This document shows, one piece after another, positions 1 to 49,080 of a DNA stretch of 49,080 bases. Source of the stretch: Ignavibacteria bacterium (GTDB lineage Bacteria; Bacteroidota; Ignavibacteria; Kapaibacteriales; UBA4661); the NCBI GenBank assembly GCA_014654705.1, contig JACVZY010000044.1:1-49080 (forward strand). Direction: 5' to 3'. A program made the position numbers and the translations under genes. Numbering within the stretch: position 1 is the first letter of the stretch; each line of letters begins with the position of its first letter. The notes under the pieces are model-generated. The model saw nothing but the letters and a program-made list of their open reading frames with translations. It was not told the origin of the DNA and made no database searches.

Positions 1-53
1 AAATATTATCGATAAATCACGGTTTTGCTGTCCAATCAATGGGGTACACCTCA
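1..53. repeat. Left copy of 53-bp terminal inverted repeat
   Basis: Bases 1-53 are the exact reverse complement of 49027-49079; the match stops abruptly at base 54. Such outward-facing identical ends are expected when an assembly stops inside a dispersed repeat or the end of an insertion element. No transposase is visible. Bases 54-282 hold no recognisable gene. Confidence 0.9.
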
Positions 54-282
54 GTGTTTGAGTGGGTTCAAAGTTCACAGGAAAAATACTACTGCGACTT
101 TGTACCCTCTTTTGTTCTCGGTTAAGAGAATAATGGTAGTGTTCAATGCAAGTTGAAAACGCATTTATAAAACTAGGCAATATGCTGCCCTGCTCCAAGT
201 TATCTCCTCAAAAAAAAACATTACCGAACAATTTATTATCTTGAATTCAATTAATGTGAAAAATAAACCATCAGCGAACTTT

Positions 283-2307
283 ATGGAATCAATTCACCAA
301 GATTTTATTGCGTGGTCGCTTTATACGGGACCATCGAATATGGCATTTATGCAGAACCCAAATCTTTGGATTACCGGTATTTGGAACGGTGGTAAACAAC
401 ATAGCTCAGACTCAGCCCAAGGTCTTAAAGCAGACCTTGATGAGCGCATAAATCTTATTGTTAAGGTATTTGAAAGGGCTGTACCAATGTATACAACATC
501 GGACCGTCACTTTGTTCTTCCCGAATTTTTCTTTCATTGCGGGCATGGACCATATCCCCTCGTAGTAGAGGGCGTGGATGGTGATGAGATAGATGCCTTT
601 CAATATATGATTGATCACCTCAGCGAGAGATTTGAGCAATGTATTAAGTCCATTGATCCTGACGATAATAATTGCTATAATATCGTTATTGGTTCTATGC
701 TGACAAGTAATCAGATTAATTATGATGAATTTTTACAATCAAAACAGGTTAACGATCGGAAAAACGAATTAGATAAAATTCTTACTCTCTTTCAGTATCG
801 TGTCATTTTTCTTGTGAGCGTATCCTTTCTTTTACTATCACAATTGGATAAACTGAATCAGCCAAATTTATCAAGCGAGGTAAAACCCGGTAATATACAA
901 GAGCTGATCGGTGAGTATGAGGAGGGTGTACATCAGTTACCGACCGGACTTACTTTTGATGATATTTTACCTCCAGAGTGGAAAGATTTGTTTCTGGGTA
1001 GTACCGACGATATGCCGAATATGGATTTATCAGATTCAAATCTACTCACTGCACTGAAAAATTTTTATGGACAGGATACTAACCAATCAAGCAATGTTCA
1101 ATGGGAGCGTAACCGACGTACCGTGACAAAATCAAATGGACAGCCTTTTTTGTCGATGACAACAAAAAAAGACGGAAGAACAAATAAAGACAAAGCAGAA
1201 GATGCAAATAAAGAAACAAATGAGAATAGTAAACCTGCTGAGCGTTTCATAAAGTTATTGGTAAATTTAGACGCTTATCGTCAAGCGATAGAAGCGGATT
1301 ATCAATTTGAGATTTCAAAGTTTATGGATCAAAATAAGACTAATCCGCTCTGTACAGTCAGGAATCGTGGTGCCTATTTTTATTTTCGGAAATGCACTAT
1401 ACCCGGAGAGACGACTCCAAAACGCAGAATGCAAGTATTTCGATATGAAAAGCAAAATGACTCCTCAATTGATTTAACAATGGGTAGTCATATTGATACT
1501 TCCCAACCCGAATGTACTCTTGTTCTTGGTGATGTGATTGCTGAATGGATGTGCAATTACCCTGCATATTCACTCTATTGGGGCGACAAGAACGTTCCGC
1601 TTAACTTTCATCCGAGCGATAATTATCAATATGCAGCCCGTTTTACTCCTTTTGGCGTAAGTGGTGTGGATTTTGGCGTAGAACTGTGTCTTGACCACGG
1701 TTGTCAGCGATTACGGAGAACGGTAGAAATGTCATCTTCTAACATTCTGTATAACTCAGTACAAAATTATCCATTATGCAAACAACTTATTACATCCTGT
1801 GGCTCTCAAATCCAGAGCTTCAGCGTTGCTGCCGATAGTAATTCTGTTGTTTTTCATGCTGATGGAGGTGAAGCAATGGTTGAAAATATTGATGGAAATA
1901 ATGGAAATTGGTCAGGTAATGCGAAAACGATTGGTAATACAAAAATAAATAAAGGGATTTTTTGCGATGTATATTCTCTCTATGCATCGTCCGCGTGGGA
2001 AGATGCTTCAGGTAAGAGATACTTTTCTCATAGTCAACTGGCATTTACTACGGATAATTCTTCTGTGAACGGATTTAATAATGCAGGTACAGACAATAAC
2101 ACGGCAACGACCTATAACGGCACGACAGAAAATCCATCGAATAGATTGACGGATAGGTATGAAGTTCAAGTGCTGCCGTTAAAAACTGACACAGAAGCAG
2201 ACGGCGATAAACCTTTTTCAGATATGGGCGACGTATTTGAGGGGAGTCAGTGGCTTTTTGCTGCTGGAGTGGGTGAATTGCATCATTATAGACCAATAAT
2301 CAGGTAA
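283..2307 (+). CDS. Large nitrilase-fold (carbon-nitrogen hydrolase-like) protein
   Basis: Predicted 674-residue soluble protein. The three catalytic positions of the nitrilase superfamily can be picked out: Glu81 in LPEFFF, a candidate Lys370 in YFRK, and Cys469 in GVELCLDHG, the last closely resembling the nucleophile elbow of this family. Members hydrolyse or condense carbon-nitrogen bonds (nitriles, amides, N-acyl groups). At 674 residues it is roughly twice the usual length; the extra sequence lies mainly between Glu and Lys (about residues 150-350) and includes a hydrophobic stretch (about 175-190) and a charged Lys/Asn-rich linker. ATG 283 is used; an in-frame TTG at 241 would add 14 residues and neither has a clear ribosome binding site. 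It stands alone ahead of a two-component system. The family call is moderately secure; the substrate is unknown. Confidence 0.6.
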   Translation: MESIHQDFIAWSLYTGPSNMAFMQNPNLWITGIWNGGKQHSSDSAQGLKADLDERINLIVKVFERAVPMYTTSDRHFVLPEFFFHCGHGPYPLVVEGVDGDEIDAFQYMIDHLSERFEQCIKSIDPDDNNCYNIVIGSMLTSNQINYDEFLQSKQVNDRKNELDKILTLFQYRVIFLVSVSFLLLSQLDKLNQPNLSSEVKPGNIQELIGEYEEGVHQLPTGLTFDDILPPEWKDLFLGSTDDMPNMDLSDSNLLTALKNFYGQDTNQSSNVQWERNRRTVTKSNGQPFLSMTTKKDGRTNKDKAEDANKETNENSKPAERFIKLLVNLDAYRQAIEADYQFEISKFMDQNKTNPLCTVRNRGAYFYFRKCTIPGETTPKRRMQVFRYEKQNDSSIDLTMGSHIDTSQPECTLVLGDVIAEWMCNYPAYSLYWGDKNVPLNFHPSDNYQYAARFTPFGVSGVDFGVELCLDHGCQRLRRTVEMSSSNILYNSVQNYPLCKQLITSCGSQIQSFSVAADSNSVVFHADGGEAMVENIDGNNGNWSGNAKTIGNTKINKGIFCDVYSLYASSAWEDASGKRYFSHSQLAFTTDNSSVNGFNNAGTDNNTATTYNGTTENPSNRLTDRYEVQVLPLKTDTEADGDKPFSDMGDVFEGSQWLFAAGVGELHHYRPIIR

Positions 2308-2436
2308 ACAGTTGTCATATCGTTGTTGTAAAATGTGGTTGTGATTTCATTGTTGTTCTCCTTTGTGGAATTGTGTATGTTGATTCCGAAAAAATAACAC
2401 CAACAAACGTACACATCATTTCTGGTTCGCAGTACT

Positions 2437-4785
2437 ATGTCCTTGAGAATAACAACGGATACTTCTGCCCATCGCTATTTGCCAATATTGTTCATCATTT
2501 GGATTGTATTTGCCAATGTTCCGCTTATCGCTCAGACCATCATTCAAACATCCGCACAAGCCGATTCCCTACGCCGAGTGATAGCCATAGCAAAACACGA
2601 TACCACACGCATATATGCGATGAATGCGTTAGTATATTATTTTTTTTATCATAATAATTATTTTGATTCAGCATTAGTCATGGGGCATAGTGCGCTTGAG
2701 ATAGCAAAGCGTTCCAACTTTCGGGTGGGTATGGCTAACGCCATGAATAATATTGGTGAGGTGTTAGCTAGGCAGAGAGAATACATGAAGGGATTAGACT
2801 ATATTTTCCAATCGCTGCGAATAAGCGAGGATATTCATTATAAAAGTGGAATTGCCGCTTCGCAACGATTGATAGGTTTTGTCTATCTCAACACTGCCAA
2901 ATATTCCGAGGCACTTGACTATCTTTTTCAAGCGTTACGGCTGAACGAAGAACTTGGTAATAAGTTAGAAGCTGCTAAAACCTTTAATAATATTGGGTCT
3001 GTTCATTCCCTTATGGGCAAACACAGTCAAGCACTTGAGTATCTCTTTAAAGCATTACGGATATATGAAGAGATGCGTTATAGCTTTGCCGCTATTATAA
3101 CATTACAAAGTATTGGATTCCACTATGGAAATTTAGGTGAATATGCAAAAGCCATTGAGTACCAATTAAAAATAATTCGTATAGCCGAAGAAGAAGGAGA
3201 GACAAATATTCTTGCAGGTTGCCTTGATCAGATTGGTAAAAATTATAATCGCATGGGTGAATACAAATTGGCGCAGCCGTATCTTTTTCGAGCCTTAAAT
3301 CTTGCCGGAGAACAGGTATTTATCTTGAATCATATTGCGGCATCCTTTCGTGGTCAAGGCAAATATGATTCCGCCTTGGTCTTTGCCTTGCGAGCGTTGG
3401 CTGTGGCAGACTCTTTTCATATTCCTGTGCATACCAAACAAGCGCTAGAAGAACTCTCTATCATTTCCGATTCTCTGGGACGACACAAAGAAGCATTGAT
3501 GTATTACAAACGTTATGTAGCAGTCAAGGACTCTCTTGTCAATTTGGAAAATCTCAACAAAGTAGCCCAACTCCGCGAAGCCTACGAAGCCGAAAAACGC
3601 GAACAGCAAATTGCATTACTCAGCAAAGACAAAGACCTTTTGACCAAAGAAAAAGCCTTGCAAGAAAGCGAACTGGAGCGCCGAAGCATAGACCTAGCCC
3701 GCTCCCGTGCCGAGCAAGAACTTCAACACAAATCCATCCTCCTCCTCAGCAACGAAAAAGACCTCCGCGAACTCACCGTCAGCCGCCAAGAAGCGGAGCT
3801 TTCGGCAGCACACGCCCGCGACGAGCAGAACAAGCAGGCACTCGCACTCGCGCAGTCCGAACGAGATTTGCAACGCGCAGAACTCCAACGTCGCAATGTG
3901 ATACAGTGGTCATTGGCGGGTTTTTTGGTGTTGGTGGCAATTTCTACGGTGTGGCTCTGGTGGCTGAATCGTCAAAAACTGCGTGCCAATAGAAAAATTC
4001 TCAAACAACAACAAGTGCTGGAAGAGCAAGCCATCGAAATCGAAGCTGCCAATAAAGAACTGCAAAGCACGAACCTCGAACTTGACGAGGCCAACCGCAT
4101 GAAAACACAGTTGCTTTCGATGGCGGCGCACGATTTGAAAAATCCTCTGGGTGTGATTATCGGCTATTCGGACATCATTCTTTTCGACACTCCCGAAGAC
4201 AGCGATACGGGAAAGTATGTGCATGATATTCAATCGGCAGCCTACCGAATGAATAAACTTATCAGCGATTTATTGGATTCGGCAGCGATGGAAATGGGGA
4301 ATATCACGCTGGAACTCGACGAGGTACTTCTGCCCGTGCTCGTCTCCACTATTGCTGCGCGGTATGAATACAATGCCGCACAGAAAGGGCAGCAAATCCT
4401 CATGGAAACTGTTGACGATATTGCCATACTAGCCGATGTCGCCCGTTTAGAGCAGGTGTTCGATAATCTTGTTTCCAATGCTGTCAAATACTCACCTCAT
4501 GGAAAAACCATCCGCCTACGAGCAAAAAAAATCAACACCATCGCCCGGTTTGAAGTGCAGGACGAAGGTCCGGGAATGAGCGAAGAAGACAAGAAAAAAC
4601 TGTTCGGCTTTTTTCAGCGTTTGAGTGCGGAGCCGACGGGAGGAGAAAGTTCTAACGGTGTAGGTTTGGCAATTGTGAAAAAGATAGTAGATTTGCACAA
4701 AGGGAGAATTTGGGCAGAATCGGAGCTTGGCAAAGGCACGACGTTTATTGTGGAATTACCGATTTCTCGCCAGATACTTTCTTGA
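2437..4785 (+). CDS. TPR-containing membrane sensor histidine kinase
   Basis: 782 residues. An N-terminal hydrophobic segment (about 14-33) probably acts as signal or anchor, followed by tetratricopeptide repeats (about 60-360, with the recurrent pattern Y..AL.Y...AL.I.EE) predicted to be periplasmic, a long charged coiled coil (365-480), a transmembrane helix (about 488-510), then a cytoplasmic kinase core. The HisKA box is MAAHDLKNPL with phospho-acceptor His565. The ATPase shows the N box DNLVSNAVKYSP from residue 676, G1 DEGPGMS at 709 and G2 NGVGLAIV near 740. This TPR-kinase architecture is common in Bacteroidota. The LytTR regulator 119 bp downstream on the same strand is the probable partner. 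It is also the only histidine kinase in the window, so it could feed the double-receiver regulator at 34409-35656, but that link is only inference. Confidence 0.9.
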   Translation: MSLRITTDTSAHRYLPILFIIWIVFANVPLIAQTIIQTSAQADSLRRVIAIAKHDTTRIYAMNALVYYFFYHNNYFDSALVMGHSALEIAKRSNFRVGMANAMNNIGEVLARQREYMKGLDYIFQSLRISEDIHYKSGIAASQRLIGFVYLNTAKYSEALDYLFQALRLNEELGNKLEAAKTFNNIGSVHSLMGKHSQALEYLFKALRIYEEMRYSFAAIITLQSIGFHYGNLGEYAKAIEYQLKIIRIAEEEGETNILAGCLDQIGKNYNRMGEYKLAQPYLFRALNLAGEQVFILNHIAASFRGQGKYDSALVFALRALAVADSFHIPVHTKQALEELSIISDSLGRHKEALMYYKRYVAVKDSLVNLENLNKVAQLREAYEAEKREQQIALLSKDKDLLTKEKALQESELERRSIDLARSRAEQELQHKSILLLSNEKDLRELTVSRQEAELSAAHARDEQNKQALALAQSERDLQRAELQRRNVIQWSLAGFLVLVAISTVWLWWLNRQKLRANRKILKQQQVLEEQAIEIEAANKELQSTNLELDEANRMKTQLLSMAAHDLKNPLGVIIGYSDIILFDTPEDSDTGKYVHDIQSAAYRMNKLISDLLDSAAMEMGNITLELDEVLLPVLVSTIAARYEYNAAQKGQQILMETVDDIAILADVARLEQVFDNLVSNAVKYSPHGKTIRLRAKKINTIARFEVQDEGPGMSEEDKKKLFGFFQRLSAEPTGGESSNGVGLAIVKKIVDLHKGRIWAESELGKGTTFIVELPISRQILS

Positions 4786-4904
4786 TAAAGGGTTCAAACG
4801 GATAATTTTGTTTGTGTCGGAGCATTCTTGCCTATAGTTTTTTCGCGCCTACCGAAATTATTGTCATACCCTGCTTTTTTTTTACCCTTTGTGTGAAATC
4901 TTCT

Positions 4905-5687
4905 ATGGAACTTGCTATGGATCAACAGAAAATTCGTGCAATGATTGTCGATGACGAATCCGGCATACGAACTCTTCTCCGAACGTTATTAACGCGGTAT
5001 TTTAGTGGGCGCGTTGAGGTTGTAGCAGAAGCGGACGGCGTAGAGTCTGCACTTGAGACCATTCGTGCCAGTCAAGCACAATTACTTTTTTTGGACGTGG
5101 ATCTTCAGGATGGTATGGGCTTTGAGGTGTTGGATTTGCTTGGGGAAGAACGCAAAAAGGTTCATGTTATTTTCATTACTTCTCACGGTGAGAAGTTTAT
5201 GCACCGTGCTATGCGCAGAGATGCTGTCGATTATCTCAATAAACCCATTGATCCTTCGGAGTTCACCATCGGAGTCGAACGCGGAATAGCGCACGTGCTT
5301 GAAAGCCGAGCCATTGAACAACACTCCACTTCCCCCGCCACGAAACGAAGCACGATGTTGTGTATTCGCCACAACACCGGCACTGAAACCATTGTGGCGG
5401 TGAATATGATTATTTGTTGCAAAGCCGATAGTAATTACACCCAGATTTATTTGACGGATAAACGTCCCATCACCGCTTCAAAAACACTCAAGCATTACGA
5501 AGAGGTGCTGGTAAAGTACGGTTTTGTGCGTGTTTCTCGGAATCTGCTCATTAACCCCGCACATTGCCACGTCAAGCTGGATAAAAAAAATACGGCGGTC
5601 GTTCAGATGCCGGACGGTAGCCATGAACAGGTTGATCCTGCCTTCCAAGAATCCGTCAAAAAAGAATTTCTTGAGATATTGGAATAG
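4905..5687 (+). CDS. LytTR-family response regulator
   Basis: 260 residues. The receiver domain has the acidic pair in IVDDE (about 16-17), phospho-acceptor Asp64 in LFLDVDLQDG and the conserved Lys in YLNKPID. The C-terminal LytTR DNA-binding domain follows (about 150-255), with the typical IICCKADSNYTQIYL and VRVSRNLLINP segments. It would bind direct-repeat promoters after phosphorylation, most simply by the TPR kinase directly upstream. ATG 4905 is chosen; ATG 4917 is equally possible, and the open frame extends upstream without recognisable family sequence. Gene order and spacing suggest co-transcription with the kinase. Confidence 0.88.
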   Translation: MELAMDQQKIRAMIVDDESGIRTLLRTLLTRYFSGRVEVVAEADGVESALETIRASQAQLLFLDVDLQDGMGFEVLDLLGEERKKVHVIFITSHGEKFMHRAMRRDAVDYLNKPIDPSEFTIGVERGIAHVLESRAIEQHSTSPATKRSTMLCIRHNTGTETIVAVNMIICCKADSNYTQIYLTDKRPITASKTLKHYEEVLVKYGFVRVSRNLLINPAHCHVKLDKKNTAVVQMPDGSHEQVDPAFQESVKKEFLEILE

Positions 5688-5730
5688 TCTGCAGACGAGA
5701 TTTCGTACCCGTTCAGGTCTGCTGAACGAG

Positions 5731-5990
5731 GTCGAATTTGCCCCCTTGACAAAGGGGGAACGGGGGATTACAAGGAATAAAGCGTCTTACGGCAAATCCC
5801 CCGTTCGTTTCACTCGCTGCCCCCTTTGTCAAGGCAGGGCTGCTAAGTTCTTAAATGTGGATGAGCAACGGTGTGGCTTGCGACAATCCCCCGTTCCCCC
5901 TTTATCAAGGGGGCGAAGGATTGAAGCGGCTTTGCCGGCTTTTATGAGGAGAACTTAGCAGCCCTGCTTTTGTCAAGGGGCTTTTGGAAG
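5731..5990. repeat. Cluster of palindromic intergenic repeats
   Basis: The 722-bp gap between the LytTR regulator and the next regulator contains several copies of a CCCCCTTTGTCAAGGGGG-like palindrome plus a perfect 17-bp inverted repeat (5835-5851 and 5950-5966). The same family, read in frame as PPKSPFIKGDF, is found inside the LanC gene at 36291-36380. No gene is seen in 5688-6200. Confidence 0.75.
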
Positions 5991-6200
5991 CAAGTATTTA
6001 TACACCTTTCAGACTTATGGGTATTGGATAGCTGTATCAAGGGGGCGAATGAGTAAATGTATCGTGATACTTGAATAGGTACAAGATTTCTTCTTTCCCT
6101 TTTCAAAATAGAGAGCCGTAGCATGAATGATGCCACTTTGGGCAATTCCTGCTATGGCTTTTTTATGGATAGTCCTTCCCCGCCCTTCAACATTCTCACT

Positions 6201-6299
6201 CAAAGTCTCCCCGTCTCGTTCAAATCTCCTCGTCTCGTTCAAATCTCCCCGTTTCGCTCAATAGAAAACAGGTCTCGCTCAAAACTCCTCCTTTTCGCT
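6201..6299. repeat. Tandem 19-21 bp repeat upstream of CheY-like gene
   Basis: About five degenerate units of 19-21 bp, each containing CTCGTTCAAA or similar, lie 110-210 bp before the CheY-like gene. The CGTTCA core and roughly two-helical-turn spacing recall the 21-bp arrays of the RiPP locus, but the units are less regular and no promoter matching those arrays follows. Confidence 0.55.
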
Positions 6300-6409
6300 C
6301 AACGTACCTTTTTTTTCCTTGCAATCAGAACTAACTTTGCTCCCGTAACACAGAATGAACCATAACGCACGACGACCAAAACAGAATACCAATACGTAGT
6401 CTCTTTTTT

Positions 6410-6805
6410 ATGCTTGCTCTTATTATTGACGATGAATTGTCTATGCGTTCGCTTTTGCAAGCGCACTGCAAACCGATGAACAATGTCCGCACGATAACAG
6501 CCCGTAACGGGCAAGAAGGACTCGAAGTAATACAAACAGAACAACCGGACATTATTTTCTCGGATTTGAATATGCCCGTCATGGATGGGCACACACTCTG
6601 GCAAATACTGCGAGCAGATGCGAAAACGCAAACAATTCCGTTTGTACTTATCACCTCAGAAGTGAAAGCAGATGGGAAAATCGGCAAGAACAAAAAAGAG
6701 ATAGAGCACATCGGGAGAGACCCACACGGATATGTTTTGGGAAAAAGTGACGTGAAGCGCGAGCGCTTACTAGAAATCATCGAATCTGTACGTCCGAAGC
6801 CGTAA
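6410..6805 (+). CDS. CheY-like single-domain response regulator
   Basis: 131 residues forming a stand-alone receiver domain: acidic cluster IIDDE at residues 5-9, phospho-acceptor Asp52 in FSDLNMPVMDG, conserved Thr in LITSE. The usual KPF/KPI motif is replaced by GKSDVKRERL, so the switch Lys may be K109 or shifted. There is no output domain, so it must act by protein-protein interaction or as a phosphate sink. No partner kinase is adjacent; the nearest is the TPR kinase 1.6 kb upstream. Confidence 0.8.
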   Translation: MLALIIDDELSMRSLLQAHCKPMNNVRTITARNGQEGLEVIQTEQPDIIFSDLNMPVMDGHTLWQILRADAKTQTIPFVLITSEVKADGKIGKNKKEIEHIGRDPHGYVLGKSDVKRERLLEIIESVRPKP

Positions 6806-6984
6806 GCCATTATCCCCTTTTTGCAAACAAGAGTCTGAGCAAGGCGCATTTGTGCCTTGGAGGGATTTGCTATGTCAAAAAATTAAGAACCATCACAAGA
6901 GCAACGTTTTTTTACGCACAAACACAAGGAGCACTTGATGACCAGAAGGCTCATTCCCTAGACGTGACAACGCGAGAAAACAAC

Positions 6985-7057
6985 TAACCAACGTGGAGAC
7001 CAGAACCCACTTGAAAAAACGGGGCGGATTCCGAAAAGCCAGATGAGTAGGAAAAAT
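6985..7057 (+). repeat. Left direct repeat flanking the lectin gene
   Basis: About 70 bp (containing GGAGACCAGAACCCACT and GGGGCGGATTCCGAAAAGCC) recurs almost unchanged at 8176-8247. In one frame both copies stay open and encode GDQNPLxKTGRIPKSQMSRK, so they may be relics of a gene end. The two copies bracket the lectin gene. Confidence 0.8.
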
Positions 7058-7072
7058 TAAGGATAAAATATC

Positions 7073-7990
7073 ATGGCTAATAATATTTTTGTTCCGGCAG
7101 GTTCTTACTCACTAACAAGTAAAGACATTTATGTAACACTTCATGCTAACTGCGCTGATCGTCAAGGCAACTATGTGCCATCACATGTGAAATATTCAGT
7201 CGCCGACGCAGAACAAGTTGTAGATATTGAAAATGTTAATGGAGTATTAACGCTTCAAAAGATTGGTAGAAATCCATACGATGAATTAGGGCAATATGTC
7301 CCCGCCGGCACTTACCAACACACAAGCAAAGATATTTTTGTAACACTGGAGGCTGTTTGCAAAGATCGTAAAGGTGTTTATCAACCAGCAAGTACTGTAC
7401 GATATTCTGCACTGGACGCACCGTCATTTGCAGATATTGAAAACATTAACGGAGTTTTAGTTTGTGACGATAATCTCTCGCCAATTTTTCAATTGACAGC
7501 TGTGAGTCAAAACGATGGAGAGTGTAGTCAAGGGGAAAATATTACAGCAATTGTGACAAGTACTTCTGGGGTTAATTTTTGGATTGCACCTGTAATTCCA
7601 CCGTCTCCATATCCGGCAACACAGTTTCCATATCAGGAACCAGTAAAACTACCAATACCTGGTGATGGAAAGCCATCGCCAACTTGGTTTTTCAAGGCTA
7701 GTGGTAAGTTGGCGGATGCTTCTGTTACTATCGAAATAAATACTCCCAATCAACCAGTTTTATACATTACGATTGAGGGGGATGATTTAGTTAAATGGGG
7801 ATCTCAAAATTTTGTGAATCCTTCTTTCTTTACTAACCAAGTTTATCAAACAGGTAGTTGTGGTGTATTCGGACTGGCAACTTCAACACAAGGAGCTGAG
7901 CATAAAGATGGTCAAGCTTTACAACCCGTATCGTGGATTTATACTATTACAACAGGTGTTAATAATCCACAAACAACTTTTCCTAAGTAA
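7073..7990 (+). CDS. Tandem cyanovirin-N-homology (CVNH) lectin-like protein
   Basis: 305 residues. The first ~145 residues are two copies of one motif: AGSYSLTSKDIYVTLHANC ... VDIENVNGVL and AGTYQHTSKDIFVTLEAVC ... ADIENINGVL. Spacing and the conserved IENVDG-L ending match the two half-domains of cyanovirin-N homology lectins, which bind high-mannose glycans. Each half keeps one Cys (in HANC and EAVC, equivalent to the second Cys of each CV-N disulfide) while the partner Cys is absent, so these disulfides cannot form. The C-terminal ~160 residues, rich in Pro, Thr and aromatic residues, match nothing I recognise. There is no signal peptide. The ATG follows a GGATAAAA stretch. The gene lies alone between direct repeats, suggesting a transferred cassette. 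Confidence 0.65.
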   Translation: MANNIFVPAGSYSLTSKDIYVTLHANCADRQGNYVPSHVKYSVADAEQVVDIENVNGVLTLQKIGRNPYDELGQYVPAGTYQHTSKDIFVTLEAVCKDRKGVYQPASTVRYSALDAPSFADIENINGVLVCDDNLSPIFQLTAVSQNDGECSQGENITAIVTSTSGVNFWIAPVIPPSPYPATQFPYQEPVKLPIPGDGKPSPTWFFKASGKLADASVTIEINTPNQPVLYITIEGDDLVKWGSQNFVNPSFFTNQVYQTGSCGVFGLATSTQGAEHKDGQALQPVSWIYTITTGVNNPQTTFPK

Positions 7991-8080
7991 GGATAGCTTA
8001 CAAGATTTTTTGGAGAATATGTAAGCGAGATAGTTTTACCTAAAGTTTCTGTAAGGCATTGGCAGATTACTTTGCTTGGA

Positions 8081-8351
8081 GCACTCTGAATACGTGAGAA
8101 AAAGTTGGTATCTACCACTCAAGTATCATGTATTCAGAGCAATCCAATGGGTAGAGAGTGTGATAAACACACAATTAACCAAGGTGGAGACCAGAACCCA
8201 CTCAAAAAAACGGGGCGGATTCCGAAAAGCCAGATGAGTAGGAAAATTTTTGCAACTGTGTCAGGTAGATTTCAAGCTCGTTCATATTGGAACGCTCTGA
8301 ATACATGAGAAAAATTTGGCAACTGCCACTCAAGTATCATGTATTCAGAGC
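8081..8351. repeat. Duplicated hairpin element
   Basis: A perfect 14-bp inverted repeat, GCTCTGAATACATG (8294-8307) and its complement (8338-8351), encloses about 30 bp. A second, slightly degraded copy lies at about 8081-8140. The two are also direct repeats of each other, interleaved with the right lectin-flanking repeat. They could be remnants of a small non-autonomous element. No convincing gene is present in 7991-8608. Confidence 0.7.
8176..8247 (+). repeat. Right direct repeat flanking the lectin gene
   Basis: Second copy of the ~70-bp sequence at 6985-7057, with only a few substitutions. See the left copy. Confidence 0.8.
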
Positions 8352-8608
8352 AGTCCAATGGCTAGTAGATTTCAGCATTGGCGGCTCAATATTGGAACTG
8401 CTCCATGAAGCAATTTTGCAAGTCTCCCGTAAAATTCTCACAGAATATTTCGCGCTCACAAAACGCTTGGGCGTTCTCACAAAACGGTGCTTGACTTTTT
8501 GGGGTGCTGGGGCGTATGTTGTGCGCGAGTAGTTGTGGAAAAAATGAAAATTGGGTTTGTACAGAAAAGTAAACAGAACGATTCAGTCTCTATTCCTTGT
8601 ATTGCATT

Positions 8609-9196
8609 ATGAATATTGAACCATCAGTTATTGTTTCAATTGTATCAGCTACAATTGCTGCGGTATCAGTTACAATTGCTGCAATATCTACAACTGTGGC
8701 TATCCGAAACTTTCGGCGGGAACAGTTAAATCAAAAGATTCAAGCTGCAAAATGGCAAAAGGAATACTTTATTGATCTTGTGAAATGGTCAGATGAATCA
8801 ATGATTCTACTATCAGAAGCTCTTCACCTATGTGATCTTGATCCCCAGAAATGTGAGAAAGGAAAATTCTTTGATATCCGTCATATGCTGCGCATAAAAC
8901 TTTCGGCACAGATTGACAAGGGACGCTGGTTTTTCCCGAATATTGATACTGATAGGTATGGGAAGCATAAAGTGGAAGCATATCGTGGATATCGCCACAA
9001 AGTTCTTGATGGACTTGTTTATACATACGATAGTGTAACAAAACTTAATTACTATGATGGTTCAAAAAATGAAGAGATACGGGGATCAATTGAAAATTTC
9101 AAACGTCAATTTACAAGTGAAATACAGAAGATACTTGCGCCGAACTCTCGAAATAAAGAATTTAAGGAACTTACAAAGCTGGTTACAAAAGTATAA
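8609..9196 (+). CDS. Hypothetical membrane-anchored protein
   Basis: 195 residues from ATG 8609 (an in-frame TTG at 8597 is less likely). An N-terminal hydrophobic helix (about 6-32, Val/Ile/Ala/Ser-rich) is followed by a basic segment (RNFRREQLNQK), so the remainder is probably cytoplasmic. The rest is mixed alpha-helical, with several Trp/Tyr residues and no motif that I recognise. It has no close co-directional neighbour. The overall shape is that of small one-TM proteins often found in accessory regions. Confidence 0.6.
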   Translation: MNIEPSVIVSIVSATIAAVSVTIAAISTTVAIRNFRREQLNQKIQAAKWQKEYFIDLVKWSDESMILLSEALHLCDLDPQKCEKGKFFDIRHMLRIKLSAQIDKGRWFFPNIDTDRYGKHKVEAYRGYRHKVLDGLVYTYDSVTKLNYYDGSKNEEIRGSIENFKRQFTSEIQKILAPNSRNKEFKELTKLVTKV

Positions 9197-9500
9197 TCAT
9201 ATAATCAATTGTACTCATGTTATCAAGGCATCAAAGTTATTGTATTGTCTTTTCTTTTCAAACACTCTGAATCAATATCATCATTACTTATTCATAGAGA
9301 AAATCTGAACTGTTTCTTGAAAACGGTAAATGCCCTGATTATTTCTTTTTCCACCACACTCGAAAAGGAGAACTCATACAACACAACGACGAATCTCTCT
9401 ACCCGTGCAGCAATAAAAAAACCTCTGTGCCAAAAATACCGAATCACAATTTGTAATTCATTTTTTGTATCGTTCTATGCTTTTCTAAGGAATACTCATT
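9197..9500. other. Intergenic region without recognised content
   Basis: About 300 bp, AT-rich. Short open frames here have no similarity to anything I recognise. An AAGG 10 bp before ATG 9501 may be the ribosome binding site of the next gene. Confidence 0.5.
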
Positions 9501-10475
9501 ATGGGACGTGTTGTTGTCAATCAGAAGCCAAAACGTATGCCCACGAGCGTACGGATTGATGAAATTACGAGTGGGATGAAAAAACCATTTTTCGTAGCCG
9601 GGTGCAGAGGAGACAACACCCAAAAAAATGGTGCGCCAAATAGCGAGATTCACGGCAATTATACGTTTGCATCCGGTGATGGAAGCAATCTTGCCGGAAA
9701 GCATCTTATCATTTTCGTTCATGGCTATAATGTTACGGCTGATGAGTCGCTCAAGTCGGCGCAAGGTTTTTTCTCTTTTTTGGATGCTTCCTTAAGCAAG
9801 ACATTGAGCAAAAAAGGAACTGATACGGCAAATTATGAATATCTTCTTTTCACGTGGCCCGGCGATACGGGAGTTATCTATTTCAATGAAGCACAAGAAT
9901 TTGCACAATACTCAGGTGCAGCGCTCTACAAATTACTGGATATGTTGTATTCCAATCCTTCCCCGCCGCTTTCGGTTGCTATCGTTTCCCATTCTTTAGG
10001 AGCACATGTACTGCTTCGTTCGCTGGCTATTTTGGGGGAGCGCTTATACAGAGGGAAAGCAAAAAACGCGGTCAATTGTGCGTTATTACTGGGAGCTGCT
10101 GTGGAAGATGATGTTTTTGAGCGTGCAGACGATGAAAATGAGTATCACTTTCCCGAAGCAGCCTTTGGAGTGGAGAAGATTCATTTTGGTGTTTCGCGCT
10201 CTGATGATGTGCTGAACGGTGCATTTGCCATAAATGAAAATGACTCCGCACTTGGATACAGAGGACCAGAATCTATGGATGCCCTACAATCTTTAACCCG
10301 ACGAGTGGAAGCAGTTCTTCATCGTGCATTTAGTTTTGAGATACACGACTTTACACCCTCCTCGCCTACGGTCATGAATCCCGATTTGTACGTTCGGCAT
10401 CACGGAGACTACTGGGTGAATCAAAGCCAAACGGATTATTATGCGAATTTGTTGTTAAAAGAGCAGTTAATATAA
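9501..10475 (+). CDS. DUF900-type alpha/beta hydrolase
   Basis: 324 residues. The alpha/beta-hydrolase core is clear: IIFVHGYNV (oxyanion region, about 70-78), LFTWPGD typical of the DUF900 branch (about 116-122), and the nucleophile elbow SHSLGAH with Ser165. The likely catalytic acid and His lie in the C-terminal third, with candidates in the RHHGDYW region. There is no signal peptide, so it is probably cytoplasmic. It starts a co-directional run (gap of 36 bp to the next gene) with a membrane coiled-coil protein, a small protein and an exported protein. Substrate unknown; lipase, esterase or protease-like action are all possible. Confidence 0.75.
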   Translation: MGRVVVNQKPKRMPTSVRIDEITSGMKKPFFVAGCRGDNTQKNGAPNSEIHGNYTFASGDGSNLAGKHLIIFVHGYNVTADESLKSAQGFFSFLDASLSKTLSKKGTDTANYEYLLFTWPGDTGVIYFNEAQEFAQYSGAALYKLLDMLYSNPSPPLSVAIVSHSLGAHVLLRSLAILGERLYRGKAKNAVNCALLLGAAVEDDVFERADDENEYHFPEAAFGVEKIHFGVSRSDDVLNGAFAINENDSALGYRGPESMDALQSLTRRVEAVLHRAFSFEIHDFTPSSPTVMNPDLYVRHHGDYWVNQSQTDYYANLLLKEQLI

Positions 10476-10511
10476 TATCAATACCCAAACCACTATTATT
10501 AGAGGCTTACC

Positions 10512-11891
10512 ATGGCTGATAATCCAAATACCGATCCTGTTCAAGAAAAGGTAAAAGAACAGTCAAAAACCCCAAAAATTATTAGCTTTTTCAAGCGCTA
10601 TTCGTGGTCAATATTGTTTGTGGCACTGTGGATTGTGGCGTTTTTAATATTTACTAGTTTACCTCAAGGTCCGAGTGGTAAAGGCTCATCTTCTTCCTCA
10701 GGCGATAATTTGGGAATATTCCCATCGCTCTTGCTTTCTTCCGCTGTCGTATTTATCCTTTATATCCTTTTTTCAATCGGGGCGAGAATTCGCCATAAAT
10801 TAGATGGGTGGAAAGAATCAGAAGAATGGAAAAAAGAATCTACGGTACTCAATGACAAAGAAAAGGATTTAATCGATATTATTACTTTGATTAATGAGCA
10901 AAGATTAAGAGAGCTCAAAGAGAAAATACCAAATGTAGAAAAAAATCTAGCAGAATTTAAATTTCAAGAAAGTTTACTACAACAAGATAGAGATGCTGAA
11001 CCCGATCAAAAAAAACAGGAGATTCTTGATCAAAAATTGCTTTCAAAGCAAAAACAAATTACTAGGGAAATAAATACCCTTTCAGAACTCAAGAATGAAA
11101 TTAACATACTTTATACTGCTCGTGCAGTACCTCTCTTTCTTGAAATCAAACATTTAGTTTACAAGGCAAAAATTAATGAACACCGCTATAATATAGCAAC
11201 AAAGCGTCATCGTCAGTGGTGGTATTTTCTCCAAGGATTTTCATTAGTCGTTAGTTTCATTATTCCAATTGCAGGCGGTCTAGGTGCTGCAGATCCGGGG
11301 GTAACCACGATTTTGGATAATCATATTAAAGAGTTTTTCACGAAAAGCAAGAGCATTCCTTCTGATACTGTTTTTGTTGCGCTTAAAGATTCCGTTCGTC
11401 TCTTGAGAGAGGTTGATATGGGCTTAAAAGCAGACATTAACAAACTTGATACAATTTTGAAAGCAAATAGAAAGCAAAGTGTGCAGTCCGTGGGCAAAAA
11501 GAACCTTACTGCATCCACAACAGAAACAGTTATCAAGGAGCAAAAACCTAATAAGCCTGAAGTACCGCCCAGTAGAACGATTCCAAATACAAAAGATATT
11601 ATTACGCTTTTGCTTATTATCCTGCCAACACTTTCGGCAGTCTCGGCGAATATTATTATTCGTTTTCGGTTGTCAGATTTGTGGTTGATTCGAGATAAAG
11701 GGCGTATTGATTATCGCAAGTTGGCTGAAGAAGGACGACAAAAAATGCTGATGGCAAAAAATGCACAGGACTTGGTAGAAATTCACTCTTACCTGAATGA
11801 TTCCATGCGAAAAATAGAAGATACGCAGCAAGTGCGATTCTTCTCTGTCCCGGATCCTTCACAAAACCAAGATGGTAAAACATCGACGTAA
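10512..11891 (+). CDS. Coiled-coil membrane protein of unknown function
   Basis: 459 residues. Predicted membrane helices at about 32-48, 72-92, 237-255 and 362-382. Long charged coiled-coil segments (about 100-215) lie between helices 2 and 3, and a second soluble region (about 260-360, Ser/Thr/Lys-rich) between helices 3 and 4; the C-terminal tail is again charged. No enzymatic motif is seen. AGAGGC upstream of ATG 10512 can serve as ribosome binding site. It lies 36 bp behind the DUF900-type hydrolase and is probably co-transcribed with it. Function unknown. Confidence 0.7.
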   Translation: MADNPNTDPVQEKVKEQSKTPKIISFFKRYSWSILFVALWIVAFLIFTSLPQGPSGKGSSSSSGDNLGIFPSLLLSSAVVFILYILFSIGARIRHKLDGWKESEEWKKESTVLNDKEKDLIDIITLINEQRLRELKEKIPNVEKNLAEFKFQESLLQQDRDAEPDQKKQEILDQKLLSKQKQITREINTLSELKNEINILYTARAVPLFLEIKHLVYKAKINEHRYNIATKRHRQWWYFLQGFSLVVSFIIPIAGGLGAADPGVTTILDNHIKEFFTKSKSIPSDTVFVALKDSVRLLREVDMGLKADINKLDTILKANRKQSVQSVGKKNLTASTTETVIKEQKPNKPEVPPSRTIPNTKDIITLLLIILPTLSAVSANIIIRFRLSDLWLIRDKGRIDYRKLAEEGRQKMLMAKNAQDLVEIHSYLNDSMRKIEDTQQVRFFSVPDPSQNQDGKTST

Positions 11892-11960
11892 AATACATTC
11901 AGATAAGATTCTTGTCAATATTCACTATTTATTCTATCTAAATATTTGGAGGATTGCTAT

Positions 11961-12338
11961 ATGTATGAGCTAGTAAAAATCAATCCTACATTGGGCAATA
12001 TTATTATTCAATTTAATATGCCTAGTTGGCAATATGATAAAGTATTAGTCAGATATAGATTTCGTTTACGGAATGGAAATCAGGTTACAAATTCTACTCT
12101 TGGCGATAATAAAATATTGAGTGATGACATATTTGAGCCTTTCCAACTTAACCAATATTTAAGCGCAATGCTAGAATGTAAAATACAAACAATGACCCTA
12201 GATGGTTATGAAGAAGGAAAAAAGATTACAATTGGACTGCGACAACAAAAGTCGACAGGGAACATAAACAAACCATACGTTTTCACTATACCTATTGGTT
12301 CAAGTTCTGATGAATACGTTACTGAGTTTACTCTTTAG
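11961..12338 (+). CDS. Small hypothetical protein
   Basis: 125 residues. The start at ATG 11961 is supported by a strong GGAGG at 11948-11952, eight bases upstream; the in-frame codons before it are therefore not used. The sequence is rich in Asn, Gln and aromatic residues with alternating hydrophobics, suggesting a beta-sandwich. No signal peptide or known motif. It lies between the membrane coiled-coil protein and an exported protein, 69 bp after the former. Confidence 0.6.
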   Translation: MYELVKINPTLGNIIIQFNMPSWQYDKVLVRYRFRLRNGNQVTNSTLGDNKILSDDIFEPFQLNQYLSAMLECKIQTMTLDGYEEGKKITIGLRQQKSTGNINKPYVFTIPIGSSSDEYVTEFTL

Positions 12339-12515
12339 TTTGATATCAATAACAGATTTCATAAGAAAAATTCAACCTTGCTTGCCGACACCTTAGTTAC
12401 ATACTTTCATTGTAAGGATTTTGTAAATAGATGATAAGATTTTTTTAACTCCTTGCATACAAACGTGAGTCGCTACAAAAACCCTACATTTTTCATCAAA
12501 CTGTTTCTTCTATTT

Positions 12516-13862
12516 ATGAAAAAACATCTGTGCATTTTACTATTTGGGATGCTGCTCGCTGAACTTACTGTTTCCTTTGGACAAGAGACAAGCCCTTCTT
12601 CAGCAACAGATACTCAAAAACAATTAACTGAGATATTAAAGAGCTTGAAAAATATAGAGTTTAAAGTTACTAATGCGACAGTCCAACAAATCGAACAACA
12701 TCTAAAAAACATTGAGTTTAGAGTTACTATTGCAACCGTTCAACAAATTGAACAACAACAAAGAGAAAATGAAAAGCGAAGAAATGAATTACAAGCAAAA
12801 CTCTTGAATGAGTATGCTGTTCCAGATATTCCTGCAACAAAAATTCTTGATGTTCAACCGGATAACATTTTGCGACCAACAACTCCAAAAGCACTTGCTG
12901 TTTCTATAGCTCAAGCAGCTTCTAATACAGGTTTGGGAGCTATACCTGCTGCAATCGCATTAGAATTCTCCCCATATATTTTCATTAAAAACGGATTGCC
13001 AAGTCAAAAGTCCAATTATTTTCAGGATAACAATTTCTTGAATAATTTGCGTGTCTCTTTGGCGACAACGAGTGAAGCGCAGACAAGAGCGATGGCGTTT
13101 GGAGTGAGATATACAGTCATTGATGAGGTAAACAAAAGCCAAACTGCGGAATGCAATAAAATGTTTGGTCTTTTTACAAATATAGCAGACAAGAATTTTG
13201 ACAAAGGTGATATTGTAGATATAATTCTTGCAAGGAAATATGGAAAGAATGTGCAAGAATATAAGCGAATGAAAAACGATTTTTCATTATATGATTCCTT
13301 ATATTCAAAAGAAAATAAAGAGTATCTTAAAAATGTACAAGAGAGTGATTTAGTTCTAAGTGTCCAATTAGAAGCAGAGAAACAAATAGATTCCTTATTT
13401 AATATTTTATCTAATGATACACTTTGGTCTAATAATATCCTAGATATCGGCTTTGCAGTACGTGGTAGTTCGTCAGATTCTCTATTTTCTAGTTTTCAAC
13501 TCAGACAAGCGCAATTCTGGGGAACATATGCAGTACGTTCTAGTTCAAAATTGCAGATTGTTGTTGGGGCAAATATCTGGTATGGTATACAAGCAGCAGC
13601 TAAAGAATCAGATAAAAATAAATTAGGTATCTCCGGTGCAGCTCGACTATATTATGGAGCGAATGCATTGAAAATATTTGGTGATATTACTGCATCTTAC
13701 TACTCTACAGAAGAGCAATCTGGTCGTTTTTCAATTGCATTGGGCATTGAAGCGCGAATTAATGAAAATATTTGGTTGGAATTATCAGCATCAGGAAAGT
13801 ATCAATATTTAAAATTCCCTATTTACTTGCCGATTGCAACAGTTCGCTATGGGATAAATTAG
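12516..13862 (+). CDS. Exported, possibly outer-membrane, hypothetical protein
   Basis: 448 residues from ATG 12516. A typical signal peptide (MKKHLCILLFGMLLAEL...SFGQ, cleavage after about residue 24) is followed by a near-exact tandem duplication of a ~21-residue coiled-coil unit (LKNIEFKVTNATVQQIEQ and LKNIEFRVTIATVQQIEQ). From about residue 110 the protein has alternating aromatic/hydrophobic strands, ending in ..SGKYQYLKFPIYLPIATVRYGIN, which resembles an outer-membrane beta-barrel C-terminus. It closes the co-directional run beginning at 9501. Function unknown; an outer-membrane component of that run is plausible. Confidence 0.65.
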   Translation: MKKHLCILLFGMLLAELTVSFGQETSPSSATDTQKQLTEILKSLKNIEFKVTNATVQQIEQHLKNIEFRVTIATVQQIEQQQRENEKRRNELQAKLLNEYAVPDIPATKILDVQPDNILRPTTPKALAVSIAQAASNTGLGAIPAAIALEFSPYIFIKNGLPSQKSNYFQDNNFLNNLRVSLATTSEAQTRAMAFGVRYTVIDEVNKSQTAECNKMFGLFTNIADKNFDKGDIVDIILARKYGKNVQEYKRMKNDFSLYDSLYSKENKEYLKNVQESDLVLSVQLEAEKQIDSLFNILSNDTLWSNNILDIGFAVRGSSSDSLFSSFQLRQAQFWGTYAVRSSSKLQIVVGANIWYGIQAAAKESDKNKLGISGAARLYYGANALKIFGDITASYYSTEEQSGRFSIALGIEARINENIWLELSASGKYQYLKFPIYLPIATVRYGIN

Positions 13863-13958
13863 GAAGTATTATTCTCACTCGCTGCCCCCACGGAAAAATT
13901 TTCAACCACCTAGCCGCAAACCCTCATCACCTTTTCAATACTCCTCTGCTCCTCATTC

Positions 13959-14087
13959 CTACCGTGGTGTGCGCGATGACAAATACCCACTTTCTTTAAT
14001 TGCTTCAAAGAGTTGACCACGGGAAACAGGCTTGGCGAAATATCCGCCCGCTTCTGCCGTAAAAAACTTGAATCGTACTTCTTGCAT
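13959..14087 (-). pseudogene. Possible fragment of a response-regulator receiver domain
   Basis: A 42-codon frame beginning MQEVRFKFF contains AEAGGYFAKPVSRGQLFEAI, which resembles the last third of a receiver domain (the switch Lys in the KP motif and alpha-5 helix), but the rest of the domain is missing. It sits in the otherwise gene-free 427-bp gap before the TonB receptor. It is either a decayed gene end or a chance resemblance. Confidence 0.4.
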
Positions 14088-14288
14088 CTTCCCTTCCCCT
14101 CTACAAAAAATCCCTCCTGCAACCACAAAAAAGCCGTACTTTTGTCGAAGCATTGGTAATGACTGCCTTTCCCGATGACGATATTTTTTTGCATGGGTCG
14201 CTGTGTGTGTTGGCTTACGTTGTGCGACTTGTGCTGATGAAATGTTGTTGTCGGTTTGGTGTTTCTTTGTCCTCATTTTTATTGCTGC

Positions 14289-16652
14289 ATGAAACGATTT
14301 GGAGTTGGACTGATTTTTTGCGTTATGCTTTTTGGGTTTCCGGTGTTCGCTCTGGAAAACACCGCAACATTGAACGGCATTGTGTACGATAAATTTTCCG
14401 GCGAAGTTCTGAGCGGTGCTTCCCTTACCCTTTCGCGGGATAGTGAGGCTCTTCCAGTGCGCACGGCACAAACGAATACCTTCGGGTTTTATTCTTTCGG
14501 GCGCTTGCAGCCCGGAGCGTATATGCTTTCGGTTCGATTCCAACGCTATCAGCCTTTTACCGTGCGGATAGTCATTGCCGATTCGTCCGCATCTGTGCGG
14601 CAAAATGTGTACCTTACGCCTTACACTGCTCGTTCTAAGGCGCTCGTGGTGGAGGGGCAATCGTATTCGCAGAAAGAGCATCTGATTAGTTCGGTCGAAC
14701 TGACGCAGCAAATGTTGAAGACCGTGCCGGCGACTTTTGGCGAAGCAGACATCACGAAAACGTTGCAACTTTTGCCCGGCATCAAATCTTCCTCCGAAGC
14801 CTCAAGCGGTTTGTACATTCGGGGCGGCTCGCCGGATCAAAATCTTGTGCTGCTGGACGGCATTCCGGTTTATAATCCCATGCACCTCGGCGGAATTTTC
14901 AGCACGTTCAATTCCGATGCCCTCAGTGATGTGCGTGTTGTCAAAGGCGTATTCCCTGCCGAATATGGCGGGCGGCTTTCGGGTGTGGTGGATGTGTCCA
15001 TGCGCGACGGCACACGTGAGAAAATTTCCGGCAACGTAAACGTTGGTCTCATTGCTTCGCGGCTTTTGCTGGAAGGACCAATCACCGACAACGCAACCTT
15101 TATGCTTTCGGCACGGCGCACCTATTTTGAATTGCCCATTGCCGCAATTAAAGCCGTGACGACCACACCTGAACTGCCGCAGTATTATTTCTATGACCTG
15201 AACGCAAAAGTAAGCCTTGCGCTTTCGGAGAACGATAAGCTCGTCGCAAGCGCCTACACCGGAGGCGACGTTTTTCTTTACACGTCGGCGGATACGACCT
15301 TGCGGGGGAATCTTGGGTGGGGCAATACGATTGCTAATCTTCGCTGGACGCATATTCTTTCGCCGTCCATTTTTACAACGGTGTCGGCATATTACAGCAG
15401 TTTTCTTTTTTCGTCGGATATTGATACGAAAGTGTCCTCATCGTCACCGTTTATTGATGTGCTGAATCTTTTTTCGCAGATTCGGGATATTGGCACTCGC
15501 GCCGAAGTGCAATATTTTCACTCCGACGCGCACACGGCAAAAGCAGGGATCGAAGCAATCTATCACCGATTTTTGACGTTGACTGATTCCTTCGGGCAAA
15601 ATATTGTTGGCTACGTCAATCTTTTGGATGCCTCGCGCACGGTCTCGGCGCTTGAACTCGCTGCCTATCTGCAAGACGAATGGAGCATCACGCCGTCGCT
15701 TGATGCGACGATTGGCTTACGAACAACCTACTTCGAGCAAGGCAATCGTGTTCGAGTCGAACCGCGCGTAGCATTGTCGTGGGAAGCCAGCGACCATCTT
15801 GCGGTGAAAGGTGCTTTTGGCGTGACCAATCAGTTTTTGCATTTGGTTTCGCGGAACGACGTGACGATTCTTCCCACCGACGCATGGTTTCCTTCCACGG
15901 CGCTTATCGAACCGGCGCAATCTCTTCAGTATGAACTCGGCGCAGAGACGCATCTTTGGGAAAAAGAAGTGTTCTTGAGTGTGCAGGGTTATTACAAATC
16001 GCTTCAGCATCTCTACGAATTTCGAGACGATGCCCGCTTTACGCTGCTCACTCCTGCCGAAACGTTGCTCACCGAAGGCAAAGGCGAAGCCTACGGTGCG
16101 GAAATATTTCTGCACAAACGCATGGGCGCTTTGAAGGGCTGGATAGGCTACACGCTTGCATGGACGTGGCGGACGTTTCCCGAATTGAACGGCGGCAGAC
16201 CCTTTGCGCCACGTTACGACCGTCGGCATGATGTTTCGCTTGTGGCGAGCTACACGCTCAGCGACGCTTGGGAAATTGGAGCGACATGGACGTATGGCAC
16301 AGGGCAAGCATTTACTTTGCCCGCAGCGCAGTATAGTTTTTCGTTGAATACCTCTCAGGGATCATATTATGTTGCTTACCCACAAATTCAATACACCGAA
16401 CGCAACGGCGGACGCTTGCCGCCATTTCACAAACTGGACGTGAGCATTACTCATCGTTTCCAGTGGTGGAATCTTCCCTTTCAGGCATCATTGAGTGTGT
16501 ATAATGTCTATAATCGTTACAATGCTTTTTCGTGGTCGGTGGAGTATCAGACACTTTCTCCCACCGCTTATTCCACGGCATGGACAAGCAACATCCAGCA
16601 AGTGTCGCTTTTGGGTATTGTCCCAACGTTTAGTCTGAGTGTACAATTTTAA
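14289..16652 (+). CDS. TonB-dependent receptor with N-terminal carboxypeptidase-regulatory-like domain
   Basis: 787 residues from ATG 14289. Signal peptide (about 1-22), then a CarboxypepD-regulatory-like beta-sandwich (about 27-110, NGIVYDKFSGEVLSGA through VYLTPY). The plug domain (about 115-240) contains LQLLPGIKSSSEASSGLYIR, GGSPDQNLVLLDGIPVYNP and PAEYGGRLSGVVDV. A 22-stranded barrel is expected to follow. The terminal residues SLSVQF end with the aromatic residue typical of outer-membrane proteins. It would import a ligand using TonB energy. The next gene is a DUF4249-type lipoprotein, a frequent partner of this receptor type in Bacteroidota; the ligand is unknown. Confidence 0.92.
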   Translation: MKRFGVGLIFCVMLFGFPVFALENTATLNGIVYDKFSGEVLSGASLTLSRDSEALPVRTAQTNTFGFYSFGRLQPGAYMLSVRFQRYQPFTVRIVIADSSASVRQNVYLTPYTARSKALVVEGQSYSQKEHLISSVELTQQMLKTVPATFGEADITKTLQLLPGIKSSSEASSGLYIRGGSPDQNLVLLDGIPVYNPMHLGGIFSTFNSDALSDVRVVKGVFPAEYGGRLSGVVDVSMRDGTREKISGNVNVGLIASRLLLEGPITDNATFMLSARRTYFELPIAAIKAVTTTPELPQYYFYDLNAKVSLALSENDKLVASAYTGGDVFLYTSADTTLRGNLGWGNTIANLRWTHILSPSIFTTVSAYYSSFLFSSDIDTKVSSSSPFIDVLNLFSQIRDIGTRAEVQYFHSDAHTAKAGIEAIYHRFLTLTDSFGQNIVGYVNLLDASRTVSALELAAYLQDEWSITPSLDATIGLRTTYFEQGNRVRVEPRVALSWEASDHLAVKGAFGVTNQFLHLVSRNDVTILPTDAWFPSTALIEPAQSLQYELGAETHLWEKEVFLSVQGYYKSLQHLYEFRDDARFTLLTPAETLLTEGKGEAYGAEIFLHKRMGALKGWIGYTLAWTWRTFPELNGGRPFAPRYDRRHDVSLVASYTLSDAWEIGATWTYGTGQAFTLPAAQYSFSLNTSQGSYYVAYPQIQYTERNGGRLPPFHKLDVSITHRFQWWNLPFQASLSVYNVYNRYNAFSWSVEYQTLSPTAYSTAWTSNIQQVSLLGIVPTFSLSVQF

Positions 16653-16689
16653 TGTTTTGAGGAAGCAATTTTTTCTATCAACTATGGTT

Positions 16690-17634
16690 ATGAATAAACG
16701 TCCCATTCTTCTCTGGCTATACTCTTGCTGTTTAGCACTTACTCTTTGCGGATTGCTTGGCTGCGAAAGCATTGTTACCGATGCGTCGCTTCAGTATAGC
16801 GAAAAAATTGTGATTAGCGGTGTACTGACTGCCGGAGACAGTCTCAAAAATATTCACATCTCGCGCACGGTTGCACCGTTGGATACGTTCTCCACGGAGA
16901 AAATCTACGTGGGCGATGCGGTTGCATCCATCACAGTGGACGGGAAGCCGTATCCGTTGGAATTGCAGAGCTTGGCGGACATTGATTCGCTCTATATTCA
17001 GAATGGACTCGTGCGGAGTTTATACCGCGTTCCGAATCTTGTGGTCGAAGCAGGCAAGCGGTACGCATTACGTGTGGAATGGCGAGGAAAAGTAGCAACA
17101 GCGGAGACGTTTGTTCCCGAACCGATAGAAATTATCTCAGCGCGACTTGTGCCGAAAGAAGTGGTCGAGACGGTGCTATATATGTCGGGCGGTCTATCGC
17201 AAACACGTACCACATACGCCTCGGTTGAAGTGACGCTTCGCCCGCGACCGAATGAGACATATGGTATAGCAAAGTATGAAACATATCAGTATGAAATTCT
17301 TCCTTCGGTGTTTCGGTATAGATTTGGGCAAAATGTTCCCGGCGTTACTGTTCTTGGAACATCAGCGCAAAACGGTAGTCTTTTGTTGCAAAAAACAACG
17401 GACTACGGCTATCCACTTCATAACCGTTATCGTTTGTATGTGGGCTGCTTTTCCTTTGATGCCGCCGCACAATCATATTTTCGCAGCCTACGGGCAGATA
17501 TGCCCTTTGGAACGGGAACACTGCCTAGCATTCTCTACGGCGAGCCGGGACGAAATCCTGAGTGGAACATTCGCGGTGACGGAATAGGATTATTTGTGGG
17601 GCGTTCCGAGATGGCGGTTGCTGAGGCGAAGTAG
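16690..17634 (+). CDS. DUF4249-type lipoprotein, partner of the TonB receptor
   Basis: 314 residues from ATG 16690 (ATG 16684 also possible). A lipoprotein signal peptide ends in the lipobox LCGLLGC, giving a lipidated Cys in the mature form. The remainder (IVISGVLTAGDSLKNIHISRT, AVASITVDGKPYPL, YALRVEWRGKVATAETFVPEP) follows the pattern of DUF4249 proteins, which are encoded next to TonB receptors with a carboxypeptidase-regulatory-like domain and are thought to be surface or periplasmic accessory lipoproteins. It starts 37 bp after the receptor and is probably in the same transcript. Confidence 0.8.
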   Translation: MNKRPILLWLYSCCLALTLCGLLGCESIVTDASLQYSEKIVISGVLTAGDSLKNIHISRTVAPLDTFSTEKIYVGDAVASITVDGKPYPLELQSLADIDSLYIQNGLVRSLYRVPNLVVEAGKRYALRVEWRGKVATAETFVPEPIEIISARLVPKEVVETVLYMSGGLSQTRTTYASVEVTLRPRPNETYGIAKYETYQYEILPSVFRYRFGQNVPGVTVLGTSAQNGSLLLQKTTDYGYPLHNRYRLYVGCFSFDAAAQSYFRSLRADMPFGTGTLPSILYGEPGRNPEWNIRGDGIGLFVGRSEMAVAEAK

Positions 17635-17750
17635 TACATTTCTAACACTGAGACCGCGAAATTTTTGTATTTTTGCTCGTACTGTGCAGTGGGCAATTCA
17701 TTGCAGCAATGTGCTTTAGTAAATGATGTTCTTCACTTCTTTTTATGTTC

Positions 17751-18479
17751 ATGCGTACAAAACAAGCAGCAGCAGAATTGGCAAAAATTATCGCCGTGGT
17801 CAATAACAAGGGAGGCGTAGGGAAAACAACGGCAGCCGTACACATCGGATGCGCATTAGCAGCTTTGGGTAAGAGAGTTCTCTGTGTGGACATGGACACC
17901 CAAGCAAACCTTGCGCAGAATTTCTTTTCACGAAAATTTGTCAATACTGCTATCAAAGCCGTTCAAAACGGTTCTCCTTTGCCACCTGAGCACCATTCTT
18001 CCGGTGTGGATGTGCTGACGCTCTCGTTTTATGAAGCAGATGAAGAAGAGTACCGTGCGGCGATTCATGCGTACGCCAGTGAATACGAATATATTTTGAT
18101 TGATTCGCCTCCGTCTTTGGAAAAGCGGACACTTTCGGCGCTGAAAGCATCGTCGTTTGTGCTGATACCGACCGAAGCGGAGCAATTTGCATTTTCCGGT
18201 ATTTCTAATCTTCTTCAGCTTGCTGCGTCGTACAATCTTCATATTCTGGGAGTGTTCATCAATAAATACGACCCGAAAAAACAGGTGCATAAAGCCTTTC
18301 GTTCATTTATTGCCGACCAGTTTTCCCAATTTTTTCTTGAGGACAGTATTCCCACCAGCACTGTTTTTCCCAACGCACAAGCAGAAAATAAAACGGGATT
18401 TGAATTTTATACGCAGAAAAAACCGAATGCAGCCCTAGAAGCATATCAGGCAATAGCACATTCAATTATCGCAGCATAA
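17751..18479 (+). CDS. parA: ParA-family partitioning ATPase
   Basis: 242 residues. The deviant Walker A motif KGGVGKTT (residues 20-27) is preceded by IIAVVNN; Walker A' VDMDTQANLAQ and Walker B ILIDSPPSL follow, all characteristic of ParA/Soj ATPases that move or position DNA via ParB. ATG 17751 is used; ATG 17745 adds two residues. The gene lies 14 bp before a ParB-like gene, so they form an operon. Such a pair may be the chromosomal system, but a location beside a RiPP locus could equally reflect a plasmid or integrated element. Confidence 0.85.
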   Translation: MRTKQAAAELAKIIAVVNNKGGVGKTTAAVHIGCALAALGKRVLCVDMDTQANLAQNFFSRKFVNTAIKAVQNGSPLPPEHHSSGVDVLTLSFYEADEEEYRAAIHAYASEYEYILIDSPPSLEKRTLSALKASSFVLIPTEAEQFAFSGISNLLQLAASYNLHILGVFINKYDPKKQVHKAFRSFIADQFSQFFLEDSIPTSTVFPNAQAENKTGFEFYTQKKPNAALEAYQAIAHSIIAA

Positions 18480-18493
18480 AGGAAAAAAATACG

Positions 18494-19258
18494 ATGGCTC
18501 GAAAACTCAGTATTGACGTATCGGCAGATGTGGAAGTGATTCCTGCGCAGTACCGGAATGGAACTGCTCTTTCGGAAGTAAAAAAAATCACTCCGGCACT
18601 TCTGAAGGCGAACAAAAAAAACAAAGAATACTTTGTCGAAGAAACCGACGATTATTTTACGAATCTCCGCGACGATATTCGCAGGCGGGGTATCATTGTT
18701 CCGCTTATCGCTCGGCAAGACGGTACGCTTCTGGCGGGGCACAATCGTTTGCAAATAGCGCAAGAATTGAAATTGCCTCAAGTTCCGGTGCAGTATGTTC
18801 AGGAAGAATTAACGGAAGAACGCGAGCGGGAATTTATCATCAAGGACAATCTTTTTCGCCGTCAGTTAGACACGCAAGAATGGGTAGAACTCTACCGCAG
18901 ATTGTATCCTGATTTTGAAGCAGTTTTTTTGGATGCGGACACCAAAGCCACACGCGGCAGAATGAAAGCAGGAGACAAACGACTGACGATTACTGCGATT
19001 GCCGAAGAAACAGGACAAAAATACGATACCGTCAAAACGCAAATCCGTCGCGCCCGCGAAAGCGCTCAGAAAACGCCATCACAAGAAAAATTGGGAAAAG
19101 GGTTCAGTGAACCTTTTTCTTCGGATGAAGCCAACAACCAAAAAAAGATTGACAAAGAAGTACGCAGCGCCGTAAAAATTCTTCTTGATTCGTTGGAAAA
19201 AGCCAGCCCGACGGTACAGCAGGATATACGAAAACGTTTAGCACGTTTTTTCAAATGA
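18494..19258 (+). CDS. parB: ParB-like partition protein
   Basis: 254 residues. The ParB/Srx-type N domain includes LRDDIRRRGIIVPLIARQDGT and the nucleotide-binding-type motif LLAGHNRL (79-86; in ParB families usually GERR or GHNR). A helix-turn-helix follows (LTITAIAEETGQKYDTVKTQIRRA, about 155-180), then a charged linker and a C-terminal helix that may dimerise. It is co-transcribed with parA. No parS-like site could be identified by eye. The 173-bp gap after it contains only a 27-codon frame at 19292-19375 that I do not trust. Confidence 0.8.
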   Translation: MARKLSIDVSADVEVIPAQYRNGTALSEVKKITPALLKANKKNKEYFVEETDDYFTNLRDDIRRRGIIVPLIARQDGTLLAGHNRLQIAQELKLPQVPVQYVQEELTEEREREFIIKDNLFRRQLDTQEWVELYRRLYPDFEAVFLDADTKATRGRMKAGDKRLTITAIAEETGQKYDTVKTQIRRARESAQKTPSQEKLGKGFSEPFSSDEANNQKKIDKEVRSAVKILLDSLEKASPTVQQDIRKRLARFFK

Positions 19259-19431
19259 TGAAGTATTGTCAAACGTAGAAGAGAGCGAGAGATGACTGAT
19301 GATGAAGCCGGGCAAGATGTGCTGCTTGCTCTTCGTTCTGCACCTTTCGCTCATCAAGACCACAGTGCGCAATAAACTGGAGAAATTTTTATCAACGGTG
19401 TCGTAGATTACACTACAAATGTTGCGATATT

Positions 19432-20748
19432 TCACCGCACCGCATTCGTGAAAATATACCGGAACTGATTGAACACGCGCTCCAAAATGCGGAGGTCTTC
19501 GGTGATAATCTCCGCATTGCCTTGCATTTCTTGCTGGAAGGCGAGATTCTTTTTGTACGTCGTCGTTAGTCCGTTCGGAAGCCCAACCGTAACGACGTAC
19601 TGGTTATTGTTGGGGATAAGCGAAATGCTTTCGATGACTGCTTCGACCGAACCAAATTCTTGAAACGGATAGCTGTCGAATTTGATGTTTGTGCGCTGCC
19701 CCACCTTCACCTTGCCCGAACCCGCGACAGGCATCATAATTTTGCCAATCATTTTTTGTTCACCCGGAATGATGGTGAGCATTTCGTCGCCCATAGCAAC
19801 GTACTGGTTTGTTGCCCAATACTTCGTCAGCGAGACTGTGCCTTCCACTGGCGCGATGATGCAATAGCGCTGCTCCCATCCGGTGATACTATTTTGCAAA
19901 CGGTTCAGCGATTCTTGGAGCGCGAGTGCTGTGGAGCGCTCCTTTTCCTCGCGCTGCTGCTTCAGGTCGAGCACGTTGCGCTGGAATGTTGCAATCTGCA
20001 CGTTGTTATTGACCATTGCGGAGCCGGCATTTTCCAGTGACGAGCGTTTTGCGAGATACGCGCTTTCAGAAGCGTTGAGTTCTACTTCCGACAAATATTT
20101 TTTCTGAAATAATCCCTTGTCGGAATCAAATTTCCGGCGTGCCATTTCCTCTTCGCGCTTGGCGATGTCTTGCTGCTTGGTGAGTTTGCTTGTCAGTTCG
20201 GTGTATGAATTGAGCTGGCTGGCAAGTGCGGTGATGCGGCTGTCGAAATAGCGTTTGTAGATTTGGTGAAAGGATTTGTACTCGTTCAGATTTTGCAGGA
20301 ACACGCCGTATTCCGCTTGCACGTCGCCCAAGCGCAAGGTGGTGGGGAGACTAAAGCGAAGCAGTTCGTCGGTGTTGTTGTTCAAGAGCGCCGTTTGAAC
20401 GGTGCCGAGAGTACGCTTTACCGATTGAACGTCTGCCGTCACGGCGTTATTTTCCAGAATTGCCAAAATACTATCGGCTTTGATGTAGCCTTTGTCTGCT
20501 ACGTTCAGGCTCATGAGTTTTCCGGCGGAGCGCGTGAGAATATGTACGGGCGGATTTTGCGTGACGATGGTGATTTTTGCCGGAAGCACGTCGGGGTATT
20601 TCACCACCCACGCCAACACAAAAAGCGCAATAACCACAAAAAGCAGCACGGTAATACCCCAGCGAATAATCCAATGCGGAATAAAACTGAGGACTTCTTG
20701 GACTTCTTCTGAGCGAAGGTCGAGATTGTCAATGGAGGCGTGAGGCAT
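19432..20748 (-). CDS. HlyD-family periplasmic adaptor of the peptide exporter
   Basis: 438 residues. A short cytoplasmic N-terminus, one transmembrane helix (about 29-48), a lipoyl-type beta domain (KITIVTQNPPVHILTRSAGK), a long alpha-helical hairpin (about 120-290, rich in Gln/Lys/Glu), then the second lipoyl half (IIAPVEGTVSLTKYW) and a beta-barrel (GQRTNIKFDSYPFQEFG). This is the membrane-fusion-protein architecture that pairs with C39-peptidase ABC exporters and a TolC-like channel. It is encoded 3 kb from the exporter at 23734-25923 and very probably works with it to export the precursors. No TolC gene is in the window. Confidence 0.88.
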   Translation of the reverse strand: MPHASIDNLDLRSEEVQEVLSFIPHWIIRWGITVLLFVVIALFVLAWVVKYPDVLPAKITIVTQNPPVHILTRSAGKLMSLNVADKGYIKADSILAILENNAVTADVQSVKRTLGTVQTALLNNNTDELLRFSLPTTLRLGDVQAEYGVFLQNLNEYKSFHQIYKRYFDSRITALASQLNSYTELTSKLTKQQDIAKREEEMARRKFDSDKGLFQKKYLSEVELNASESAYLAKRSSLENAGSAMVNNNVQIATFQRNVLDLKQQREEKERSTALALQESLNRLQNSITGWEQRYCIIAPVEGTVSLTKYWATNQYVAMGDEMLTIIPGEQKMIGKIMMPVAGSGKVKVGQRTNIKFDSYPFQEFGSVEAVIESISLIPNNNQYVVTVGLPNGLTTTYKKNLAFQQEMQGNAEIITEDLRILERVFNQFRYIFTNAVR

Positions 20749-20904
20749 AAAGGAAAAATGGATGATGTTGGTTATTCAAATAGTGGGAGACCGAAGCACA
20801 ATGCACAGATCACCTCTGCAAACTTCGCACAAAAAAACCGAACGGCGAAAAAATTCTTGCGTTTCGGCAACGGAATAGAGAGGCTTCGGCATGGTTTCGA
20901 TTTT

Positions 20905-21080
20905 GCGTTCACTCCGATTTTGGCTACGCTCACTCCGACTTTGGCTACGTTCACTCCGATTTTGGCTACGTTCACTCCGTTTTTGGCTACGTTCACTCCG
21001 TTTTTGCCTACGTTCACTCCGTTTTTGCCTACACTCACTCCCGAGCTATTGACTTTGAGGGGCTCAAAAGTGTAGTTTTG
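20905..21080 (+). promoter_or_regulatory. 21-bp repeat array and promoter of lipoprotein gene
   Basis: Six 21-bp units (20905-21043), each with TAC(G/A)(T/C)TCACTCCG, end just before the -33 TTG (21049-21051), 21 bp, and the -7 TAGTTTTG (21073-21080). The promoter reads towards the lipoprotein at 21138. The array is the longest in the window. TACGTTCAC differs at one position from the LytTR half-site consensus, and the 21-bp period equals its usual 9+12 spacing. Confidence 0.7.
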
Positions 21081-21137
21081 TAGTGTTAATTATTAACTAT
21101 TTTTATCCTTTTTATCCATTTTTTGAAATACTATAGT

Positions 21138-22163
21138 ATGTGGAAAAAATATTTGTACACAGGAATAGGTGTTTTCTGTATTGCTTTTATATCGTCTTGT
21201 TCGGATGCGCTTATTGTCCAAAATAAGCCTGTAAATGTAAAAAATACTGTTGCTTATATGAAGCCTCTTCCTCAAAATCTACAACCTGAAAAAATTGAGG
21301 TCGTTAAGAATACTGCTTCAAGTGGTGTCTCGAAGGTAATTTATTATAAAGGTAAATCCCCATTACTTGGACTATCCAATATTTCTGCTCCAACAATTGA
21401 AAGTAAGTTAAAAATTGACAACGAGCTTCCCTTTAAGAGAGATGGAAATGATCCAAAGATTGCAACTTCTATTTATGACTTAGATAACCCCCCGAGTCCG
21501 AATGATCCACTTTTACCTCCCTGCCCCAGAGGAGGGGTAAGAGTAACTGCAATGGGGTATAATTGGATTTCGCCTTCGGTTGTTCAGCAGTTTCAACAAG
21601 AACCTATACTGTCGTTTACTTTTGAGTACACTCAATGTTCAAATATAGGCTCAAAAAATTTATCAGTAAATTTGTACGTTGATGGTGTTTATGTTAAGTC
21701 AGTTCCAACACTCATATATTCTCCAAGCAATTATCCGACTGTACAAATTTCCTTGCCATCAAGCTATAATCCAGGTACTCATACTGTGCGTGTTGATATA
21801 TCATATCAGCCGTATCCTAGTTTTGAACCCGTTGTTTTTGTAAAGAATATTTTAACTCAATATACAATAATTCCCTATGTTTCTCCACTTAATGTAACAC
21901 GGTCTGGTTCAGATTGTGTGAGTTGGAATAATGTTGGTGCGGCGTATTACGTTGTAAATGTTACATCTTATGGTACAGATGCTAGTGGGTCTTTATCAGA
22001 GGCGATTGTTTACAATGATGCTCAAGTTGTATATAGCAATCAAATGTGCGGCATACCCATAATTTCGTATCCAGGTGCAGGCGGCATATCGGCTGTTTTT
22101 GTTTCTGTAACTGGTTACAACAGTAGTGGGCAAGTAGTTGGTCAGGGTAGTATTAGATATTAG
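21138..22163 (+). CDS. Exported lipoprotein with fibronectin-like C-terminus, co-regulated with the RiPP locus
   Basis: 341 residues from ATG 21138 (a TTG at 21123 is less likely). The lipoprotein signal CIAFISSC places the protein in the envelope. The mature part begins with a disordered Lys/Asn/Pro-rich region (to about 125). Beta-rich segments follow (LYVDGVYVKSVPTLIY, GTHTVRVDISYQ) that resemble a CARDB-type fold, and the end resembles a fibronectin type III domain (SPLNVTRSGSDCVSWNNVGA, YYVVNVTSYG). I recognise no specific family. Its promoter carries the same array as the precursor units, so it may act with their products, for instance in surface retention or immunity; that role is inference. 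Confidence 0.7.
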   Translation: MWKKYLYTGIGVFCIAFISSCSDALIVQNKPVNVKNTVAYMKPLPQNLQPEKIEVVKNTASSGVSKVIYYKGKSPLLGLSNISAPTIESKLKIDNELPFKRDGNDPKIATSIYDLDNPPSPNDPLLPPCPRGGVRVTAMGYNWISPSVVQQFQQEPILSFTFEYTQCSNIGSKNLSVNLYVDGVYVKSVPTLIYSPSNYPTVQISLPSSYNPGTHTVRVDISYQPYPSFEPVVFVKNILTQYTIIPYVSPLNVTRSGSDCVSWNNVGAAYYVVNVTSYGTDASGSLSEAIVYNDAQVVYSNQMCGIPIISYPGAGGISAVFVSVTGYNSSGQVVGQGSIRY

Positions 22164-22500
22164 GTTTAGTTTTTGCCTACACATCATGTGGTGTATTCAA
22201 GTGATTTGTTTATGCAAGATAAATGATGATAAGTACGTCATTAGATTTAGTTTTGTTATTTGTACCAGTAAGCTATTGGTAAATAAAAGAGATTGATTTT
22301 GTAAAATGCAAACTAATTTGAGTGACGTACTTATTTAAAGGCAATTATTGGAATTGAAATATCAACAATTATGTACGCTTTCCTATTTAAGTGCTTCAAC
22401 AAAATTAGTTGAGATTATAGAATTCAGATTATCGTTATTTAACAATAATTTATAACAAGCTCTTTCATAAAAGGAAAGGGCTTGTATTTTTTGCTTGCTA
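22164..22500. other. Intergenic region with a 12-bp inverted repeat and a terminator hairpin
   Basis: No gene is seen. A perfect 12-bp inverted repeat (ATAAGTACGTCA at 22229-22240, complement at 22323-22334) encloses 82 bp of AT-rich DNA. A terminator-like hairpin, ACAAGCTCTTT...AAAGGGCTTGT followed by ATTTTTT, lies at 22455-22492 and could end the lipoprotein transcript. Confidence 0.5.
22455..22492 (+). terminator. Probable rho-independent terminator
   Basis: Stem ACAAGC/GCTTGT extended by imperfect T-rich/A-rich pairing, followed by ATTTTTT on the + strand. It lies about 290 bp after the lipoprotein stop. Confidence 0.55.
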
Positions 22501-22540
22501 AACTCCAACTGATTCTTCACGAGATGGTAATACGCTCCAC
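22501..22540 (-). pseudogene. 40-bp copy of the exporter gene 3' end
   Basis: About 38 of 40 bases match the 3' end of the C39 exporter gene (about 23743-23782, encoding ..YYHLVKNQLEL). A longer copy is at 23048-23177. Together with that copy it brackets the hicAB pair. Confidence 0.75.
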
Positions 22541-22558
22541 GCCACTCAATGATAATGC

Positions 22559-22858
22559 TTACGCTTCATGAAGTACAGGCACAACATCTTCTGTGGGAAT
22601 GAACGCCCAAATAAACTCATGCCCGTCAAGTTCGACATCTTCCCGCCGATATGATTCGATGTGTTCTTGTACGGGGCGAGGAACGGGGATTGCCTCTCCG
22701 TCTTCTAGCATTAGTTCAATATGTGCTTGTAGCGCTTCCCGAAATTCTTTCAATGTTTCCTCTACTGTTGCACCCGAACTGACACAACCAAGCACATCGG
22801 GAGAAAAAGCACCATAGTTATTCGATGCTTTTTCGATAATGACTAAATATGAGTTCAT
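22559..22858 (-). CDS. hicB: HicB-family antitoxin
   Basis: 99 residues. The HicB-like N-terminal fold is clear: YLVIIEKASNNYGAFSPDVLG followed by CVSSGATVEETLKEFREAL, with the helix IELMLEDGEAIPVPRP. The C-terminal ~30 residues are acidic. HicB neutralises HicA and usually represses the operon. The ATG overlaps the hicA stop codon (ATGA), indicating translational coupling. The pair lies between copies of the exporter gene's 3' end. Confidence 0.9.
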   Translation of the reverse strand: MNSYLVIIEKASNNYGAFSPDVLGCVSSGATVEETLKEFREALQAHIELMLEDGEAIPVPRPVQEHIESYRREDVELDGHEFIWAFIPTEDVVPVLHEA

Positions 22859-23043
22859 GGTATTAATCCTGCTTGTTTAAGAATACTACGTTCTGTTTGT
22901 TTGGGAATATCGTCGTTTGGTTTGCCCGGAACAGTTACCGTACCACTTTTCATGGGGTGATGATATTGTTTATGGCTGCCTTTTTGTCGCACAAAATACC
23001 AACCGTCTGCTTCCAACAATTTAAGGATTTCTTTATATTTCAT
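22855..23043 (-). CDS. hicA: HicA-family toxin (mRNA interferase)
   Basis: 62 residues with the classical HicA sequence: KYKEILKLLEADGWYFVRQK, GSHKQYHHP with the catalytic His in GSHKQY, then VTVPGKPNDDIPKQTERSIL. HicA is a small double-stranded-RNA-binding-fold RNase that cleaves mRNA. ATG 23043 is used; a GTG at 23046 would add one residue. It is followed by hicB with a 4-bp overlap. The complete pair probably stabilises the surrounding accessory region. Confidence 0.92.
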   Translation of the reverse strand: MKYKEILKLLEADGWYFVRQKGSHKQYHHPMKSGTVTVPGKPNDDIPKQTERSILKQAGLIP

Positions 23044-23047
23044 CACG

Positions 23048-23177
23048 TTAATTCCCCAACTCCAACTGATTCTTCACAAGATGGTAATACGCCCCGCGCA
23101 AATCCGTTAGTTCGCGGTGTGTGCCGTGTTCGATGATGCGTCCTTTTTCCAGCGTAACGATTTGGTCTGCTTTTTTG
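23048..23177 (-). pseudogene. 130-bp copy of the exporter gene 3' end
   Basis: This stretch matches the last ~43 codons of the exporter gene, including the stop, with about 3 differences in 130 bases; identity ends abruptly at 23177. The precursor-1 cassette lies between it and the intact gene. It is far better conserved than expected for an old relic, so the duplication is recent. Confidence 0.9.
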
Positions 23178-23221
23178 CTCTACTTCTGTAACAGTCTATC
23201 GGAAAAAGAATTATTGTCTCC

Positions 23222-23335
23222 TACGCTCACTCCGATTTTGGCTACGTTCACTCCGATTTTGGCTACGCTCACTCCGATTTTGGCTACGCTCACTCCCGGG
23301 CTATTGTTTTGTGGGGGGTGATAGCTGTATTTTTG
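23222..23335 (+). promoter_or_regulatory. 21-bp repeat array and promoter of precursor 1
   Basis: Three full 21-bp units (TACG(C/T)TCACTCCGATTTTGG) plus a partial one end at 23297. Then come -33 TTG (23304-23306), a 21-bp spacer and -7 TATTTTTG (23328-23335). It faces precursor 1 and has the same layout as the eight minus-strand units. Confidence 0.75.
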
Positions 23336-23377
23336 AAGGGTAATGTTCAGATTTTTTTACCTTTTTGGAGTATGACA

Positions 23378-23665
23378 ATGATTCAGCAAACAAAGAAATT
23401 GCGCTTGGATGAATTGCAGGTGGATAGTTTTGTGACTTCTGCTTCTTCGTCGGTTGTAACGATTAAAGGTGGAAGTTATACTGATAATGAGCGAGATTGT
23501 CATTCAATACCATATGATGCTTGCGCTACATATGATCCAGTTGCATGGTCTGACTGCTGTCCACCTGAAAGTGTAGCAGGGCGAGATTGCCCTACAGGCG
23601 ATAGGTCATGGTGTGGATATGGGTCGTATTTCACTTGTATAACATCACCAGATATTTGTGACTAA
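23378..23665 (+). CDS. Lanthipeptide-type precursor 1
   Basis: 95 residues. Leader MIQQTKKLRLDELQVDSFVT...IKGG, core of 63 residues with 8 Cys and many Ser/Thr. The start at 23378 has GGAG seven bases upstream; the ATG at 23372 is too close to it. This is the only precursor on the + strand and the only one beside the exporter. The core (ERDCHSIPYDACATY..., ending SPDICD) shares no obvious module with the others. The leader resembles that of the pinensin family of Bacteroidota class I lanthipeptides. Double-Gly cleavage would be done by the C39 domain of the neighbouring exporter. Confidence 0.85.
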   Translation: MIQQTKKLRLDELQVDSFVTSASSSVVTIKGGSYTDNERDCHSIPYDACATYDPVAWSDCCPPESVAGRDCPTGDRSWCGYGSYFTCITSPDICD

Positions 23666-23704
23666 ACGGTTTGCAATTATCTTTCTACAGCTTTCTGTAT
23701 TATT

Positions 23705-23735
23705 AAGGCTATCATTCTGCATGATAGCCTTTTTT
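23705..23735. terminator. Bidirectional terminator between precursor 1 and exporter
   Basis: Perfect 10-bp stem AAGGCTATCA / TGATAGCCTT (23705-23714 and 23722-23731) followed by a T run. It lies between two convergent genes and could serve both. Confidence 0.85.
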
Positions 23736-25923
23736 AATTCCCCAACTCCAACTGATTCTTCACGAGGTGGTAATACGCTCCGCGCAAATCCGTTAGTTCG
23801 CGGTGTGTGCCGTGTTCGATGATGCGTCCTTTTTCCAGCGTAACGATTTGGTCTGCTTTTTTGACCGTGCTGAGGCGGTGCGCTATCACCACCACCGTGC
23901 GCCCCTCGAAAAATTCCTGCAAGTTTCGCATGATGACCATTTCGTTGTTTGCATCCAAAGCACTCGTAGCTTCGTCGAAGAAAAGATACGCCGGGTCTTT
24001 GTACACCGCACGAGCTATCAAAATACGCTGGCGTTGCCCTTGGCTGAGGCCGTGACCGTCCGAGCCGATTTTGGTGTTGTAGCCCAGCGGGAGTGATTCG
24101 ATAAAGTCTTGGATGTTTGCTACGTGAACGGCGTGCAGTAAGCGTTCTTTTTCTACGCGCTCGAACCCAAAGGCGATATTGTTCGCAATAGTATCCGAAA
24201 AAATAAAACCGTCCTGCATCACCACGCCGCACTGCTGTCGCCACACTTTTGCACTGAAGTTTTCCAAGTCAATCGAACTGACGTTTATTTTGCCCGTGAC
24301 AGGCGGATAAAATTTCAAGAGCAATTTCAGCAGGGTCGTTTTACCGCTTCCGCTTGTGCCGACGATGGCGGTCACTTTGCCTTCGGGAATGACCATCGAA
24401 AGGTCTTTCAGCACCGGCTCGGAGTGTGGTCCTTCGTATTGGAAACTCACATTGTCGAGCGTAATCGTGCGGTCTTCGGGGAAGATAGTTACTTTGTCGT
24501 CGTCGGGATTTTCTTCGTTTTCTTTGCCGTGAATTTCCTGCAAGCGTTCCAAACTGAGCTTTGCATCCTGCGCGGATTGAATGAAGCCGATGAGCTGCCC
24601 TACGGGCGCGTTTAACTGCCCGATGATACTTTGCACAGCCATCATCATCCCCAAGGTCATGTCGCCGTCAATAACCGCTTTTGCGGAATAGACCGAAATG
24701 AGAATGTTTTTCAGTTGGTTGATGAAGGAGTTTCCTGCTGACTGGTATTGTCCCAGTGCCAAGCCCGAAACGCTCATGTTGAACATTCGCGCTTGGTTGC
24801 GTTCCCATTCCCAACGTTTGATTTTTTCTGCGCCGTTCAGTTTGATTTCCTGCATTCCGGTAATGAGTTGGATAAGCTGCGACTGATTGCCGGAGGAAAG
24901 CGTAAAACGTTTGTAGTCGAGTTCTTTGCGCTTTTTGAGGAAGAGCACTACCCAGATGGTTGAAAAAACGGTGGAGATGAGGTAAATAATCGCAATCGGA
25001 ACGCTGTACATCACCAGCACAACGCCAAAAATAACGAGGTTCACGAGCGAAAAAAGTGTGTTCAGCGCCGTGCCGGTCAGGAAACTTTCGATGCGGCTGT
25101 TGTCGCTGATGCGCTGCAGGATGTCGCCTATCATCTTCGTATCGAAGAAGGGCAGTGGCAACTTCATGAGTTTGATGAGGAAATCCGAGACGATGGAAAT
25201 GTTGATGCGCGTTCCCAAGTGCAGCAATATCCACGACCGAATAAATTCCACCGCCGTCTGGCTGATAAACAGCGTCACCTGCGCAATCAAAATAAGGTAA
25301 ACGAAATTGAGATTGTGCGTGTTGATACCAAAATCTACAAGCGATTGTGTTAGGAAAGGAGCGGCAAGCTGAAGCAGTGACCCAACCAACATTCCCACAA
25401 AGAGCTGTACGATAAAGCGCCTATACGGACGCAAGTATTGCGCAAAAAATCTGATATTCAGACCTTCTTTGCTTTTGCGCTCGTCTTCGGTCTGGTGGAA
25501 AATGGGTGTGGTTTCGAGCAGTAGAAGTACGCCTTGGTCGCCGATGCTGCACCACCCCTTTTTGAATTCTTCGGGCGTGAAGACGGTCAGTCCGTGTGCG
25601 GGGTCGGCAACGTGAATGTTTCCTTTTTTGTCAATGTCGTACACGACGATAAAGTGCCGTTGATTCCAGTGCGCAATGCAGGGCAGAGGCATTTCGTCCA
25701 GACGGTCGAAGGGAATCTGCACCGATAGCGTTTTGAAGCCGATAGCCTCTGCCGCGTCGCTGATGCCCAAAAGCGAAACGCCTTCGCGGGTGATGTATGC
25801 TTTTTCGCGGAGGTACTGCACGGAATAGACTTTGCCGTAGTGCTTGGCTATCATGCGGAGGCACGACGGACCGCAGTCCATGGATTCGAGTTGGCGATAA
25901 AAAGGGAAGGAGCGAAATTTCAT
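23734..25923 (-). CDS. C39-peptidase ABC exporter (bacteriocin/RiPP type)
   Basis: 729 residues. N-terminal C39 Cys peptidase: QLESMDCGPSCLRM with nucleophile Cys17 and Gln11, His90 in NQRHFIVV and Asp107 in VADPAHG. Six transmembrane helices are expected in the middle (about 165-450). The C-terminal nucleotide-binding domain has Walker A GTSGSGKTT, signature LSQGQRQRI, Walker B YLFFDEATSALD and switch His in VVIAHRLS. Such proteins cut the leader after Gly-Gly and export the core; all 17 precursors end their leader in GG, so this is their probable exporter, with the HlyD protein at 19432-20748. Both ends of this gene have partial copies nearby (22501-22540, 23048-23177, 26558-26612), each flanking an inserted cassette. 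Confidence 0.93.
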   Translation of the reverse strand: MKFRSFPFYRQLESMDCGPSCLRMIAKHYGKVYSVQYLREKAYITREGVSLLGISDAAEAIGFKTLSVQIPFDRLDEMPLPCIAHWNQRHFIVVYDIDKKGNIHVADPAHGLTVFTPEEFKKGWCSIGDQGVLLLLETTPIFHQTEDERKSKEGLNIRFFAQYLRPYRRFIVQLFVGMLVGSLLQLAAPFLTQSLVDFGINTHNLNFVYLILIAQVTLFISQTAVEFIRSWILLHLGTRINISIVSDFLIKLMKLPLPFFDTKMIGDILQRISDNSRIESFLTGTALNTLFSLVNLVIFGVVLVMYSVPIAIIYLISTVFSTIWVVLFLKKRKELDYKRFTLSSGNQSQLIQLITGMQEIKLNGAEKIKRWEWERNQARMFNMSVSGLALGQYQSAGNSFINQLKNILISVYSAKAVIDGDMTLGMMMAVQSIIGQLNAPVGQLIGFIQSAQDAKLSLERLQEIHGKENEENPDDDKVTIFPEDRTITLDNVSFQYEGPHSEPVLKDLSMVIPEGKVTAIVGTSGSGKTTLLKLLLKFYPPVTGKINVSSIDLENFSAKVWRQQCGVVMQDGFIFSDTIANNIAFGFERVEKERLLHAVHVANIQDFIESLPLGYNTKIGSDGHGLSQGQRQRILIARAVYKDPAYLFFDEATSALDANNEMVIMRNLQEFFEGRTVVVIAHRLSTVKKADQIVTLEKGRIIEHGTHRELTDLRGAYYHLVKNQLELGN

Positions 25924-25932
25924 GGGGGAAGA

Positions 25933-26262
25933 TTACAAAATTGCCAGTTGGATTTTTATAGCGTGTTCAATTGCTTTCAAATCATTCATGGCAATAGTGC
26001 CAACCTGATTGATAAAGCGCGATTTGCTTACGGTTGCTATTTGGTCTGCCATTGCTTTATGGGGCGTACCGTTTAGCGTAATCAGAGCTTCGCCCGGATA
26101 GATTGTATGTGTTTTGCTCGATATGGGAATAACTTGAACTCGGTTTAAGGCTGCGTTTGCGGAATCATTACTGACAATAACGGCAGGGCGCTGTTTTTGA
26201 ATTTTTCCGCCAATGGAAGGCTCAAAATTCACCCACCAGACTTCACCGCGTTTCATTGGCAA
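25933..26262 (-). CDS. PemK/MazF-family toxin
   Basis: 109 residues. The family is clear from KRGEVWWVNFEPSIGGKIQK (start of the SH3-like barrel), QRPAVIVSND and the later ALNRVQVIPISSK and ADQIATVSKSRF segments, which carry the conserved Arg/Ser/Thr catalytic region of MazF-type endoribonucleases. ATG 26262 or 26256. It overlaps the preceding antitoxin gene by 20 bp. It ends 9 bp before the exporter start, so it may sit in the same transcript as the exporter. Confidence 0.9.
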   Translation of the reverse strand: MPMKRGEVWWVNFEPSIGGKIQKQRPAVIVSNDSANAALNRVQVIPISSKTHTIYPGEALITLNGTPHKAMADQIATVSKSRFINQVGTIAMNDLKAIEHAIKIQLAIL

Positions 26263-26473
26263 CGTCTCCTATTGTACCTTCCGACCATTCCAAAGCCTCG
26301 CGTTCACGTTCTTCGTCGAGCGCCATTGCACGGTATGCTTCGTCAAGATTTTCTGAAGGGAGATAGGGGCGAACGAGCGATTCGATAAAGCGACCGATAT
26401 TGCGCTTACCTGCTATCGTATAAAGTCCGTTATAGACAGATTCTTCGACGGTGATGGTGAGTTTGCGTTGCAT
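26243..26473 (-). CDS. Antitoxin partner of the PemK/MazF toxin
   Basis: 76 residues from ATG 26473. The open frame extends further upstream, but MQRKLTITVEESVYNGLYTI is the natural beginning: a beta strand plus helix-turn-helix of the ribbon-helix-helix type that binds the operon promoter. The acidic C-terminus (ALDEEREREALEWSEG) would wrap the toxin. Overlap with the toxin start indicates coupling. The pair lies between the intact exporter gene and a copy of its 5' end. Confidence 0.82.
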   Translation of the reverse strand: MQRKLTITVEESVYNGLYTIAGKRNIGRFIESLVRPYLPSENLDEAYRAMALDEEREREALEWSEGTIGDVANETR

Positions 26474-26557
26474 AGAATCAGATGAATGATGTACACGTGG
26501 AACTACACGTGCAATGTACGATTTTGCACAATCATAGCCAAGAAACTCCTTATGAAT

Positions 26558-26612
26558 CATGGACTCCAAGTTGGCGATAAACAGGGAAGGAGCGAAATTT
26601 CATGGGGGAAGA
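26558..26612 (-). pseudogene. 55-bp copy of the exporter gene 5' end
   Basis: This matches 25879-25932 (first ~14 codons plus upstream bases) with four substitutions and a single-base indel that breaks the frame. The toxin-antitoxin cassette occupies the space between the copy and the real start. Confidence 0.85.
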
Positions 26613-26657
26613 AAACAGGTTCTTTTTTTAAGGTAGAAATGCTTGGGAAGAAATATG

Positions 26658-26861
26658 TTACGGCAAAGGAAGATGCCGAGCAATGCTGAGAAGAATCCAT
26701 TCTTCCAAGACTTCCATCAGCTCTTTTCGGCAGGCTTCGATGGTGATGCCTGTGGCATAGACACCTTGAAATCCTTCAATTTCACCGTAGAAGGTCGCAT
26801 CGTCTGCTAGAAATTCATACGTTGCTTGTGCTATTGCAGCATGGATGTAGTCGTTGAACAT
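26658..26861 (-). CDS. Orphan HicB-like antitoxin domain protein
   Basis: 67 residues. TYEFLADDATFYGEIEGFQGVYATGITIEACRKELMEVLEEWILLSIARHLPLP has the HicB-type strand-turn-helix pattern and the usual ending of this short HicB class. No hicA follows within the next ~45 bp before the exporter 5'-end copy, so its partner was lost or never present. It may be a relic of a toxin-antitoxin pair. Confidence 0.75.
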   Translation of the reverse strand: MFNDYIHAAIAQATYEFLADDATFYGEIEGFQGVYATGITIEACRKELMEVLEEWILLSIARHLPLP

Positions 26862-26961
26862 AGCGCTAAAAGATAACGGTTAGCAAGGCTTTCTATGGCA
26901 ACAAATTACTGTTTTATGACGAGCTGACGAACGAAAATGAGAAAGGAGTGAAGGACAAGAG

Positions 26962-26993
26962 AAAACGCCCCTCTTTTTTGAAAAGGAGCGTTT
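26962..26993 (-). terminator. Terminator of precursor unit A
   Basis: Stem AAACGCCCCT / AGGAGCGTTT with one mismatch, about 140 bp after the stop of precursor 2. The stretch 26862-27130 holds nothing else. Confidence 0.65.
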
Positions 26994-27130
26994 CTACCAA
27001 AAATGCGATTATTTTTGTTTCGTAACTAGTGCGATAGTTTTACAATTGAACGTGGAGAAAAATGTGCAAGAAAAGCTGTTAGAGTTAATTGAAAAAATAC
27101 ATTGTAAACTTAGAGCTCTTATTCTTTTCA

Positions 27131-27445
27131 TTAGCATTGGGTAGTACAGTGATTTACGCCAGCAGTTAGATTACAAATCGGATTCCAATCCGCGGAGTTG
27201 CACTCACCGAGATTACATGTAGCTTCATGAGTTTGATTACACCAAGTCAAAAGTGTATCTCCAGTACAGTTATTATCAACTGTATCATATCCACAAACGT
27301 CCCAATGGCAAGTTCCTACACCAGTCTCACAACTGCCAATAATGCCTTCGGTCATTGAACCACCCTTAAATATTGCTTGATGATTTGTTACAAAACTTTC
27401 TACGCTTAACTCATCCAAGCGCAATTTTTTCTGTTGCACAATCAT
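27131..27445 (-). CDS. Lanthipeptide-type precursor 2
   Basis: 104 residues. Leader KKLRLDELSVESFVT...IFKGG (short, 29 residues), core of 75 residues with 10 Cys and about a dozen Thr. It is the longest and most Thr-rich core in the set, and forms a unit of one gene. It shares no clear module with the others. GGAG lies just upstream of the ATG as in the rest. Confidence 0.85.
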   Translation of the reverse strand: MIVQQKKLRLDELSVESFVTNHQAIFKGGSMTEGIIGSCETGVGTCHWDVCGYDTVDNNCTGDTLLTWCNQTHEATCNLGECNSADWNPICNLTAGVNHCTTQC

Positions 27446-27487
27446 TGTAATACTCCAAAAAGGTAAAAAGGAAAATAATTTACCCTA

Positions 27488-27599
27488 CAAAACTACGACA
27501 CTCACCCCCTGCAAAACAATAGCCCGGGAGTGAATGTAGGCAAAAACGGAGTGAACGTAGGCAAAAACGGAGTGAACGTAGGCAAAAACGGAGTGAACG
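27488..27599 (-). promoter_or_regulatory. Array and promoter, unit A (precursor 2)
   Basis: On the minus strand: -7 TAGTTTTG (27488-27495), 21-bp spacer, -33 TTG (27517-27519), then three 21-bp units to 27599. The block 27621-27654 beyond it resembles the 3' end of the LytTR regulator gene (34404-34436). Confidence 0.75.
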
Positions 27600-27677
27600 C
27601 GGGCGAGAAAAAAGTGTCTGCTCTTGTCATTTTTTGCGGCAGGCGGAAATGATGCTGCGAACAGAGAGGTAGAAAGC

Positions 27678-27709
27678 AAAAAGCCCTTTTTCCAAAAAGA
27701 AAAAGGGCA
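27678..27709 (-). terminator. Terminator of unit B
   Basis: Stem GCCCTTTTT / AAAAAGGGC with A5 on the + strand (T5 in the transcript), 43 bp after the stop of precursor 3. Confidence 0.8.
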
Positions 27710-27751
27710 TAGAATTTTTCAAGGTGGTCGAGTGAGAGACTCGCTCTTCGA

Positions 27752-28045
27752 TTACATACAAATAAATTGCCCAATTTCGCTAGCACCACAACCGGGCAAT
27801 CCTGGCAATGTCTGGCATGGAACACAACTTGGGACATCAATAGTTGGGCAATTTGCTTGTGTGGCACAAGCGTCGCATCCGCTATTCGCACAACTACCTT
27901 GAACTAAATAGCTGCGACAAAATGCTCCACCACATGTTTCTCCGGGTCCTGAATTACCGCCCAAAAGAATTTGTTCATTTTGAGTATCTGTGATAAAGCT
28001 TTTTACTTGAATTTCATCAAGCCGAAGTTTAACTGAGGATTTCAT
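27752..28045 (-). CDS. Lanthipeptide-type precursor 3
   Basis: 97 residues. Leader KLRLDEIQVKSFIT...ILLGG, core of 67 residues with 10 Cys. The core begins NSGPGETCGGAFCR, shared with precursor 13, and continues NSGCDACATQANCP, again as in 13 (ITGCDDCATQVRCP). It ends SCVPCQTLPGLPGCG..IGQFICM, shared with precursor 5. It is thus a mosaic of modules. Single-gene unit. Confidence 0.85.
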   Translation of the reverse strand: MKSSVKLRLDEIQVKSFITDTQNEQILLGGNSGPGETCGGAFCRSYLVQGSCANSGCDACATQANCPTIDVPSCVPCQTLPGLPGCGASEIGQFICM

Positions 28046-28091
28046 ATAACTCCAAAAAAGGATAAAAAGGAAAATAAATTAATTTATTCTA

Positions 28092-28162
28092 TAAAACTAT
28101 GACACTACTCCCTGCAAAACAATAGCCCGAGAGTGAGCGTAGGCAAAAGTGGAGTGAACGCG
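28092..28162 (-). promoter_or_regulatory. Short array and promoter, unit B (precursor 3)
   Basis: -7 TAGTTTTA (28092-28099), 20-bp spacer, -33 TTG (28120-28122), and only about one and a half 21-bp units, the shortest array of the set. The -7 element has one deviation (A for G). This promoter may be weaker or less responsive. Confidence 0.65.
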
Positions 28163-28227
28163 GATGGGAAAAGGCATCTGTTCTCATTATTTTTCGAGGT
28201 AAACGAAAATTGGGGTACCAAACAAAG

Positions 28228-28260
28228 AACAAAAAGCCTCTTCTCATTATTTGAAAAGAG
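28228..28260 (-). terminator. Terminator of unit C
   Basis: Stem GCCTCTT / AAGAGGC with an A run on the + strand, 23 bp after the stop of precursor 4. Confidence 0.75.
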
Positions 28261-28282
28261 GCAAACAATAAATTTTGTATTG

Positions 28283-28621
28283 TTATCCGCATATAAATTG
28301 GTCAGGACCACTACAACCAACATTTACTTGCTGACTAACTGGTACGTAGCCTCCACAATTATTATTACACGATTGGCAATTGGTAGCCATAAATGTACCG
28401 CCATTACCTGAACCAGTGTAGTAATCTTTAGTTTGAAGGCATATTTTTGAACAACCTTCACATGAAGCATCTTTTACCGTTATATTTCCATCACCAGCCA
28501 TACAACGCAGATTGGTATCTTCTTCTCCACCATGTAAGGTACGCACAAAATCTTTTGTAGATGTAACAAAGCTATCAACGTGTAACTCATCCAAGCGCAA
28601 TTTTTTTGTTTGCTGAATCAT
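28283..28621 (-). CDS. Lanthipeptide-type precursor 4
   Basis: 112 residues, the longest precursor. Leader MIQQTKKLRLDELHVDSFVT...TLHGG, core of 80 residues with 9 Cys, notably Gly/Asn-rich (GSGNGGTFMATNCQSCNNNC). The end, VNVGCSGPDQFICG, is shared with precursor 16. Single-gene unit with GGAG seven bases before the ATG. Confidence 0.85.
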   Translation of the reverse strand: MIQQTKKLRLDELHVDSFVTSTKDFVRTLHGGEEDTNLRCMAGDGNITVKDASCEGCSKICLQTKDYYTGSGNGGTFMATNCQSCNNNCGGYVPVSQQVNVGCSGPDQFICG

Positions 28622-28674
28622 GTCAAAGCTCCAAAAAAGATGTAAAAAGGAAAACGTAGTTAAAACGTATGGTA

Positions 28675-28786
28675 CAAAACTACGACACTCACCCCCTGCA
28701 AAACAATAGCCCGGGAGTGAGCGTAGGCAAAAACGGAGTGAACGTAGGCAAAAACGGAGTGAACGTAGGCAAAAACGGAGTGAACG
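28675..28786 (-). promoter_or_regulatory. Array and promoter, unit C (precursor 4)
   Basis: -7 TAGTTTTG (28675-28682), 21-bp spacer, -33 TTG (28704-28706), three 21-bp units. The stretch 28684-28945 is almost identical to 27481-27745 (array, regulator 3'-end relic and terminator), marking a recent segmental duplication. Confidence 0.75.
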
Positions 28787-28863
28787 CGGGCGAGAAAAAA
28801 GTGTCTGCTCTTGTCATTTTTTGCGGCAGGCGGAAATGATGCTGCGAACAGAGAGGTAGAAAG

Positions 28864-28895
28864 CAAAAAGCCCTTTTTCCAAAAAGAAAAAGGGC
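28864..28895 (-). terminator. Terminator of unit D
   Basis: Identical in design and almost in sequence to the unit B terminator: stem GCCCTTTTT / AAAAAGGGC with flanking A run. Confidence 0.8.
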
Positions 28896-28938
28896 ATAGA
28901 ATTTTTCAAGGTGGTCGAGTGAGATACTCGCTCTTCGA

Positions 28939-29238
28939 TTACATACAAATAAATTGCCCAATTTCGCTAGGACCACAGCCCGGCAATCCTGGCAGAGTTT
29001 GGCATGGAATACAACTTGGGGCATTCTGGGAACAATTATCTGTTTCTTGTGGACAACCTACAGTAGGGCACCATGGAGAAAATGCTGATGCACCACAACA
29101 AATAGGATCCGTACAACTTTCAAATGTAGGTATTCCTGTTCCACCACGGTTGTGAGAGTTAGCTTCCGTAGAAGTAACAAAACTACGAACGGAAATATCT
29201 TCCAATTTGAGCTTATGGTGTTTTTTGGAGGGAGTCAT
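28939..29238 (-). CDS. Lanthipeptide-type precursor 5
   Basis: 99 residues. Variant leader KHHKLKLEDISVRSFVT...HNRGG, core of 66 residues with 10 Cys. The core begins TGIPTFESCTDPICC, as in precursors 12 and 15, and ends SCIPCQTLPGLPGCG..IGQFICM, as in precursor 3. Last gene of unit D. Confidence 0.85.
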   Translation of the reverse strand: MTPSKKHHKLKLEDISVRSFVTSTEANSHNRGGTGIPTFESCTDPICCGASAFSPWCPTVGCPQETDNCSQNAPSCIPCQTLPGLPGCGPSEIGQFICM

Positions 29239-29286
29239 AAAAAAAAGATACTAGATGTTGGAATAAACAAAATTAGAATAATTTAT

Positions 29287-29598
29287 TTAACACTGGAACT
29301 CGCCTGGGTTTGTGCAGAGACAAACCGACCCGCCTTCGTTAGAGACTGGACATTCGTTCGGAACACAACTTGGAACATTGTAGGAGCAGAGGTCTGATAC
29401 TGGTTGACAATCACTGATAGGATCTGTGCAATAACATGATTGAGGTGGATCGGAAAGGCATCTGCACGTTCCTATACGCTTACCTTCATATGTCTGACCT
29501 CCAAGAATATCACCTGTCTTGACGATTAAATCTAAGGCGGTCACAAAACTATCTACTTGCAACTCGTCCAAACGCAATTTTTTTGTTTGCTCAATCAT
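29287..29598 (-). CDS. Lanthipeptide-type precursor 6
   Basis: 103 residues. Leader MIEQTKKLRLDELQVDSFVT...DILGG, core of 69 residues with 11 Cys, the highest count. It includes the CXC pairs RCRC-like TCRC, SCYC and VCLC. The end, SVCLCTNPGEFQC, is shared with precursor 15. Middle gene of unit D. Confidence 0.85.
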   Translation of the reverse strand: MIEQTKKLRLDELQVDSFVTALDLIVKTGDILGGQTYEGKRIGTCRCLSDPPQSCYCTDPISDCQPVSDLCSYNVPSCVPNECPVSNEGGSVCLCTNPGEFQC

Positions 29599-29723
29599 GG
29601 TAAAACTCTAAAAAGAAAAATCAATCAGATATTTAGAAAGTTCGCGAACTTATTGAAATTGTTCAAGCAAAAGACTCATTTAACAAACAAATACGCCAGC
29701 GTTGTAGTTGCATCGTCTGAAGA

Positions 29724-30020
29724 TTAGCACTCACAAAATTGGCTGCCACCACACTCAACGGGACTGGTAGCACCCAGGCAACCACAAACTGACATATTTG
29801 TGCAAATAATGGGCGAGTTGGTGCAGAGGTTTAGTGAGCATCCCCAAGTTCCTTCAGGAAGGCATGCTGGTTGCGTTTTTGGTTGATCAGTGCATTCGTC
29901 TTTGACTTGTGTGAACCCGCCACCAGCTTTGATGGTATCGGTATTATTTATTGGTGTTGTTACAAAGCTGTTCACTTGTAATTCACCAAGGCGCAATTTT
30001 TTTGTTGGTTGAATCATCAT
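29724..30020 (-). CDS. Lanthipeptide-type precursor 7
   Basis: 98 residues from ATG 30020, which lies six bases after GGAG; ATG 30017 is the alternative. Leader MMIQPTKKLRLGELQVNSFV...IKAGG has Gly in place of the usual Asp of LRLDEL. Core of ~63 residues with 10 Cys (GCSLNLCTNSPIICTN, ending GSQFCEC). First gene of unit D. Confidence 0.82.
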   Translation of the reverse strand: MMIQPTKKLRLGELQVNSFVTTPINNTDTIKAGGGFTQVKDECTDQPKTQPACLPEGTWGCSLNLCTNSPIICTNMSVCGCLGATSPVECGGSQFCEC

Positions 30021-30072
30021 AAAAAACTCCAAAAAGATGTAAAAAGGAAAAACGTAGTTACAATGTATAGTG

Positions 30073-30184
30073 CAAAACTACGACCCTCACCCCCAGCAAA
30101 ACAATAGCCCGGGAGTGAACGTAGGCAAAAACGGAGTGAACGTAGGCAAAAACGGAGTGAACGTAGGCAAAAACGGAGTGAACG
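30073..30184 (-). promoter_or_regulatory. Array and promoter, unit D (precursors 7, 6, 5)
   Basis: -7 TAGTTTTG (30073-30080), 21-bp spacer, -33 TTG (30102-30104), three 21-bp units. The block at 30205-30240 resembles the LytTR regulator 3' end. Confidence 0.75.
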
Positions 30185-30252
30185 CGGACAGGAAAAAGTG
30201 CCTCGTCTCGTCATTTTTTCATCGTAGGCAGAAACAATAGCACGTATTGAGC

Positions 30253-30286
30253 AAAAAAAAGCCTCTTCACAAAAATATGAAGAGGC
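30253..30286 (-). terminator. Terminator of unit E
   Basis: Stem GCCTCTTCA / TGAAGAGGC with eight A on the + strand, 45 bp after the stop of precursor 8. Confidence 0.85.
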
Positions 30287-30330
30287 ATGTCCGAGCTATT
30301 GTCAATGGCACATAGGAGACGATGTAATCA

Positions 30331-30633
30331 TTATTCCCAGCACGGAACAGGTGTCTGTGCCATTGTGGGCATATGTGGTGGGCAGTTATTATCGCATGAA
30401 GCCTCACCGTTGACCGTTACCGGGCAATATACATAATAAGTAGCCGGACAATAATATTGGACTCTGGTGTTACAGTCAATAGGATCTTCCGTATCCCAAC
30501 TCGCACAACCTTTATTATTAAAGGTTGGATTTCCACCTTTTAGCTCTGCTGTTCCTGAAAATGAGTTTATCGTAGTCGTGAAACTTTCTACTTTCAGTTC
30601 ACTCAAGTGGAGTTTTTTTGTTTGCTTAATCAT
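30331..30633 (-). CDS. Lanthipeptide-type precursor 8
   Basis: 100 residues. Leader MIKQTKKLHLSELKVESFTT...ELKGG, core of 66 residues with 7 Cys. The middle CPVTVNGEASCDNNCPP recurs in precursor 12, and the end CPPHMPTMAQTPVPCWE recurs in precursors 9 and 12. The N-terminal half (FNNKGCASWDTEDPIDC) is private. Second gene of unit E. Confidence 0.85.
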   Translation of the reverse strand: MIKQTKKLHLSELKVESFTTTINSFSGTAELKGGNPTFNNKGCASWDTEDPIDCNTRVQYYCPATYYVYCPVTVNGEASCDNNCPPHMPTMAQTPVPCWE

Positions 30634-30699
30634 TGTAAATATCGTTAGATGAAAAATGAATGTATGTTTTTTGATAATTTTTTGCTTTAGAGATTGAAA

Positions 30700-30963
30700 T
30701 TATTCCCAGCACGGAATCGGTGTTTGTGCCATTGTGGGCATATGCGGCGGGCAGTTATTACAAGATAATTCCTGAGACTCAACCGGAAAGCAATTTGGTA
30801 TGTACTCAGTGATAGGGTAACAAACAGTACAAGAGCATAATGTTGGTAGGTTGTCTGTGTATTGAGTCCCACCACGAAGAGAGTTATCATTATGATTCAA
30901 TGCAGTAACAAAACTGTTCACTGAAAGATCTTCTAGGTGCAATTTTTTTGTTTGCTGAATCAT
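30700..30963 (-). CDS. Lanthipeptide-type precursor 9
   Basis: 87 residues. Leader MIQQTKKLHLEDLSVNSFVT...SLRGG, core of 55 residues with 7 Cys. It begins TQYTDNLPTLCSCTVC (private) and ends NNCPPHMPTMAQTPIPCWE, as in precursors 8 and 12. First gene of unit E. Confidence 0.85.
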   Translation of the reverse strand: MIQQTKKLHLEDLSVNSFVTALNHNDNSLRGGTQYTDNLPTLCSCTVCYPITEYIPNCFPVESQELSCNNCPPHMPTMAQTPIPCWE

Positions 30964-31017
30964 ATCAAAACTCCAAAAAAGAAATAAAAAGGAAAAAGTA
31001 GTTAAAACTTAATGGTA

Positions 31018-31129
31018 CAAAACTACGACACTCACCCCCAGCAAAACAATAGCCCGGGAGTGAGTGTAGGCAAAAGTGGAGTGAACGTAGGCAAAAGTGG
31101 AGTGAACGTAGGCAAAAGTGGAGTGAACG
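31018..31129 (-). promoter_or_regulatory. Array and promoter, unit E (precursors 9, 8)
   Basis: -7 TAGTTTTG (31018-31025), 21-bp spacer, -33 TTG (31047-31049), three 21-bp units of the AAAAGTGG variant. At 31150-31185 the sequence TTCATCGCCGACAGAAATTG differs by one base from the LytTR regulator 3' end. Confidence 0.75.
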
Positions 31130-31205
31130 CGGACGGGAAAAAGTGGTCGTTCTTATCATTTATTCATCGCCGACAGAAATTGTATCATTTGAATGCACAG
31201 GAGAT

Positions 31206-31241
31206 AAAAAAACGCACCCGAAAAATACGGGTGCGTTTTTT
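31206..31241 (-). terminator. Terminator of unit F
   Basis: Perfect stem AAAAACGCACCCG / CGGGTGCGTTTTT, 25 bp after the stop of precursor 10; the strongest hairpin of the set and not related in sequence to the others. Confidence 0.88.
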
Positions 31242-31266
31242 ATCTACTTCATTTTTCTTTCAAAGA

Positions 31267-31569
31267 TTAGACGGGTACGGGCACTGTGCAGTTCCATGAG
31301 TCTTGATCACAGCCTGCACAAACACTACCACCGTCACAAGTTCCACCAACTGAAACAGGTGGGCAACCAAAATTACCAGCACAATTACTAACTGCCGGCC
31401 AACCGCTGAAGGGGGCGCACCAAAACAGATTGGTACACCATCCTCCGGGTCCTAAATCAGATATCATCATACTAGTCCCACCATTTGCTTCCTTAGAAGC
31501 ATTTTTAGTAGTTACAAAGCTTTCAACTTGCAACTCATCTAAGCGCAGTTTTTTCTTTTGCTCGCTCAT
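31267..31569 (-). CDS. Lanthipeptide-type precursor 10
   Basis: 100 residues from ATG 31569 (five more in-frame codons lie upstream). Leader MSEQKKKLRLDELQVESFVT...EANGG, core of 69 residues with 8 Cys, rich in Gly and Trp (GPGGWCTNLFWCAPFSGW), ending NCTVPVPV without a terminal Cys module. No shared module seen. Second gene of unit F. Confidence 0.82.
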   Translation of the reverse strand: MSEQKKKLRLDELQVESFVTTKNASKEANGGTSMMISDLGPGGWCTNLFWCAPFSGWPAVSNCAGNFGCPPVSVGGTCDGGSVCAGCDQDSWNCTVPVPV

Positions 31570-31650
31570 CACAAAAACTCTCAAAAAAGAATAAAAAAAA
31601 TTGGAAACAATGTTTCAAATCATTATCTCCTGATGCAGACCATGGTAATC

Positions 31651-31953
31651 TTATTCGGGAGTAGGCAAACCTTCTGGAGGATAGCATATTTCAGGGCTTT
31701 GGGTACAAACATTTTCAGTCCATATACAATCTGGATCTAGTGTTGCGGCATTGCAATTTTCAATTGTTTCGGCTATGCCACCACAAAGAGCACTAGTTCC
31801 AATTGAACAAACAGTAAAATTTCTTGTATAGTAGTCGTAAGGCTCTGTAACATCGTCACCACCTCTGATTGTTCTTCTAGAAAAACCGGAAGTTGTTACA
31901 AAACTTTCTACCTGCAATTCGTCCAAGCGGAATTTTTTCTTTTGCTCAATCAT
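31651..31953 (-). CDS. Lanthipeptide-type precursor 11
   Basis: 100 residues. Leader MIEQKKKFRLDELQVESFVT...TIRGG, core of 68 residues with only 6 Cys and many acidic and Tyr residues, ending ICYPPEGLPTPE. No shared module seen. First gene of unit F. Confidence 0.83.
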   Translation of the reverse strand: MIEQKKKFRLDELQVESFVTTSGFSRRTIRGGDDVTEPYDYYTRNFTVCSIGTSALCGGIAETIENCNAATLDPDCIWTENVCTQSPEICYPPEGLPTPE

Positions 31954-32001
31954 GGCATAAGCTCCAAAAAAGGAAAAAGGAAAATAAAATAATTTACCCT
32001 A

Positions 32002-32113
32002 CAAAACTACGACACTCACCCCCTGCAAAACAACAGCCCGGGAGTGAGCGTAGGCAAAAACGGAGTGAACGTAGGCAAAAATGGAGTGAACGTAGGCAAA
32101 AACGGAGTGAACG
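32002..32113 (-). promoter_or_regulatory. Array and promoter, unit F (precursors 11, 10)
   Basis: -7 TAGTTTTG (32002-32009), 21-bp spacer, -33 TTG (32031-32033), three 21-bp units. The block 32135-32170 resembles the regulator 3' end. Confidence 0.75.
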
Positions 32114-32181
32114 CGGGCGGGAAAAAGTGCCTCGTCTTGTCATTTTTTCATTGCAGGCGGAAACAATAGCACGTAAGGATC

Positions 32182-32218
32182 AAAAAAATGCCTCTTCATG
32201 TTTTTGTGAAGAGGCATG
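32182..32218 (-). terminator. Terminator of unit G
   Basis: Stem ATGCCTCTTCA / TGAAGAGGCAT with a seven-A run, related to the unit E terminator. Confidence 0.85.
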
Positions 32219-32259
32219 TACGAACTATTGTCAATGGCACATAGGAGATAACGGAGTTA

Positions 32260-32520
32260 TTATTCCCAGCATGGAATCGGTGTTTGTGCCATCGTCGGCA
32301 TCGGGGGTGGGCAGTTATTATCGCATGAAGCCTCACCATTAACAGTTACAGGACATACTCCCCAAGACGGTGGCAAACAACAAAGACCAGTGCAGCTCTC
32401 AAATGTGGGTAAATTACCTGTTCCGCCACGTTGATGAGAAGTATCTTCTAAAGACGTGACAAAACTGAAAATAGAAAGCTCGTTCAATTTGAGCTTGTTT
32501 TTTGTTTGGTTGCTGTTCAT
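32260..32520 (-). CDS. Lanthipeptide-type precursor 12
   Basis: 86 residues from ATG 32520; an upstream in-frame ATG (32550) would add ten residues unlike other leaders. Variant leader TKNKLKLNELSIFSFVT...HQRGG, core of 53 residues with 7 Cys. The start GNLPTFESCTGLCC is shared with precursors 5 and 15; the middle and end (CPVTVNGEASCDNNCPP, MPTMAQTPIPCWE) with 8. Third gene of unit G. The 223 bp between this start and precursor 13 show nothing recognisable. Confidence 0.83.
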   Translation of the reverse strand: MNSNQTKNKLKLNELSIFSFVTSLEDTSHQRGGTGNLPTFESCTGLCCLPPSWGVCPVTVNGEASCDNNCPPPMPTMAQTPIPCWE

Positions 32521-32743
32521 AATACAAAAAATACTTGTGGATAAATACAATAAATTATTGTTCTAAATGATTTTAGCTGGAAAAAGATTGGTGCGATTTC
32601 GAGACTATTAATCAGACAAGGTGTTACCCCCCACCCGTTATAAAGAGCGCTTCAATACTTGTGCTTGAGCTAGTCTTCTTCGTATTTTCAACTGAATTCA
32701 ACTAGAACCTAAGTTATTAAGTACAAAAGAAAGTAGTACCGTA

Positions 32744-32998
32744 CTAGACGTAACACGGTATAGGTGTTTGATCCATTGTAGGAATTTGCGGAGGATATGG
32801 ACATCTAACTTGTGTAGCGCAATCATCGCACCCAGTAATTTCACAATTAGTTTGATCAGTTGCACGGCAAAATGCTCCACCACATGTACCTACGGGTACT
32901 GAGTTACCACCTAAAAGGTTAGATGAGTTCTGAGAGCCTGTTATAAAACTGCTAACATTTATCTCGTTTAAGCGCAATTTTTTCTTTTCCTCAGTCAT
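32744..32998 (-). CDS. Lanthipeptide-type precursor 13
   Basis: 84 residues. Leader MTEEKKKLRLNEINVSSFIT...NLLGG, core of 53 residues with 7 Cys. The start NSVPVGTCGGAFCR and middle GCDDCATQVRCP are shared with precursor 3, but the end is IPTMDQTPIPCYV, as in precursor 14. Second gene of unit G. Confidence 0.85.
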   Translation of the reverse strand: MTEEKKKLRLNEINVSSFITGSQNSSNLLGGNSVPVGTCGGAFCRATDQTNCEITGCDDCATQVRCPYPPQIPTMDQTPIPCYV

Positions 32999-33033
32999 GG
33001 TTGTATTTTCTATAAGATAAAAAAACTATGAAT

Positions 33034-33357
33034 TTACACATAACAAGGAATCGGAGTTTGATTCATTGTAGGAATAACAGGTGGGCATCCAAATGTATTA
33101 GCTGGACAACCATATGTTACTGGACAATCTGGTGTTGGGCACGGTTGTAAAGCTCCTGAAACTCCGCAGGGGTCACTGTTCGATTTGTCATCTGGGGGTC
33201 CAATAGTTAGATCTCCGCAAATACAAGAACCAAAAGTGAGGCAGTGGTGGGCGGGCTGAGTTATATTGCCACCCAAAACTATATCTCTAGAAGATGGTAT
33301 AACAAAGCTATCGACTTTCAATTCATCCAAGCGCATTTTTTTCTTTTGCTCAATCAT
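33034..33357 (-). CDS. Lanthipeptide-type precursor 14
   Basis: 107 residues. Leader MIEQKKKMRLDELKVDSFV...IVLGG, 30 residues long; the core of 77 residues has 9 Cys and an unusually high Pro content. The end VIPTMNQTPIPCYV matches precursor 13 and, more loosely, 8, 9 and 12. First gene of unit G. Confidence 0.85.
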   Translation of the reverse strand: MIEQKKKMRLDELKVDSFVIPSSRDIVLGGNITQPAHHCLTFGSCICGDLTIGPPDDKSNSDPCGVSGALQPCPTPDCPVTYGCPANTFGCPPVIPTMNQTPIPCYV

Positions 33358-33405
33358 GTCAAAACTCCAAAAAAGGAAAGAAGGAAAATAAAATAATTTA
33401 CCCTA

Positions 33406-33517
33406 CAAAACTACGACCCTCACCCCCAGCAAAACAATAGCCCGGGAGTGAGTGTAGGCAAAAGTGGAGTGAACGTAGGCAAAAACGGAGTGAGCGTAGG
33501 CAAAAACGGAGTGAACG
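33406..33517 (-). promoter_or_regulatory. Array and promoter, unit G (precursors 14, 13, 12)
   Basis: -7 TAGTTTTG (33406-33413), 21-bp spacer, -33 TTG (33435-33437), three 21-bp units mixing AAAAGTGG and AAAAACGG variants. Confidence 0.75.
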
Positions 33518-33564
33518 CGGACGGCTAGTTTTCATGTTTTTCAGATGAAGAATAAAACAGAAAT

Positions 33565-33597
33565 AAAAAAGCCCCTTCTTTGGTTAGAAGAAGAGGC
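33565..33597 (-). terminator. Terminator of unit H
   Basis: A six-A run followed by GCCCCTTCTT and AGAAGAAGAGGC, an imperfect stem, 29 bp after the stop of precursor 15. Confidence 0.65.
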
Positions 33598-33625
33598 GGA
33601 AAATTTAGATTACATTCAATATCTG

Positions 33626-33898
33626 TTAACAGAAGAACTGACCGGGATTAGTGCACAAACAAACAGAATTATATTCATTTGTTGCATGACAGCCGAAATT
33701 ATAAGATTGTCCTCCTTGATTAGGGGGGCATATTTCCGGGGGATATGCTGTTTCACAGCATGCCCCAGTACAACTTTCATTCGTTGGTACTCCACCAGTT
33801 CCACCGTGCTTTTGGGGATTAGTTTCTAATGAAGTGACAAAACTGTGAACGGAAATATCTTCTAATGTGAGTTTGTTTTTTTTCTGGATGGTATTCAT
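33626..33898 (-). CDS. Lanthipeptide-type precursor 15
   Basis: 90 residues. Variant leader KKNKLTLEDISVHSFVT...QKHGG, core of 57 residues with 8 Cys. It begins TGGVPTNESCTGACC, as in 5 and 12, and ends SVCLCTNPGQFFC, as in 6. It starts 3 bp after the stop of precursor 16, the tightest spacing in the locus. Confidence 0.85.
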   Translation of the reverse strand: MNTIQKKNKLTLEDISVHSFVTSLETNPQKHGGTGGVPTNESCTGACCETAYPPEICPPNQGGQSYNFGCHATNEYNSVCLCTNPGQFFC

Positions 33899-33901
33899 GG
33901 C

Positions 33902-34219
33902 TTATTGGCAAATTATTTGATCAGGTCCGCTACAACCAACGTTTACTGCTTGACTACCACCTAAGTCACTACCGCAACCACAAGTTGCTGCGCAAGTATT
34001 ACAGCCTGTATTAACATAGGAACCGTACCCACCACCACAATCACCTGAAGCACCAGATTTTTTAAGACAATTAATATTTGTGCAGCGTGCGCAAGAAGGA
34101 GCATCATCTTCTGTTGGAAAATCACCACCACGAATTGTTTGTGGTACTTTTACCGTACTTGTTACAAAACTATCCACCGTTATCTCATCTAAGCGTAATT
34201 TTTTTGTTTGCTGAATCAT
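33902..34219 (-). CDS. Lanthipeptide-type precursor 16
   Basis: 105 residues. Leader MIQQTKKLRLDEITVDSFVT...TIRGG, core of 73 residues with 10 Cys, Gly-rich (GDCGGGYGSYVNTGCNTC). The end VNVGCSGPDQIICQ is shared with precursor 4. First gene of unit H. Confidence 0.85.
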   Translation of the reverse strand: MIQQTKKLRLDEITVDSFVTSTVKVPQTIRGGDFPTEDDAPSCARCTNINCLKKSGASGDCGGGYGSYVNTGCNTCAATCGCGSDLGGSQAVNVGCSGPDQIICQ

Positions 34220-34271
34220 GTCAAAACTCCAAAAAGATATAAAAAGGAAAAAGTAGTTAAATCTTATGGTA

Positions 34272-34383
34272 CAAAACTACGACCCTCACCCCCTGCAAAA
34301 CAATAGCCCGGGAGTGAGTGTAGGCAAAAGTGGAGTGAACGTAGGCAAAAGTGGAGTGAGCGTAGGCAAAAACGGAGTGAACG
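34272..34383 (-). promoter_or_regulatory. Array and promoter, unit H (precursors 16, 15)
   Basis: -7 TAGTTTTG (34272-34279), 21-bp spacer, -33 TTG (34301-34303), three 21-bp units. The array ends about 25 bp from the stop of the LytTR regulator gene, whose intact 3' end is the presumed source of the relics beside the other arrays. Confidence 0.75.
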
Positions 34384-34408
34384 CGGACAGGAAAAATGCC
34401 TCATCTCG

Positions 34409-35656
34409 TCATTTTTTCATTGCCGACAGAAATTGCGTCCACATTCTGGAGGAAACGTCCACGCGCTCGCCGTTGGAAAGAAACGCAAAGCCGTCGCGGG
34501 CATGGGAGAAATACCTGCGGTTAATGATGTGTGAGCGGTGCGTCTGGTAAAAAACCGTTTCGGGCAATTCCTGCGAACATTCTTGGAGGGTCTTGGCAAT
34601 GACGAAGGGTTTGCCTTTGGTGTGATAGACAATCGCATATTTTCCGTCTGCCTGTAGATGAACAATCTGTTCCCATTCTAAAATATAGACGGTTCTGTCT
34701 TTTGCTTTAATCGTCCAGCTTTTTTCTTTGGGTGCGTTCTCGGTCGTCGTCGTCGGCTCTGTGGTAATAAATTTCGGCGATACGTTCGATTCCACACCCA
34801 CATTGCGCAGCGAAAACACCCGCTCGACTGCTTTTTGCAAATGTGCGGGGTCAATGGGCTTCACAATAAAATCAATGGCATCGTACCGGAACGCCCGTGC
34901 GCCGAACTCGGGATAACTGGTCACAAAAATGACCGCAAAACTTGGATTGGCAAAAGCATCCAGCACATCGAAGCCCGTACCGCCGATAAGTTCGATATCC
35001 AGAAAGACCAGCTCGGGTTGGTGTTCTTTGATGACCGCTATTGCCGAATCCACCGAAAAGGCTTCGCCGACAAGCGCAACGCGGTCGCCGAATGTTTCTT
35101 CTACTTTATAGCGCAATGCCGAGCGCTGTGCTTTTTCGTCGTCCACGACGATAGCGCGAAGCGGTGAAGCATTTACTTTTGTCGTCGTCGTTGTCGTCGG
35201 CTCGTTTTCTAGGAGTGTTTCGGCGTTCGCACTCTGCTTACTACGTTTTTCGATAACTTTTTCCAGCGATGCAATAATATCTTCCGGTTGAAATGGTTTG
35301 ACCAGATATTCCGTCGCGCCAAAACGAATAGCTTCTTGGGCGTATTGAAAATTCGTTTGTGCCGACATGATGATGATGTCGAACGTTCGGTCGGGAATGG
35401 CAGCTAAACCCTTAAACGCAGAACCGCCGCGCACTTGAATATCCAAGAGGACAATATCGGGCTTCTCTGCGCCGATTAAATCCGTCACTTCTTGTACGGT
35501 CTCGCAATGCCCAACAACGCGTACTGCCGGAAAATACTTCGTTAGGATTGTTTTGAGGGATTTGTAGGTAATAAAATCATCTTCGACAATGACGAGCCGA
35601 ACCGGTTGTTCGGCGTTTGGTATTGCTACATCGGTGCTAATGAGAGAGGGTTCCAT
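34409..35656 (-). CDS. Double-receiver LytTR response regulator, probable regulator of the precursor units
   Basis: 415 residues with an unusual REC-REC-LytTR layout. Receiver 1 (about 19-135): IVEDD acidic pair, Asp72 in VLLDIQVRGG, Lys120 in YLVKPF. A Thr-rich linker (TTTTTT) follows. Receiver 2 (about 166-282): VVDDE, Asp220 in VFLDIELIGG, Lys266 in FIVKPID. After a second TTTT linker comes the LytTR domain (about 312-412: YILEWEQIVHLQADGKYAIV, THRSHIINRRYF). Both receivers keep the phosphorylation residues, so two inputs may be integrated. It lies 82 bp after lanC on the same strand, directly upstream of the precursor units. The 21-bp arrays before those units have the half-site and period expected of LytTR targets. 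No kinase is adjacent. Confidence 0.9.
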   Translation of the reverse strand: MEPSLISTDVAIPNAEQPVRLVIVEDDFITYKSLKTILTKYFPAVRVVGHCETVQEVTDLIGAEKPDIVLLDIQVRGGSAFKGLAAIPDRTFDIIIMSAQTNFQYAQEAIRFGATEYLVKPFQPEDIIASLEKVIEKRSKQSANAETLLENEPTTTTTTKVNASPLRAIVVDDEKAQRSALRYKVEETFGDRVALVGEAFSVDSAIAVIKEHQPELVFLDIELIGGTGFDVLDAFANPSFAVIFVTSYPEFGARAFRYDAIDFIVKPIDPAHLQKAVERVFSLRNVGVESNVSPKFITTEPTTTTENAPKEKSWTIKAKDRTVYILEWEQIVHLQADGKYAIVYHTKGKPFVIAKTLQECSQELPETVFYQTHRSHIINRRYFSHARDGFAFLSNGERVDVSSRMWTQFLSAMKK

Positions 35657-35738
35657 AGTGTGCTGCCGTAGGGGAAAAAGAAAACAATCACGATCACCAA
35701 CTTGGGAGTAGCTGGCGCATGAACCAATTGGGGAAGCA

Positions 35739-37829
35739 TTAGACCAAACGCAACGCTCCCGCCAAAAGAAGTTGCTGAATCTGATTCAGTGCTGCTTTAT
35801 TGATTTGTTCGCGTTCTTCGGGCGCATGGTCTATGTGCTCGGCAATAATGGCAAGGCTAGTCTCAATGCTTTTGGGTTCGGTAAAAATACTCACGGTGAT
35901 AGCACCAAAGGGCGAAAGCTGCTGTTCGCCAATGCCGAGAGGATGGGCATAGAGTAACAGCGACGCATCGTCAATGTCCAAAAGCCGAGCGTATTTGTCA
36001 ATATGAACGTGCTTGTGCAAAAAGTCTGCCGCTCCGATTGCTTCCTGAGCGCGTTTCAATTCCATTTGTGAGCGAATGAAAAGATATGAAGCGCTTTCTA
36101 CGTTCATCTCAAGGTTATATCGTTCCCGCTCAATCGTAAAGGTGGATTTGATGGCTTTGCCATTGTCATCATTGGCAAGTGTGGGTAGAAGTGCTTCTAC
36201 AAAAGCAACAAAATTTTGTAACTCCTTCGTGCGATTGCTGTCTGATTGCTGACCAATCCCCCTTCGTTCTTGCTTCGCAAGAACATTTTCCCCCTTTATC
36301 AAGGGGGCGCGGTCAAAGTCCCCCTTTATCAAAGGGGCGCGGTCAAAGTCCCCCTTGATAAAGGGGGATTTAGGGGGATTTGGGCGATCAAACAAAGAGT
36401 TTTCCAACAGTTTCTCAAGAATTTCTGCGGGCAAGGCACTAATCGTGCGCGGAAACATTTTCTCAAGAATCGTTCGGCGTACGTCTGCTTTGGATGCGCC
36501 GAGAGTAGTGTACGCAGTATTTTTTTCTGCTTTGGACACAGTTTTTGTAAGCGTCGGTGCTTCCACCGAAGGCGTATTCATGGGGTCGAGAAGACGCAAG
36601 AAAAAATACCCCACGCCTGCAGCACCCATATACATACTACGGTCTTCCATACCGGGCGCAGCCAAGCCAAAACCCGAACGATACGAACCCTGTACGGCGT
36701 GCTGTTCCAATGCCATTTCGGCAACGGTCTCGCAGTATGCTAAATATTTTTCATCTTTCCATGCACGGTATGCTTCGATGAATACATCGGCATTGCCGCC
36801 GCCGCCGTGACAAAGAGCAAAATTTGTTTCTATCGTGTGAAGGGCAACATTGGTTTTATACGTCATAGCTATTGCATTATCGGCTTCGGTGCGATAGTGC
36901 GGATTGCCGAGGAGTTCGGTAGCGCGCACACGTGCCAGCCCGATTCCGGCTGCGCCGTGACACCACGCGTTCATGTAGCCGCCGTGCGTGAAAAAGTCCA
37001 TGTTGCCGTTTTGATAGTTCTCTTCGTGTTCTTGTTGGTCTTGGTCGCGGTAGATACCTTTGCGGAAGTCCGCCCAGTTGCCGACGGCGGGATTGAAGTA
37101 TTGTTCTTCGTAGAAGTATGCTTGTTCGGCAATATAGTTCAGTGCATCATTACCCAAATATCGTGCTGCTTCGGCAAAAACAAAACCAATACCCGATGCA
37201 CCGTGCGAAAACCCGCATAGCCCGCGAATCTGACGGTGCGTTCTGTCCCAATACAACCCCTGCTGTCCCGAATGTGCTTTCCGAAGGAGATGCTCGGCGT
37301 AGGCGTTGGCACATTCCAGTAGCCATTCTTCGCCGCTTGCTTCGTGGAGAAGAAGCAAACCCAGAAGCGTTCCCGAAGTGCCGTTGATAAAATCGTCGGC
37401 GGAATGTGGCGTGAGAAATTCTTTACAGTTTTTGACAAGCTCTAGTGCTGCATCCACGTACGACCGTTTCCCGGTACGCTCAAAAAATCGCAGCGCTACA
37501 AACGAAACGCTCATGCGTCCGGTGATGAGAGCATAGTAAGGGCTGGGGGTGGTGCGGCAGTGTTCGAGAGTGCTCAGCATTGCTTTTTCGGCAGCATCTG
37601 TAAAACGTTGCTCTCCGGTGTAGCGCCCCAATTCGAGCAGATAGAGCGCAATGCCCGACGAGCCGGAGTAGAGGCTTTCGCCACGTGCCCATGAATAATT
37701 GTTATCGGCATCGGAAGTGAGGGTTTCCCAGGGGAGTTTTTCTGCCCAGTCGGCATCATGGAGGAGTTGGTCGCCAAGGCGGCGGATTTCGGTTTCTATT
37801 CGGGCGCGGAGTTCAGTATTCATAGACAA
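35739..37829 (-). CDS. lanC: LanC-like lanthipeptide cyclase with repeat insertion and C-terminal extension
   Basis: 696 residues; LanC proteins usually have about 400. Residues 1-415 are a clear LanC alpha/alpha barrel with repeated Gly-rich turns (SGSSGIALYLLELG, FINGTSGTLLGLLLLHEA, SHGASGIGFVFAEAARYLG). The zinc ligands are present: Cys290 in AWCHGAAGIG, and Cys340-His341 in LCHGGGGNAD. This enzyme activates Cys thiols for addition to dehydro residues, forming (methyl)lanthionine rings. Residues 484-513 are an in-frame palindromic repeat (SPFIKGDFDRAPLIKGDF). Residues ~515-696 form a helical/beta domain that I do not recognise. It probably forms an operon with the LytTR regulator downstream and would act on all 17 precursors. 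Confidence 0.88.
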   Translation of the reverse strand: MSMNTELRARIETEIRRLGDQLLHDADWAEKLPWETLTSDADNNYSWARGESLYSGSSGIALYLLELGRYTGEQRFTDAAEKAMLSTLEHCRTTPSPYYALITGRMSVSFVALRFFERTGKRSYVDAALELVKNCKEFLTPHSADDFINGTSGTLLGLLLLHEASGEEWLLECANAYAEHLLRKAHSGQQGLYWDRTHRQIRGLCGFSHGASGIGFVFAEAARYLGNDALNYIAEQAYFYEEQYFNPAVGNWADFRKGIYRDQDQQEHEENYQNGNMDFFTHGGYMNAWCHGAAGIGLARVRATELLGNPHYRTEADNAIAMTYKTNVALHTIETNFALCHGGGGNADVFIEAYRAWKDEKYLAYCETVAEMALEQHAVQGSYRSGFGLAAPGMEDRSMYMGAAGVGYFFLRLLDPMNTPSVEAPTLTKTVSKAEKNTAYTTLGASKADVRRTILEKMFPRTISALPAEILEKLLENSLFDRPNPPKSPFIKGDFDRAPLIKGDFDRAPLIKGENVLAKQERRGIGQQSDSNRTKELQNFVAFVEALLPTLANDDNGKAIKSTFTIERERYNLEMNVESASYLFIRSQMELKRAQEAIGAADFLHKHVHIDKYARLLDIDDASLLLYAHPLGIGEQQLSPFGAITVSIFTEPKSIETSLAIIAEHIDHAPEEREQINKAALNQIQQLLLAGALRLV
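36291..36380 (-). repeat. Palindromic repeat inserted in frame in lanC
   Basis: About three copies of a CCCCCTTTGATAAAGGGGG-like palindrome, translated as PPKSPFIKGDFDRAPLIKG. The same family occurs between genes at 5731-5990. It falls exactly between the LanC barrel and the C-terminal extension, keeping the frame. Confidence 0.85.
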
Positions 37830-38025
37830 AAAATTAAAGAGGAAAATATATCCTGCTCTGTGAAGAGGAGGGATAAGGATAGGAAAAAGTTACATTGAGA
37901 CAGTAGGGGAGATATTACCCGCAACGAGAGTCTTTTGTAAATGGATTGCAATTTTGTAACCTTTCAGGCATTTCTTGCACTTACAATGAGAGAATACTAC
38001 TTTCATCATTATTGCGAAAGAAATT

Positions 38026-38232
38026 ATGCCGTCATCAAGGAATATTATTCCATTAGAAACGCTCTTCCGTGAAGCGCGGAAGGAAGTAGATGACCAATCA
38101 GGAAAGCAAGAACCACTACTTTCCCAAGATGACATCACGGCAATACTTAATGGATATAAACCACAAACAAGCGAGCATCCCAACACCTCAGGAGGCAATA
38201 CCAACACAGACAATAACAAACCGAAAAAATAG
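38026..38232 (+). CDS. Small hypothetical protein
   Basis: 68 residues. The N-terminal half is amphipathic (IIPLETLFREARKEVDD, LSQDDITAILNGYKP); the C-terminal third is disordered Asn/Thr/Lys. It lies divergent to lanC and is followed by a good terminator, which supports a real transcript. No Cys or GG leader, so it is not a precursor of the type described here. Function unknown. Confidence 0.45.
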   Translation: MPSSRNIIPLETLFREARKEVDDQSGKQEPLLSQDDITAILNGYKPQTSEHPNTSGGNTNTDNNKPKK

Positions 38233-38287
38233 GAAAACTGCGGGAGGTGAGCAAAGAGTATTTTGTGTGGGTGGCGGGAAGGGAAAT

Positions 38288-38323
38288 AAAAAAGCCCGCT
38301 TTGTATGGAGCGGGCTTTTTTTT
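38288..38323. terminator. Bidirectional terminator
   Basis: Stem AAAAAAGCCCGCT / AGCGGGCTTTTTT between the small + strand gene and the convergent esterase gene, symmetrical enough to serve both. Confidence 0.88.
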
Positions 38324-38327
38324 GTAC

Positions 38328-40178
38328 CTATTTTTTCGGCTTTGGCGGCAAGAGCTTCGATGATATTGTGCTATCAATGTACAAAAGTGCGTCGTAGCTT
38401 TCGGGAAGAATGCAGGTATAGAATTGTTGGTTTCCTGCAACGGAACCAACTGCACGCATTTCAAAGGGTGTGGTAAGCCATTGTGCTAATGGGCTTTGGC
38501 GAGTAATACGTTTCGTGAAAAGAATTCCTGAAGAAACGCCTGCTGCCCGAAAATATTCTTCAACTGTTCCCGTATAAGGTTCAATAAGAGTATTATTTCT
38601 AACAACCTTGTTAGAATCAAAATTATAGGCGGTATATGAGCCATTACCACATGAAAAGCCTAATGCGTAATAGTTTTTGCCAAACATATTGTCTAAAAAT
38701 CCGCCCATTCCGGCTGTAACTTTGGATTGACGGTATTTCGTGATATGCCCGTTGTGTGCCCATAAAACAATGCGCTCATCGGGATTTGTTTGTGAAGCTA
38801 TCCAGCGAATATTCTCTGCCATACAGGAATCGCGATACAAACTGGTAGCACTAGGTGGTTGCTGAGCAACATCAAGAGAAATTATCGTCATTGCTTGCAG
38901 AACGATGCGGCAATCTTGAAGAATGCGCTCTTTTTCCGGTGATGGTTTGTTTGCTGAGATGGCGGACGAAAAACGAGCAGAGAATGTTTGTGCGTTTTGT
39001 ATTGCTGCCGCAACTAAAGGAGCAGTTATTGTTCCTTGCTGCATCGCCGTTTCTACTATCTCCACGCTCTTGCTCAGTGTATCACATTCCGATTTGAGAG
39101 CGCTGTCAGATTGTAGCTGGACAAAAGCACGAATATTTTCAAGAGCTTGCTCGAAGGATTGCATATCAAATCCCTCGAAGCGAATTTTTTTTGTGTGGGT
39201 TTCGTTATATGTTTTCATCCATTTGATGAGATTGACGACTTCTTCATTCCGCCATGTCCAGAACTTCATACCATAGACACAATCTTCCGGTGTACCTTTA
39301 CCATGCAGGACATAATCATTGACTTTGTACGCCTCCGGCATATAGGCTTCCATTGCAAAAACACCCACATTCGTCTCATTGGCAAGGTATTCCAACAATC
39401 GGTGCTTCATCGTAAAAAATTCGCTTGTGCCGTGAGTAGCTTCGCCAAGCCCGATAATTTTTGCCGTTCCGATTTCTTTTTTGAGGGCGGCAAGATTTGC
39501 ATTTCGGTTTGTCGCATTTCCGTCGTTCAAAGCAACCACATTGTTTTGCAGCCAAGTAATCTGCCTTTTTGTGGGCGCTTCTAATTTCAGATCCTTCAGT
39601 TCTTTGCCATCAATTTCAATTCGTATATCGTCGTACCATACTGTTCCGTTTCCGCTAAATAAGGGTCCCCACGATAAAGTAGCGGCAGAATCGGGAACAA
39701 AAAATTCTGCGGTATGTAGTGTCCAATCTCGCGTACCGTGAAAAATGGAAGAGTCTGTCAATCGATGCAAACAGCTCCGACCTCGGGTGTCGTGCATTGA
39801 TACAATAAAACCGACACTGCGGGTACTTTCTGCCAGAACATCCTTGACTTTGACATAACCACTAATACGGCAACGTTTATTTCTTAGCAAAGACATGGGA
39901 ATAGCATCTGTAGAAACCGTACCACCTCGATATTCCTTAGCACTATCTTTGCCAGTGCGGACGGTGGATATTTTCAAACTAGTCTTGCCGCTATGTGCAA
40001 TCACTGTATCTACGCTGATATCGCTGGGTCCCTCGACTCTCCACAAGGTGGGATGAAAATGAGTGCGTTCATAACGTTCAAAACTACTATTGAAAGAAAT
40101 TTGCCCGAAGCCTTGCGAAACAAAACAGAGCAACAAAATAATGACTGATAAGCACTGAGAAATAAAAGGGTAACACAT
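38328..40178 (-). CDS. Exported erythromycin-esterase family protein with N-terminal beta domain
   Basis: 616 residues. Signal peptide (about 1-26), then a beta-sandwich, carbohydrate-binding-like domain (about 28-190, ending VWYDDIRIEIDG). The erythromycin-esterase domain follows: IIGLGEATHGTSEFF with catalytic-type His249, VFAMEAYMPE with Glu277, and VLWAHNGHITKY late in the domain. Characterised members hydrolyse the macrolactone of erythromycin, but many relatives have unknown substrates. It is preceded by a copy of the 21-bp array and promoter, 280 bp upstream, so it seems to belong to the precursor regulon. A role in self-protection or in acting on the exported peptides is inference. 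Confidence 0.82.
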   Translation of the reverse strand: MCYPFISQCLSVIILLLCFVSQGFGQISFNSSFERYERTHFHPTLWRVEGPSDISVDTVIAHSGKTSLKISTVRTGKDSAKEYRGGTVSTDAIPMSLLRNKRCRISGYVKVKDVLAESTRSVGFIVSMHDTRGRSCLHRLTDSSIFHGTRDWTLHTAEFFVPDSAATLSWGPLFSGNGTVWYDDIRIEIDGKELKDLKLEAPTKRQITWLQNNVVALNDGNATNRNANLAALKKEIGTAKIIGLGEATHGTSEFFTMKHRLLEYLANETNVGVFAMEAYMPEAYKVNDYVLHGKGTPEDCVYGMKFWTWRNEEVVNLIKWMKTYNETHTKKIRFEGFDMQSFEQALENIRAFVQLQSDSALKSECDTLSKSVEIVETAMQQGTITAPLVAAAIQNAQTFSARFSSAISANKPSPEKERILQDCRIVLQAMTIISLDVAQQPPSATSLYRDSCMAENIRWIASQTNPDERIVLWAHNGHITKYRQSKVTAGMGGFLDNMFGKNYYALGFSCGNGSYTAYNFDSNKVVRNNTLIEPYTGTVEEYFRAAGVSSGILFTKRITRQSPLAQWLTTPFEMRAVGSVAGNQQFYTCILPESYDALLYIDSTISSKLLPPKPKK

Positions 40179-40459
40179 GAGGATAGATGTTTAATGTAGA
40201 AAATTCGGTACTGTGTGTAATGCAAACAACACAACGAAGTGCATTCGGAAAAGTTTAATTTTTCCAAATGCACAGTAATCACTTATAAGTCCGTTAGGGT
40301 GCTTCTTCAAGGCAGCAAAGTGTGTTATATGATAGAGAATTTTCTGCTTGATAAAGGATATATTCGCATAAAGTATGGGGGAATCTCTCGCGAAGCATAC
40401 CCACAATGTACAAGGTAGTGTACCGTCAGGCAAAAAAGCGATGCAATGCTTTGTTATGA

Positions 40460-40549
40460 TAAAAATACAGTAATCACTCCCACAAAACAACAGCTTGGGA
40501 GTGAACGTAGGCAAAAGTGGAGTGAGCGTAGGCAAAAACGGAGTGAACG
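40460..40549 (-). promoter_or_regulatory. Array and promoter upstream of esterase gene
   Basis: -7 TATTTTTA (40460-40467), 20-bp spacer, -33 TTG (40488-40490), about two and a half 21-bp units (40498-40549). The -7 element deviates at its last base. The 280 bp down to the esterase ATG (40178) hold no gene. Confidence 0.6.
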
Positions 40550-40571
40550 TTGCACATTAGATTATACAATC

Positions 40572-40645
40572 GTAGAGACGCGATTAATCGCGTCTCTACC
40601 ACGCACAATGGCATCCACACAGACGCGATTAATCGCGTCTCTACG
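40572..40645. repeat. Palindromic repeat, two copies
   Basis: A perfect 28-bp palindrome with half-site GTAGAGACGCGATT (40572-40599) and a second, slightly shorter copy centred near 40630. Such palindromes form strong hairpins and are typical dispersed intergenic repeats. Confidence 0.85.
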
Positions 40646-40650
40646 GTTGT

Positions 40651-40730
40651 ATCGCATCCAAACTGCGCATAATCAAAAATCCTAGATACCCTTCGTCCCG
40701 ATTCATAATGCCCAAACGGGTGTTCGTCAT
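40651..40730 (-). pseudogene. 80-bp copy of the lanB elimination-domain gene 3' end
   Basis: About 75 of 80 bases match 42012-42091, the 3' end of the lanB elimination-domain gene (encoding ..NRDEGYLGFLIMRSLDAM). The CPBP protease and precursor 17 lie between the copy and the intact gene. The protease stop codon falls inside the copy. Confidence 0.9.
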
Positions 40731-41548
40731 CCATCAATAGGCAATAATGTACCCACCTTTTGCGCACTCATTTTAGCCATAAAATGTAAACTAAGCCCGT
40801 AACAAACAAGCCCAGCGCCTGTCAAGACCCAATACTGAATTTGGTACGGCGAAAAATGCTCTAAAATCTCGAACAATTTCAATGCAAAAAATTGCTCAAG
40901 TATATTTTGACAAAAAATAAGCAGATTGTGAAGAATATGAAGTTCGATACAAAGCCAGAGCGAATTACTCAGATAATAAACCAAACATAGTGCGAGGGTG
41001 ATGACTACTTGAGGCGGAGTGTTTCCACCAAATCCATGGAGAATGACAAACAGTATCGTATTGCTTATGATTGCGATACTTGGTGTATAGCGAGCAAGAA
41101 AACTCTGCAACAACACTCCGCGAAAAGTCAGCTCTTCAAGAGCAGGAGCAAGTAGTACGCCAAAAATCAAGTTGCTCCATGTTATTGGCGTATCTGGGGC
41201 TACACTGGGATTACGGTAAAATGATTGCATAAGCAGCGTTAATTGATGCGATAGCGGAGACATTGTACAATAACCCAAAAGAATGACACCAATAAAAATA
41301 CTCAATGTCAATCCAACGGAACGGAGGCTAGGTAGTACCAGATTACTTCGTTCATACAATGGCTGGGAATTCAGATGCCGAACCATTAGACTTCCACCGA
41401 AAATAATACTTATTACAACAAACCCACTGAGCTGGGCAGGGAGTACCTTATTATCGAACAATAGAGAAAAGACGGGGTACAACCCAAGCCCAAGAAAGGA
41501 AAGCAGGCATAATATAATCGAAACAAGTATCGTTGGACGGTTCGGCAT
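40727..41548 (-). CDS. CPBP-family intramembrane metalloprotease
   Basis: 273 residues with about eight hydrophobic helices. The three CPBP (Abi/CAAX) motifs are present: EELTFRG with Glu138-Glu139 and Arg143, FVILHG with Phe167 and His171, and HILHN with His204 and Asn208. Related proteins cleave prenylated or membrane peptides and often serve as bacteriocin maturation or immunity factors. It follows precursor 17, separated by a terminator hairpin, and is within the cassette bracketed by copies of the lanB 3' end. Immunity or processing is inferred from context. Confidence 0.85.
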   Translation of the reverse strand: MPNRPTILVSIILCLLSFLGLGLYPVFSLLFDNKVLPAQLSGFVVISIIFGGSLMVRHLNSQPLYERSNLVLPSLRSVGLTLSIFIGVILLGYCTMSPLSHQLTLLMQSFYRNPSVAPDTPITWSNLIFGVLLAPALEELTFRGVLLQSFLARYTPSIAIISNTILFVILHGFGGNTPPQVVITLALCLVYYLSNSLWLCIELHILHNLLIFCQNILEQFFALKLFEILEHFSPYQIQYWVLTGAGLVCYGLSLHFMAKMSAQKVGTLLPIDG

Positions 41549-41560
41549 GATAATAAGGAT

Positions 41561-41604
41561 ATAGAAAAATAGAAAAGACTCTGTGTTTTGGTTAGCACAG
41601 AGTC
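41561..41604 (-). terminator. Terminator after precursor 17
   Basis: Perfect 9-bp stem GACTCTGTG (41577-41585) / CACAGAGTC (41596-41604) with an A-rich flank on the + strand (T-rich in the transcript), between precursor 17 and the protease gene. Confidence 0.75.
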
Positions 41605-41631
41605 CAGACGATTCAATGAAACATCACAGCC

Positions 41632-41874
41632 TTAGCTACAGCAATTCGTCTCGCCGCCTGCGCTACAGAGTGGTCCTGTTGGCTCAATTTGACATCCCTT
41701 TGTTGGGCAAACTTGAATACTCATTACAATTGTTTCAAGAACACACCACCACACAGGTCTTGTAGAATCACCACCGTGAACTTGCATAGTTTTTTGAGCA
41801 TCAACGGGTGATGTTGTTACAAAACTCTCGACTTTTAGCTCGTCGAGACGCATTTTTTTCTTTTGCTCTACCAT
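41632..41874 (-). CDS. Lanthipeptide-type precursor 17
   Basis: 80 residues, the shortest. Leader MVEQKKKMRLDELKVESFVT...MQVHGG, core of ~45 residues with 6 Cys, ending GGETNCCS. It is 7 kb from the main block and lacks a 21-bp array; instead its promoter contains a 12-base homopolymer. GGAG lies seven bases before the ATG. It sits beside the lanB elimination-domain gene and the CPBP protease. Confidence 0.85.
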   Translation of the reverse strand: MVEQKKKMRLDELKVESFVTTSPVDAQKTMQVHGGDSTRPVWWCVLETIVMSIQVCPTKGCQIEPTGPLCSAGGETNCCS

Positions 41875-41945
41875 TGATAGAACTCCTATAAATAATTAAA
41901 AAAGAAGGGATTTGACACGGCTTCTCGCTAGCAGAGAGACCAGTG

Positions 41946-41979
41946 CAAATTTACCCCCCCCCCCCGCAACATTTCCAAA
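41946..41979 (-). promoter_or_regulatory. Promoter of precursor 17 with homopolymer in the spacer
   Basis: On the minus strand, -7 TAAATTTG (41946-41953) is directly preceded by twelve G (41954-41965), then TTGC and a -33 candidate TTTG (41976-41979). The spacer to TTTG is 22 bp, one more than the 21 bp of most other promoters here. Gain or loss of a G would change promoter strength. Confidence 0.55.
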
Positions 41980-42007
41980 TAAAAAATTGCTCTCGTTACT
42001 TTTTCCC

Positions 42008-42979
42008 TCACATCGCATCCAAACTCCGCATAATCAAAAATCCCAGATACCCTTCGTCCCGATTCAAAATGCCCAAGCGGTTGTTCGTCATATGGACGTA
42101 CGAGCCGAGAATACTTTTGCCAAAAAGATTATTCTGCACTTCGGGCGAGGTACTCTGCATGGGGTCGGTGATTTCGCCGCGTTCTTTTGCGGCGTGGAAA
42201 TCGCGAGCGGTGGCTTGGACGGCACGAATCCAATCGTTAAGCCATTCTTGTTCAAATTCTACGCCTTCGTGGAGTGCTTCCCAAACGGTTTTGTGGAAGG
42301 GGAGAAGCATTTGTTGTTGCCGCTCGAATTGCTCCTCGAATGCTTTCAGCACGGCATCTTGTGCTTCCTTGCGTTGTTCCGGTGTAAGGTCGGTGCGGTG
42401 TCCGCCGTAAGCGCTCGGCAGCCAGCCGTAAAAAATGGAGCGGTAAAATTCTTGCGCTTCTTTGAGCGTCATACCCATTGCGTAGGCGAAGCTGAGGTGC
42501 ATTTGTATTGCAGCGCCCAACGCTCGCTCGTAGGTGTAAACGCTGCTCTCCTGCATAATGCGGAGAATAGTCGCGCTCGAATCTTGAAAGTGCCGCTCGG
42601 CAATGAGGATTCCCACCTCGCCGCCGTAACGCTCGGTTTCAGGTTCGTATTCTATCCACTGTACCGAATTATTCGGATACCAACGGTCGCCGTCGGGCAA
42701 TGTCGCCTCCCACTCCGGCGTTTTCCGTTCTGAGGGATGCTGCGCCATGTAGTCCGCAAAAAACTCAGCCAGTCGCGGCTTCACGGTTTCTTCCAGCACG
42801 GCGGCATCACCTTTGAAGCGTAAACGAATGTGGGGACCACGCTCCCAATAGCGAATGAAAAAATACTGCTCCACGCCGGAAACCTGCATGGTTTCGTGGA
42901 TGAAGGGCTGGACGGCGTTCAGGAGAAGTTCCGTCCAGGGTTCGGCATAGTAGAGATAAGCGGCGAGCCATTGCTGCAT
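42008..42979 (-). CDS. LanB C-terminal (glutamate-elimination) domain protein of a split dehydratase
   Basis: 323 residues. The sequence is typical of the stand-alone thiopeptide/lanthipeptide dehydratase C-terminal domain: MQQWLAAYLYYAEPWTELLL, QYFFIRYWERGPHIRLRFKG, the central WIEYEPETERYGG and late HMTNNRLGI motifs are family hallmarks. In class I systems this half removes glutamate from glutamylated Ser/Thr to give dehydro residues. The partner glutamylation half, using glutamyl-tRNA, is not in the window, so it must be encoded elsewhere. It starts about 130 bp after 5' flanking sequence of precursor 17 and runs in the same direction as lanC and the precursors. Confidence 0.87.
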   Translation of the reverse strand: MQQWLAAYLYYAEPWTELLLNAVQPFIHETMQVSGVEQYFFIRYWERGPHIRLRFKGDAAVLEETVKPRLAEFFADYMAQHPSERKTPEWEATLPDGDRWYPNNSVQWIEYEPETERYGGEVGILIAERHFQDSSATILRIMQESSVYTYERALGAAIQMHLSFAYAMGMTLKEAQEFYRSIFYGWLPSAYGGHRTDLTPEQRKEAQDAVLKAFEEQFERQQQMLLPFHKTVWEALHEGVEFEQEWLNDWIRAVQATARDFHAAKERGEITDPMQSTSPEVQNNLFGKSILGSYVHMTNNRLGILNRDEGYLGFLIMRSLDAM

Positions 42980-43070
42980 AACAAGGAAGAGAATAGTACA
43001 AAAAAATAGAGAGAGGGCAAATCTACTATTTTGTTTTCAAATGCCCGCGTGAGAAATTCATACAAAATCT

Positions 43071-44405
43071 CTATCTCATTCGACTAAAATCAGGCAGAGG
43101 ATTAGAAGCTATTGTACTATCAATAAACACAATTGCGTCAAAATTTTTTAAGAGATAGGTATAACCAAATTGCGTGGGCAAGACCACTGACCCAATAAAG
43201 CGCATTGCTTGAAGCCTCGAAAACCAGGGAAAGGAAGCATCCGTCGGCTGAATTGCACGAAGATTGATAAATCCCTGAGGAATTGCCGCACGATGCAGGT
43301 AATTTTCAAGATGATTGGTGGTTGAAGGAAGAAGAATAGTATTATTTCTCCGTAACACGCCCTCATGCACAGCAGAATAGGTTCCGGTATTTGCTGTCAG
43401 GGCAACAGCAAAATACTCTTGAGCATATTTTTCCCGTAAATACCAACCCATCGTTGCATCGCTGTTTGATGCTGTATGATTTTCACACCAAACATGACCA
43501 TTATGTGCTGAAAGAATAATCTTATCCTGCTTGAAATACTTCATCAGCCACGAAACATTTTCCGCCATAGATGAATCGCGCGTTTTGGTCGAGCTAAACA
43601 ACCGTACAGCGCGGCTCACTAACCATGCGTTTCGTTGTGCCCATGCACATTCTTTGGAGCTGGTGGCTTTTTCATATTGCTTTCGATAACGCTCGAAATG
43701 GTAAAGAACACTATCGGCGTTGGAAATATAATGTTGCTTGACGCTGTCCGCTTGGTATGTCCAGATATTTTGGGCAGTCATGGTCGAATTTGCCGTCAGC
43801 CATTGATAGCAGTTTTCTGTATTCAAGAGAGTGGCAGCATATTGGGGATTTACGCGACGAAGAAACCGCGTGACAGTACGCACAGCCGAATCAGTCATTT
43901 GGACATCGAATCCGCAAATGCGTACCTTGTTTTTTTCGGTTTGTTGTTGATTGAAGTGGTAGAGCCACTGCACTAAATCCAACATTTCGTAATTTCCCAC
44001 GCTCCACATTCCTAATTGATACACAGCAAGTAGAGCCGACGATGAACCCTCGTCCGAAAGAATATACCGATTAACGACTTCCACTTCGGGCATTCCGGCT
44101 TCCAGTCCGATAAGTTTGAAGCCTTTTGACTGTACGAGAAATTTTATGAGTCGGTGCTTCATCGTGAAGATTTCGTGCGTACCGTGCGTGGCTTCACCAA
44201 GACCAATCACACGAGCGCCATTGAACAGTGCAGACAAGACTTCGTGTTCTTTGGTACTGATGGTGTCCTTCGGTAAACAGGATTCGAGCGGCACGATGTG
44301 AGGGAGAAGGGGGTTGCCGTGTTGTTGTGCGCTGAGTGAGGCATGGGCGCAAAAGAGTAGTGCGCTCAGGATAGTAAAAAAAAGTATAAGCTTGTTGGTC
44401 ATCAT
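43071..44405 (-). CDS. Exported erythromycin-esterase family protein
   Basis: 444 residues. Signal peptide (about 1-26, ending ..HASLSAQ), then an erythromycin-esterase domain without the extra N-terminal beta domain of the paralogue at 38328: VIGLGEATHGTHEIF with His74, LIGLEAGMPE with Glu102, and ILSAHNGHVWCEN later. The C-terminal NFDAIVFIDSTIASNPLP closely matches the end of the paralogue (YDALLYIDSTISSKLLP), showing common descent. It starts 7 bp after the stop of the S41 peptidase gene, so they are probably co-transcribed. Confidence 0.85.
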   Translation of the reverse strand: MMTNKLILFFTILSALLFCAHASLSAQQHGNPLLPHIVPLESCLPKDTISTKEHEVLSALFNGARVIGLGEATHGTHEIFTMKHRLIKFLVQSKGFKLIGLEAGMPEVEVVNRYILSDEGSSSALLAVYQLGMWSVGNYEMLDLVQWLYHFNQQQTEKNKVRICGFDVQMTDSAVRTVTRFLRRVNPQYAATLLNTENCYQWLTANSTMTAQNIWTYQADSVKQHYISNADSVLYHFERYRKQYEKATSSKECAWAQRNAWLVSRAVRLFSSTKTRDSSMAENVSWLMKYFKQDKIILSAHNGHVWCENHTASNSDATMGWYLREKYAQEYFAVALTANTGTYSAVHEGVLRRNNTILLPSTTNHLENYLHRAAIPQGFINLRAIQPTDASFPWFSRLQAMRFIGSVVLPTQFGYTYLLKNFDAIVFIDSTIASNPLPDFSRMR

Positions 44406-44412
44406 TATGCCA

Positions 44413-46122
44413 TTATTTTTTCTTGTTTATCATTGCGCGTAATACTTCCACTCCTTTTTCCAGCACTTCGTCGCGTCCGGCGCGGATGCCGGCGATGGTG
44501 GGGTGAACTTCGACATCAATACGAACTCCTTTGCGTTGAGTTGGTGTTTTATCGGGATAATAAACTCCTTTGCACGTTAGCATTATTGTTATTCCGCCAG
44601 GCAATCCCATTCTCCGTACATCACCGTCTGTTCCTGCTGTTTGGCTGCCGACCGTCTTCATGCCCGGAATAGTTTGCAATGCCATTACCGTAAATTCTGC
44701 CCGGCTGATTGTTTGTTCATTCACCAGCACAACTATTTTGCCCATGTACTTGCGCTTGAGACCACACGAAAGAATATATTCTGAAGCATATCCGGGCAAA
44801 CGGTAACTGGGAGAGCGGACAAAAACAAATGGTGTTACTTCGGCAAGCTGCGACATCATACCATACAGAACCCACTCCGGGTACCCGCGCAAATCAAACA
44901 CCACGCCCGGGTAATTCATCATTGTATCAAGCGTCGAAAATATCTGCTGCTGCGTAATTTTGGTGAAGTCTATGTACAACAATTTTTCTGCACTGTCTGC
45001 AACCTGAATCATCGGTTTGGGCGGCATAACGCTTGGCGTATAAACATTGCGATTGGAGCACGGTACAAGAGCACTATACTTTTTTCCTTCCTGATTGAAC
45101 AGTTCCAGCGTTGCTGAGGATGATTCGGTATAGCGAAGTAGATAGCCCGCAAGAATTTGATTCTTACCGGATTCATTAGCCGACCCCAAGTAATAGCTAC
45201 GGCGCTGCATGAGAGAATCCACACGCTCACCATCAACCGATACGAGAAGGTCTCCTCGTTGTATGCCAAACTGTGGGTATGATTCCTTCACAACAACCTT
45301 TTCTTCAACAAATGCAAGCGACACGAGCAAATAATACGCTCCAAAAAACGATAGCGCACCACGCGAGTTTACTATCGTGTGCGTGTCGTTCAGTCGTGTG
45401 CGTAGCTGGAGAATCGCTGCGGTATATTCTTTTTCCGTTCGGGCGCTCAGAAATTGGGGGAGAAATTCCGCCAGAATGCCATCCCAGGGTTTATCCAATA
45501 AGTTTTTGTACGGATAAAAATAATGCACAAAATTCCAGAGCCGCGCTAAACCCAACACACGACGATATTTGTCCGATAAGCCCGTGTCAGGCTTTGCACT
45601 CTCGTTTGCAAAAAATGGAATACGGGAGCGCACGTCGGATTCTAAGTGAAGATAATAATTTTCGACCGCTTGCGCGGGATGGAGAAACGACCGCAAGCGC
45701 TGCTGCACATCGGGGCGAACAAAAGAGTTTTCTATCCAGCCGAAATCAAGAACGATGGTTGCTTGTGTACCGCCGGAGGCTTCTCTATCAAACGCGTTAT
45801 AGAACGGATGAGGCTTTGCGGTCGTGTCGGCTGCGGCACGGAGCAGATACTCAATTTCTGCATTCAGATTTGCGTTTGCTTGTGCTGTGTCAAGACGTTG
45901 CAACACCTCTACGAGCCGCTCATCCCATTGGGTATTGCAGCACATATTCGGGTGGTAGTATTTCAGGAAGCCCCATGCTTTGCAAGCATAGATAATGTTT
46001 TGCGCTTTGTTTGTTGCTGCGGCTTGTGCTTGGAGGTTATAGCTTAAAGACGTGCAGAGGAAGAGCCACAACAGACAGAGAAGGGCAGAGGAAAAAATGT
46101 TGTGCTTGGTTATTGAGGGCAT
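44413..46122 (-). CDS. Exported S41-family peptidase
   Basis: 569 residues from ATG 46122; the longer open frame (to 46227) overlaps the lanC remnant and is not supported, while MPSITKHNIFSSALLCLLWLF starts a good signal peptide (cleavage near ..LQAQA). The C-terminal S41 core includes LVNEQTISRAEFTVMALQ with the nucleophile Ser, GSQTAGTDGDVRRMGLPGG and the final VHPTIAGIRAGRDEVLEKG. A short PDZ-like region (QRGDLLVSVDGERVDSLM) lies near the middle. Such periplasmic or surface tail-type peptidases cleave C-terminal regions of proteins or peptides. The context suggests action on the exported RiPPs, but this is inference. Confidence 0.85.
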   Translation of the reverse strand: MPSITKHNIFSSALLCLLWLFLCTSLSYNLQAQAAATNKAQNIIYACKAWGFLKYYHPNMCCNTQWDERLVEVLQRLDTAQANANLNAEIEYLLRAAADTTAKPHPFYNAFDREASGGTQATIVLDFGWIENSFVRPDVQQRLRSFLHPAQAVENYYLHLESDVRSRIPFFANESAKPDTGLSDKYRRVLGLARLWNFVHYFYPYKNLLDKPWDGILAEFLPQFLSARTEKEYTAAILQLRTRLNDTHTIVNSRGALSFFGAYYLLVSLAFVEEKVVVKESYPQFGIQRGDLLVSVDGERVDSLMQRRSYYLGSANESGKNQILAGYLLRYTESSSATLELFNQEGKKYSALVPCSNRNVYTPSVMPPKPMIQVADSAEKLLYIDFTKITQQQIFSTLDTMMNYPGVVFDLRGYPEWVLYGMMSQLAEVTPFVFVRSPSYRLPGYASEYILSCGLKRKYMGKIVVLVNEQTISRAEFTVMALQTIPGMKTVGSQTAGTDGDVRRMGLPGGITIMLTCKGVYYPDKTPTQRKGVRIDVEVHPTIAGIRAGRDEVLEKGVEVLRAMINKKK

Positions 46123-46144
46123 TGCTTTTTGGGTTATTATTTCG

Positions 46145-46312
46145 CTACCGAAGTATAGATTCACTATCAAACCAATTAACGTTGTATTCTTGATTTTCAT
46201 GGTCAATAGATAACGTTTGCCAAACAATTTCTTTATCCCAATTGGCTTCAGTAATCAATTGGTCACCTATACGACATACTTCTTTTTCGAGCGCCAATCG
46301 CAATTCAGACAT
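46145..46312 (-). pseudogene. N-terminal remnant of a second lanC
   Basis: A 55-codon frame from ATG 46312 to TAG, beginning MSELRLALEKEVCRIGDQLI. Over 39 residues it is identical to the start of the intact LanC at 17 positions, including RxxGDQL, W and WxTL (intact: LRARIETEIRRLGDQLLHDA). The remainder of LanC is absent. At ~44% identity it is a diverged paralogue fragment rather than a recent copy. Confidence 0.8.
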
Positions 46313-46337
46313 GATAATCACAAAAAATGGGGAAATC

Positions 46338-48812
46338 TCATTTTGATGAGTGTATCAGCGAAAGTGCTTTTTCAAATACTTCGTCTTTGCCCTCGGCAAT
46401 ACCCTGAATTGTGCGTTTTGCTACAACCGTTGGCTGAATACCAACAAGATGATGCTGTGAGCCGTCATGTTTCAGAACTTTCATGCCTGTCCATGAAATC
46501 ATAAACCCTCCCGGTAGTGTGCATTTGTTGGCACTACCGTTTGTTCCGGCTGTCGCTTCCCCAACAATTTCAGCGAGTTTGTAGTGCTCAATAATTCCCA
46601 TTACACTCTCGGCATAACTTATAGCATTGCCACCTGTCAGAAACACAATTTTTCCTTGCAACCGTGGTGCTTTGGGTGCAATATCCCACCGCCCGCTTGT
46701 GTCGTAGCCGACAGTCCGTTCTTGGTCGGGATAAAGAGTCAAGGGAACATTCCATCGTTGTGATTGTACGGGCTTGTCAATCAGGTGAGCAATAAAGGAA
46801 GTAATGTGGTCACGGGGATACCGCCGCATATCCAAAATAACTCCTTTTGCCGAAGCAAGTGCTGGCAAAGAATTTTCTAATTCCTGACGTGCAACACTAT
46901 TCAAATCCACATAATATACATTGTCTGCTACCTTATCAATCGTTTCGTGACGAAATCCATCCGCCATTAGTGGCGTGGGCGAGGAACGATAAACATTCAC
47001 AAACTCTGTTTCGCTTTTCCCACCACGTTTTATAGAGAGATACGCAATGCTGCCGCGTTTGCCTTGGGCGAACTGCGTGAGCGCACGGATAGACTTTACC
47101 TGCGGTGTACCCGAAATAGTGCGTTTCAATTCATTCATCCGTTCGGCACTCTTTTTTCCATCAATACTGACAATAATGTCCCCAGGACGCAAGTTATTAT
47201 CCAAAGAAGCGACGACAACAACATTGCTATCTATTTCAAGCGCTGAAAATGATGGAAATCCTATTGTAGCAGCGTAACCCAGCGCTCCATTTTTCTCCGA
47301 AGCAAAACCAAATGCTGCATGACCATCGTGGGCAGCAGCCACCATTAGATTCACGGACGTGATAAAATCTTCCGTTCCTGCATAAGGTTTCACGCGTTCT
47401 AGGGCTTTCGTAAGCTCGGCTTCCCAATCAACCTTCACCACATCAAAGTATGGATAAAAATGCTGAAAGATATTCCAGACCATTATCACGTTCGCATATC
47501 GTATGCACACGTCTGCATCGGTTGTTGGCTTGATGAGCTGTTTGAGTGCGGCGTTATATGATGCAATGCCTTTTGCGGCATTGTAGTCTCTCGTAAATTT
47601 CGGCGAATATGTTGATGAATCATGCGCCGGAAGTACAAGCGGCACTATACAACGCAAAGTATTTTGTCCGTCCTGATAGATTATTTTGGAGATACATTCG
47701 CCTGTGTCCGGCATTGCCGAAAATAGCCTGCCCGACGTGCCCGGATGGTCTTTGCTTATGCGTAGATATTGCGAACCATTATAGGAATTTTCACGGGCGA
47801 GCGCATAGCGAAATGACCAGTTCGATTTTGTCCATTGAGTGATGGAGCTGTCCACGCCTTGCTCAAAATCAGCGTTGGTTAGTTCTACCCGTTTCCATTC
47901 TCGTTCTCCAAGGGCGCGAACAAATAATCGCATATTGTCCACCGACAACGAACCAAACCCTTTCAACGATGCACCAATCATAATTGTACGGGCATTGGTA
48001 TCAATCACGCCGGAAATTTCGTACGAATGCCATGCAGTATCCGAAATACGATGCTGGTTGGTAACGGCTGCAGTATCCCAATCTATCGCTTTTGTAGGAG
48101 TAAGTACCCGAAGCCGAAGTTTTGCAATATCGGTACTATCACGAAGTATTTTTTTGAGTGCGCCCGTCAGACGAATTTCTTTTCCGCGATATTTTTCTGC
48201 ATTGACCTCTTGAAATATAACACCAAAGGTTGATCGTACTTGTATGGCTCGGTCGGTACGAATACTTTTATATATTCCATCTGCCGTTGGGATGGTATTT
48301 AATCCAGAATACTGCCACGCTACACGTTTGGGATAAAAGGGAACAAGGGCAGGAGGGACGGTAAATTTTTTGTCGTTGGCTAATGACTCCGAAATATTTT
48401 GCACAGAGACGATGCGTATAGTGGGTGCTATCGGTTTGAAGACACCTTCTAATGCTTTTTGTAGTTCGGTGTGATTGCGAGCATTTTTTACGCTGTCAAT
48501 GGCATAGAGGAGAAAACGATCCCAATCCACTCCAGCAGCTTCATCGCTGGGATGAAAGTAACGAACATATCCGTAGAGTTTCGCCAATGCGCGGAGATTG
48601 TGTGTTGTTTGTTCCTTGTTCGGTGATTCCGCTACACTGGTAGCAAATCGTGTTTGAAAAAAATATGCACCGACACTAAGAACAAGCACTATGCCAATGA
48701 TAGCGAGAGCTATAACACGATATTTCTGCAATATCATCTGAAGATTTTGACGATGAAGAATAAAGGTCTTTTGAAGCCGCGAGAATTGTGAGGATGTCGT
48801 CAACATAGACAA
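46338..48812 (-). CDS. Membrane-anchored S41-family peptidase with N-terminal beta domain
   Basis: 824 residues. One transmembrane helix (about 34-52, VIALAIIGIVLVLSVGAYFF) anchors a periplasmic part: a helical region (LAKLYGYVRYFHPSDEAAGV), a beta-sandwich domain like that of the esterase at 38328 (about 220-370), a second helical region, a PDZ-like segment (RPGDIIVSIDGKK) and the S41 core with FLTGGNAISYAESVMGII (nucleophile Ser), GEATAGTNGSANKCTLPGGF and the final GIAEGKDEVFEKAL. It resembles the peptidase at 44413 in the second half. It opens the minus-strand run of envelope hydrolases beside the RiPP locus. Confidence 0.85.
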   Translation of the reverse strand: MSMLTTSSQFSRLQKTFILHRQNLQMILQKYRVIALAIIGIVLVLSVGAYFFQTRFATSVAESPNKEQTTHNLRALAKLYGYVRYFHPSDEAAGVDWDRFLLYAIDSVKNARNHTELQKALEGVFKPIAPTIRIVSVQNISESLANDKKFTVPPALVPFYPKRVAWQYSGLNTIPTADGIYKSIRTDRAIQVRSTFGVIFQEVNAEKYRGKEIRLTGALKKILRDSTDIAKLRLRVLTPTKAIDWDTAAVTNQHRISDTAWHSYEISGVIDTNARTIMIGASLKGFGSLSVDNMRLFVRALGEREWKRVELTNADFEQGVDSSITQWTKSNWSFRYALARENSYNGSQYLRISKDHPGTSGRLFSAMPDTGECISKIIYQDGQNTLRCIVPLVLPAHDSSTYSPKFTRDYNAAKGIASYNAALKQLIKPTTDADVCIRYANVIMVWNIFQHFYPYFDVVKVDWEAELTKALERVKPYAGTEDFITSVNLMVAAAHDGHAAFGFASEKNGALGYAATIGFPSFSALEIDSNVVVVASLDNNLRPGDIIVSIDGKKSAERMNELKRTISGTPQVKSIRALTQFAQGKRGSIAYLSIKRGGKSETEFVNVYRSSPTPLMADGFRHETIDKVADNVYYVDLNSVARQELENSLPALASAKGVILDMRRYPRDHITSFIAHLIDKPVQSQRWNVPLTLYPDQERTVGYDTSGRWDIAPKAPRLQGKIVFLTGGNAISYAESVMGIIEHYKLAEIVGEATAGTNGSANKCTLPGGFMISWTGMKVLKHDGSQHHLVGIQPTVVAKRTIQGIAEGKDEVFEKALSLIHSSK

Positions 48813-48849
48813 TTTTCTAAAATGAAAAAAATAGAGGGGATAAGATTAC

Positions 48850-49020
48850 TTATCCGCTGCGTTTGTACTTCTTACCATGGATTCGGAGCGCAATAACAGA
48901 AAGCAAAACCTCCGGTTCGGCTGTCAGGCTACTCTCCTCCGGTTCGGAGTTCAGAAGCATCTCTTCGATTTTGAGCGAACTCATTACTTTGGAAAGCAGA
49001 CCCTCGAAAAGTTTCACCAT
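48850..49020 (-). CDS. Uncertain small ORF near the right end
   Basis: 56 residues from ATG 49020, without a family match: Leu/Glu/Ser-rich with a basic end (HGKKYKRSG). An upstream in-frame ATG (49041) would lie in the terminal repeat. It may be real but has only length in its favour. Confidence 0.3.
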   Translation of the reverse strand: MVKLFEGLLSKVMSSLKIEEMLLNSEPEESSLTAEPEVLLSVIALRIHGKKYKRSG

Positions 49021-49026
49021 GAAGGG

Positions 49027-49079
49027 TGAGGTGTACCCCATTGATTGGACAGCAAAACCGTGATTTATCGATAATATTT
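49027..49079. repeat. Right copy of 53-bp terminal inverted repeat
   Basis: Exact reverse complement of 1-53; see the left copy. The two ends are therefore not a circular overlap, which would be direct. Confidence 0.9.
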
Positions 49080-49080
49080 T

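What the first reader, a model, noticed from the sequence alone, without database searches (positions are those of the whole stretch)
27131..34219. Precursor cores are mosaics of interchangeable modules
Seen: start module TG.PT.ESCT..CC occurs in precursors 5, 12, 15; GTCGGAFCR start in 3 and 13. End modules: QTLPGLPGCG..IGQFICM in 3 and 5; MAQTPIPCWE in 8, 9, 12; PTM(D/N)QTPIPCYV in 13, 14; VCLCTNPG.F.C in 6 and 15; VNVGCSGPDQ.IC in 4 and 16. Starts and ends combine differently in each. Inference: recombination shuffles core halves, multiplying products.
Basis: partly seen in the sequence, partly recalled or inferred. Interest (0 to 1): 0.85.

Follow-up and report, generated by a model that had tools for sequence, protein, structure and literature searches.

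The report
Shuffled cores in a lanthipeptide array
A bacterium carries a row of small genes for probable ring-forming peptides, several of which look spliced together from the same few interchangeable start and end pieces, a natural parallel to the mix-and-match peptide engineering that chemists attempt.

Summary
It carries 15 same-strand precursor genes (27131-34219) and two outliers, with pinensin-type leaders and Cys-rich cores. Seventeen shared core segments exceed the maximum of 20 shuffled controls. Identity jumps inside cores, from at most 16/30 to 26-30/30 for P03/P05, and stays high through stop, terminator and promoter. Best explanation: homologous exchange between repeated intergenic segments carries the neighbouring end module along; modules then appear to be held by purifying selection. 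Nine of 17 genes take part; P04/P16 are probably plain paralogues; five cores (P01, P02, P07, P11, P17) share no module above threshold. New here: 11 promoters carry 21-bp-period repeats with LytTR-operator geometry, beside a LytTR regulator gene. Distinct products are untested. This is a diversity-generating class I lanthipeptide locus with exchange inside cores: a new variant of a known kind.

The parts
23378..23665 (+).
   Evidence: operator and promoter upstream
27131..27445 (-). P02 precursor; no shared core module found
27752..28045 (-). P03 precursor: start B (27845-27955), end a (27755-27838)
28283..28621 (-). P04 precursor: end e (28289-28357); probable full-length paralogue of P16
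28939..29238 (-). P05 precursor: start A (29095-29139), middle shared with P06, end a (28942-29025)
29287..29598 (-). P06 precursor: middle shared with P05, end d (29290-29352)
29724..30017 (-). P07 precursor (ATG start); whole-core relative in G005 (L060)
30331..30633 (-). P08 precursor: long end b (30334-30426)
30700..30963 (-). P09 precursor: short end b (30703-30759)
31267..31569 (-). P10 precursor (ATG start); weak FGCPPV match to P14, below threshold
31651..31953 (-). P11 precursor; no shared core module found
32260..32520 (-). P12 precursor (ATG start): start A (32377-32421), end b (32263-32355)
32744..32998 (-). P13 precursor: start B (32798-32905), end c (32747-32794)
33034..33357 (-). 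P14 precursor: end c (33037-33084)
33626..33898 (-). P15 precursor: start A (33755-33799), end d (33629-33691)
33902..34219 (-). P16 precursor: end e (33908-33976)
41632..41874 (-). P17, outlying precursor next to the LanB elimination-domain gene
27492..27835 (-). shared tract with 28679-29022: 3' core of P03, stop, terminator region, operator, promoter (edges approximate)
   Evidence: identity profile; about 202 nt of it is exact
28679..29022 (-). partner tract: 3' core of P05 through operator and promoter of P04
30069..30428 (-). shared tract with 31998-32357: 3' core of P08 through operator/promoter of P07 (edges approximate)
31998..32357 (-). partner tract: 3' core of P12 through operator/promoter of P11
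34311..34384 (-). one of 11 operator arrays (TACGTTCAC-like 9-mers at 21-bp period, 10 bp before TTG); the others begin at 20905, 23221, 27527, 28117, 28714, 30112, 31057, 32041, 33445, 40498
34409..35656 (-). REC-REC-LytTR response regulator, candidate binder of the operators
   Evidence: Pfam PF00072 (two stretches), PF04397
35739..37829 (-). LanC-like cyclase
   Evidence: PF05147 1.3e-53; partial TIGR03897 match under its cut-off
42008..42979 (-). stand-alone LanB elimination domain
   Evidence: PF14028 4e-44
23734..25923 (-). ABC transporter with C39 peptidase (leader removal at GG and export, by family)
   Evidence: PF03412, PF00664, PF00005
19432..20748 (-). HlyD-type export adaptor
   Evidence: PF13437

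Best explanation
This is an expanded class I lanthipeptide locus with pinensin-type leaders. One set of enzymes (LanB glutamylation protein on contig C21, LanB elimination protein and LanC in the window, C39 ABC exporter) would process about 17 precursors. Homologous exchange between copies of a repeated segment (terminator, 21-bp operator array, promoter, leader) spreads into the 3' end of the gene upstream of it, so a block carries the end module of one core into another. Older exchanges, or another route, have left further shared ends without shared flanks. Modules then stay nearly fixed at the protein level while synonymous sites diverge. Shown: shared modules, conflicting start and end histories, sharp identity edges within cores, nonsynonymous change below synonymous. 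Inferred: gene conversion or unequal crossover as the event, one enzyme set for all precursors, LytTR control of the operators, and a distinct product per chimera.
For: AU tests in opposite directions on the P03/P05/P12/P13 quartet. Exact triplet tests over 680 triplets (4080 tests): P05 from P15 start and P03 end, p 5.9e-15; P12 from P05 start and P08 end, 6.8e-12; P13 from P03 start and P14 end, 3.2e-11; P03 from P13 start and P05 end, 9.9e-10; lowest p in four codon-shuffled controls 1.7e-6. Identity along P03-P02 against P05-P04 is 8-16 of 30 up to 27822, then 26-30 of 30 to 27492; P08-P07 against P12-P11 goes from at most 14 of 30 to 21-29 of 30 between 30428 and 30069. The 60 nt after the stop match 59 of 60 for P03/P05 and 46 of 60 for P08/P12. 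pN is below pS in all five end types (a 0.061/0.27, b 0.034/0.57, c 0.095/0.75, d 0.25/0.86, e 0.20/0.68; few sites, no significance test). The repeat pattern occurs only on this contig in this genome, with the same geometry at 11 promoters.
Against: Sequences are short. Ends a and b/c are not demonstrably homologous to each other, so the end tree mainly records two unlike pairs. The triplet scan is not clean: several rows with P01 as child (with P04 and P13, p 1.0e-8) have no shared module that I can see, and shuffled controls gave 5, 4, 1 and 0 Bonferroni-significant rows against 53 real ones. P15 x P06 (1.6e-6) does not clearly beat the controls by that test (lowest control 1.7e-6), only by the segment test. 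Six of eight end-sharing pairs examined (P08/P09, P09/P12, P13/P14, P06/P15, P04/P16, P12/P14) show no flank similarity above shuffles, so the promoter-anchored route is shown for two pairs only. No strain comparison was possible. P07's relative in another species is unshuffled, and no outside donor of the shared modules was found. No product, expression or enzyme data.
Confidence: 0.8

Rival explanations
1. Simple tandem duplication followed by divergence, with starts and ends diverging at different rates and no recombination.
For: Genes are tandem and same-strand; P04/P16 look like plain paralogues.
Against: All four combinations of two starts and two ends exist; AU tests reject a common tree; sharp identity edges inside cores.
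Confidence: 0.05
2. Convergence: the same end motifs arose repeatedly because the function or the cyclase demands them.
For: Nonsynonymous change is well below synonymous in the ends.
Against: Identity extends to nucleotides, 75 of 84 in a and 52 of 57 in P08/P09, and in two pairs continues into noncoding DNA.
Confidence: 0.04
3. Assembly chimeras from a repetitive locus in a draft genome.
For: Draft of 118 contigs; a repeat of about 202 nt occurs twice.
Against: That is the only exact direct repeat of 70 nt or more between 26901 and 34500 and it is intergenic (27536 and 28723); core junctions lie in non-identical sequence, where exact-overlap assembly should not switch. It could still have swapped the order of whole units.
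Confidence: 0.04
4. A dedicated diversifier (diversity-generating retroelement, integron-like or site-specific recombinase) does the shuffling.
For: Cassette-like array with repeated intergenic segments.
Against: No reverse transcriptase match in the genome (0 of 1 at E 0.001; 3 of 14 control genomes ring). No recombinase family among 27 window proteins scanned; other window ORFs and the rest of the genome were not scanned for recombinases. Junctions differ from pair to pair.
Confidence: 0.05

Closest known systems
Pinensin-family class I lanthipeptides of Bacteroidetes (PMC7268733, passages read; NCBIfam NF038180)
   Same: Leader family, GG site with C39 exporter, split LanB, LanC resembling LanM cyclase domains
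   Different: Seventeen precursors with shared, recombined core modules; LanB N-part on another contig
Prochlorosins of marine picocyanobacteria (PMC10783134, passages read)
   Same: Conserved GG leader, many diverse cores, one promiscuous enzyme; authors suspect recombination-related proteins of generating the diversity
   Different: Class II with Nif11 leaders; passages read propose transfer and insertion-deletion in cores, not exchange of modules
Prochloron cyanobactins (PMC3062557, passages read)
   Same: Natural combinatorial replacement of product-coding DNA in an otherwise constant locus
   Different: Short whole cassettes (24 bp) change between strains; here parts of cores are recombined within one genome
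Nitrile-hydratase and Nif11 leader precursors (PMC2887384, passages read)
   Same: Paralogous precursor arrays called natural combinatorial; intragenic recombination proposed
   Different: The recombination proposed there joins leader families; here it is within cores
LytTR-controlled promoters (PMC6193735 and PMC4847170, passages read)
   Same: 9-bp direct repeats at 12-bp spacing, mostly 10 bp upstream of the -35 element; LytTR gene nearby
   Different: 2-7 half-sites rather than two; TTG-N20/21-TAnnTTT promoter

Membership tests
Pinensin-type class I lanthipeptide | Pinensin leader model NF038180 | tested here: met
   15 of 17 window precursors over the cut-off, P13 and P14 under it
Pinensin-type class I lanthipeptide | Gly-Gly before the core, C39 peptidase exporter | tested here: met
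   GG in 17 of 17 (listing; in P06 it lies four residues past my core boundary); PF03412 1.5e-35
Pinensin-type class I lanthipeptide | LanB glutamylation and elimination on separate proteins | tested here: met
   PF04738 on G000:C21, PF14028 at 42008-42979
Pinensin-type class I lanthipeptide | LanC cyclase | tested here: met
   PF05147 1.3e-53
Pinensin-type class I lanthipeptide | Lanthionine rings in the product | not testable with these tools
   Only that Ser+Thr is at least Cys in 17 of 17 cores
Diversity-generating RiPP locus | One leader type, many distinct cores | tested here: met
   listing
Diversity-generating RiPP locus | Shared enzymes modify all cores | not testable with these tools
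   Inferred from the single LanC and single elimination gene in the window; a weaker LanC-like match lies on C94
Diversity-generating retroelement | Reverse transcriptase | tested here: not met
LytTR operator | 9-bp repeats, 11-13 bp spacer, about 10 bp before -35 | tested here: met
   11 window promoters and 3 in G005; no hit in 200 mononucleotide shuffles
LytTR operator | Binding by the LytTR protein | not testable with these tools
   none

The most novel reading that the evidence does not exclude
The array is an evolved combinatorial engine: identical LytTR-type operators and promoters double as recombination anchors, so exchange between promoters keeps re-pairing ring-autonomous end modules with resident starts, and selection keeps the modules while varying the pairing.
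Probability: 0.3. Interest if true: 0.75.

Novelty: new variant of a known kind. Interest (0 to 1): 0.55.

Why it matters
Chemists splice lanthipeptide rings to make new compounds and must guess where cuts are tolerated (own knowledge; PMC9486960 seen in a listing only). Here evolution appears to have made such splices in one genome, with one start type on three end types and one end type behind different starts. The junctions mark where a cyclase set may tolerate change, and each module can be tested for closing its own rings. In the listings of ten searches and the passages read from seven papers I saw no description of exchange of parts of cores within a lanthipeptide array. That is a limited look: most subscription journals are not held, and the 2017 paper on prochlorosin evolution could not be opened.

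Tried and rejected
Diversity-generating retroelement: no reverse transcriptase in the genome. Simple duplication, convergence and misassembly: see rivals. Operator pattern in viral contigs: 0 matches. Cross-species module sharing: 17 window cores were compared with 18 precursors from other genomes that my leader pattern picked out of the fetched loci (precursors it missed, for instance those of G364, were not compared); only P07 (whole core, L060 in G005) and a 15-residue piece of P10 (L065 in G006) exceed 59, the maximum of five shuffles. Cys-Pro at junctions as a recombination signal: suggestive for P12/P08 and P13/P14 by eye, but 12 of 17 cores hold Cys-Pro, up to four each, so not claimed. 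The first P05/P15 start comparison was out of register and is not used. An erythromycin-esterase link to lanthipeptides: three papers hold both terms, none read.
Full report
What is there. The nearest named relative found is a Candidatus Kapaibacterium MAG: contig JANYDO010000073.1 has the same length and match start as G005:C440, so G005 is probably that MAG. Fifteen minus-strand precursor genes fill 27131-34219, with a further one at 23378-23665 (+) and one at 41632-41874 (-). The pinensin leader model (NF038180) is passed by 15 of the 17; P13 and P14 fall just below its cut-off. Around them lie a LanC-like cyclase, a stand-alone LanB elimination domain, a C39-type exporter, a REC-REC-LytTR regulator and an HlyD-type adaptor. 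The LanB glutamylation part is on another contig, C21.

Are the modules real? An ungapped comparison of all 136 core pairs in codon register gave 17 segments above the highest score of 20 shuffled replicates. Start A passes only for P12/P15 in that scan; P05/P12 and P05/P15 lie just under the maximum, though single-pair tests of the first 20 core residues gave 0 of 1000 shuffles for each of the three pairs. Ends b and c turn out to be one family. P04/P16 resemble each other weakly along the rest of the core (6 of 1000 shuffles) and at 52% over the gene. Nine genes take part in sharing that is not plain paralogy: P03, P05, P06, P08, P09, P12, P13, P14, P15. P01, P02, P07, P11 and P17 share no segment above the threshold, and P10 only one below it.

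Is it recombination? With b and c as one family, two starts and two ends occur in all four pairings: A-a (P05), B-a (P03), A-b (P12), B-b (P13). For these four genes the start alignment favours ((P05,P12),(P03,P13)) and rejects the alternatives (AU p at most 0.00062 with the leader, 0.000033 without its conserved part), while the end alignment favours ((P05,P03),(P12,P13)) and rejects the others (p about 0.0043). A caveat: a and b ends are not demonstrably homologous to each other, so the end tree mainly records two unlike pairs. An exact triplet test over all 680 triplets of the 17 genes, 4080 tests, has P05, P12, P13 or P03 as child in its seven best rows. The control with shuffled cores was less clean than a textbook null: minimum p 1.7e-6, 3.2e-6, 4.8e-6 and 2.0e-5, and 5, 4, 1 and 0 rows under a Bonferroni 0.05, against 53 real rows. 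Rows above about 1e-6 are therefore not trusted, which includes P15 x P06 (1.6e-6), and several stronger rows (P01 with P04 and P13, 1.0e-8, is the eighth) have no module behind them that I can see.

How does it happen? Along P03-P02 against P05-P04 the identity is at background, 8-16 of 30, until coordinate 27822 inside the core, then 26-30 of 30 through the end module, stop codon, terminator region and operator to 27492. It falls to 16 and 21 of 30 between promoter and start codon, is 22-25 of 30 in most of the leader, and is background in the next core. About 202 bases of this are exactly identical. P08-P07 against P12-P11 shows the same shape at lower identity, 21-29 of 30 from 30428 to 30069. 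I read this as exchange anchored in the repeated terminator-operator-promoter segment and running out inside the upstream core, so that an end module travels with it. The other shared ends have no flank similarity above shuffles (six of eight pairs), so they are either older or arose by another route.

What keeps the modules? Nonsynonymous difference is below synonymous in every end type, with ratios from 0.06 to 0.30. The counts are small and no significance test was run, but this points to purifying selection on modules while their partners change, and argues against cores that merely drift.

Regulation. Eleven promoters in the window share one build: 2-7 nine-mers like TACGTTCAC at 21-bp period, 10 bp, TTG, 20 or 21 bp, TAnnTTT; mononucleotide-shuffled sequence gave none in 200 tries. 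Papers on LytTR regulators describe 9-bp repeats with 12-bp spacing, mostly 10 bp upstream of the -35 element (PMC6193735, passages), and 9-11 nt repeats with 11-13 nt spacers (PMC4847170, passages). A LytTR gene lies directly beside the array, and a second at 4854-5687. In this genome the repeat pattern occurs only on this contig (32 matches with up to one mismatch), and among seven other genomes of the genus only in G005 (5 matches), with the same geometry at three places. The operators precede P01, P02, P03, P04, P07, P09, P11, P14 and P16, an uncharacterised protein at 21123-22163 (no Pfam match) and, some 300 bases away, an erythromycin-esterase-like gene at 38328-40178. The remaining array precursors follow another precursor and are probably co-transcribed; P17 lacks the operator. 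That the regulator binds these sites is inferred.

Context. In a survey of 391 genomes drawn from the class, 12 had a match to the leader model at E 0.001; this genome had 15 matches, the next 7 (G005), then 4 or fewer. An array of this size is thus rare in that sample. In G005 a whole-core relative of P07 sits between the HlyD gene and a piece of the ABC gene's 3' end, a different place from P07 here, which suggests that whole genes move as well.

Verdict. The recombination reading is well supported for four genes and likely for nine; the claim about multiplied products is open. It is a new variant of a known kind: a diversity-generating class I lanthipeptide locus with exchange inside cores.

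Noticed in passing
   Followed up: partly
window 38328-40178 and 43071-44405; L059, L058: Two erythromycin-esterase-like genes lie in the locus, one downstream of a LytTR-type operator; in G005 relatives of both lie next to precursor genes, suggesting an accessory role.
   Followed up: partly
window 36289-36367: A 30-bp tandem repeat lies in frame inside the lanC gene; the G005 copy lacks this stretch, which resembles sequence elsewhere in G005.
   Followed up: no
window 48850-49080: The contig's right end encodes a fragment like the C-terminus of the LanB on C21, and C21 also carries proteins that by eye resemble the S41 peptidases at 44413-48812, pointing to a duplicated arrangement.
   Followed up: no
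window 1-53 and 49027-49079: The contig ends carry a 53-bp inverted exact match; part of it recurs in a G006 contig, so it may be an interspersed repeat at which assembly stopped.
   Followed up: no
window 46145-46321: A 58-residue ORF resembles the N-terminus of the LanC-like protein, probably a remnant.
   Followed up: no
window 25933-26569 and 22559-22858: A PemK/MazF-like toxin gene with a likely partner ORF, and a HicB-like antitoxin ORF, flank the exporter gene beside the array.
   Followed up: no
window 29095-29139, 32377-32421, 33755-33799: All three start-A genes (P05, P12, P15) appear to be the last gene of an operator-headed group (inferred).
   Followed up: no
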